From positions 1 through 33,646 of the forward strand of contig CAJXEC010000015.1 of the NCBI GenBank assembly GCA_913052165.1: DNA of 33,646 nucleotides, written 5' to 3'. Source of the stretch: an uncultured Rhodospirillaceae bacterium (GTDB lineage Bacteria > Pseudomonadota > Alphaproteobacteria > MPNO01 > UBA2964). The notes beneath the pieces are model-generated. The model was not told the origin of the DNA. It saw nothing but the letters and a program-made list of their open reading frames with translations, and did not search any database. Each line of letters opens with the position of its first letter. Position 1 is the stretch's first letter. Positions 1 through 33,646 of the stretch are shown here, one piece after another. The translations under genes were made by a program, and so were the position numbers.

Positions 1-966
1 CTGGATGAAAGTTTTCCGGATCCGGTCGTAGGTGACGGGCAAGTAATCATTCGTGTTAAAGCAACTTCTTTAAACTATCATGATGTCTTCACCTGCAGAG
101 GGATGCCAGGAATTAAGTTGCCGCTCCCTATCATTCCTGGGCTTGATGTGGCGGGTGAAATCGTAGACCTGGGGTCAGGGACTTTAGATTGGAAGGTTGG
201 CGATCGTGTCTTGGTCAACCCCCTTGACCCGACTGATCCTACCAAAGGGTTGATGGGCGAAATGCTGAATGGGGGTGCTGCAGAATATTGTCTCGTAGAT
301 GTGCCTCGCCTTATCCGCATTCCTGAAGGGTGTTCTTATGAGCAAGCAGCGTCTTTGCCTGTGGCCTATGGAACAGCGCACCGGATGATGTTTGCGAATG
401 GCGGGGTCTCAGGTGGAGAGCGCGTGTTGATCCTTGGCGCAAGCGGGGGAGTGGGTTCCTGCTGTGTCCTGTTGGCAAAGATGATGGGATGCGAGGTCGT
501 CGCGTGCGGTTCAAGCCAGGAAAAACTGGAGGCCCTTACGAGTTGGGGTGCAGATTATGTTATCAACTACAAGGAAGAAGATTTCGTAAAATGGATCTGG
601 AACAAATTTACTAAGCCTCACCGTCGTAAGTTTGAGGGGGGTGTGGACGTAGTCATAAACTTCACAGGGGGAAATACCTGGGTCAACTCCTTCAAGGTAA
701 CCAGGCGCGGCGGAAAAATATTAACCTGTGGGGCCACGGCTGGTTTCGATCCGAAAACGGATCTCAGATATGTTTGGTCATTTGAACTAAAAGTATTGGG
801 CTCCAATAGCTGGTTAGCAGAAGATCTGGAACGTCTGATGCAGTTGATTAGTGACGGTAAGCTCAGTCCAATTGTCGATACCGTACTGCCTCTGGAGCAA
901 ACGGCGGAAGGGGTGCGAATGCTTGAAGACCGTGAGGTCATAGGAAAAATTATAATTACACCATGA
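1..966 (+). CDS. Zinc-type alcohol dehydrogenase / quinone oxidoreductase family protein (5' partial)
   Basis: The reading frame is open from the first base, so the N-terminus lies outside the window; an internal ATG at 103 is not the start. It is a medium-chain dehydrogenase/reductase: a GroES-like half (SLNYHD, then GLDVAGEIVDLGSG and KVGDRVLVNP) followed by a Rossmann half with LGASGGVGSCCVLLAKMMG and GADYVINYKEEDF. The cysteine-rich structural-zinc loop of classical alcohol dehydrogenases is absent, since the sequence runs from VNPLDPTDP to NGGAAEYCLV. That favours the NADPH quinone-oxidoreductase or zinc-binding-dehydrogenase-like branch; the substrate cannot be told. Its stop overlaps the start of the next gene (ATGA at 963-966), so the two are translationally coupled. 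The pairing with an acyl-CoA synthetase suggests oxidation followed by CoA activation of an acid, which is inference. Confidence 0.88.
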   Translation: MDESFPDPVVGDGQVIIRVKATSLNYHDVFTCRGMPGIKLPLPIIPGLDVAGEIVDLGSGTLDWKVGDRVLVNPLDPTDPTKGLMGEMLNGGAAEYCLVDVPRLIRIPEGCSYEQAASLPVAYGTAHRMMFANGGVSGGERVLILGASGGVGSCCVLLAKMMGCEVVACGSSQEKLEALTSWGADYVINYKEEDFVKWIWNKFTKPHRRKFEGGVDVVINFTGGNTWVNSFKVTRRGGKILTCGATAGFDPKTDLRYVWSFELKVLGSNSWLAEDLERLMQLISDGKLSPIVDTVLPLEQTAEGVRMLEDREVIGKIIITP

Positions 967-2474
967 TCGAAAATGTAGGTAATTTGGGGGAGGTATTTGC
1001 CAAGCACAGCAAGTCGGATGCCACCGCCATAATAGATCTGTCAATAAAAGAAAATACCCGCGAAATTAGTTATACTTCTTTGTCTCGTGGTTGCAATGCC
1101 GTAGCCAGAGGTTTGGCGTCACGTGGTCTGGGCCCTGGCGACCGGGTGGGTATTCTAGCGTTAAATCGAGTTGAGTTCCTTGAGGTACTGTTTGGGGCAA
1201 TGCGTGTTGGTTGCATTCCCGTAATGATTAATGTGAAACTCCCTGCGGAGCAGGTTCGTTATATAGTCTCAGACGCCGATGCTAAAATCGTATTTGGGGA
1301 CGCCAATTTGTGTGAGCTCTGTGAGAAAAAGACTTCATACATTTCCTTTGATAATGAGAGCTACATAGATTTTCAGGATCATGGCTCTTTTCAAGTATTT
1401 AAACCAGGGCCTAAAGATGTTGCAGAGCAACCATATACATCTGGTTCAACAGGAAGGCCGAAGGGCGTACTGCTTCATCATTGGGGGCAGAGATGGATGA
1501 TTGATCAACTAGTTGAGACCCGGGGACTAACGTTTGATGATTGTGGGATTATTTCTGCGCCCCTATATCATAAGAATGCCTTGCTTGCGATTAAGTCTGC
1601 GCTCCAAGCAGGTGGAAGAATTGTGTTGCAGCCAAAATTTGATGTCGACCAGTACATAAAAGCTATTGAAAAGCACAGGGTGACAATGCTCACTGGCGTT
1701 CCGACGATGTATGCGCTCATGCTTCAACAAGAGCAATTGTTGGACAAAACCGACCTCTCTTCTGTTAGAAATATGAGTATGGGCTCCGCCCCCGCATCTG
1801 AGGCCCTACTGGACAACCTTCAAGCACGTTTCCCAGATGCTAAAATTAACTTAAACTATGGAATTACTGAGGGTGGTCCAATTCTGTTCTCATGGTCTCA
1901 TCCAAAGGGTCTCGAGCGTCCAAGAACAACTGTTGGTTATCCAATCGATGGAGTAGAGATCCGCTTAATGGATGGACCCAATCAAAATGAGGGCATTCTT
2001 CATGTCAAAAGTCCGGGTGTAATGCTTGGTTATCATAATCTCCCAGAAACGACCGCACGAGACCTTAAAAATGGGTGGTTAAATACAGGTGATATTCTTC
2101 GCCGGGACGCGTCTGGGTGGTATTACTTCGTGGGAAGAGCTGATGATATGTTTGTTACTGGGGGAGAGAATATTTATCCCTGTGATGTTGAAACCATGCT
2201 TGAGCAACATCCTAACATTATGCAGGCGGTGGTTGTTCCGGCCCCGAATACCTTGAAGGCACATGTGCCGCACGCCTTTATTGTCCTGCGAGCTGGTGCA
2301 GATATGTCCGAGGAACAAGTCAAAGAGCATGCAATCAATAATGCGCCGGCGTATGCGCATCCGAGGCGCGTATTTTTTATGGAGCAAATACCGCTTGCGG
2401 GTACCAATAAAATTGACCGAAAAAAACTCTATGAGCTGGCCAAGGATGCAGCAGTTGCCGATGGAACAGCCTAG
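963..2474 (+). CDS. AMP-dependent acyl-CoA synthetase (class I adenylate-forming enzyme)
   Basis: 503 residues, near the usual length for acyl- or aryl-CoA ligases. It activates a carboxylic acid to an acyl-adenylate and transfers it to CoA. The adenylate-forming motifs appear in order: phosphate-binding loop YTSGSTGRPKGV (about 158-169), LNYGITEGGP (the YGxTE motif), GWLNTGDI, the hinge region with VTGGENIYPCDVE, and the C-terminal NKIDRKKL that supplies the catalytic lysine. The substrate is not readable from these motifs; the general form resembles long-chain fatty acid, cyclohexanecarboxylate or benzoate-type ligases. The start is fixed by the four-base overlap with the upstream dehydrogenase. 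No gene follows on this strand; an eroded epimerase pseudogene comes next. Confidence 0.9.
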   Translation: MIENVGNLGEVFAKHSKSDATAIIDLSIKENTREISYTSLSRGCNAVARGLASRGLGPGDRVGILALNRVEFLEVLFGAMRVGCIPVMINVKLPAEQVRYIVSDADAKIVFGDANLCELCEKKTSYISFDNESYIDFQDHGSFQVFKPGPKDVAEQPYTSGSTGRPKGVLLHHWGQRWMIDQLVETRGLTFDDCGIISAPLYHKNALLAIKSALQAGGRIVLQPKFDVDQYIKAIEKHRVTMLTGVPTMYALMLQQEQLLDKTDLSSVRNMSMGSAPASEALLDNLQARFPDAKINLNYGITEGGPILFSWSHPKGLERPRTTVGYPIDGVEIRLMDGPNQNEGILHVKSPGVMLGYHNLPETTARDLKNGWLNTGDILRRDASGWYYFVGRADDMFVTGGENIYPCDVETMLEQHPNIMQAVVVPAPNTLKAHVPHAFIVLRAGADMSEEQVKEHAINNAPAYAHPRRVFFMEQIPLAGTNKIDRKKLYELAKDAAVADGTA

Positions 2475-2570
2475 AGTAAAAAACTTTTGTTTTGAAGGTC
2501 CCAATTACTTGTCAGCCTCACCACGCGAGATAAGTGAATTATTTAAAATGAAACGTTAGACTGGGCCCTG

Positions 2571-3067
2571 GTTGAGAGCTTTGTTTTGGAAATTCTTGAT
2601 ACGGGAAGTGCGGGTTTTAAAAAGGCAAGAGTTTGCGAGATTCTTCCCGATGAAGGCGATTCTGTTTGCGGGGAGGGCTCGATAACCGTAATGCATGTTA
2701 TGAGGTGAGCCTGAAAAAGGTTCGCCTAAGCAAGCTGGAATCTTTCAACAACTACCAGACAGCCCAGATTGATCTCGTAGATAGGGAAAATGGCAAGGTC
2801 ATTTAGCTATATAGACGACGTGGCTACGGCACCGTTTAAAATTTAAAACATCGGATCTGGTCACTTAATAGAACTTATGCGTTTTATAGAGTTACTCGAG
2901 CTAAACCTTGGACTAGAGGCAAAAAAACAATTCTTACCCATGCAAGCTGGTGATGTAGAGTCACTTGCGCTGAGCTAGACGGCCTCGAAGCCGATCCCGC
3001 TACCTCTGTTGAAGACGGTGTTAAAGAATTTACCGATTGGTGTATCTCTTATCACGGTCGGCCTTAA
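2571..3067 (+). pseudogene. Eroded NAD-dependent nucleotide-sugar epimerase (UDP-glucuronate 4-epimerase type)
   Basis: No open gene survives, but pieces of an extended-SDR epimerase can be read in order across two frames. From 2589: EILDTGSAGF, then CEILPDEGDSV, the NAD-binding start. From 2681, in another frame: VSLKKVRLSKLESFN and AQIDLVDREN, typical of residues 40-75. From 2790, back in the first frame: MARSFSYIDD (the RDFTYIDD motif), a stop, then NIGSGHLIELM and FLPMQAGDV. From 2969, in the second frame: ELDGLEADPATSVEDGVK up to the stop at 3065-3067. The middle of the enzyme, including the catalytic YxxxK, is gone: the early and late segments abut at about 2790. Several frameshifts and in-frame stops mean it is dead. 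No other sugar-nucleotide gene is nearby, so it is probably a relic of a surface polysaccharide locus. Confidence 0.8.
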
Positions 3068-3131
3068 TTAGAAAAATAGACGCTGATTTCGGTGCCTAAA
3101 TTCGCTTTGAAAAATAATCAAATCTTCCAGG

Positions 3132-3980
3132 TTAATCTTTAAGTGTTTCGATATAACCCGGGAGAGCGAAGCAACTTGTATGCACTTCAGCATTGTAGTA
3201 ACGCGTTTTAAGCCCAAGTTGTGAGATTCGTTCTCTTACAATTTTTTTTTTGGTTCTTTTTGGACCGGGATCTTTGCAACCCCACCCCAAAGCCATTAGG
3301 CCTGCGGCATAAGTCGGAACTTGGGTGACGTAAAGGTCAGCGTCTGGGAAAAATTTTATCAACCGCTGATATGTTGCTTTAGCCTCTTCAGCCTGCATCC
3401 AGACCACACCACTCTGGGTAACAAGAATTCCTCTATCCGTGAGCCGTCGAGCACAGTCTTTGTAAAACTTATCCGTGAAAAGAACTTCGCCTGGTCCCAT
3501 GGGATCGGTTGAGTCAACGATAATGACATCGAAGGATTCTTTGCTTTCTTCAACAAATTTTATCCCATCCATAAAGCGTAAATCTGTTCTGGGGTCCTTG
3601 AAAGCACCGGCACTCAAAGTCGGCATATATTCCTCACATAACCTGACAACGCCCTCATCAAGTTCTATCATCGTCGCACGTTTGATAGAGTGTTTTAGGG
3701 CCTCCCTTAGGACGCCACCGTCGCCTCCACCAATTATAAGAATGTTCTCTGCTTTTCCATGAGCTACCATCGGGACATGGGTTATCATCTCATGATAGCA
3801 AAACTCATCAGCCTCAGTGGTCTGTATTACACCATCAAGTGCAAGCACACGGCCAAATTTATTATTCTCAAATATGACAATGTCCTGAAAATTGGTTCGG
3901 CCTTGAAACAATATTTTTGTTGACTTGAATGCTTGCTTAAAATCCGAATAAAGCTTTTCCGAGAACCAATTTTTGCTCAC
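3132..3980 (-). CDS. speE: Spermidine synthase (polyamine aminopropyltransferase)
   Basis: 282 residues, the normal size. Transfers the aminopropyl group from decarboxylated S-adenosylmethionine to putrescine, giving spermidine; cytosolic. Seen in the sequence: the N-terminal beta-domain (VIFENNKFGRVLALDGVIQ), the nucleotide-binding IIGGGDGGVLREALKH (about 81-95), the acidic MIELDEGVV after it, and DSTDPMGPGEVLFTDKFY (about 153-170) carrying the catalytic aspartates of the family. The start is GTG at 3980, overlapping the stop of speD (GTGA), with an AGAGGTG ribosome-binding site upstream; hence a coupled speD-speE pair. The convergent upstream neighbour on the other strand is the epimerase pseudogene. 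Confidence 0.95.
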   Translation of the reverse strand: MSKNWFSEKLYSDFKQAFKSTKILFQGRTNFQDIVIFENNKFGRVLALDGVIQTTEADEFCYHEMITHVPMVAHGKAENILIIGGGDGGVLREALKHSIKRATMIELDEGVVRLCEEYMPTLSAGAFKDPRTDLRFMDGIKFVEESKESFDVIIVDSTDPMGPGEVLFTDKFYKDCARRLTDRGILVTQSGVVWMQAEEAKATYQRLIKFFPDADLYVTQVPTYAAGLMALGWGCKDPGPKRTKKKIVRERISQLGLKTRYYNAEVHTSCFALPGYIETLKD

Positions 3981-4399
3981 AACAGGACACCTCTTTTTTG
4001 TATCTCCACTTTCATGTCCTCAGGCAAAAAATATTTCCTGAGTACCGGTAAACCGGCTTTGGGATCACAAGAGCCACACATAAAAATGTCAAATGCCGCA
4101 AAACTGCGTTCAGGCCAGGTGTGGACGCTTATATGAGACTCGGCGAGGACAGCGACTCCGGATACACCTTGCTCTTTTCCGAAGTGATGGAGATGAATAT
4201 GAAGTAGAGTGGCACCGCAAGTTTCAATGGCCTCTTTCAGGGCCCTTTCAATGTAATCAGGATCGGTCAGGTTGCACGCTCCCCACAGGTCAGCTAGGAC
4301 GTGACAACCCGCGAAAATCACTCCATTTTTTTCAATGAAATAATCTTTTTCTTCTTTTTGCATTGCAGGCAGGACTGCGCTAGAGAGGATTTCCGCCAT
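3977..4399 (-). CDS. speD: S-adenosylmethionine decarboxylase proenzyme (class 1B)
   Basis: 140 residues, as expected for the short bacterial/archaeal form. It decarboxylates S-adenosylmethionine to supply the aminopropyl donor used by SpeE. The proenzyme cleaves itself between Glu87 and Ser88 in AESHISVHTWPE (86-97), turning Ser88 into the pyruvoyl cofactor; His93 and Cys108 (FMCG) match the family's processing and catalytic residues. The gene runs directly into speE with a four-base overlap. The ATG at 4399 has only a weak ribosome-binding site (gagtcct). A later ATG (Met13) is possible, but the conserved N-terminus favours the longer form. Confidence 0.93.
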   Translation of the reverse strand: MAEILSSAVLPAMQKEEKDYFIEKNGVIFAGCHVLADLWGACNLTDPDYIERALKEAIETCGATLLHIHLHHFGKEQGVSGVAVLAESHISVHTWPERSFAAFDIFMCGSCDPKAGLPVLRKYFLPEDMKVEIQKRGVLL

Positions 4400-4602
4400 A
4401 ACGAGGACTCATCAAAAAAAGTAAAGGAGTGTCCAAACCGGGACGGCGTTCTTTCGCCTAAAATCTTATAAAAAGCAAGCCTTAAAAATTATAAAATTTT
4501 AGAGTAAGTTGCCTCCCTCTGGGTGCTAATAAAGCTAAAGTCGAGGCCACATTGCTCGGGGTATTTACGGACCCGAGTTAATTTTCAAAAGATAAGGCAC
4601 TG
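4400..4602. other. Gap between the oxidoreductase gene and speD; likely speD leader
   Basis: About 200 bases without a gene. The half next to speD is AT-rich and would carry the speD promoter on the minus strand; a small GGCG-aaagaa-CGCC hairpin lies at about 4445-4458. Near 4555-4577 an inverted repeat CTCGGG/CCCGAG with an 11-base loop may mark the end of the upstream gene, but no U-run follows it on the minus strand. I recognise no riboswitch here. Confidence 0.4.
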
Positions 4603-6033
4603 TCAAAGAACTTTGCCAGGGTTCATGATGCTTTTTGGATCCAGGGCTTGCTTTATACCTCGCATTATATCGAGTGCATTCGCGGATTTATAATGCATTA
4701 ACTCAAGCCTTTTTGACATTCCAATACCGTGCTCAGCACTAATGCTGCCGCCTAATGCGATTGCTTCATCATGTATTGTCCGATTTATATCTTCCACCTT
4801 ATCAAAAAAGGTTTTCGGGCCCACGGCCTCTGGTGTCGTGAGGTTATAATGGATATTTCCATCTCCCAAATGACCGAAGGCACAAATGCGGACTCCTGGT
4901 AATAACTGATTGATTGCCGCTTCCGCATTTTTTAGGAATTTCGGCACGCTTGAAACAGGAACAGAGATATCGTGTTTTATGGTTGCGCCCTCAATCATTT
5001 GACCTTCTGGGATAGTTTCCCTCAGTCGCCAAAAGTCTTGCGCTTGACCGCGGCTCTCTGCCAGAACGGCATCCAAAACTAGACCATCTTCGATGGCATC
5101 ACCCAATATTGTCTCAAGGGTTTCTCTGAGGCCGCTATCAGCATGTCCAGAGGTGAGTTCAATCAAGATGTATTCTCGATAGTTTTCTAGGAGGGGTTCT
5201 CTCGTATCTGAAATATTTTTAAAGACAAATTCCAGGCCTTGCCGAGCCATCCACTCGAAAGCTGTTAACCGGTCATCACTCATTTGACGGGCTCTGGCGA
5301 GTAAATCAATCGCCGCCTCGCTATCACGGATTGCGACAAAGGCAGTTTGGACGTCTTTTGGTTTGGGAAATAGCTTAAGAACAGCGCCCGTAACGATACC
5401 AAGTGTTCCCTCTGCTCCCATAAATAAGTGTTTAAGGTCGTAGCCAGTATTATCTTTTCTAAGGGCCTTCATACCGTCCCAAATACGTCCATCGGGGAGC
5501 ACGAACTCTAAGCCCAAAACCAGCTCTCGGGTTGTGCCATACCTTAAAACACCTGTCCCTCCAGCATTCGTGGACAAATTTCCTCCAATCTGACAGCTGC
5601 CCTCGGCACCAAGGCTTAGTGGAAAGAGTCGATCCGATTCTTCCGCAGCATTTTGTATTTCTGCGAGAATGACCCCAGCATCTACTGTAATGGTGTAGTT
5701 CAGAGGGTCGATGTCTCTAATTTTATTCATCCTTGAGAGATTCAAGACGATGGTTCTGCCAGAACTATCGGGAGTTGCGCCGCCGCAAAGCCCGGTGTTA
5801 CCCCCCTGAGGGACAATTGGGATTTGGTTTTCTGCGCATAGTTTTACAACTTTTGACACTTCCTCAGTCGAGGAAGGACGGACAACGGCAATTGCTTGTC
5901 CCTCGTAAGCTTTTTTCTGATCAATTAGATAAGGCTGGAGGTCTTCTGTGGAGGTAATGATACCCATTGATCCAACGATCCCCTCCAGTGTCGATGTAAT
6001 TTCTGAGTGGTCTTCTAAAATTTGTCCGTCCAT
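4603..6033 (-). CDS. FAD-linked D-2-hydroxyacid dehydrogenase (D-2-hydroxyglutarate dehydrogenase / GlcD-like)
   Basis: 476 residues with two domains: an N-terminal PCMH-type FAD-binding domain (VVRPSSTEEVSKVVKLCAEN, PQGGNTGLCGGATP at about 76-89, GGNLSTNAGGTGVLRYGTTR) and a C-terminal FAD-oxidase domain (GHLGDGNIHYNL and the metal-site motif AEHGIGMSKR near the end). The family oxidises D-2-hydroxy acids such as D-2-hydroxyglutarate, D-lactate or glycolate and passes electrons to an electron-transfer flavoprotein or quinone. The single-subunit form without GlcE or GlcF neighbours, and the overall layout, suggest D-2-hydroxyglutarate dehydrogenase, but D-lactate dehydrogenase cannot be excluded. 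It follows tsaC on the same strand after 83 bases. Confidence 0.88.
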   Translation of the reverse strand: MDGQILEDHSEITSTLEGIVGSMGIITSTEDLQPYLIDQKKAYEGQAIAVVRPSSTEEVSKVVKLCAENQIPIVPQGGNTGLCGGATPDSSGRTIVLNLSRMNKIRDIDPLNYTITVDAGVILAEIQNAAEESDRLFPLSLGAEGSCQIGGNLSTNAGGTGVLRYGTTRELVLGLEFVLPDGRIWDGMKALRKDNTGYDLKHLFMGAEGTLGIVTGAVLKLFPKPKDVQTAFVAIRDSEAAIDLLARARQMSDDRLTAFEWMARQGLEFVFKNISDTREPLLENYREYILIELTSGHADSGLRETLETILGDAIEDGLVLDAVLAESRGQAQDFWRLRETIPEGQMIEGATIKHDISVPVSSVPKFLKNAEAAINQLLPGVRICAFGHLGDGNIHYNLTTPEAVGPKTFFDKVEDINRTIHDEAIALGGSISAEHGIGMSKRLELMHYKSANALDIMRGIKQALDPKSIMNPGKVL

Positions 6034-6116
6034 GAATGTGCGTCCTATCTCAAGGTGTGGATCACGAGTTATCCTAGTAGACCGGTGTATCTTAACGATC
6101 GGCGTCGGACAAGATA

Positions 6117-7070
6117 TTATCTCTCCGCTGCCCTTCTTAAGCGATCGTTAATCGCGGCGCCCAGCCCATGCTCTGGGATCGGCATTACGGCTATCGCCCT
6201 GGGCGATTGCTTGTCTAATTGTCGTAACATTTCAAAAAGATTAGCGGCTGCTTCTTTCAGGTTAGCTGTTGGACTTAAATTGACAGAAAATTCTTTGGAT
6301 CCAGTCGTTTCGAGCCCAAAAGCCAGAAGTACCTCATCAGAGTTTGTTCCCGTCGCGTTGAGCCTTAGAGGAGCTTTTGTCGCGTAATGACGTAACATCA
6401 TTCCCGGTGCCGACGGGCTCTCATTATTGTTATCAGAAATGGCAATCGGACCGGTAATTTTCTCTATCTCTTCCCTTGAGATCCCACCTTTTCTCAAAAT
6501 CGTTGGTTGGCCATGCGTTAAATCTAATACTGTGCTCTCGAGGCCTATTTGGCACGCCCCATCATCGAGTACCATTGGTATCTGATCACGGAAATCTGCA
6601 ATGACATGTTCTGCGCGAGTGGGACTAACTCTCCCTGATTTATTGGCACTTGGAGCCGCAATTGGACATCCCGATACCTTAATTAGTCTAAGTGCAGTTT
6701 TTTTTGAGGGAATTCTGATGGCGATGGTATCTAGCCCGGCACCTGCAAGCTCTGAAACCATACAAGTGCGTGCCTTTGGCAAGACCAATGTCAGGGCCCC
6801 TGGCCAAAAAACGCCGGCCAATGCTTCTGTCTGTCGGTCAAAAACCGCTATTTCTTTGGCTTCTTTGATATTTGAGACATGAATTATTAAGGGATTAAAT
6901 TGGGGACGATTTTTTGCCTCATATATTGCCGCGACTGCCCTGCCGTTGGTGGCATCGGCACCAAGTCCGTAGACGGTCTCGGTTGGAAAAGCGACGAGGC
7001 TCCCTTTTTTTATATATTCTGCTGCTTTGGCGACTGCATCAGTCGCATCCGCGTGCAATAAAATTGTCAT
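6117..7070 (-). CDS. tsaC: Threonylcarbamoyl-AMP synthase (Sua5/TsaC family)
   Basis: 317 residues, the long Sua5 form: a YrdC-type catalytic domain (about 1-200) plus a C-terminal Sua5 domain. It makes threonylcarbamoyl-AMP from threonine, bicarbonate and ATP, the first step of the t6A37 modification of ANN-decoding tRNAs. Visible: KKGSLVAFPTETVYGLGADA, the nucleotide-binding KNRPQFNPLIIHVS, and SANKSGRVSPT, all standard. The linker and C-terminal domain start near APGMMLRHYATKAPL. The start overlaps the end of the upstream phosphatase gene by 32 bases in a different frame, so translation is probably coupled. Confidence 0.93.
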   Translation of the reverse strand: MTILLHADATDAVAKAAEYIKKGSLVAFPTETVYGLGADATNGRAVAAIYEAKNRPQFNPLIIHVSNIKEAKEIAVFDRQTEALAGVFWPGALTLVLPKARTCMVSELAGAGLDTIAIRIPSKKTALRLIKVSGCPIAAPSANKSGRVSPTRAEHVIADFRDQIPMVLDDGACQIGLESTVLDLTHGQPTILRKGGISREEIEKITGPIAISDNNNESPSAPGMMLRHYATKAPLRLNATGTNSDEVLLAFGLETTGSKEFSVNLSPTANLKEAAANLFEMLRQLDKQSPRAIAVMPIPEHGLGAAINDRLRRAAER

Positions 7071-7818
7071 TCAGAAAGTGTTCCTTCCCGTAGATGATTG
7101 GCGAACCATTGGGCTTCCGAACACTACCTCCGGCGGCTCGAAGAACGGCGTCTCCTGCCGCTGTGTCCCACTCCCTCGTATGACCGAACCGAGGGTAAAT
7201 ATCTGCTTTGCCCTCGGCAACCAAACAAAACTTTAACGAGCTACCAGCTATTTTTAGTTCGGCATTAGGCATAATATCGAACAGTTTTTGGACCTCTTTT
7301 TTATCGCCATGGGAACGGCTAGCTACCATGATAGCGCCTTCTGCCGGTGGTTTGCGTGCTGTTATCGAATGAAAAACTCCATTTCTTCTGACCAATGCCC
7401 TGCCTGTGTTTACGCCGTAATAGAGGTCTTCTTTTGCAGGCAGGCCGACGACCCCGAGGATAGGCGTCTCTTCACTAACGAGTGCAATATTCACGGTAAA
7501 CTCTTCACGTTTATTTATAAACTCTCTTGTTCCATCGAGAGCATCAACGAGCCAAAAGATATTACCGCTTATATTTACCTCAGCGCCTCGGGAAATTTCC
7601 TCCTCTGCAACGACAGGTATATCCGGTGTTAGCTTTCGTAAACCGTCAACAATAATTTTCTCTGCCTTTTGGTCTGCTGCCGTTACCGGGGAATTATCCT
7701 TTTTGCTTTGAACTGAGAACTCTGTTCGGTAAATTTCCATAATCTTGATGCTTGCTTCGTCCACGAGCCTGATGAGATTTTGAAAGATCTCATCAGACGT
7801 GTGGTTGAAGGTGGGCAT
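7039..7818 (-). CDS. cysQ: Inositol monophosphatase family protein, 3'(2'),5'-bisphosphate nucleotidase CysQ type
   Basis: 259 residues. A Mg-dependent, Li-sensitive-type phosphatase; CysQ members remove the 3'-phosphate from PAP, keeping sulfate assimilation running. Metal-binding motifs: acidic AEEEIS (71-76), WLVDALDGTREFINK (89-103, the DxxDGT motif; most CysQ proteins have DPLDGT), and REWDTAAGDAVLRAAGG near the C-terminus (the WDxAAG motif). The GTREF and WDTAAG wording points to CysQ rather than SuhB. No strong ribosome-binding site precedes the ATG at 7818. It sits 27 bases after the SDR gene and overlaps tsaC. Confidence 0.87.
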   Translation of the reverse strand: MPTFNHTSDEIFQNLIRLVDEASIKIMEIYRTEFSVQSKKDNSPVTAADQKAEKIIVDGLRKLTPDIPVVAEEEISRGAEVNISGNIFWLVDALDGTREFINKREEFTVNIALVSEETPILGVVGLPAKEDLYYGVNTGRALVRRNGVFHSITARKPPAEGAIMVASRSHGDKKEVQKLFDIMPNAELKIAGSSLKFCLVAEGKADIYPRFGHTREWDTAAGDAVLRAAGGSVRKPNGSPIIYGKEHFLNDNFIARGCD

Positions 7819-7845
7819 CGGTCGTTGAATAGAAAGGAGTTTATT

Positions 7846-8691
7846 CTAACTGGTTTTGGGCTGGCCTGCTCCGGCCGCGGCCGCGAGTTCTGGCCAGGCG
7901 GCAGGAGAGCCCGAAGCCTTCAGATTATCTTGATCAGAGGCCGCTGGATCCCATAAGCGCCCCAAGAAACGCATAGAGTTAATGCCCTCTGAGTCATCGG
8001 ATGCCAAGAAAATAGCCGGTGCAACCATTGCTTCTGGTTTGACCAGTTTTTCTCTATTGTAGGGCGATTCATGAGGGACCATGGGCGTATCTGCGGCACC
8101 ACCCGGGACTAATACATTAGCTGTCACAGCTGAGCCAGCAACGTCAAAATCTTCCGCCCAACTTGCTGTGGCTGCCTCCAGGGAGGCTTTGGATTGCCCA
8201 TAAGGCATATTGCCCCCTCGGATCATGGTGTTGAGGCTTGTAGTCACATTAACGATACGACCTTGGTTTTGAGCCATTAAATATGGAGCAACTGTTCGGC
8301 CCATTAGGAAGGCCCCTCTAACATTTACATCCATCACGGCTTGCCATTTCGCTGGCTCTGTATCCCAAAAATTTAGTCGGTTTGTAAGATAGTCCCTGCG
8401 GATCCATGACATACCGAGACCAGCACAATTGATTAAAACATTCAGGCCGCCCATGTCTTCTATTATAGACGAAATTGCTGCTTCAACGGCGTTTTGGGAG
8501 GTAATGTCACATTGGATAGGAGTAATATTTCCGGCCCCCTCAGCTGCAGTTGCAGTCGCAGCATCTGGGTTTATATCGATCCCGGCAACTTTTGCCCCCG
8601 CGGCGCTCAGACCAATGGCCATCGCCTTGCCCAGGCCACTGCCTGCTCCCGTAACAATGCAAATTTTACCACCCAGATCTTTCGACGTCAT
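7846..8691 (-). CDS. SDR family oxidoreductase
   Basis: 281 residues, classical short-chain dehydrogenase/reductase. Nucleotide-binding TGAGSGLG at 14-21, an acidic residue after beta-2 (GIDIN) that favours NAD(H), NCAGLG in the middle, a serine in TTSLNTM and the catalytic YGQSK at about 161-165. The C-terminal part after the active site is longer than in minimal SDRs and ends in an Ala/Gly-rich tail. The substrate is unknown. The start is well supported by the ribosome-binding site GGGAGGAG seven or so bases upstream. It appears to lead the minus-strand gene string running down to speE and is divergent from the glutathione S-transferase gene. Confidence 0.9.
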   Translation of the reverse strand: MTSKDLGGKICIVTGAGSGLGKAMAIGLSAAGAKVAGIDINPDAATATAAEGAGNITPIQCDITSQNAVEAAISSIIEDMGGLNVLINCAGLGMSWIRRDYLTNRLNFWDTEPAKWQAVMDVNVRGAFLMGRTVAPYLMAQNQGRIVNVTTSLNTMIRGGNMPYGQSKASLEAATASWAEDFDVAGSAVTANVLVPGGAADTPMVPHESPYNREKLVKPEAMVAPAIFLASDDSEGINSMRFLGRLWDPAASDQDNLKASGSPAAWPELAAAAGAGQPKTS

Positions 8692-8731
8692 TTTCTCCTC
8701 CCTTGAAAAACATATGATGAGAATATGCCTA

Positions 8732-8788
8732 CCTGGTCAACCCGGCAAGCCAGGCAATTTGGTATTGGGCAGGGGCGAGTTATATAAA
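8732..8788 (+). promoter_or_regulatory. Possible promoter/operator between divergent SDR and GST genes
   Basis: The 125-base divergent spacer contains TTGGTA (8759-8764) and a TATATAAA stretch (8781-8788), spaced 16-18 bases, a fair sigma-70-like promoter for the GST gene. An inverted repeat CCTGG/CCAGG with 13 bases between lies just upstream and could be an operator. Consensus matching by eye only. Confidence 0.35.
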
Positions 8789-8816
8789 GGAGAAACTTAC
8801 ACAAGGGAGGGTACAA

Positions 8817-9455
8817 ATGGACATCAAGCTTTATTACGCACCAATAACCTGCGCTATGGTGTCATATGTGGCTTTAACTGAAGCTGGTGCTAATTTTGAG
8901 ACTATACCCCTCGACTTTCGGAAAGCTGAGCATTTAGATGAGGAATATCTTGCAATCAATCCAAAGCACAAGGTGCCTTTGTTGACGGTGGATGGCCATA
9001 AAATCTCAGAGAATTTGGCTATTGTAACTTGGATCGATGCCCAATTTCCAGACTCACAACTTTTACCATTAAACCCGTGGGATAGAGCGCAGGCTTATTC
9101 TATTCATGGTTGGTGCTCCGGGGGTATTCACCCTTATTTGAGGCAAATTAATAATCCGGCGAAAGTCGTTGATGTCGCTGAGGTGGCAGATGGAATTGTT
9201 ACAAATTCCACGGCTGCGATCTATGAGAGTTTTACCATCGCAAATGATATGCTCGATGGCCGCGATTGGTTCTTTGATCATTTTATCCCTGCCGATATGC
9301 ATTTCTTTTGGTGCTATAGACGCGCCAAACAGTTTGAGCTCGATCTCGAGAGGTTTAATCATTGCCAAGCACATTTTGACCGGGTATCTGAACGGCCCTC
9401 GGTCGTGAAGGTATTGGAGCTTGAACAATCAGTCCAAGCAAAATTTGCTTCTTGA
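8817..9455 (+). CDS. Glutathione S-transferase family protein
   Basis: 212 residues, typical for cytosolic GSTs. N-terminal thioredoxin-like domain: IKLYYAPITCAMVSYVAL with Cys12 at the place of the catalytic residue in beta-class enzymes, then the glutathione-contact motif HKVPLLTVDG and the SENLAI turn (the cis-Pro and Ser-Glu residues of the G-site). The all-helical C-terminal domain follows from about residue 85. Likely conjugates or isomerises electrophiles with glutathione. The start is set by GGGAGG seven bases before the ATG. Divergently transcribed from the SDR gene. Confidence 0.92.
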   Translation: MDIKLYYAPITCAMVSYVALTEAGANFETIPLDFRKAEHLDEEYLAINPKHKVPLLTVDGHKISENLAIVTWIDAQFPDSQLLPLNPWDRAQAYSIHGWCSGGIHPYLRQINNPAKVVDVAEVADGIVTNSTAAIYESFTIANDMLDGRDWFFDHFIPADMHFFWCYRRAKQFELDLERFNHCQAHFDRVSERPSVVKVLELEQSVQAKFAS

Positions 9456-9534
9456 ATCAGCGCATGCGACAAAGGTATAGCAGTTGTGATCAGCTGAATA
9501 TGGTTCAGATAAAGTACAAATCCTTATTGTCGGT

Positions 9535-10230
9535 ATGTGCGGTCGTTTTTCGATAACTAAAACCCCCGAGGCAATCAGGGCAGCGTTTAAATTTAAAAAT
9601 CTACCCAATGTGCCGCCTCGATATAATTTAGCCCCAGGTCAACGCGTTGCGGCAGTGCGACTATCTCAAACAGGAGAACGCGAGCTAATCCAATTTTATT
9701 GGGGGCTTATACCTCACTGGGCAAATGATGATTCGATGGCGTCCAAAATGATCAACGCTCGTGCAGAGACTGTTTTCGAAAAACCGGCATTTAGGGAGGC
9801 AATCTCGCGCCGACGTTGCTTAATCCCGTCTGACGGTTTTTTTGAGTGGAGGCACGAGAACGGGAGAAAACAAGCCTTTCGAATAGGAATGAAAGGAGGC
9901 GCCTTATTTGCGATTGCCGGCATATTTGAGCAATGGCACGCTACCCAAGATTCGAGAAATTGGTCAAAAGACGAAACCGTTGAAACTGTGACTATTATTA
10001 CGATCCAGGCTAACGATAAATTGCGTCCTATTCATCATCGTATGCCAGTTATAGTGCCGCCAGAGGCCTATCAAAGGTGGCTGGATCCAAAATCTAATCG
10101 GAGTGAAGTTCGAGATACGCTCGCCACTTTTCCTGGTGAAATTATGGCCTTTTATCGCGTTGGGAATGCTGTTAACAACGTCAGCAATGACGGACCGCAA
10201 GTGGTAAGACCACTTAAAAAACTCTCTTAA
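9535..10230 (+). CDS. SOS response-associated peptidase family / SRAP abasic-site processing protein (YedK/HMCES)
   Basis: 231 residues, the usual size. The SRAP domain crosslinks to abasic sites in single-stranded DNA through the amino-terminal cysteine left when Met1 is removed, protecting stalled forks. The key residues are all there: MCGRFS with Cys2, NARAE (Asn74), SDGFFEW (Glu104), and HHRMPVI with the catalytic histidine near residue 165. Nothing in the sequence suggests inactivation. It stands alone between the GST gene and gcrA; no LexA box was recognised with confidence in the 79-base upstream gap. Confidence 0.94.
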   Translation: MCGRFSITKTPEAIRAAFKFKNLPNVPPRYNLAPGQRVAAVRLSQTGERELIQFYWGLIPHWANDDSMASKMINARAETVFEKPAFREAISRRRCLIPSDGFFEWRHENGRKQAFRIGMKGGALFAIAGIFEQWHATQDSRNWSKDETVETVTIITIQANDKLRPIHHRMPVIVPPEAYQRWLDPKSNRSEVRDTLATFPGEIMAFYRVGNAVNNVSNDGPQVVRPLKKLS

Positions 10231-10378
10231 GAGATCATTGTTTTGCTGGATAAAGACTAAAAGCAGCACTTTTCCACAGAAAAAGTTCAAATTTTCTCAA
10301 TTTTTATTGTCGATCATTAGAAGCAAGATGTAGTATTGAATATCCAGTGGTGCACGATATCTAGGAAGGGGTGGCCGG

Positions 10379-10744
10379 ATGCAGTGGACAAATGAAAGAG
10401 TAGATATTCTTACGAGGCTTTGGGCAGAGGGTCTGTCGGCAAGGCAGATTGCAACGGAATTAGGTGGAGTGACGCGCAATGCAGTTATTGGAAAAGCACA
10501 TCGGTTAAATTTACAGCGTGGTCAACCTGTTCCGGAGCCAAAACCCATACCGAAACCCCCGGTTATACAAGAACCTCCTCCCATCAACCATCCAGATATA
10601 AAGCCATGGATGTGCAGATGGCCGACGGAGGGTCTGGGCCGTCACGGATTAAGTATATGTGGCAAGACATCGCAACCTGGGCGTCATTATTGCGCTGAGC
10701 ATTTGACAATGGCGTATTTGCAGCGAAAGCGTCACGTCGCCTAA
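10379..10744 (+). CDS. gcrA: GcrA family cell cycle regulator
   Basis: 121 residues, shorter than Caulobacter GcrA. GcrA binds sigma-70 RNA polymerase and activates promoters carrying CcrM-methylated GANTC sites, driving S-phase genes. The helix-turn-helix N-terminus WTNERVDILTRLWAEGLS followed by GGVTRNAVIGKAHRLNL is nearly the family consensus. A proline-rich linker (about 43-75) precedes the polymerase-binding domain with CRWPTEGLGRHGLSICG and GRHYCAEHLTMAY. AAGGGG lies about ten bases before the ATG. The family is restricted to Alphaproteobacteria, so this gene is the best taxonomic marker in the window. Confidence 0.94.
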   Translation: MQWTNERVDILTRLWAEGLSARQIATELGGVTRNAVIGKAHRLNLQRGQPVPEPKPIPKPPVIQEPPPINHPDIKPWMCRWPTEGLGRHGLSICGKTSQPGRHYCAEHLTMAYLQRKRHVA

Positions 10745-10771
10745 CAAATATTAACTTTCCGAGAGAAAATG

Positions 10772-10800
10772 AAAGGGGATGCACTGCCTCCCTTTTTTAT
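10772..10800 (+). terminator. Rho-independent terminator after gcrA
   Basis: AAAGGG (10772-10777) pairs with CCCTTT (10790-10795) across a 12-base loop, followed by a T-rich tail. It lies 28 bases after the gcrA stop, correctly placed to end that transcript. The stem is short, so strength is uncertain. Confidence 0.6.
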
Positions 10801-11013
10801 TTGTTCACCGTCTCAGGACTCACAAGCGTCGCAGCCAGGAAACTCGAAATTCAAGGGACATAAATAAATAAAAATCAAAGTTCCCTTTGGAGTGTTTACG
10901 AAAACCCTGCCCTCTAAAGCTTCTTACTATGTGGTGAAGGGTGACGCTTTGAGCAAATTCTATTAAAACGAATTCAGCCCCAGCACGCTAATTATCAGAA
11001 ATCAAACCGTAGT

Positions 11014-13116
11014 ATGAGAATGAAAAAAGATCAGCAATATCGTCTTGGCGTTGATGTCGGTGGCACACACACTGACTTAGTCCTTTTAAATACTGCTACC
11101 GGAGAGGTTTCGGTGGAAAAAGTCTCGAGCACCCCAAAAAATCCCTCTCTGGGAGTTTTGAATGGTGTGCAGAATTTTATATCAAAGGGAACTCCTCCAG
11201 GAGAAATTGAATTTTTTTCTCATGGAACCACGATTACAACCAATGCTTTGTTGGAAATGCGCGGTGCCAAAGTGGGTATGCTGATTACCGCCGGATATCG
11301 GGCAGTTCAGGAAATTCAGACCCAGGGTCGAGATGGAAATCCATTTGATTATTTTTACGATAAACCCGAGCATATTGCACCCCAAAGTATGACACGAGAG
11401 ATCCCAGGCCGGATTGGATGGGAAGGGGATGAGTTGGAAGCTCTTGATGAAGAGGCCGTGCGTGAGGCAACTCGATCTCTCAAAAAGGCTGGGGCTACCT
11501 CTTTAGCTGTCGTCTACTTGTTTTCATATGCCAACCCGAGTCATGAAGCACGGACAAGGGAACTCATCTTACGCGAGTTTCCTCAGGCCCATGTGTCTCT
11601 CTCGTCAGAGGTTTTACCTCGAATCAGAGAATGGCCGAGAATGTCGACAACTCTTCTCAATGCCTATTTGGGTCCAGTCCTGGTGGGTTATATCAATGAT
11701 CTTGGTCGAGGGCTGGATGAGGGCGGGGTTTCTACTCAACAGCGATTTTTGATGCAATCAAACGGGGGCGTGATGCCGTTCTCGGCTGCCGTGGAAGGAG
11801 GAAAAACTGTTTATACACTATTCTCGGGTCCGGCGGCTGGGGCGCGTGCAAGTGCGTATCTAGCCGGTGAAGACGCTCAAAAAGGCATCGTTACCCTTGA
11901 TATGGGAGGAACTTCTGCTGACATTGCTTTTATTGAAGGAGGATCACCTCTTGAAGTAACCGAGGTCATGCTTGCAAGACGTCCCTTAGGTTTACCGGCA
12001 CTTGATATGACGACCATTTCAGCCGGTGGTGGGTCAATCGCATGGGTAGATCGGAGTAACTTTTTGAGGGTCGGGCCGAGAAGTGCGGGGGCTGATCCGG
12101 GCCCAGTATGTTATGGTAAGGGCGGCACCGATCCCACGGTCACCGATGCGGATATTGCGCTCGGGTTTCTCAATCCGGAGTATTTCTTGGGAGGGTCGCA
12201 AACCTTAGATAAAAAAGCTGCTGAGGTGGCTTTGATTGATAAAATTGGTGAACCGTTAGGCATGACAGTTTTGGAGGCTGCTGCTGGTATTCGCCGAATA
12301 GTTGATCTTCGTATGGCGGATGAGGTAAAGGTTTTTGGTGCAAAACGAGGCGTTGACCCTCAGGAATTTACGCTCCTTCCATTTGGTGGTGCAGGAGCCG
12401 TTCATGCGGCATCCGTCGCCGAAGAGTTGGGGATGAATAGGATATTTGTGCCGCCAAGACCCGGCGCTTTTTCGGCGATGGGACTACTTTGTACAGATGT
12501 TGTGCATGATTATGTAAGATCTGAATTGCGTCCAATGGATCAAGTTACTTCTTCGCATGCCGAAGAAGTCTTCACCTCCTTGGAGGCGAGAGGCCAAGCA
12601 GAGTTGGTTCAAGAGGGTCTAGATTTAGAAAAAGCGCGCTTCGAGCGAGAGCTGGACGTACGATATACCGGGCAAGGATATGAGCTCAGAGTATCTTTAG
12701 TGGGTCTTGGGGGTCCCGAGGGGTTAACAAGTGACGATATGGTAACCGCGCGACAGAGGTTTGATGATAAACATGCCCAAATTCATGGGCATGCAGCCGA
12801 TGATAGACCGGTTGAAATCGTCAGTTATCGCGTTCGCTTGCGGGTCGACGTTCCAAAATACGAACCTGTTTTGCTCGGAGAGGCCAAGGAAGTTTTTGCG
12901 CCAAAGGAGTCTGTAAAGGGAACAAGGCAGGCTTACTTTAGCGGTCATGGCGGGGTAGATGCCACTGTGTATGAACGCGATACACTTCCGTTAGGCGCTA
13001 CCTTCGAGGGACCGGCTATTGTCGAACAATTTGACTCTACAACCGTACTGCCTCCGGGCTGGAAAGGAAAAATTGATGGATATAAAAATTTATTTTTAAT
13101 TCGAGAAGGTTTGTAA
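11014..13116 (+). CDS. hyuA: Hydantoinase/oxoprolinase family protein, subunit A (HyuA)
   Basis: 700 residues, matching the A subunit of ATP-dependent N-methylhydantoinase, 5-oxoprolinase, acetone or acetophenone carboxylase. An actin-like ATPase fold is seen: phosphate-1 motif RLGVDVGGTHTDLVL near the N-terminus, FFSHGTTITTNALLE, phosphate-2-like VTLDMGGTSADIAFIEGG (about 295-312), LFSGPAAGARASAYLAG and LLPFGGAGAVHAASVAEELG. The C-terminus PAIVEQFDSTTVLPPGW is standard. The ATG at 11014 has a second ATG two codons later; neither has a clear ribosome-binding site. One base separates it from hyuB, so they form a two-gene operon. The true substrate is unclear, because hydantoin racemase, carbamoylase and the third carboxylase subunit are absent nearby. 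Confidence 0.93.
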   Translation: MRMKKDQQYRLGVDVGGTHTDLVLLNTATGEVSVEKVSSTPKNPSLGVLNGVQNFISKGTPPGEIEFFSHGTTITTNALLEMRGAKVGMLITAGYRAVQEIQTQGRDGNPFDYFYDKPEHIAPQSMTREIPGRIGWEGDELEALDEEAVREATRSLKKAGATSLAVVYLFSYANPSHEARTRELILREFPQAHVSLSSEVLPRIREWPRMSTTLLNAYLGPVLVGYINDLGRGLDEGGVSTQQRFLMQSNGGVMPFSAAVEGGKTVYTLFSGPAAGARASAYLAGEDAQKGIVTLDMGGTSADIAFIEGGSPLEVTEVMLARRPLGLPALDMTTISAGGGSIAWVDRSNFLRVGPRSAGADPGPVCYGKGGTDPTVTDADIALGFLNPEYFLGGSQTLDKKAAEVALIDKIGEPLGMTVLEAAAGIRRIVDLRMADEVKVFGAKRGVDPQEFTLLPFGGAGAVHAASVAEELGMNRIFVPPRPGAFSAMGLLCTDVVHDYVRSELRPMDQVTSSHAEEVFTSLEARGQAELVQEGLDLEKARFERELDVRYTGQGYELRVSLVGLGGPEGLTSDDMVTARQRFDDKHAQIHGHAADDRPVEIVSYRVRLRVDVPKYEPVLLGEAKEVFAPKESVKGTRQAYFSGHGGVDATVYERDTLPLGATFEGPAIVEQFDSTTVLPPGWKGKIDGYKNLFLIREGL

Positions 13117-13117
13117 A

Positions 13118-14794
13118 ATGATAAAATCAACACAGATTGATCCGGTGACCGTGCAGGTGCTTAGAAACAAGGTCTCAAGTCTAGTCGATGAGATGCATTA
13201 CCATTTTTACCGTTCGGGGTACTCGACAATTATAAGGGAGTCCAAAGATTTTAGCTGTGTGATTTTGGATCGGGATGGAAAGCTAATTGTTCCGCCTCCG
13301 ATGTTTTTTCACGGTTTAGCCTATCGGAGGTTTGTGGAACGGGTTTTCGAAGTATACGAGCCCGATGAGATCAACGACGGCGATATGTTTGTGTCAAACC
13401 ACCCGTATGAAGCGGGGATGCCACATGTTTCTGATATGGGGTTTATCGCTCCGGTTTTTTTTGAGGGGGAGCTTATAGCTTGGAGCGGTACAATTGCTCA
13501 TAAAGCAGATATTGGCGGAACCAACCCCGGGAGTACGTCAGCTAATTCGACTGAATTGTATCATGAAGGACTTCTATTGCCCCCGATGAAATATGTTCGA
13601 CAAGGTATCGAAGACGGGGATGTGGAACGCATAATTCTAGGTAACTCTCGCCATCCGGATTTGGTCAGCGGTGATATTGGAGCGCAGGTAGCAGCGACCC
13701 AGATGGGGGTTGCCCGAATGAAGGAGAATGCAGAACGTTTTGGGGGTCAGATCATTTCAGATGCCTTCGAAGTAATTTTAAAGGGAGCTGCTGAAGAACT
13801 GAAGGCTGCTATTTCTGCTCTACCGAATGGAACCTCGTCCGCAGTTGGCTACATGGATGATGACGGTGTTGATCGTGAAACACCTGTAAAATTTGCAGTG
13901 ACGATTACGGTAGATGGAGACTGCGCCACTTTTGACTTCTCTGACGCGGGACCTCAGGCCAAGGGGCCGGTAAATTTGCGGCCATCAATGGTAGAGTGTT
14001 GCGTCTTTTACTGCTTGGTTGGCGCTTTAGGGGCTGATCTCCAGTTTAACGGCGGGATGATTGATGTTGTCGATATCAAATACGCTCCCAATACAGTAAC
14101 AAATGCGGCGCCACCTGCGCCAGTTTCGAGCTATCAAAAGTCAAATCTTCGCCTGGTTGATGTGATTTTAGAAGCTATGGCTCATTTCGCTCCTGAAAGA
14201 GCCATCGCGGGGTCTGGCTCGTCTGGTTCACTGCTTGTATCTTGGCAAGGAGGGGGCAGGGAAGGCCACTCGACCATGCAATACGAAATTTTTGGCTCGG
14301 CTTACGGAGGTGGTCAGGGTCACGATGGGTGTTCTATGACCGCAACCCACCTTTCTAATTTACACATAACACCAATCGAAATTCTAGAATCAGAATTCCC
14401 GTGCCGCGTAACTGAAATGTCTGTGATCCCTGACTCTGGGGGACCGGGAGAGTATCGGGGGGGACTCGCGTTTCGAAGACGCTACGAATTACTTCAAGAT
14501 GCTCTTGTTGTTCGTCGTTATGAAAAGGCTAAGTTTCCGGCGACAGGGACGTCAGGTGGAAATGACGGCCGGAAAAGTCGGTTTGTGAGAGTAGGCGCAA
14601 ATGGAAACGAGACAGATCTCCCAGCTGCGGGCCGCTACGAGATGAACGCAGGGGAGGGGTTCTTTATCGATAAGGCTGGTGGCGGTGGTTATGGAGACCC
14701 TAAAAAACGTGATCCGGCGGCTATAATCTCTGATATAGCGGAAGGTTACGTATCGATTCAGGGTGCCAAGCGCGATTATGATTATGACGCGTAA
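13118..14794 (+). CDS. hyuB: Hydantoinase/oxoprolinase family protein, subunit B (HyuB)
   Basis: 558 residues, the B subunit that works with HyuA in ATP-dependent opening or carboxylation of a ring amide or ketone. The signature N-terminus IDPVTVQVLRNKVSSLVDEM, then DMFVSNHPYEAGMPHVSDMG with the probable metal ligands, and GTIAHKADIGGTNPGSTS follow in the expected order. The later FDFSDAGPQAKGPVN and the glycine-rich SGSSGSLLVSW and IPDSGGPGEYRGGL motifs complete the family layout. AGAAGG upstream of the ATG and the one-base gap after hyuA show coupling. The C-terminus (GGGGYGDPKKRDP) is normal for the family, so the gene is complete. Confidence 0.93.
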   Translation: MIKSTQIDPVTVQVLRNKVSSLVDEMHYHFYRSGYSTIIRESKDFSCVILDRDGKLIVPPPMFFHGLAYRRFVERVFEVYEPDEINDGDMFVSNHPYEAGMPHVSDMGFIAPVFFEGELIAWSGTIAHKADIGGTNPGSTSANSTELYHEGLLLPPMKYVRQGIEDGDVERIILGNSRHPDLVSGDIGAQVAATQMGVARMKENAERFGGQIISDAFEVILKGAAEELKAAISALPNGTSSAVGYMDDDGVDRETPVKFAVTITVDGDCATFDFSDAGPQAKGPVNLRPSMVECCVFYCLVGALGADLQFNGGMIDVVDIKYAPNTVTNAAPPAPVSSYQKSNLRLVDVILEAMAHFAPERAIAGSGSSGSLLVSWQGGGREGHSTMQYEIFGSAYGGGQGHDGCSMTATHLSNLHITPIEILESEFPCRVTEMSVIPDSGGPGEYRGGLAFRRRYELLQDALVVRRYEKAKFPATGTSGGNDGRKSRFVRVGANGNETDLPAAGRYEMNAGEGFFIDKAGGGGYGDPKKRDPAAIISDIAEGYVSIQGAKRDYDYDA

Positions 14795-15157
14795 AAATGG
14801 AACAAAAAGCTCGTCGTTTGATCGTCGTTAACAATTTGGTTGCTCTCCAAAGATTAACTTTTAGGCTGTATCGTTAACCGCTTTGGCCAGACGATTTCTT
14901 GTTTAAACAAAGTAAAAAAGGAAGACTGGATTTCATCTCCTCGTCCGATTGAGGTCAGTACGGGGCACCGACGCAGTGGTTATATCGCTTGACGATAGCG
15001 CAGAATTAGTCAGCAGAGAAACGTCGGGTAAATTCGAAACTTTCCAAAACCTAATTCGTTCTAACTCCACCATAGATGATTTAATGCCGTCTTTAAACCG
15101 ACGACTCCGGTTCTTAATCCAAGCTTCCAACCATTTGGTTAAGTAAAAAATAAAAAA
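14795..15157. other. Non-coding stretch between hyuB and the tctC terminator
   Basis: About 360 bases. Short open frames of 65 codons exist on both strands (14949-15146 plus, 14933-15130 minus) but neither has a convincing ribosome-binding site or recognisable motif. I see no clear gene or RNA. Confidence 0.4.
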
Positions 15158-15175
15158 GGCCGGCTTGCGCCGGCC
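15146..15175 (-). terminator. Strong intrinsic terminator of the Bug-type binding protein gene
   Basis: A perfect 7-bp stem GGCCGGC/GCCGGCC (15158-15164 with 15169-15175) with a TTGC loop. Read on the minus strand it is followed at once by a T-rich run (complement of 15146-15157), the standard form, and it lies 55 bases after the minus-strand stop at 15230. On the plus strand the tail is only CTTT, so it is mainly a minus-strand terminator. Confidence 0.82.
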
Positions 15176-15229
15176 CTTTAAACATGTGTTTTTCTAGACA
15201 AAGATGTTTAGAAATAATTACCGATTATT

Positions 15230-16288
15230 TTACTTCCCAAATATCATCTTTCTGCCTCTTTCCTGCACGGCTTTCGGAGCAGCCATCAGATCAGATACAA
15301 TTTTTGCGATTTTGGGTCCAGATATCGGATTGACTTCTAAACCTCGTTTGTATGCGTCCTTGTAGAACTTTTTGTCTTTTACGACCTTATTGAAGGATTT
15401 TCTGAGAACCGGAACCAACCACTGCGGGGCAGCAGGAGGTAAAACTAGCGATCTGCCTATAATAGAGGCCGATCCCAATAAATCCGCAATTTGTTTATCA
15501 GTCTCAGTTTTCATTAAATCCCTGATCATTGGAACCTTTTCAATGCCCTTTTGAGGGGTATAACCGCTTTGCGCTACAGGAAGTGCAATCGATTTACCAT
15601 TCGGCCCTATCCCATCTTTAAACCAATGGGGACGACCACTTTCCCAGGCCACCCAACCCATGGCTCCACCCTGGGTTTCTTTTTGTTCAACGGACAATTG
15701 CATTCTCTTTGAACCCTTGTACCCGGTTACAATTTTCATTTTTGTCCCAAGTAAACTGTTCATCAATCTAGGAATTAGGAATGTTGGAGAGCCCTTTCCG
15801 CTCGAAGCCATGATGACTTGTTTGGTTTTCATTTGGCCCCAATTCGTTACTCCACTATCTCTGCGAATAACGACGGCATTGTTTTGCCCGAAAACCCGTC
15901 CCAGCCAGTGAAAATCTTGCGGTTTGAATTTTACCTTCGTCGGGCGCAGTACGGCGGAAGCAACCGACATTTCTGGTGGCATCAGGAGGTTTAAGCCATT
16001 CGCTGGCATCACATTTGCCGCGTAATTTGCTGCCTTTAAACCACCTGCACCGGGCATGTGCTGCACCACGATGTTTGGCTTTCTGGGTACGTATTTGCCC
16101 ATGTGCTCTGCCAATAGCAGAGAAGTGCGGCCATATGTGCCGCCAGAACCATACCCCACGAGTATTGTTATCGTCCTCCCGCGGTAAAGTGACTTAGCTT
16201 TTTTGGCACTGGCAAAGGCCTCGCTTATTGGACCACTCGCTACGCAGATAGCAAATGCCAAGCCAAAAAACTTCACTATTGTTTGCAT
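15230..16288 (-). CDS. Bug/TctC-type tripartite tricarboxylate transporter substrate-binding protein
   Basis: About 352 residues from the chosen start. A signal peptide is evident (MQTIVKFFGLAFAICVASG, cleaved around EAFASA), so the protein is periplasmic. The mature start KSLYRGRTITILVGYGSGGTY followed by RKPNIVVQHMPGAGG and AANYAANV is the hallmark of the Bug family, which bind carboxylates, often aromatic ones, for TctAB permeases. The frame is open to 16330, but the ATG at 16288 has GGGAG nine bases upstream and puts the signal peptide at the N-terminus. It follows the amidohydrolase gene after 84 bases on the same strand. No tctA or tctB membrane genes are in the window, so it is an orphan binding protein. 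Confidence 0.88.
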   Translation of the reverse strand: MQTIVKFFGLAFAICVASGPISEAFASAKKAKSLYRGRTITILVGYGSGGTYGRTSLLLAEHMGKYVPRKPNIVVQHMPGAGGLKAANYAANVMPANGLNLLMPPEMSVASAVLRPTKVKFKPQDFHWLGRVFGQNNAVVIRRDSGVTNWGQMKTKQVIMASSGKGSPTFLIPRLMNSLLGTKMKIVTGYKGSKRMQLSVEQKETQGGAMGWVAWESGRPHWFKDGIGPNGKSIALPVAQSGYTPQKGIEKVPMIRDLMKTETDKQIADLLGSASIIGRSLVLPPAAPQWLVPVLRKSFNKVVKDKKFYKDAYKRGLEVNPISGPKIAKIVSDLMAAPKAVQERGRKMIFGK

Positions 16289-16372
16289 TAATTTACTCCC
16301 AATGATTTGTTGTGTGACTACACCATACAAAACTTGAATAAGATATCCAGGTATTTTTTGAAATTTTGATGT

Positions 16373-17419
16373 TTATAGTCCGTAAAGCCGCCTCGAATTT
16401 TCATCCAAGATTTTATCAGCCGAGTTTGAAGGAATTTTTCCATCGGTCCTCAATTTTCGTAAAGCCTGGATTTCTGTCGAAGTGTCATTGTGGCCATAAT
16501 CGGTGCCAACAACGATATTATCGTCGCCAACAGTATCTATGATGTAATCTAGATCGTCGGTAACCTGACAGGCGATGTAGATATTATTGTCACCAAGTGG
16601 GTTTTCACCAACATCCCTTCCCATGCGGGAAAGACGAAGGTCTAGGTCGTTTAACGCGTATGGAACCCATTGCGCGCTCAGTTCAACAAAACCCCACCTC
16701 ACTTTAGGAAACTTTCCGGGTAAGTCATTCCAAATTAAGTCGTGAAAAGCTCCAACCCCCGATAACTTGAATCTATTGAAGCCAGGATCTGAGCGGTATG
16801 TTTCATGAACAGTAAAACTTCCCACTCCCGAATGCAGCACAATGGCAAGGTCTAGTTCCTCCGCCATTTCGTAAAATGGAAAAAAGTAAGGATCAGATAG
16901 CATCCGGTCGGTTTCCATAGCTCTGATAAAAATTCCACATGCCCCATTCTCTTTTCCAAAAATTAATTCTTCTCTGACTTTATCCATCGCTAGCAGAGGA
17001 GGGCACACCACCCAACGGAGTGCTTCTGGAGCTGCCTTATTAATCTCAGCAAGCCAGCGGTTATAGCTGTAACAAATCGCATAATCGAGCTCAGCATTCA
17101 TGGTCAGCGGGCGCAGAAAAAGCGTTGGAAATAGCACCTGAATATCGATTTCCAATTCTTTCATATGATCAATTCGCGCCTGAATATCTGTCATTTCGCG
17201 CGCCGCCTCGGAGGTATCCAGGCCCACGTTGAATTGTTTATTGTGAAGCCTATTATCAACGACCCAAAACTCCCGAATGACATTGCCACTGCTGCCTAAG
17301 GTCGTTTCTCCGCTTTGTTGGTTGACAACAAAAGGTGTGTGCCGCTTAAGATTTGGTGGCATATATTCCCATGTTCTTGGCGTCTCCAGCACGTGAGCGT
17401 CTGCGTCAATCGTAGCCAT
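16373..17419 (-). CDS. Amidohydrolase family protein, ACMSD-like metal-dependent decarboxylase/hydrolase
   Basis: 348 residues, TIM-barrel amidohydrolase-2 type, the family of 2-amino-3-carboxymuconate-6-semialdehyde decarboxylase and gamma-resorcylate decarboxylase. The metal motif near the N-terminus reads ATIDADAHVLET, DxDxH rather than the commoner HxH, as in many environmental members. The second-strand histidine is in LAIVLHSGVG and the C-terminal catalytic aspartate in NIVVGTDYGHND. The substrate is probably an aromatic or muconate-type carboxylate, by family only. The start at 17419 is supported by AGGAGA upstream. It shares an operon with the Bug-type binding protein, is divergent from the molybdopterin-subunit gene, and may be part of one uptake-and-degradation unit. 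Confidence 0.88.
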   Translation of the reverse strand: MATIDADAHVLETPRTWEYMPPNLKRHTPFVVNQQSGETTLGSSGNVIREFWVVDNRLHNKQFNVGLDTSEAAREMTDIQARIDHMKELEIDIQVLFPTLFLRPLTMNAELDYAICYSYNRWLAEINKAAPEALRWVVCPPLLAMDKVREELIFGKENGACGIFIRAMETDRMLSDPYFFPFYEMAEELDLAIVLHSGVGSFTVHETYRSDPGFNRFKLSGVGAFHDLIWNDLPGKFPKVRWGFVELSAQWVPYALNDLDLRLSRMGRDVGENPLGDNNIYIACQVTDDLDYIIDTVGDDNIVVGTDYGHNDTSTEIQALRKLRTDGKIPSNSADKILDENSRRLYGL

Positions 17420-17442
17420 TTATCTCTCCTAATGCATTTTGA

Positions 17443-17457
17443 TCGGATCTTATCCGA
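17443..17457. promoter_or_regulatory. Candidate operator between divergent catabolic genes
   Basis: A perfect inverted repeat TCGGAT-ctt-ATCCGA lies 24 bases before the amidohydrolase start within the 171-base divergent spacer. A second small repeat GCCC-tttt-GGGC is at 17535-17546. The position suits a GntR- or MarR-type regulator controlling both directions, but no regulator gene is nearby. Confidence 0.3.
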
Positions 17458-17590
17458 GTGGTATGTCTTGCCAACCCCTAAGAAGTATATAAGCCGTTTG
17501 TTGTTTGGTTGCTAATGGCGGATGGACGGCTGTTGCCCTTTTGGGCCAGACTCTTAAAATTTATTTAAATAATTTTGATAGGGAATTGCC

Positions 17591-19912
17591 ATGCCTCGCT
17601 ACTCCGTCAGTCAGCCTGTTCGTCAACTGGAAGCTCCAAGGCTATTGAAGGGTCAGGGGAAATACACCGATGACGTGGCACTGCCGAACCAGGCATTTGC
17701 GATCTTTCTAAGGTCGCCGTATGCCCATGCAGAAATCAAGAAAATTGACATCGCCAAAGCCGAAGCCATGCCGGGGGTACTAAAAATTTTGACCGGAGAG
17801 GATTATCAAGCGGATAATTTGGGCCCGGTAAGAGGTATTTCCCCATTTAAAAAACGAGATGGATCACCGATGTATCGGCCGGATCGCCCTGCGCTCGCAA
17901 AAAATAGGGTTTTGCATGTCGGCCACCTAGTCGCTATGGTGGTTGCAGAGACAGTTTATCAGGCAAAGGATGCGGCCGAGGCCATACTTGTCGATTATGA
18001 ATCGCTTCCTGCAAACGTCTCCACTGCCGAGGCGAATTTAGGCTCTGTGCCTGACCTTTACGAAGATTGCCCACAAAATGAACCGGTCTACAGAGAACAT
18101 GGCGATGCAAGTGCGGTAGATGCAGCGATTGAGCGTGCAGCACATGTCGTCACTGGCACCTTTCCAGTAAATCGGGTGGCCGCGAATTCAATGGAACCAC
18201 GCGCTGTAAATGCGTCCTACGAACCTGGACGAGGGCACTATAATGTTTTTGCTTGCTTACAGCGCCCCTACGTCTGGCGGACGATGATGTGTAAGCACAT
18301 TTTTAAGATTCCCGAGAGCAAGATGACGATTATCGCTGGAGATGTTGGTGGATCTTTCGGTATGAAAGGAGGACTTTACCCCGAAGTTCCTCTGGTTGTG
18401 TGGGCATCAAAAAAGATTGGTCGACCTGTAAAATGGACCTGTGAGCGTTCGGAGGGGCACGTAGCTGATGATCAGGCGAGAGACATGCATGTCGAAGGTA
18501 CCCTCGCTTTGGATGAAAACGGCAAATTCTTGGGTCTAAGATTAGTTTCTAACAATAATGTCGGCGCTTTCATTACAATGATAGGTTTCCTCTCAACCAA
18601 TGGCGTCGCGAGCGCCGTCACCGGACCCTATTCTACTCCCTCGGTTCACGGGGTGGGTCGGGCTGTGCTTACCAATACTGTGCCAGTTTCCAATTATCGA
18701 GCGCCCGGCGGAGCCCCATCAGCCTATGTGATCGAGCGTATGGTGGATATAGCTGCCGCGGAGATGGGGATTGATCCAGCTGAGATCCGAAAACGCAATC
18801 TAATACCGGCAGAACAAATGCCTTACCGCTGCCCAACCGGAGAAACTTACGATTGTGGTGATTTTGAAAAAGTTTTGCATAAATGTCTGAAGACCGCAGA
18901 CTATAAGGGTGCTCAAAAGCGCAGAGAGGCCGCGCGTTCCCAAGGTTTTTTATACGGAATTGGGGTTTCGATGGCGGTCGATCCGAGTGCTGGGCCTTCG
19001 CCGGAGACGGCTGAGTTGCGATTTGATCCGGGGGGCGATTTGACCATTTTGTGCGGAACTACCGCTGGAGGGCAGAGTCATGAAACGATTTATACTCAGA
19101 TTGTAAGTGAAAAACTGGGGATCGACTCTGAACGCATAACCGTCATTGAAGGTGACACCAGCAAGCTGTCATGGGGCACCGGCACGGGGGCTGCGCGAAG
19201 TGCGACGATTGGAGGAACGGTTGTTTTCCGAGCGGCGGAAAAGATTATTGACAAGGCTAAGCGTATCGCAGCCCATATGCTTGAAGCTGCAGCAGACGAT
19301 ATAGAGTTCAAAGATGGGGTTTTTTGTATTGCAGGGACTGACCGAGAGGTAACTATTTCTAAGGTTACGGAGGCCGCTTTTTTGCCAAATCAACTCCCGC
19401 CAGATCTGGAGATTGGCTTGTATGAAACAGCTACTTGGTCTCCAGAGGTATCCAATGTTCCAAATGCTGCTAACCTTTGTGAGGTCCAGATCGATCCTGA
19501 TACAGGCGTGGCTCAGATAAAAAGGTATTCTTCGGTTCATGATGTGGGCGCCGAATTAAACCCCCTTCTCGTTGACGGCCAAATGCATGGCTCTATTGCG
19601 CAGGCGGCCGGCCAAGCCCTTATGGAGAATATGGCCTACGACCCAGTCAACGGCCAAGTGCTATCGGGTTCCTTTATGGACTACGCAATGCCAAGGGCAG
19701 ATAATTTTTGTGGATTTGAGCTAAATAGGCACCCCATACCTACATCTTCAAACCCGTTGGGCGTAAAAGGTGCTGGAGAGACAGCTACCGTTGCGGGGCT
19801 CCCGGCGGTGATGAATGCTATAAATGATGCTTTGTTACCTTTAGGTATTACTAATATTTCAATGCCAGCGACCTCAGAAAAGATTTGGCAAGCGATCCAA
19901 ATGCAGAATTAA
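17591..19912 (+). CDS. Xanthine dehydrogenase family molybdopterin-binding (large) subunit
   Basis: 773 residues, the usual size of a CoxL/XdhB-type large subunit carrying the molybdenum cofactor. It opens with the hammerhead domain (RLLKGQGKYTDDVALPNQ). Cofactor-binding motifs: GDVGGSFGMKGG at about 251-262, NYRAPGGAPSAYVIER at about 366-381, GTTAGGQSHETIYTQI near 490, and the active-site glutamate in VKGAGETATVAGLPA at about 723-737 (the GVGEPG region). CO dehydrogenase's AYRCSFR loop is absent, so it is not a true CO oxidiser; an N-heterocycle or aldehyde hydroxylase is more likely. The FAD and 2Fe-2S subunits usually encoded alongside are missing. GGGAAT precedes the ATG. Confidence 0.93.
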   Translation: MPRYSVSQPVRQLEAPRLLKGQGKYTDDVALPNQAFAIFLRSPYAHAEIKKIDIAKAEAMPGVLKILTGEDYQADNLGPVRGISPFKKRDGSPMYRPDRPALAKNRVLHVGHLVAMVVAETVYQAKDAAEAILVDYESLPANVSTAEANLGSVPDLYEDCPQNEPVYREHGDASAVDAAIERAAHVVTGTFPVNRVAANSMEPRAVNASYEPGRGHYNVFACLQRPYVWRTMMCKHIFKIPESKMTIIAGDVGGSFGMKGGLYPEVPLVVWASKKIGRPVKWTCERSEGHVADDQARDMHVEGTLALDENGKFLGLRLVSNNNVGAFITMIGFLSTNGVASAVTGPYSTPSVHGVGRAVLTNTVPVSNYRAPGGAPSAYVIERMVDIAAAEMGIDPAEIRKRNLIPAEQMPYRCPTGETYDCGDFEKVLHKCLKTADYKGAQKRREAARSQGFLYGIGVSMAVDPSAGPSPETAELRFDPGGDLTILCGTTAGGQSHETIYTQIVSEKLGIDSERITVIEGDTSKLSWGTGTGAARSATIGGTVVFRAAEKIIDKAKRIAAHMLEAAADDIEFKDGVFCIAGTDREVTISKVTEAAFLPNQLPPDLEIGLYETATWSPEVSNVPNAANLCEVQIDPDTGVAQIKRYSSVHDVGAELNPLLVDGQMHGSIAQAAGQALMENMAYDPVNGQVLSGSFMDYAMPRADNFCGFELNRHPIPTSSNPLGVKGAGETATVAGLPAVMNAINDALLPLGITNISMPATSEKIWQAIQMQN

Positions 19913-19942
19913 CTGGTCTTTGATCGCAGTTTGCAAAAGGTG

Positions 19943-20971
19943 CTAGGTGCGCCATTCTAGAGTTGTCTCTTTTAGCGGATTTTTAAACTCTTTGCCATCA
20001 TCTTCCGTGCGCGCCCACTCGTTTTTTATACGGAAATACCATTTGGCTTGCTGATCAGGCTGACCCGCCAGTCGCAAGGGTGGGTGCCACTGCAATCCCT
20101 TTGATTGCTTCATAAAAGCGGTTTGATCCTGCTTTAAAAAAGTTCTGGCGAAATGACGAACTACGGGCTTTAGGAAATTTGCCCACTTCATTGACCACCA
20201 CATCATATGCGTTGTTAGTGTATTATTTTCATTTATCGGGGTGCACGCGGTCATACCGCAATAAAAATTTTTCCCTGCCTTAATCTGTTCAATTCGAATT
20301 CCTGGAAGTGCAAACCAAATTCTTACTTCGGGAGCTCCTCCAATTAGCCTGTAAATTTTTGAGTTTTTAGAGGCCAGATGCGGAAGCATCTCAAAGCCCA
20401 GCTGGGATGGTTTAAATTTTTTTTCTTTCTTGGTTCTTCCGGAGGGCTTCCGCCAAAACCAGCTCTCATGAACATGCGGTGTATGAGCCGGGTCTATGAG
20501 CCCGACTACGGCATGGTCAATATTGACCGGAAACTCTAGCACGTGACTTACCTGAGGGCCATGGTTTTCGACCTCCGGGACGGTCGGTGGGTCTACATTT
20601 TGACCATCACCATCGCCAAGCCACACCCAAATCAGACCCTGATACTCTTTGATTGGATAAGTTCGCACAGAAATTTTTGATAGATCAATCTCTGTTTTAT
20701 CCGCTAGGGATGGGATGGATGTGCAGAGCCCGTTTGTTGAAAAAGACCAGCCGTGATAGCAGCATTGGACCTCTTCCCCAATGATTTTACCCTCAGAAAG
20801 GGGAATGCCTCTGTGTGGGCAGTTATCTTGAAGAGCGAAAACTTTACCCGACTGAGTGCGACCTAAAACCATGGGGTGTTTGCAGATTTGGCGATGGATT
20901 AACTGCCCAGTCTTAATTGAGCTGCTCGCACTAGCAAAATACCAAATGTTGGTTAGAAAAGATCGATCCAT
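19943..20971 (-). CDS. Rieske non-heme iron oxygenase, alpha (terminal oxygenase) subunit
   Basis: 342 residues, close to the single-subunit vanillate demethylase, pheophorbide oxygenase or phthalate-oxygenase-like group. The N-terminal Rieske domain has NCPHRGIPLSEG (about 47-58) and QCCYHGWSF (about 69-77), giving the CxH...CxxH cluster site. The mononuclear iron site is in DHAVVGLIDPAHTPHVH at about 150-167 (D-x2-H-x4-H). Such enzymes hydroxylate or demethylate aromatic rings using electrons from a ferredoxin reductase; none is encoded in the window. Convergent with the molybdopterin subunit gene, 30 bases apart. A ribosome-binding site GGGAG lies about 14 bases before the ATG. Confidence 0.92.
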   Translation of the reverse strand: MDRSFLTNIWYFASASSSIKTGQLIHRQICKHPMVLGRTQSGKVFALQDNCPHRGIPLSEGKIIGEEVQCCYHGWSFSTNGLCTSIPSLADKTEIDLSKISVRTYPIKEYQGLIWVWLGDGDGQNVDPPTVPEVENHGPQVSHVLEFPVNIDHAVVGLIDPAHTPHVHESWFWRKPSGRTKKEKKFKPSQLGFEMLPHLASKNSKIYRLIGGAPEVRIWFALPGIRIEQIKAGKNFYCGMTACTPINENNTLTTHMMWWSMKWANFLKPVVRHFARTFLKQDQTAFMKQSKGLQWHPPLRLAGQPDQQAKWYFRIKNEWARTEDDGKEFKNPLKETTLEWRT

Positions 20972-21174
20972 CAGAAAAGAACTAGCTCCCTTAAATAATA
21001 TTTTGGCGCCCTGAAAGACAAATATCTTGGTAACTTAATAATATTGCCTCGAAAAATGACAGAAGAGAGAGTGGTTTCAAACAAAATTTTTACCCTCCGT
21101 TTTATTGATGTTCTGTGCGAACCACTGCTTACAGGTTTTTAAAGGCTTAAATCCAAAGTCAGAATTTAATCCAT
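20972..21174. other. Spacer between the Rieske gene and M24 pseudogene
   Basis: About 200 bases, AT-rich, expected to hold the Rieske-gene promoter on the minus strand. The minus strand of 21077-21200 carries an open stretch with protein-like wording (DFGFKPLKTCKQWFAQN) that I cannot assign; it overlaps the pseudogene start and could be another gene relic. Confidence 0.3.
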
Positions 21175-22151
21175 TTGAACGGCCATATGAATTATCTTCT
21201 CTCGAAACTAGAGCGCTCAAAAAAGGGGTGGCAGTTTTCAGGACCGAGGAACAAAAAAATGGCTGATCTGGCCAAGTCTCAGGGGCTTGATGCTTTACTT
21301 GCAACTAGCTCTGAAAATTTTGCTTATCTATCAGGTCTCGCGGTGCCATCTTACAAATCTCAGCGCTAACGACCCTCAACGTTGTAGTTGAGACCAGACT
21401 GTTCCGCAAGCGTCTTTACCGCTGATATGGAGGCAAATGCTGTCCAGAAAAAATTACCTGAAGTTCCTGTTACCGCTTGGGGTGAGTTTACGGAAATTTC
21501 AAAAGGCGTTCTGGCCCAAATGCTTGTTAATCATGGAATTGTCGGAGGACTCATTGGTTTGGAGATGGACGACCTGCAAGCCCCAGGTTTAGAATGCCTA
21601 AAGGTTATTTCCCCTCGGTGATATTTGTTCCCCGACAAGATCTTTTTAGCCGAGCAACGATTATCGAAACCCCGAGAGAAATCGATGCTCTTAACATACT
21701 CCAGAGAATTTTAGACTAAAGCATACCCGAGCGCTTTTACATTGTTGCAGTGGGGTCCTCTGAAATGGACATCGCCTCTGCTTTGACGCACGAAATTTGC
21801 GCTCGCGGCGCGCGAGATTTTAAATTCATAATCATTGCGACCGGTGAGCGCAGTAAATGAACAAATGTTGGGCCGACGGGAGGGCTTTTGAAGGACGGGG
21901 ATATTTGCAGAGGAGAGATTTTTTCTAGCATCGATGATTATCATGCCTCGGTTTGTCTCATTGCGGTAGTTCAAAAGTCGCCCGGACATGCGGAAAGAAT
22001 CTGCAAAATACAGTCGGATGCCACAAAACGTCTGGTTGAGCTCATCAGCCCCAGACCTAGCTTGAGAGAAATTTATGAGGCCTATCTAAAGATGATTGCA
22101 AAACTCAAGTTACCGCTGATCTGTCCATTTGCGGTTTTTGAAAAACCCTAA
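21175..22151 (+). pseudogene. Decayed M24 family metallopeptidase (creatinase / Xaa-Pro aminopeptidase type)
   Basis: An M24 protein can be followed through two frames. Frame 1 (21175-21620) reads MADLAKSQGLDALLATSSEN, AYLSGLAVPS, DMEANAV, VPVTAWGEFTE and GLIGLEMDDL; it is broken by TAA at 21367-21369 and TAG at 21385-21387. A single frameshift near 21618 then moves to frame 0, which reads FVPRQDLFSRATIIETPREI, MDIASALTHEICARGARDF, TNVGPTGGLLKDGDICRGEI and AERICKIQSDATKRLVELI, with in-frame TAA at 21717-21719 and TGA at 21858-21860. The frame stops at 22151 after LKLPLICPF, so the C-terminal part with the GHGIG histidine and glutamate ligands is lost. One frameshift, four nonsense codons and a truncation show inactivation, fairly recent given how readable it is. 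Confidence 0.87.
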
Positions 22152-22271
22152 AAGAGCCCAAAACTTTGACCACAAGGACTCGCTAAGATTTGGGTATCAG
22201 ATTGGCCAAACCGGTGCTAAGAAATAGACAAAGCTACGAAATCTAGGACTTTGGCGAGGGAGATCGGGGAA

Positions 22272-23267
22272 ATGGGGCGAGAAAATATTAAGCTGAGCAT
22301 CGCTACGACTGATTACGACCATTTTCGAGATTTTCGAACTGGAGAGGTCAAAGCGCAAGGAATTGATCATAGCTGGTCTGTGCTCAGTCATCACGAATGC
22401 TTTGCTCGTTTTACCGCTAATAGGGAATGGGATGTGTCAGAGTTGAGTTTTGCTAAATTTTCAACCCAGGTAACGCGAGATGATTCCGATATTATTGGAT
22501 TGCCAGTGGTATGCTCAAGGTTATTTCGGTTCTCTAGTTTCTATATTAACAAAAACGCTGGAATTAAAACTGTAGAAGATCTCAGGGGAAAGCGCGTTGG
22601 CTCACCGGAATGGGCTCATTCAGCTGCAGTCTACATGCGCGGTTGGATGCATAATGATTGCGGCGTCAAACTGACAGACGTTCACTGGTATCAAGCGGGC
22701 GCAAATGCACCGGGCAGAATGGAAAAAGTCGAATTAAACCTACCCGAAGGTGTTGAAATTACCCGTATCATCGATAAATCGTTGTCAGAGCTTTTGGCCG
22801 CTGGAGAAATTGATTGCGCAATTATTGCTCGCCCCCCCACATGTTTTTTAGAGGGTCATCCAGATGTGACACGACTTTTTCCAAATTATGTCGAGATGGA
22901 GGAGAATTACTACGGCGATACTGGTGTTTGGCCGATAATGCATATAATTGCGATGCAGAGGAAGGTCCTTCAGGAAAATCCGTGGGTTGCAAGAAATCTT
23001 TTAAATGCCTTCAACGAGTCAAAAAATCGTGCTGTGCAGAGGATGTTGGATCCAGCGGTGTCTCGGTACCCTTTGCCATGGATCCCCGCGTACGGGGAGA
23101 GAATGTGTAATACTTTTGGTAAGGACCCATTCCCATTTGGGATCGAGGAAAACAGAGCGACATGTGAACAAATGCTCTTATACACTTACCAACAGGGAAT
23201 TGCACATAAACACGTTAAACCAGAGGATATCTTTCCCGAAGGAATTATGACAGCGGTAGTTGTTTAA
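22272..23267 (+). CDS. 4,5-dihydroxyphthalate decarboxylase-like protein (periplasmic-binding-protein-like fold)
   Basis: About 331 residues. It resembles proteins annotated as 4,5-dihydroxyphthalate decarboxylase (Pht5), which have a type-2 solute-binding-protein fold: IKLSIATTDYDHFRDFRTGEV, a VSELSFAKFSTQV strand, VEDLRGKRVGSPEWAHSAAVY and SLSELLAAGEIDCAIIARPP. There is no signal peptide, which argues for a cytosolic enzyme rather than an ABC binding protein. The frame is open back to a TTG at 22251, but the ATG at 22272 has GAGGGAGA just upstream. It is the only intact plus-strand gene between the M24 relic and the GMC gene. The Rieske oxygenase nearby makes an aromatic-carboxylate role attractive, as in phthalate degradation, where oxygenation precedes decarboxylation; this is inference. 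Confidence 0.8.
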   Translation: MGRENIKLSIATTDYDHFRDFRTGEVKAQGIDHSWSVLSHHECFARFTANREWDVSELSFAKFSTQVTRDDSDIIGLPVVCSRLFRFSSFYINKNAGIKTVEDLRGKRVGSPEWAHSAAVYMRGWMHNDCGVKLTDVHWYQAGANAPGRMEKVELNLPEGVEITRIIDKSLSELLAAGEIDCAIIARPPTCFLEGHPDVTRLFPNYVEMEENYYGDTGVWPIMHIIAMQRKVLQENPWVARNLLNAFNESKNRAVQRMLDPAVSRYPLPWIPAYGERMCNTFGKDPFPFGIEENRATCEQMLLYTYQQGIAHKHVKPEDIFPEGIMTAVVV

Positions 23268-23466
23268 AACCAATTTTTAAGTGTGGGGGCGCTCAATACT
23301 GACATTTCCTCGGAGAGGCTCTAGGTTTTTCCGTTGCAGGCACCTCGGGTCAGTGTAGGCTGCAACGCAGGCTCATACTTATGCAGGTGTCCATAAACCG
23401 GTAATCGAGGTATCGGAGACTGAAGAGGAACGTTGCTTGGCTTCAGAGGTCACCAGAGAGTTAAGC

Positions 23467-23502
23467 AACAATCAAAAAATAGTTTTATTACAATTGATTG
23501 TT
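23467..23502. repeat. 9-bp inverted repeat at the end of the GMC gene
   Basis: AACAATCAA (23467-23475) and TTGATTGTT (23494-23502) are perfect inverted copies spanning the stop codon of the minus-strand GMC gene. It could act as a weak terminator, but there is no proper U-run beyond the stem. Confidence 0.45.
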
Positions 23503-25140
23503 GAGAATCATATCAGCGGCTTTCTCAGCAATCATTATCGTAGGCGCATTCGTTGCTCCACCAATTAAATCAGGCATTACAGAGGCATCTACGATCCGCA
23601 GGCTGTCGAGCCCGCGGACGCGAAGAGTGTGGTCACAAACTGCGGTTGGATCACTTTTTGGACCCATACGACATGTTCCTACTGGGTGATGCACTGTTAT
23701 CATTGTTTTTCGCACATGGGCCTTCAATGCCTCATCGCCATCATCTCCGTCCCCAGGAATTAACTCAGGGCCTGCAAAATTTTTCATTGAGGCTTGGGAA
23801 ACTAATTTTCTTGCGATTCGGAGCCCGTCAAGCATCACGCGCCATTCTTCTTCTTCCTCTAAAAAGGCTTGACTTATTTTTGGCGCAACTGCCGGGTCGC
23901 TAGAGTTTAATGCTATATAACCTCTGCTTTGAGGCCTCATCGGCATAACTCTGACGTTGAAGGCATCGTTGAAAGCTTTTTTAAAGGGTGGGAAATAAGG
24001 ACTAGCGGTATTAGTTGCACCCATCCAGAAAAGAAGCTGGGCATCTGGCACTGGTTCGGAAGGTCGCGTTTTTATAAAGGCAGTGATCCCAAATGGGAGA
24101 TCTGACGCAAACCCGCCAAAGCCTAGGTAGGACTTTATTAGTGAGAGTGCCACTTTATCCAACCGCATTTCCCGATGAAAAGTGCCACGATTTTTTCGAC
24201 GAAAATTTATTGATGCAGAGGTATGGTCAATAAGGTTTTTTCCAACTCCCGATAGCTCGTGATGGACTTCCAGTCCCACGCTCTTGATTTGTTCCGATGC
24301 TCCAATACCGGACAACATCAGTATTTGAGGAGTGTTGATCGAACCGCTCGCTAATATCACCTCTCGGGAGGCCTCAACAGTGATCCTCTTTTGACCTTTC
24401 TGGTAGGTTATTCCTTTCGCTTTTTTACCCTCAAAGTTGATTTTTTCTACTAAGGCATTGATTTCGAGTTTTAAATTAGCTCGCTTGAGAGATGGCTTAA
24501 GAAAAGCTTGAGCTGAGGAACACCTGCGACCTTTGTGAATTGTAGCTTGAATGCGAGCAAAGCCCTCCTTGTTTGATCCGTTGTAATCATCAGTCCAACC
24601 AATTTGCATTTCTTTGCCCGCGTTTATGAAAGCATCGCAGATAGGGTCGTCAAAAGTTGAGTAGGTTGTGTTTAACTCACCACCCGAACCCCTATGGGTA
24701 TCTTCCCCTCTCTCCCAGTTTTCTGACTTTTTGAAGTATTTGAGAATGTCTTTATATGCCCAACCGGGATTGCCAAAGGATTCCCAACGATCGTAGTCAA
24801 CATCATGGCCGTGGTAGTAGGCCATCGCGTTTATGCTTGAACAGCCGCCAATAACTTTCCCTCGGGCACACTCGATAACTCGATTGTCCATAGTCTCCGA
24901 AGGTTCCGCAAAATAGTTCCAATCGTGCATTCGATTTTTCAGTATTTGTCCCCATCCAAGCGGAATGTGTATCCATGGATCTAAATCTCTTCCTCCAGCT
25001 TCTAGCAGGAGTACTCGGTTTTTCGAGTTTAATGTAAGACGATTAGCCAGCGCGCAGCCAGCTGATCCGCCTCCGACAACAATAAAATCAAAATTTTCGT
25101 TATCCATCTGTCTACTCATTGACTGTTTGACGTTGATCAT
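23488..25140 (-). CDS. GMC family flavin oxidoreductase (choline/alcohol dehydrogenase-like)
   Basis: About 550 residues, the normal size for choline dehydrogenase and related FAD alcohol dehydrogenases. Dinucleotide-binding FDFIVVGGGSAGCALANRLT lies near the N-terminus, LLEAGGRD follows, the GMC signature 1 region GKVIGGCSSINAMAYYHGH comes near residue 90, and signature 2 is in ILASGSINTPQILMLSGIG. The active-site histidine is in VHHPVGTCRMG, with DASVMPDLIGGATNAPTIM at the C-terminus. The open frame reaches 25176; the ATG at 25140 has GGAG just upstream (short spacing), and an ATG at 25107 starting MDNENFDF is also possible. It oxidises an alcohol to an aldehyde; the substrate is unknown. 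Confidence 0.92.
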   Translation of the reverse strand: MINVKQSMSRQMDNENFDFIVVGGGSAGCALANRLTLNSKNRVLLLEAGGRDLDPWIHIPLGWGQILKNRMHDWNYFAEPSETMDNRVIECARGKVIGGCSSINAMAYYHGHDVDYDRWESFGNPGWAYKDILKYFKKSENWERGEDTHRGSGGELNTTYSTFDDPICDAFINAGKEMQIGWTDDYNGSNKEGFARIQATIHKGRRCSSAQAFLKPSLKRANLKLEINALVEKINFEGKKAKGITYQKGQKRITVEASREVILASGSINTPQILMLSGIGASEQIKSVGLEVHHELSGVGKNLIDHTSASINFRRKNRGTFHREMRLDKVALSLIKSYLGFGGFASDLPFGITAFIKTRPSEPVPDAQLLFWMGATNTASPYFPPFKKAFNDAFNVRVMPMRPQSRGYIALNSSDPAVAPKISQAFLEEEEEWRVMLDGLRIARKLVSQASMKNFAGPELIPGDGDDGDEALKAHVRKTMITVHHPVGTCRMGPKSDPTAVCDHTLRVRGLDSLRIVDASVMPDLIGGATNAPTIMIAEKAADMILNNQL

Positions 25141-25511
25141 TATGCTCCAAAGTCGTCTTTTGTTGGGGCAACCCAAAATTATACAGAAACCTTAACATTT
25201 AATAATCTAATTCATGTCCTTAATATTTTAATCCATGTGTAGGGAGGAAATTTACCAAATAGATAACAGCTCCCTTGTTTTCTCGCGATAGTGAGAACAA
25301 ATGAGCGTTTTGGTGAAGTTACTTGTTCCGCACTCTTTTTCTGCGAACATGGCCGTATAACTCCAACGATTTATACCAATAATTTTTGAAATTTCATAAA
25401 ACCTTTACAGTCATGCCGCTGTTCTATTACTTTGAGGTTCTAACGTCCCAATCATTGGATTTCTCCTTTCCCGTGAGCCCTAATCTAAGGCTTGACATTG
25501 TTGGACTCTTG

Positions 25512-25715
25512 TCACGAAAGATAAAGGCGATAGGTAACCCATGCCCCTGCGCCGGTAAAAAGCCAAATAAGAAAACTTACCCAGGCGACTACCCGTTTTT
25601 TGTCCTCTGTTGCACCAAACCAGCCGGCAGTACAGATTACACAGATAATATACCAAAAAAGACCAATCCCAATTAATGCAGCGTCTCCGAGTATTTTGAG
25701 GGGCTGGTTCTTCAT
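25512..25715 (-). CDS. Small hypothetical membrane protein (67 residues)
   Basis: Not recognised. The translation is amphipathic and protein-like: a short basic N-terminus (MKNQPLKILGDA), a hydrophobic segment of about 20 residues (around 13-32), a charged turn EDKKR, then a second hydrophobic segment (around 43-62) ending TYRLYLS. This predicts a two-helix inner-membrane hairpin. There is no strong ribosome-binding site and the codon usage cannot be judged at this length. Another minus-strand frame overlaps (25480-25767) but has no hydrophobic pattern, so this one is the better candidate. Confidence 0.45.
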   Translation of the reverse strand: MKNQPLKILGDAALIGIGLFWYIICVICTAGWFGATEDKKRVVAWVSFLIWLFTGAGAWVTYRLYLS

Positions 25716-25872
25716 TTAACCAAAACAACGAAGTTTTTTTGGATGGGCAAGGGATAGCTGTTTCCATAAAAGAGGGTTGTTTTTTTGGTTTTCATACGTC
25801 CCCTGAACGGTCCAGACCTTCTATTTTTTGCCATAATTATAACAAGACCGGTTTAGTTATTAAGAAATATTG

Positions 25873-25944
25873 CGGGTGCGATAGGAATTAAACCTGTGAC
25901 CTCCACCTTGCGCAGGCAATGCACTCTCCCTCGGCCGCGCCCCC
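25873..25944 (-). pseudogene. tRNA-like remnant (possibly tRNA-Ala)
   Basis: Read on the minus strand, the first seven bases GGGGGCG pair with CGCACCC at the 3' end at six of seven positions, giving a normal acceptor stem over a 71-base span. A T-arm ACAGG-TTTAATT-CCTAT is present with a four-of-five stem and a loop deviating from TTCRANN. The anticodon arm would be TTGCC-TGCGCAA-GGTGG, with several wobble pairs and CGC at the anticodon position, but base 33 is G instead of U. The D-stem does not pair properly and U8 is missing. Taken together this looks like a decayed tRNA rather than a working one. The isotype is a guess. Confidence 0.45.
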
Positions 25945-26219
25945 TTTTCTTTGTAAAAATTTTCATAATTCCGAACATTTTTCCGATCAACAGTATCGGT
26001 CTATTATCTAAATGAGAAGCAAAAATAATTGTTGGTTCAGCGCAAACGGGTGCTTAGGAAGAGGGTTCCGATGCTTCAGGGAATAGAGATGGTGCGCTCG
26101 TGATGTGGTCTGAAATCAGGGGTGGGGAACTCAGTAGTAAAAATTCGTAAAGATTCTAGAGGCTTTTAGAGATTAAATAGTAATGCGATAACTAAAAATC
26201 TTAAGCGGAGGAAGGTACG

Positions 26220-26264
26220 ATGTATCGCTCCCGAGCGTTATCATGTCTGTTACCAGGTAGATAA
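26220..26264 (+). CDS. 14-codon leader ORF upstream of the DUF3108 gene
   Basis: An ATG at 26220 is preceded at ideal distance by a very strong ribosome-binding site, GGAGGAAGG (26207-26215). It encodes MYRSRALSCLLPGR and stops at 26262-26264, one base before the ATG of the next gene, which has no good site of its own. This layout suggests translational coupling. An inverted repeat CGCTC-cc-GAGCG lies inside it. It could instead be chance, or the relic of a frameshifted N-terminus. Confidence 0.4.
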   Translation: MYRSRALSCLLPGR

Positions 26265-26265
26265 A

Positions 26266-27087
26266 ATGAAAAAGAGTTGGTTGAGCACTCTATTAATCTT
26301 GTTTTTTTCGTTGAGCCCGGCTAGCGCCTCGGAACGTTTATTGGTCTTGTCCTACGATGTTTATGTTGGAGGTATAAAGGTCGTTAAATTAGACTTGGAA
26401 GCTGACATAGGTTCTAGTCAGTATTCGGTGGATATAAATTTAAGGGAAGTTAAATTTTTCAGCATCTTTTTTTCCTGGGAGATGGACTTATCGTCTGAAG
26501 GAAAAATAATCGAAGGAGCTCCTATTCCGCGAAAGGCAAGTGTAACTTCCCGCTGGAAAGGAAAAGCTCGTCTGACCAAACTGAGATACGATGAAAATGG
26601 TGTTGTCAAATCTGCAAAAATATTTCCAGAAGAGACAGCAGTAATTAGGAGCCCAGTAACTGATCAGATGAAAAGAGGTTCTAGGGATCTATCTACGGGT
26701 TTATTGCACTTACTGCAAAAGCTTGATCTAACGGAGAAGTGTGCAATGCAGGAGCCTATCTTTGATGGAAAGTATGCATTTTTAATGAAGCTTGTGGGCA
26801 GAGAGAGAGTAAAACTGGGCGCCCACCGATTATCGGCGTACAAAGGGGATGCTTTAAAATGCAACTTTTTTATTGAGAAATTGGGGGGCTATCGGGTCGA
26901 CTCTAAGTATTCTGCCGAGCGTTTTAAAGAACCGATGAAAATATGGTTCGGGAAACCGTTCTCAAAATTTCTTTATTTCCCTATAAAGATGGAACTAGAA
27001 ACTAGTTTGGGTTGGCTCGTTGCTCATTTGACAAAAGCAGAATTTACGAACTTTGGGAATAAGCAACAGATTGGTCTCGGAGATTAG
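26266..27087 (+). CDS. DUF3108 domain-containing exported protein
   Basis: 273 residues. The signal peptide MKKSWLSTLLILFFSLSPASAS is followed by a beta-rich mature region starting LLVLSYDVYVGGIKVVKLDLEAD, the usual opening of DUF3108 proteins (YDVYxGGIxxG). Later GKYAFLMKLVGRERVKLG and the C-terminal MKIWFGKPFSKFLYFPIKME match the family pattern (IWLSxDxxRLPVRIE). It is probably periplasmic or outer-membrane linked; no biochemical role is established that I can name. The ATG is one base beyond a strongly initiated leader ORF. In this window it sits before glmU, placing it among envelope-precursor genes. Confidence 0.82.
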   Translation: MKKSWLSTLLILFFSLSPASASERLLVLSYDVYVGGIKVVKLDLEADIGSSQYSVDINLREVKFFSIFFSWEMDLSSEGKIIEGAPIPRKASVTSRWKGKARLTKLRYDENGVVKSAKIFPEETAVIRSPVTDQMKRGSRDLSTGLLHLLQKLDLTEKCAMQEPIFDGKYAFLMKLVGRERVKLGAHRLSAYKGDALKCNFFIEKLGGYRVDSKYSAERFKEPMKIWFGKPFSKFLYFPIKMELETSLGWLVAHLTKAEFTNFGNKQQIGLGD

Positions 27088-27197
27088 TGATCTCGAAAAC
27101 ATATTGTCATTTTTTGTGATTGTGCGGGATAGCGTCTGCTCGACTATTATATACCCATTCAGAAGATATTCTAATTTTAGTCATTAAAAGCGGGTAT

Positions 27198-28565
27198 ATG
27201 TTTATGAACGAGCGCAACCTTGCAGTTATCATTCTGGCGGCTGGTAAGGGCACCAGAATGAATTCGAAGATGCCCAAAGTCAATCATAAGCTAGCCGGAC
27301 GTCCCTTGATCGGACATCTGCTGGAAACCATCCAGTCAATGTCACCGGATCAGGTCATTACGGTAATCTCTGATGAGAAAAGTGACATTGCCAAACTAGC
27401 ATCGGATACCACCATTGCGCTACAAAACCCTCCTTTGGGGACCGGACATGCCGCTGCCGCAGCTTTACCTCTGCTAAAAAACAATTGTATTCAGGAGGTA
27501 TTGGTTGCTTTCGGTGATACGCCTTTTCTCACGGTTGAGACGATTGAAAGGATGCTTGAAAGACTGAGGGGACCCAGCGAACCCGCATTAGTGGTCTTGG
27601 GGTTTAGGCCCCCCAACGCTATGGAATATGGCAGGCTGGTAACTGATGAAAGCGGCCAACTAAAGAAAATTGTTGAGGCAAGGGATGCATCTACTCGTAT
27701 CCTTGAGATCGATCTTTGCAATGCCGGTATCATGGCTTTTGACGGAGCTCGATTTCCTGACCTTCTGGGTGCGATTGACAACGATAATGAGACGGGCGAG
27801 TACTATTTAACCGACGCCGTTGAGATCGCGCGAACTCAAGGTTGGAATTGTATCTCGATAGAAACTGATGATCCAAATGAAGTCATGGGGATCAATTCAC
27901 GAGCGGATTTGGCCCGTGCAGAAGCTATCTTGCAGCGAAAACTGCGCAGCGCGGCGATGGATAATGGGGTAACACTTATTGATCCGGAAACGGTTTGGTT
28001 ATGCTCGGATACCGAAATCGGCCAGGATGTAACCGTGGGACCAAATGTTTGGTTTGGACCCGGAGTTGTCGTACAGAGAAATGTTGAGATTAGACCATTT
28101 TGCCATATCGAGGGCGCCACAATAGAAGAGGGAGCAATTATCGGACCATTTGCCCGGCTGCGTCCTGGCGCGCAGATCGGTCACAATTCACATATCGGCA
28201 ATTTTGTCGAGATCAAAAAATCGGTTCTAAAGGATAAAGTCAACGCAAATCATTTATCATATATTGGGGATAGTTTCGTGGGCTCTGGTGCGAACATAGG
28301 CGCAGGAACAATTACCTGTAATTATAATGGTTTTTCTAAATTTCAAACTGAAATCGGAGAGGGTGCATTTATTGGTTCAAATACTTCTTTGATTGCCCCG
28401 ATAAAAATTGGTAAGGGCGCTATTACAGGAGCAGGATCTACCCTATCCGAGAGTATACCCGAAAATAGCCTTGCAATGACTAGGGCGAAAGCCACTATCA
28501 AATCCGGTTGGGCGGAGGAATTTCGCCTTCTTGAGGGCGCCAAGGTTAAAAAAACTAAGGATTAG
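27198..28565 (+). CDS. glmU: Bifunctional UDP-N-acetylglucosamine pyrophosphorylase / glucosamine-1-phosphate N-acetyltransferase
   Basis: 455 residues from this start, the same as typical GlmU. It acetylates glucosamine-1-phosphate and then adds UMP to make UDP-GlcNAc for peptidoglycan and lipid A. The N-terminal uridylyltransferase domain has VIILAAGKGTRMNSKMPKV, PLGTGHAAAAALPLL and FGDTPFL; the C-terminal left-handed beta helix carries hexapeptide repeats (VRPG-like turns in IGPFARLRPGAQIGHNSHIG) and the acetyl-CoA site region NHLSYIGDS, GANIGAGTITCNYNG. The frame extends to a TTG at 27120, but that would add 26 non-conserved residues; ATG 27198 (or 27204) starts just before the conserved fold. 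glmS follows after six bases. Confidence 0.96.
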   Translation: MFMNERNLAVIILAAGKGTRMNSKMPKVNHKLAGRPLIGHLLETIQSMSPDQVITVISDEKSDIAKLASDTTIALQNPPLGTGHAAAAALPLLKNNCIQEVLVAFGDTPFLTVETIERMLERLRGPSEPALVVLGFRPPNAMEYGRLVTDESGQLKKIVEARDASTRILEIDLCNAGIMAFDGARFPDLLGAIDNDNETGEYYLTDAVEIARTQGWNCISIETDDPNEVMGINSRADLARAEAILQRKLRSAAMDNGVTLIDPETVWLCSDTEIGQDVTVGPNVWFGPGVVVQRNVEIRPFCHIEGATIEEGAIIGPFARLRPGAQIGHNSHIGNFVEIKKSVLKDKVNANHLSYIGDSFVGSGANIGAGTITCNYNGFSKFQTEIGEGAFIGSNTSLIAPIKIGKGAITGAGSTLSESIPENSLAMTRAKATIKSGWAEEFRLLEGAKVKKTKD

Positions 28566-28571
28566 CTGAGA

Positions 28572-30395
28572 ATGTGCGGGATCATAGGGGTGGTTGGTAA
28601 GGCGGACGTCGCTCCAAGGCTTCTGGAGGGCTTAGCGCGACTCGAATATCGCGGCTACGACTCCGCTGGTATCGCGACCGTCCTCGATGGACGCATCGAA
28701 CGTCGGAGAGCTGAGGGCAGGATTATAAATCTTTCAGCATTAATTAGTTCGGATCCAATCGGAGGTAAAATTGGCATAGGTCATACCCGTTGGGCGACCC
28801 ATGGGCGGCCTACTGCAGTAAATGCGCATCCGCACGGAGATGAAAATGTGGTGCTTGTGCACAATGGTATTATAGAGAATTTCGTCCAACTTCGGGGGGA
28901 ACTAGAGGAAGCCGGAAGACAATTCAACACGGAGACAGATACTGAGGTGATCGTCCATTTGATAAGCCAAATGCTCTCGATGGGCAAAAACAAGCGAGAG
29001 GCTGTGTTAGAGTCATTAGAGTATCTCGACGGTGCATTTGCACTGGCAGTTTTGTTCTCTGGAGATGAAGAAGTTCTTTTCGTGGCACGGCGCGGAAGTC
29101 CGTTGGCCATTGGTCACGGTGAGGGTGAGATGTTTGTTGGATCAGACTCTCTTGCACTAGCCCCTTTTACCCAGCGTGTAAGTTATTTGGAGGAGGGCGA
29201 TTGGGCAGAGATTAATCGAGAAGGAGCAATTATTTTTGATAGTGCGAACAATATCGTTGATAGGGAAATTTATTTGACAGCTGTTTCTGGGATTGAATTA
29301 GGAAAAGGTAACTTTGAGCATTTTATGCTCAAGGAAATATATGAGCAGCCATCAGTAATTGGTGAAACTCTGTCTGCTTTTATTAATCCCGTATCAAAGA
29401 CTATCGAATTGCCAGACATTAAATTGGACCTATCCAGTGTATCTCGCATAACAGTTGTGGCATGTGGCACTTCTTTTTATGCGGGCTTGACCGCAAAATA
29501 TTGGATTGAAGAACACGCAAAAGTCCCTGTTGAATGTGACACTGGTTCCGAATTTCGGTATCGAGAGTTTGAGATGGAACCGGGCGGACTTGCAATTTTT
29601 ATCTCTCAGTCTGGTGAGACCGCTGACACCTTAGCTGCACTAAGATACTGCAAAGAACAGGGCCAATTTACTCTAGCTATTGTTAATGTCGCAGAAAGTA
29701 CAATGGCTCGGGAAGCCGATGCAGTTTTAATGACCCATGCAGGACCGGAGATTGGTGTAGCCTCCACCAAAGCTTTCGTTACTCAACTGGCGGTGCTCGC
29801 CTGTTTGACAATATTTCTTGCTCGTCAAAGAGATAAACTTGACTTAGGCCAAGCTTGGGCCTTCGGCGAATCTCTCGTTGAACTGCCATCACGTATAAAT
29901 GCAGTGCTTGCTCGTGGAGAGGAATTGGGCAAACTTGCCAAAGCAGTCAGTGATGCTCGTGACGTTTTGTATTTGGGTCGAGGCTCTTCCTACCCTATCG
30001 CACTGGAGGGTGCGTTAAAGCTGAAAGAGATAAGTTACATTCACGCTGAGGGCTATGCCGCAGGCGAGATGAAGCATGGACCAATAGCATTGATTGATGA
30101 TTCCGTGCCTGTGATTGTGATTGCCCCAAATAATAGGTTATTTGAAAAAACCGCCTCCAATGCACAAGAAGTTCTGTCTAGAGGGGGACGGGTCATCCTT
30201 TTTTCCGATGGAGACGGGATTAAGAAATTAGGGGGATTAGTTGAAGCGGCTTTTGAATTGCCCCATGTGCACCCATTCGTAGATCCAATTTTGTATACAA
30301 TACCTGTGCAGCTTCTAGCTTATTACACTGCGCTTGAAAAAAATACCGATGTCGATCAGCCAAGAAATTTGGCCAAGTCTGTTACAGTAGAGTAG
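28572..30395 (+). CDS. glmS: Glutamine-fructose-6-phosphate aminotransferase (isomerizing)
   Basis: 607 residues, full length. It makes glucosamine-6-phosphate from fructose-6-phosphate and glutamine, the entry step to UDP-GlcNAc. The N-terminal class-II glutaminase starts at Cys2 (MCGIIGVVG) with LEYRGYDSAGIA and HTRWATHGRP; two SIS isomerase domains follow (VACGTSFYAGLTAKYWIEE, SQSGETADTLAALRYCKEQG, YLGRGSSYPIALEGALKLKE). The C-terminus DQPRNLAKSVTVE is the conserved end in which Tn7-type TnsD proteins recognise their target. It is coupled with glmU. Immediately beyond the stop lies a 16-bp inverted-repeat arm and a composition change. No glmS ribozyme is expected or seen. Confidence 0.97.
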   Translation: MCGIIGVVGKADVAPRLLEGLARLEYRGYDSAGIATVLDGRIERRRAEGRIINLSALISSDPIGGKIGIGHTRWATHGRPTAVNAHPHGDENVVLVHNGIIENFVQLRGELEEAGRQFNTETDTEVIVHLISQMLSMGKNKREAVLESLEYLDGAFALAVLFSGDEEVLFVARRGSPLAIGHGEGEMFVGSDSLALAPFTQRVSYLEEGDWAEINREGAIIFDSANNIVDREIYLTAVSGIELGKGNFEHFMLKEIYEQPSVIGETLSAFINPVSKTIELPDIKLDLSSVSRITVVACGTSFYAGLTAKYWIEEHAKVPVECDTGSEFRYREFEMEPGGLAIFISQSGETADTLAALRYCKEQGQFTLAIVNVAESTMAREADAVLMTHAGPEIGVASTKAFVTQLAVLACLTIFLARQRDKLDLGQAWAFGESLVELPSRINAVLARGEELGKLAKAVSDARDVLYLGRGSSYPIALEGALKLKEISYIHAEGYAAGEMKHGPIALIDDSVPVIVIAPNNRLFEKTASNAQEVLSRGGRVILFSDGDGIKKLGGLVEAAFELPHVHPFVDPILYTIPVQLLAYYTALEKNTDVDQPRNLAKSVTVE

Positions 30396-30410
30396 TTCGG
30401 AAGAGTGTTT
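30395..30410 (+). repeat. Left arm of 16-bp inverted repeat
   Basis: GTTCGGAAGAGTGTTT, starting on the last base of the glmS TAG. Its exact inverted partner is at 31291-31306. The match ends sharply on both sides. Confidence 0.85.
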
Positions 30411-30448
30411 TTATTGAAGAAAAGTTCTCTTAATATCTCTGTTTTACT

Positions 30449-30742
30449 GTGACCATTGGGTCGAATGATTTAATCGCAGAACAAGAATACACCGAACAAC
30501 AACACCAGAATTATGAACTGATTAAATCCCTTCACGATCGTGGAATGGGATATCGGAAGATTGCACAATATCTAAACGAACAAGGTATCAAGACAGTTCG
30601 AGGGAACACTTGGAAGAACACTCAAGTCTTTTCAGTTCTCAAGAAATATCGTGCAAGACAAGAACGAATTCAGAATGTTCGATTAAGGGAACATCCCATC
30701 GAGATAAGTAAATTTGAATTGCAATGGATAAAAGATATTTAA
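30449..30742 (+). CDS. Small recombinase-domain-like DNA-binding protein (97 residues)
   Basis: The sequence SLHDRGMGYRKIAQYLNEQG followed by IKTVRGNTWKNTQVFSVLKK (about residues 29-68) is the helix-turn-helix-type 'recombinase' motif found after the catalytic domain in large serine recombinases (LxxxGxSYRxIAxxLNxxGIxTxRGxxW). No catalytic domain precedes it, and similar stand-alone short proteins are common in marine Alphaproteobacteria. It is probably a DNA-binding protein, role unknown. The only in-frame start is a GTG, with a stop upstream and no clear ribosome-binding site, so the N-terminus is uncertain and it might be a decayed fragment. It lies inside the inverted-repeat cassette. Confidence 0.65.
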   Translation: MTIGSNDLIAEQEYTEQQHQNYELIKSLHDRGMGYRKIAQYLNEQGIKTVRGNTWKNTQVFSVLKKYRARQERIQNVRLREHPIEISKFELQWIKDI

Positions 30743-30771
30743 ATTTGAATGTTTTTGGGGATTAAAAAATA

Positions 30772-31170
30772 ATGATGGGAGAGCATAAATTAAAATTAAT
30801 CCTCGGAATTCTTTTAGTTTTTTTGGGAACCAATGTTTGTTTTGCAGATTTCAATTGGAAACTGATGGGTCAAACGGGAAATGGCGACAAATATTTTATA
30901 GATCTCTCATCCATACAAAAACATAATCAAAAGCGGACTTACATCAGGTTAAGAGACTATGCGATTACCGACTCCAATGGAGAAAATTCGAGCATCATTT
31001 TTATTGAGACAAATTGTGAAAATCAAACTGTTAGGTTTTTGAAGGACGTTTATTTCAAGGGCAACATGGCAGAAGGTGATTATGTGGTGCTGGAAGAGAG
31101 AGGTGATTGGCAGAAATTTAAGTCTGGATCCATAGGGGAATTATTCACCAAATTTGTTTGTTCTCAATAA
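30772..31170 (+). CDS. Exported protein resembling surface-adhesin protein E
   Basis: 132 residues. The signal peptide runs from KLKLILGILLVFLGTNVCFA with cleavage after CFA, so the mature protein is periplasmic or surface-exposed. The mature part fits the surface-adhesin E pattern: NWKLMGQTGNGDKYFIDLSS, then SIQKHNQKRTYIRLRDYAI, an IETNCENQTVRFL strand with a cysteine, and a C-terminal FTKFVCSQ cysteine that may form a disulfide with the first. Such proteins are small, with poorly known function. It starts 30 bases after the recombinase-like gene, probably cotranscribed. The second codon ATG gives an equally good start. Confidence 0.72.
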   Translation: MMGEHKLKLILGILLVFLGTNVCFADFNWKLMGQTGNGDKYFIDLSSIQKHNQKRTYIRLRDYAITDSNGENSSIIFIETNCENQTVRFLKDVYFKGNMAEGDYVVLEERGDWQKFKSGSIGELFTKFVCSQ

Positions 31171-31411
31171 AGGTAAATTTCTAGATGGATTTGTAGACTT
31201 TATATCTGCCATTTAAATTTCATGAAGAAGGTTTCAATTGTCGTATTTTAGAACTAATGTTTTTCAAATTAATTTACTGCGGTTAATTTTAAACACTCTT
31301 CCGAACCATTCGGTAACTGTGGAATAAATTTAGAAAAATATATGGTAGTTATCGATTATACGTTAAATTCAACGTTACAATTGAAACGAAACAATTATCC
31401 GTTAAAAAAGG
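31171..31411. other. AT-rich spacer with right repeat arm
   Basis: About 240 bases without a gene between two genes that converge. It contains the right arm of the 16-bp inverted repeat and, at about 31360-31377, a small CGTT-aaattc-AACG palindrome. Base composition drops sharply from here onward. Confidence 0.5.
31291..31306 (-). repeat. Right arm of 16-bp inverted repeat
   Basis: AAACACTCTTCCGAAC, the exact reverse complement of 30395-30410. Extremely AT-rich DNA begins beyond it. Confidence 0.85.
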
Positions 31412-32422
31412 TTAGCAAATTTGTTTTTTAATCTCTACTGCAATTATTTCTGCTAACTTTACTGGCACGGCATTACCAATCATTTTGTAAGCATCTGAAA
31501 TTTGGTTATAGAAGAAAACAAAATCGTCAGGAAAAGTTTGAATCCTAGCACATTCTCTAACTGACAAACGTCTATATTTTACTAAATATTTTTTACAAAA
31601 TTCAAATTTATCCTTTTTAATTTTTTGCATTACAGGAGCACCTGGATGTATGGGAGCATGCCTGCCTCCTGCTTGAATTGTAAAAGATGGTTCATCCCAT
31701 TTCCTAACTCTATTTCTAGACATGAATATCGTTGAAAAGGATCCTATCATAAATTCATTATTAGGTATTTGATTATTTACTGGAATATGACTTTTAAAGT
31801 TACTTCTGTTTTTTTCCAATGCAGGCAAAGGATTCGGTAGATCAGAAATAGCATCTTTCAAATTTTTATTAGGTTTAAATAAACCTATTGGAGGGAAATG
31901 AAAAGTTTTTTTAAGATCATTTCTAATACCTATTATAAAAACCCTTTTTCGATTTTGAGGTACATCATAATCTACTGCATCTAAAAGTTTGTAATCTACT
32001 TTATAACCAACTTCAGAAAACTGATTGGTAATATTTTTAAGAGATTCTGAATGTTTTCTTTGGAGTATACCTGAAACATTTTCGGCAAGAAAAAATTTGG
32101 GTTTAATTAAATTTAAAATTCTTACATATTCAAAAAAAAGTTTACCTCTTGGATCATTGATTCCTTTTTGTTTCCCTGCCTCACTCCAACTTTGGCAAGG
32201 AGGACCCCCAATAATTCCATCATAATAGTCATCAAGATCATCCTTCCCAACTTTAATAATTGATTTACCTATGTGATTTGTTTTTGGAAAATTATACTTG
32301 TAAGTTTCAAAAGTATCTGCATCAATTTCGTTGGACGTAACAATATCAAATCCAGCATTTTTAAATCCTAAATCCAGTCCACCAGCGCCAGAAAACAGTG
32401 ATAAGATTTTAACTTTTTTCAT
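31412..32422 (-). CDS. DNA (cytosine-5-)-methyltransferase, HaeIII-like
   Basis: 336 residues, a complete type II C5 methyltransferase. Motif I ILSLFSGAGGLDLGF (6-20), motif IV GGPPCQSWS with the catalytic Cys76, motif VI ENVSGIL (114-120), motif VIII QNRKRVFIIG, motif IX RRLSVRECARIQTFPDDF and motif X YKMIGNAVPVKLAEII are all intact. The target-recognition region holds SRNRVRKWDEPSFTIQAGGR, which I associate from memory with M.HaeIII-like (GGCC) enzymes; the specificity is a guess. No recognisable restriction endonuclease lies next to it, so it may be solitary or paired with the divergent PUA/EVE-like gene. Very AT-rich, unlike the housekeeping genes upstream, suggesting transfer. Confidence 0.93.
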   Translation of the reverse strand: MKKVKILSLFSGAGGLDLGFKNAGFDIVTSNEIDADTFETYKYNFPKTNHIGKSIIKVGKDDLDDYYDGIIGGPPCQSWSEAGKQKGINDPRGKLFFEYVRILNLIKPKFFLAENVSGILQRKHSESLKNITNQFSEVGYKVDYKLLDAVDYDVPQNRKRVFIIGIRNDLKKTFHFPPIGLFKPNKNLKDAISDLPNPLPALEKNRSNFKSHIPVNNQIPNNEFMIGSFSTIFMSRNRVRKWDEPSFTIQAGGRHAPIHPGAPVMQKIKKDKFEFCKKYLVKYRRLSVRECARIQTFPDDFVFFYNQISDAYKMIGNAVPVKLAEIIAVEIKKQIC

Positions 32423-32524
32423 AATTACTTTTACTATTTAATCTTGATAAAATACAATTTTGATTTGACTAACTATACGATTTTTATTTTCTTTGATGTA
32501 ATATTAAATATAAAAGTTTAAAAG

Positions 32525-33025
32525 ATGTTTATAAATCGATATTTACTAATAACTTCGCAAATAGAAACTATTAATGGTTCTACTATAGATCCATATGATG
32601 TTGCAATGGATAGATTAAAGTTGGGTAAATGGGCAATTTATCAAAATACATTTTTTAAAGATAAAATTAAAGTTGAAGACGAAATATATATTTATATTGG
32701 AAAAACAAATTCTAAGAATAGTCAATACAGGTCATCAGTTATTGCATCAGCAAAGATTGAAAAAATTGAAAATTATAATAAAAAAAATAATTGGTTTGAA
32801 TTAGAGAAATATTGTATTGATCCGCCTGTGAAGTTAATTAATTTAAAAAAAATCAAACATTTCAAAAAACCTTTTGGGTTTAGACAAAATTTTAAAAATA
32901 TTAGTTTTATATCAAATATAAAAAAATCTGAGAATAACACTATGAACTGGGGTGCATATATGCAAGGAGGTATCAAAAGATTAACTGAAAAAGATACTAC
33001 TCTAATCACAGATTTATCAAAATAA
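32525..33025 (+). CDS. Hypothetical protein with possible PUA/EVE-like fold
   Basis: 166 residues, not firmly recognised. RYLLITSQ at the N-terminus, KLGKWAIYQNTFFKDKIKVE, DEIYIYIGK and the alternating strand SSVIASAKIEKIENY together resemble the small beta-barrel of PUA-like domains (EVE, ASCH, YTH), where a W/N-containing loop is followed by 'GDxVxxYxxxxxxxIVAxAxV'. EVE proteins bind modified bases in DNA or RNA. The gene is divergent from the cytosine methyltransferase with only 102 bases between, so a joint role (reader and writer of 5-methylcytosine, or a restriction partner) is plausible but inferred. Extremely lysine-, asparagine- and isoleucine-rich, as expected from the AT-rich DNA. 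Confidence 0.6.
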   Translation: MFINRYLLITSQIETINGSTIDPYDVAMDRLKLGKWAIYQNTFFKDKIKVEDEIYIYIGKTNSKNSQYRSSVIASAKIEKIENYNKKNNWFELEKYCIDPPVKLINLKKIKHFKKPFGFRQNFKNISFISNIKKSENNTMNWGAYMQGGIKRLTEKDTTLITDLSK

Positions 33026-33161
33026 TCAATTGTTAGAAGCAATCATCTCAAATTTTGAAATTTGTAAATTATAATATCTGATTTATTATATTATCTCAAA
33101 ATAATTAAATGTAGTTAAAGTGAAACAATTATTGACATATATTTAACAAAATTTTTACAAA
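33026..33161. other. AT-rich gap after the PUA/EVE-like gene
   Basis: About 140 bases of AT-rich DNA. No gene or strong hairpin seen. Confidence 0.4.
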
Positions 33162-33348
33162 ATGGTGAAACAAAAAAGAAAGAGATCTGAGGTTCGGATA
33201 TGATCTTATAATAGAATACGATAATAACAAGAAAAAAGGTATTGAAAATAAAAAGTATAATAAAGAAGAAATAGATTTAATTATTCTTGCACTTGACGAC
33301 AGATTTAAACCAATCAAAGATTATAGAACAAGATCCAATCTAAATTAA
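33162..33348 (+). pseudogene. Short frameshifted ORF of unknown function
   Basis: From ATG 33162 the frame reads MVKQKRKRSEVRI and stops at 33201. The next frame, open from 33169 and without a start codon, reads YDLIIEYDNNKKKGIEN, KYNKEEIDLIILALDDRF and ends KDYRTRSNLN before the stop at 33346. A one-base slip near 33195 would join the two into a protein of about 60 residues. The downstream part looks like real protein rather than noise. Unidentified. Confidence 0.4.
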
Positions 33349-33496
33349 TCTGAATTCTCCTCAATAAACTTATCTAACATTGATTTTCTTTTACCTTAAA
33401 TATTGAAATATTTAACTAAATTATAAAAACACCCCCCACGCAAAACTGACAAACAAAACCTAATCTATAAACCACGCTAATATATAGAAAGAAATA
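33349..33496. other. Gene-free spacer
   Basis: About 150 bases of AT-rich DNA with a short C-run (about 33431-33437). Nothing else seen. Confidence 0.4.
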
Positions 33497-33646
33497 TCAA
33501 CTACACTCTAATTTCTTTATTATCTTTTCTAGAATGTTTTTAATATCATAAAAGTTATTATTCTTTTCTCCAGAATGTTCATTTATGTACAAATCTCTTC
33601 TTACTTCAATCATAACTGATTGAACTCTTTTGTCTTTATTATAGAA
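33497..33646 (-). CDS. N-formylglutamate amidohydrolase family protein (C-terminal part, runs off the window)
   Basis: The minus strand is open from the window end to a TGA at 33497-33499, giving 49 residues. KDKRVQSVMIEVRRDLYINE corresponds to the C-terminal strand and helix of N-formylglutamate amidohydrolases (QSVMIEVRRDLYMDE in the family), followed by EKNNNFYDIKNILEKIIKKL. The family hydrolyses N-formylglutamate to glutamate and formate in histidine breakdown, although many members have unproved substrates. The catalytic domain lies outside the window. AT-rich like its neighbours. Confidence 0.75.
   Translation of the reverse strand, partial: FYNKDKRVQSVMIEVRRDLYINEHSGEKNNNFYDIKNILEKIIKKLECS

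What the first reader, a model, noticed from the sequence alone, without database searches (positions are those of the whole stretch)
15230..25140. Possible aromatic or heterocyclic carboxylate degradation locus
A Bug-type binding protein, an ACMSD-like amidohydrolase, a molybdopterin hydroxylase subunit, a Rieske oxygenase, a 4,5-dihydroxyphthalate-decarboxylase-like protein and a GMC alcohol dehydrogenase lie within 10 kb, with hyuAB just upstream. Each belongs to a family that handles ring carboxylates or N-heterocycles. The combination does not match a textbook pathway, and both electron-transfer partners and a ring-cleavage dioxygenase are absent, so it may be a new or scattered route.
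Basis: inference. Interest (0 to 1): 0.52.

Follow-up and report, generated by a model that had tools for sequence, protein, structure and literature searches.

The report
Hydantoinase plus metal-oxygenase gene module
The stretch is not one aromatic-degradation pathway but a patchwork: a conserved four-gene set (a ring-opening enzyme pair, a binding protein and a likely oxygen-using metal enzyme mistaken for a hydrolase) beside unrelated enzyme genes that come and go in relatives.

Summary
All the named genes are present, but they are not one pathway. They fill a variable interval between gcrA and DUF3108-glmU-glmS. Two parts behave differently. (1) hyuA-hyuB, the Bug-type binding protein and the amidohydrolase form a unit: they stay together in 8 of 8 genomes that carry the amidohydrolase orthologue (74-78% identity or self). 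(2) The molybdenum-hydroxylase, Rieske, decarboxylase-like and GMC genes vary by genome; the decarboxylase is broken in the genus-mate, and an M24-peptidase gene is a remnant here. The main new point: the 'ACMSD-like amidohydrolase' carries all six metal ligands and the seventh acidic residue of the dinuclear oxygenases AibH2/PtmU3 (AROs), invariant in 17 of 17 homologues; ACMSD-type homologues in related genomes lack them. It is thus predicted to be an O2-dependent C-H hydroxylase, not a decarboxylase or hydrolase. Rieske (15-38 per genome) and Mo-hydroxylase genes (22-42) are so expanded in five genomes sampled that their co-occurrence says little about a pathway. Substrate unknown; activity untested.

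The parts
10379..10744 (+). gcrA, left housekeeping anchor of the variable interval
   Evidence: Pfam GcrA 7.4e-30; found once in 21 of 27 order genomes
11014..13116 (+). hyuA-like subunit (ATP-dependent hydantoinase/oxoprolinase family)
   Evidence: Pfam Hydantoinase_A; best PDB 7hk5 N-methylhydantoinase 1.1e-130, then 6yra 5-oxoprolinase; 68-81% in relatives at the same place
13118..14794 (+). hyuB-like subunit, one base after hyuA
   Evidence: Pfam Hydantoinase_B 1.1e-142; 73-80% in relatives
15230..16330 (-). Bug/TctC-like periplasmic binding protein, convergent with hyuB, same strand as and 42 bases beyond the ARO gene
   Evidence: weak phmmer to TTT binding proteins 7.1e-5; 44-76% at the same place in relatives, one or two copies
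16373..17419 (-). PF04909 protein predicted to be an amidohydrolase-related dinuclear oxygenase (ARO); ligands D7 H9 H196 E246 D307 H310, second-sphere D312
   Evidence: Pfam 2.8e-17; invariant residues match AibH2 ligands; best structures PtmU3 / DitZ / AibH2; 74-78% orthologues in 7 other genomes
17591..19912 (+). orphan molybdenum-hydroxylase large subunit (no CoxS/CoxM nearby)
   Evidence: Pfam MoCoBD; in a 29-row clade with no CoxS neighbour in any row; loop YRAPG as in 7dqx, not the CODH cysteine loop
19943..20971 (-). Rieske non-heme iron oxygenase, monooxygenase-like, intact
   Evidence: Pfam Rieske; invariant C51 H53 C70 H73 and H163 H168 D282 in 21 homologues; fold nearest SxtT/GxtA, guaiacol demethylase, dicamba monooxygenase
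21175..22151 (+). remnant of a creatinase/M24-peptidase-type gene, several frames, stops
   Evidence: ORF pieces; Creatinase_N and Peptidase_M24 fragments
22251..23267 (+). 4,5-dihydroxyphthalate-decarboxylase-like protein (likely start further in, near 22275)
   Evidence: 9jp7 E 2.9e-58; orthologues 78-83% in 12 order genomes
23488..25176 (-). GMC oxidoreductase, choline-dehydrogenase-like
   Evidence: Pfam GMC_N/GMC_C; 68% in the genus-mate at the same place; 48% in G013 at the same end of the interval
26266..30395 (+). DUF3108, glmU, glmS: right housekeeping anchor

Best explanation
The stretch is a variable interval between two housekeeping anchors (gcrA and DUF3108-glmU-glmS). Its one conserved functional unit is hyuA-hyuB > < Bug < ARO. 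Inferred working: the Bug protein binds a small imported compound; the ARO (Fe2 or Mn/Fe) hydroxylates a C-H bond using O2 and electrons from a Rieske-type ferredoxin encoded elsewhere; the HyuAB pair opens or cleaves a cyclic amide/ureide-type substrate or product with ATP. Shown here: the gene unit, its conservation, the ligand signature and the predicted fold. Inferred: substrate class, reaction order, electron donor. The Mo-hydroxylase subunit, Rieske oxygenase, decarboxylase-like protein and GMC enzyme are independent neighbours drawn from families most of which are expanded in these genomes, each probably with its own job.
For: ARO orthologue (74-78%, or self) with Bug and hyuB next to it in 8 of 8 genomes; hyuA also seen in 7 of 8, the G009 contig ending inside hyuB. 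hyuA/hyuB/ARO identity (mostly 73-80%) is above that of glmS, 62-68%. Seven ARO residues invariant in 17 of 17, with AibH2's spacing at both ends (Asp25-His27, Asp337-His340-Asp342); present in 43 of 46 full-length homologues in fetched loci, absent in two ACMSD-type ones. Profile search: best PDB sequences 8sm9 (4.7e-20) and PtmU3 (2.5e-19), ahead of ACMSD (2.5e-12). Interval cargo differs: the genus-mate has no amidohydrolase match of this kind anywhere at 1e-40, lacks it and the Mo gene at this place, and its decarboxylase copy is broken; G003, G007 and G011 carry other Rieske or Mo paralogues here.
Against: AROs of the AibH2 type have a small Rieske protein next door in 90% of cases by the literature; none is here. 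VIA Z-scores do not separate the ARO from ACMSD folds (32.8 against 31.3). hyuAB and Bug remain without the ARO in G001 and G012, so the unit can be split. No substrate is indicated. Most conservation evidence comes from one family (f1), six of the eight genomes being one genus (g3).
Confidence: 0.6

Rival explanations
1. One reading: the genes make one (new or scattered) aromatic or N-heterocyclic carboxylate degradation route, the Rieske and Mo enzymes hydroxylating, the decarboxylase and GMC finishing.
For: All are redox or decarboxylase families; such families cluster in G011 more than rotations allow; Rieske, broken decarboxylase and GMC lie together in the genus-mate; a second family has a Mo subunit end, amidohydrolase, LigXa-type Rieske, decarboxylase-like genes and hyuAB within 20 kb (L054).
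Against: Ortholog-level neighbourhoods differ for each gene; the Rieske is single-copy in 58 of 60 carrier genomes and shares no wide neighbour in 29 loci; no dihydrodiol-dehydrogenase-type, ferredoxin or ring-cleavage gene was recognised in the window; two genes at this place are decayed in one genome or the other.
Confidence: 0.12
2. The amidohydrolase is an ordinary mononuclear decarboxylase/hydrolase that works with HyuAB (for example removing a carboxylate before ring opening).
For: Same Pfam family; fold nearly as close to ACMSD (Z 31.3) as to AROs (Z 32.8); no small Rieske partner beside it.
Against: HxH is replaced by DxH, and Glu246, His310 and Asp312 are present and invariant; the literature says the acidic residue at the last position is kept only in binuclear members; the ACMSD-like homologues in related genomes read HHHSDFP and YHHHDFP at these sites.
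Confidence: 0.2
3. The interval is a neutral landing site: gene families that are abundant in these genomes land and decay there without any functional link, hyuAB-Bug-ARO being merely old neighbours.
For: 15-38 Rieske, 22-42 MoCo, 11-37 amidohydrolase and 11-19 decarboxylase-like genes in each of five genomes; two decayed genes; anchor distance 13-42 kb in six genomes.
Against: hyuA, hyuB and ARO are better conserved than glmS, and order is kept in 8 of 8.
Confidence: 0.15

Closest known systems
Amidohydrolase-related dinuclear oxygenases (AibH2, PtmU3, SfbO, TruffO, DitZ)
   Same: PF04909 fold; six ligands Asp-x-His, His, Glu, Asp, His plus acidic residue two after the last His, same spacing at both ends
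   Different: No adjacent small Rieske ferredoxin; linked instead to hyuAB and a Bug binding protein; only 16-22% identical to solved members in structural alignments
HyuAB / N-methylhydantoinase / 5-oxoprolinase / caprolactamase family
   Same: Both subunits, full domain set; hyuA nearest 7hk5
   Different: Far below the NCBIfam cut-offs of named members (caprolactamase alpha 539 of 1000 bits)
4,5-dihydroxyphthalate decarboxylase (9jp7) and the phthalate 4,5-dioxygenase pathway
   Same: The decarboxylase-like protein is a full-length homologue
   Different: The Rieske is nearer to monooxygenases (SxtT, guaiacol and dicamba demethylases) than to phthalate dioxygenase; no dihydrodiol dehydrogenase recognised; a family of 11-19 paralogues per genome
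CoxL-type molybdenum hydroxylases (CODH, 6-hydroxypseudooxynicotine dehydrogenase)
   Same: Large-subunit fold, cofactor loops and catalytic Glu motif
   Different: No CoxS/CoxM beside it; clade of 29 rows without CoxS neighbours

Membership tests
Amidohydrolase-related dinuclear oxygenase (ARO) | PF04909 domain and TIM-barrel fold like PtmU3/AibH2 | tested here: met
   Pfam 63.8 bits, cut-off 26.4; VIA Z 32.8 to 6omp over 323 residues, 2.9 A
Amidohydrolase-related dinuclear oxygenase (ARO) | Six metal ligands of AibH2 (Asp25 His27 His211 Glu265 Asp337 His340) | tested here: met
   D7 H9 H196 E246 D307 H310 invariant in 17 of 17; ligand list from PMC7782822 (passages)
Amidohydrolase-related dinuclear oxygenase (ARO) | Acidic residue at AibH2 Asp342, said to be conserved only in binuclear members | tested here: met
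   D312
Amidohydrolase-related dinuclear oxygenase (ARO) | Adjacent small Rieske ferredoxin (common, 90%; not strictly defining) | tested here: not met
   None in the window ORFs scanned with Pfam; small Rieske ORFs exist elsewhere in the genome
Amidohydrolase-related dinuclear oxygenase (ARO) | O2-dependent hydroxylation with Fe2 or Mn/Fe | not testable with these tools
   needs the protein
ACMSD / mononuclear PF04909 decarboxylases | HxH metal motif and no His/acid after the strand-8 Asp (motif recalled) | tested here: not met
   DxH, and D307-x-x-H310-x-D312
Aerobic CO dehydrogenase | CoxS and CoxM subunits with CoxL | tested here: not met
   No CoxS motif in the window, no CoxS/M relative by phmmer
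Aerobic CO dehydrogenase | Active-site Cys loop of form I CoxL (loop recalled) | tested here: not met
   NYRAPGG in the window against a YACSF loop in 8uem
Phthalate 4,5-dioxygenase pathway | Phthalate-dioxygenase-type Rieske enzyme with dihydrodiol dehydrogenase and decarboxylase | tested here: not met
   Only the decarboxylase-like protein fits; no dehydrogenase of that role recognised
Caprolactamase CapAB | NCBIfam curated cut-off | tested here: not met
   539 and 209 bits against 1000
TctC/Bug binding proteins | Family profile match | tested here: inconclusive
   No Pfam match at 0.001; phmmer 7.1e-5 to 7ndr

The most novel reading that the evidence does not exclude
A new oxidative route for a small cyclic nitrogen compound: a Bug protein captures it, a dinuclear (Mn/Fe or Fe2) amidohydrolase-fold oxygenase hydroxylates a C-H bond (perhaps next to N, as SfbO does with surrogate substrates), and an ATP-dependent HyuAB pair opens the ring. 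It would be carried by an alphaproteobacterial order in which this oxygenase family has multiplied.
Probability: 0.3. Interest if true: 0.65.

Novelty: new variant of a known kind. Interest (0 to 1): 0.45.

Why it matters
Dinuclear amidohydrolase-fold oxygenases were recognised only recently, few are characterised and their natural substrates are mostly unknown. A conserved link to an ATP-dependent ring-opening enzyme and a binding protein narrows the substrate class and gives a testable gene set. It also suggests that 'ACMSD-like amidohydrolase' labels in these genomes often hide oxygenases: 43 of 46 homologues checked carry the full signature (these loci were mostly fetched as homologues, so the fraction is not a genome-wide one). 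For annotation practice it is a warning: in genomes with dozens of Rieske and Mo-hydroxylase genes, finding such names side by side is weak evidence of a pathway.

Tried and rejected
Phthalate-type pathway: rejected (neighbourhoods, fold ranking). CO dehydrogenase: rejected (no partners, wrong loop). GMC as part of the unit: it keeps its place in the genus-mate and, at 48%, in G013, but no link to hyuAB was seen. M24 remnant: tblastx found no relative in the 19 loci searched. Plasmids: one weak ARO match (27.7%). Fold comparison alone does not separate ARO from ACMSD (Z within 1.5). Taxonomy by name: SP154 not in the NCBI dump. Papers: a search for marine decarboxylase/Rieske loci gave 6 papers and one for decarboxylase structures 4, searches for gene expansions gave 2, 0 and 0, one on hydantoinase/Bug 1, coxL searches, ARO searches (15 and 10 listed); among the titles listed none describes this module or an ARO expansion in such genomes. 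Read: PMC10811679 parts 1-2 of 3; PMC10401708 section 7 and passages; PMC7782822, PMC13040137 and PMC10773090 passages only.

Rows dropped or limits: positions were typed; second pieces of split genes were left out (Rieske 37 of 38 in G011); 38 of 42 MoCo genes of G011 were printed and used (list truncated). Several reference decarboxylases lying on the minus strand of their loci (among L036-L052) were translated on the wrong strand and are void; the window-type group still comes first. The Mo tree uses 57 ORFs of at least 600 aa out of 65 found; partners further than the fetched flanks (about 3 kb) would be missed. The Rieske regex missed members known from tblastn, so that script was used only for identities among those it found. 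The neighbour clustering rests on a simple ORF caller that misplaces genes in G+C-rich loci. In one search at most 5 candidates per genome were scored, so copy numbers there are lower bounds.
Full report
Observation. The window is one whole contig (C15) of a 2.48-Mb draft genome in 141 contigs. Domain checks of the window's main ORFs show ordinary housekeeping genes on both sides: speE, AdoMet decarboxylase, Sua5, SRAP and gcrA to the left; glmU and glmS, with DUF3108, to the right.

Neighbourhood in the genus-mate. G001 (contig C3 has the length of public record PAPV01000003, Rhodospirillaceae SP154, and gives the same matches) keeps hyuA, hyuB and the Bug gene beside gcrA, followed directly by the Rieske gene, whose two halves lie on two contig ends. 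On the other contig come a broken decarboxylase copy (pieces 42-52% identical, with stops) and the GMC gene (68%). The amidohydrolase and the Mo-hydroxylase are not at this place (contig ends meet inside the Rieske gene, so a short insertion there cannot be excluded), and the genome has no amidohydrolase match of this kind at 1e-40 at all.

Anchors. gcrA and glmS lie on one contig in 7 of the 27 genomes of the order; in 6 of these 7 they are 13-42 kb apart (in G024 gcrA is inverted), in the seventh, G017, about 71 kb. Intervals were compared by tblastn. G026's 13-kb interval shows none of the window's cargo. G003, G007 and G011 (genus g3) have gcrA-hyuA-hyuB-Bug-Bug-amidohydrolase and then other genes: Rieske enzymes (25-32% identical to the window's, or a LigXa-type one in G003) and, in G007 and G011, a Mo-hydroxylase (46%). 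G013, of another family, has a decarboxylase-like gene (33%) and GMC (48%) next to DUF3108. In G024 and G003 a LigXa-type Rieske with a short-chain dehydrogenase lies there (Rieske 70% identical to each other).

The conserved unit. The amidohydrolase orthologue (74-78%) exists in 7 other genomes: G002, G003, G005, G007, G008, G009, G011. In all 7 and in the window it is followed by a Bug gene and then hyuB; hyuA follows in all but G009, whose contig ends inside hyuB. Six of the eight belong to genus g3, so this is mainly three lineages (g1, g2, g3). hyuA, hyuB and the amidohydrolase are mostly 73-80% identical across genera, glmS 62-68%. G001 and G012 keep hyuAB and Bug without it. In two genomes (G003, G008) an AbrB-family membrane protein follows on the far side. 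Among 16 regions fetched around paralogous amidohydrolases, two (L155, L170) also have a Bug-like gene within about 3 kb.

What the amidohydrolase is. An alignment of 17 homologues has invariant D5, D7, H9, E12, H196, E246, D307, H310 and D312. AibH2's metal ligands are Asp25, His27, His211, Glu265, Asp337 and His340, with Asp342 in the second sphere; PMC7782822 (passages read) says an acid at that place is kept only in binuclear members. The spacing agrees exactly at both ends. In one search, 43 of 46 full-length homologues from fetched loci carry all seven; L158:3151 has Q at the last; L192 and L183 read HHHSDFP and YHHHDFP, the ACMSD pattern (recalled), which serves as an internal contrast. 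A profile search puts TruffO (8sm9) and PtmU3 first, ACMSD following about seven orders of magnitude weaker. The AlphaFold model (mean pLDDT 86.7) is closest to PtmU3, DitZ, 4dzi and AibH2 (VIA Z 32.8-32.2), but ACMSD follows at 31.3, so fold alone does not decide. The same genome has an ARO - small Rieske - ARO arrangement on contig C40 (L066 14201-17518), reminiscent of the aib gene cluster, and further small Rieske ORFs that could supply electrons.

The Rieske oxygenase. Homologues (E up to 1e-70) are in 60 of 385 class genomes, one match each in 58 of 60 (at most 5 candidates per genome scored). Cluster ligands and facial triad are invariant in 21 sequences, one cyanobacterial. In six alphaproteobacterial draft genomes it is flanked by the glnD-murJ-trpS-...-usp block, with nfu on the far side in most (domains from one of them, L017); in 29 loci no neighbour is shared widely. 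The model (pLDDT 88.6) is nearest to SxtT/GxtA, guaiacol and dicamba monooxygenases. This fits a stand-alone monooxygenase of unknown substrate.

The Mo-hydroxylase subunit. A tree of 57 large subunits places the window protein in a clade of 29 (support 100/99); none of the 29 has a CoxS gene within about 3 kb, while 13 of the other 28 do. Cofactor loops and the GAGE motif are kept. Neighbours of clade members are mixed: DHP-decarboxylase-like, SDR, alpha/beta hydrolase, AbrB. Whether partners are supplied in trans is open.

The decarboxylase-like protein. Its orthologue (78-83%) is in 12 genomes of three families, next to ABC transporter, EamA, GST, PrpD and ASST genes in f1/g3, and next to ADH, CobW, aldolase II, shikimate dehydrogenase and hyuAB genes in f3. 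The family has 11-19 matches in each of five genomes (a few are pieces of broken genes).

Chance. Families are expanded: Rieske 21/15/36/31/38, MoCo 30/22/36/41/42, Amidohydro_2 19/11/23/28/37, decarboxylase-like 11/12/14/19/18 in G000/G001/G004/G010/G011. In G011 they cluster beyond independent rotations, yet decarboxylase-Rieske and decarboxylase-Mo pairs within 5 kb are not significant (3 of 18 each, p 0.17 and 0.20); amidohydrolase-Rieske is (17 of 37 within 10 kb, p 0.001), as ARO-Rieske systems would predict.

Verdict. Observation confirmed; single-pathway reading not borne out; a smaller conserved module with a likely dinuclear oxygenase is the real content. Substrate, electron donor and activity remain inferences.

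Noticed in passing
window 17591-19912 and 28 other large subunits: A clade of molybdenum-hydroxylase large subunits without CoxS neighbours (0 of 29 against 13 of 28 outside the clade), expanded in these genomes. Either partners act in trans or these enzymes work without them.
   Followed up: partly
window 19943-20971; L015-L020; L072-L100: A Rieske monooxygenase family found in 60 of 385 class genomes, single-copy in 58 of them, without a shared neighbourhood; in six draft genomes it sits after usp in a housekeeping block. Function unknown.
   Followed up: partly
27 order genomes; five genomes: 4,5-dihydroxyphthalate-decarboxylase-like proteins multiplied to 11-19 per genome; a Mo large subunit lies about 2.3-2.4 kb (distance between typed positions) from such a gene at several places.
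   Followed up: partly
L066 14201-17518 (G000 contig C40): Two ARO-signature genes (418 and 415 aa) with a 144-aa Rieske ORF between them, like the aib hydroxylase and its Rieske partner.
   Followed up: partly
window 30700-33646: G+C falls to 26-31%; a C-5 cytosine methylase and a surface-adhesin-E-like ORF lie there: possibly a foreign island at the contig end.
   Followed up: no
L012 8383-11873 (G001): Genus-mate has DUF4856, a fatty-acid-hydroxylase family protein and an extracellular solute-binding protein between DUF3108 and GMC, absent here.
   Followed up: no
L106 9796-10833, L151 9025-10071: AbrB-family membrane protein (PF05145) on the far side of the ARO gene in G003 and G008; a possible transport partner for the Bug protein.
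   Followed up: no
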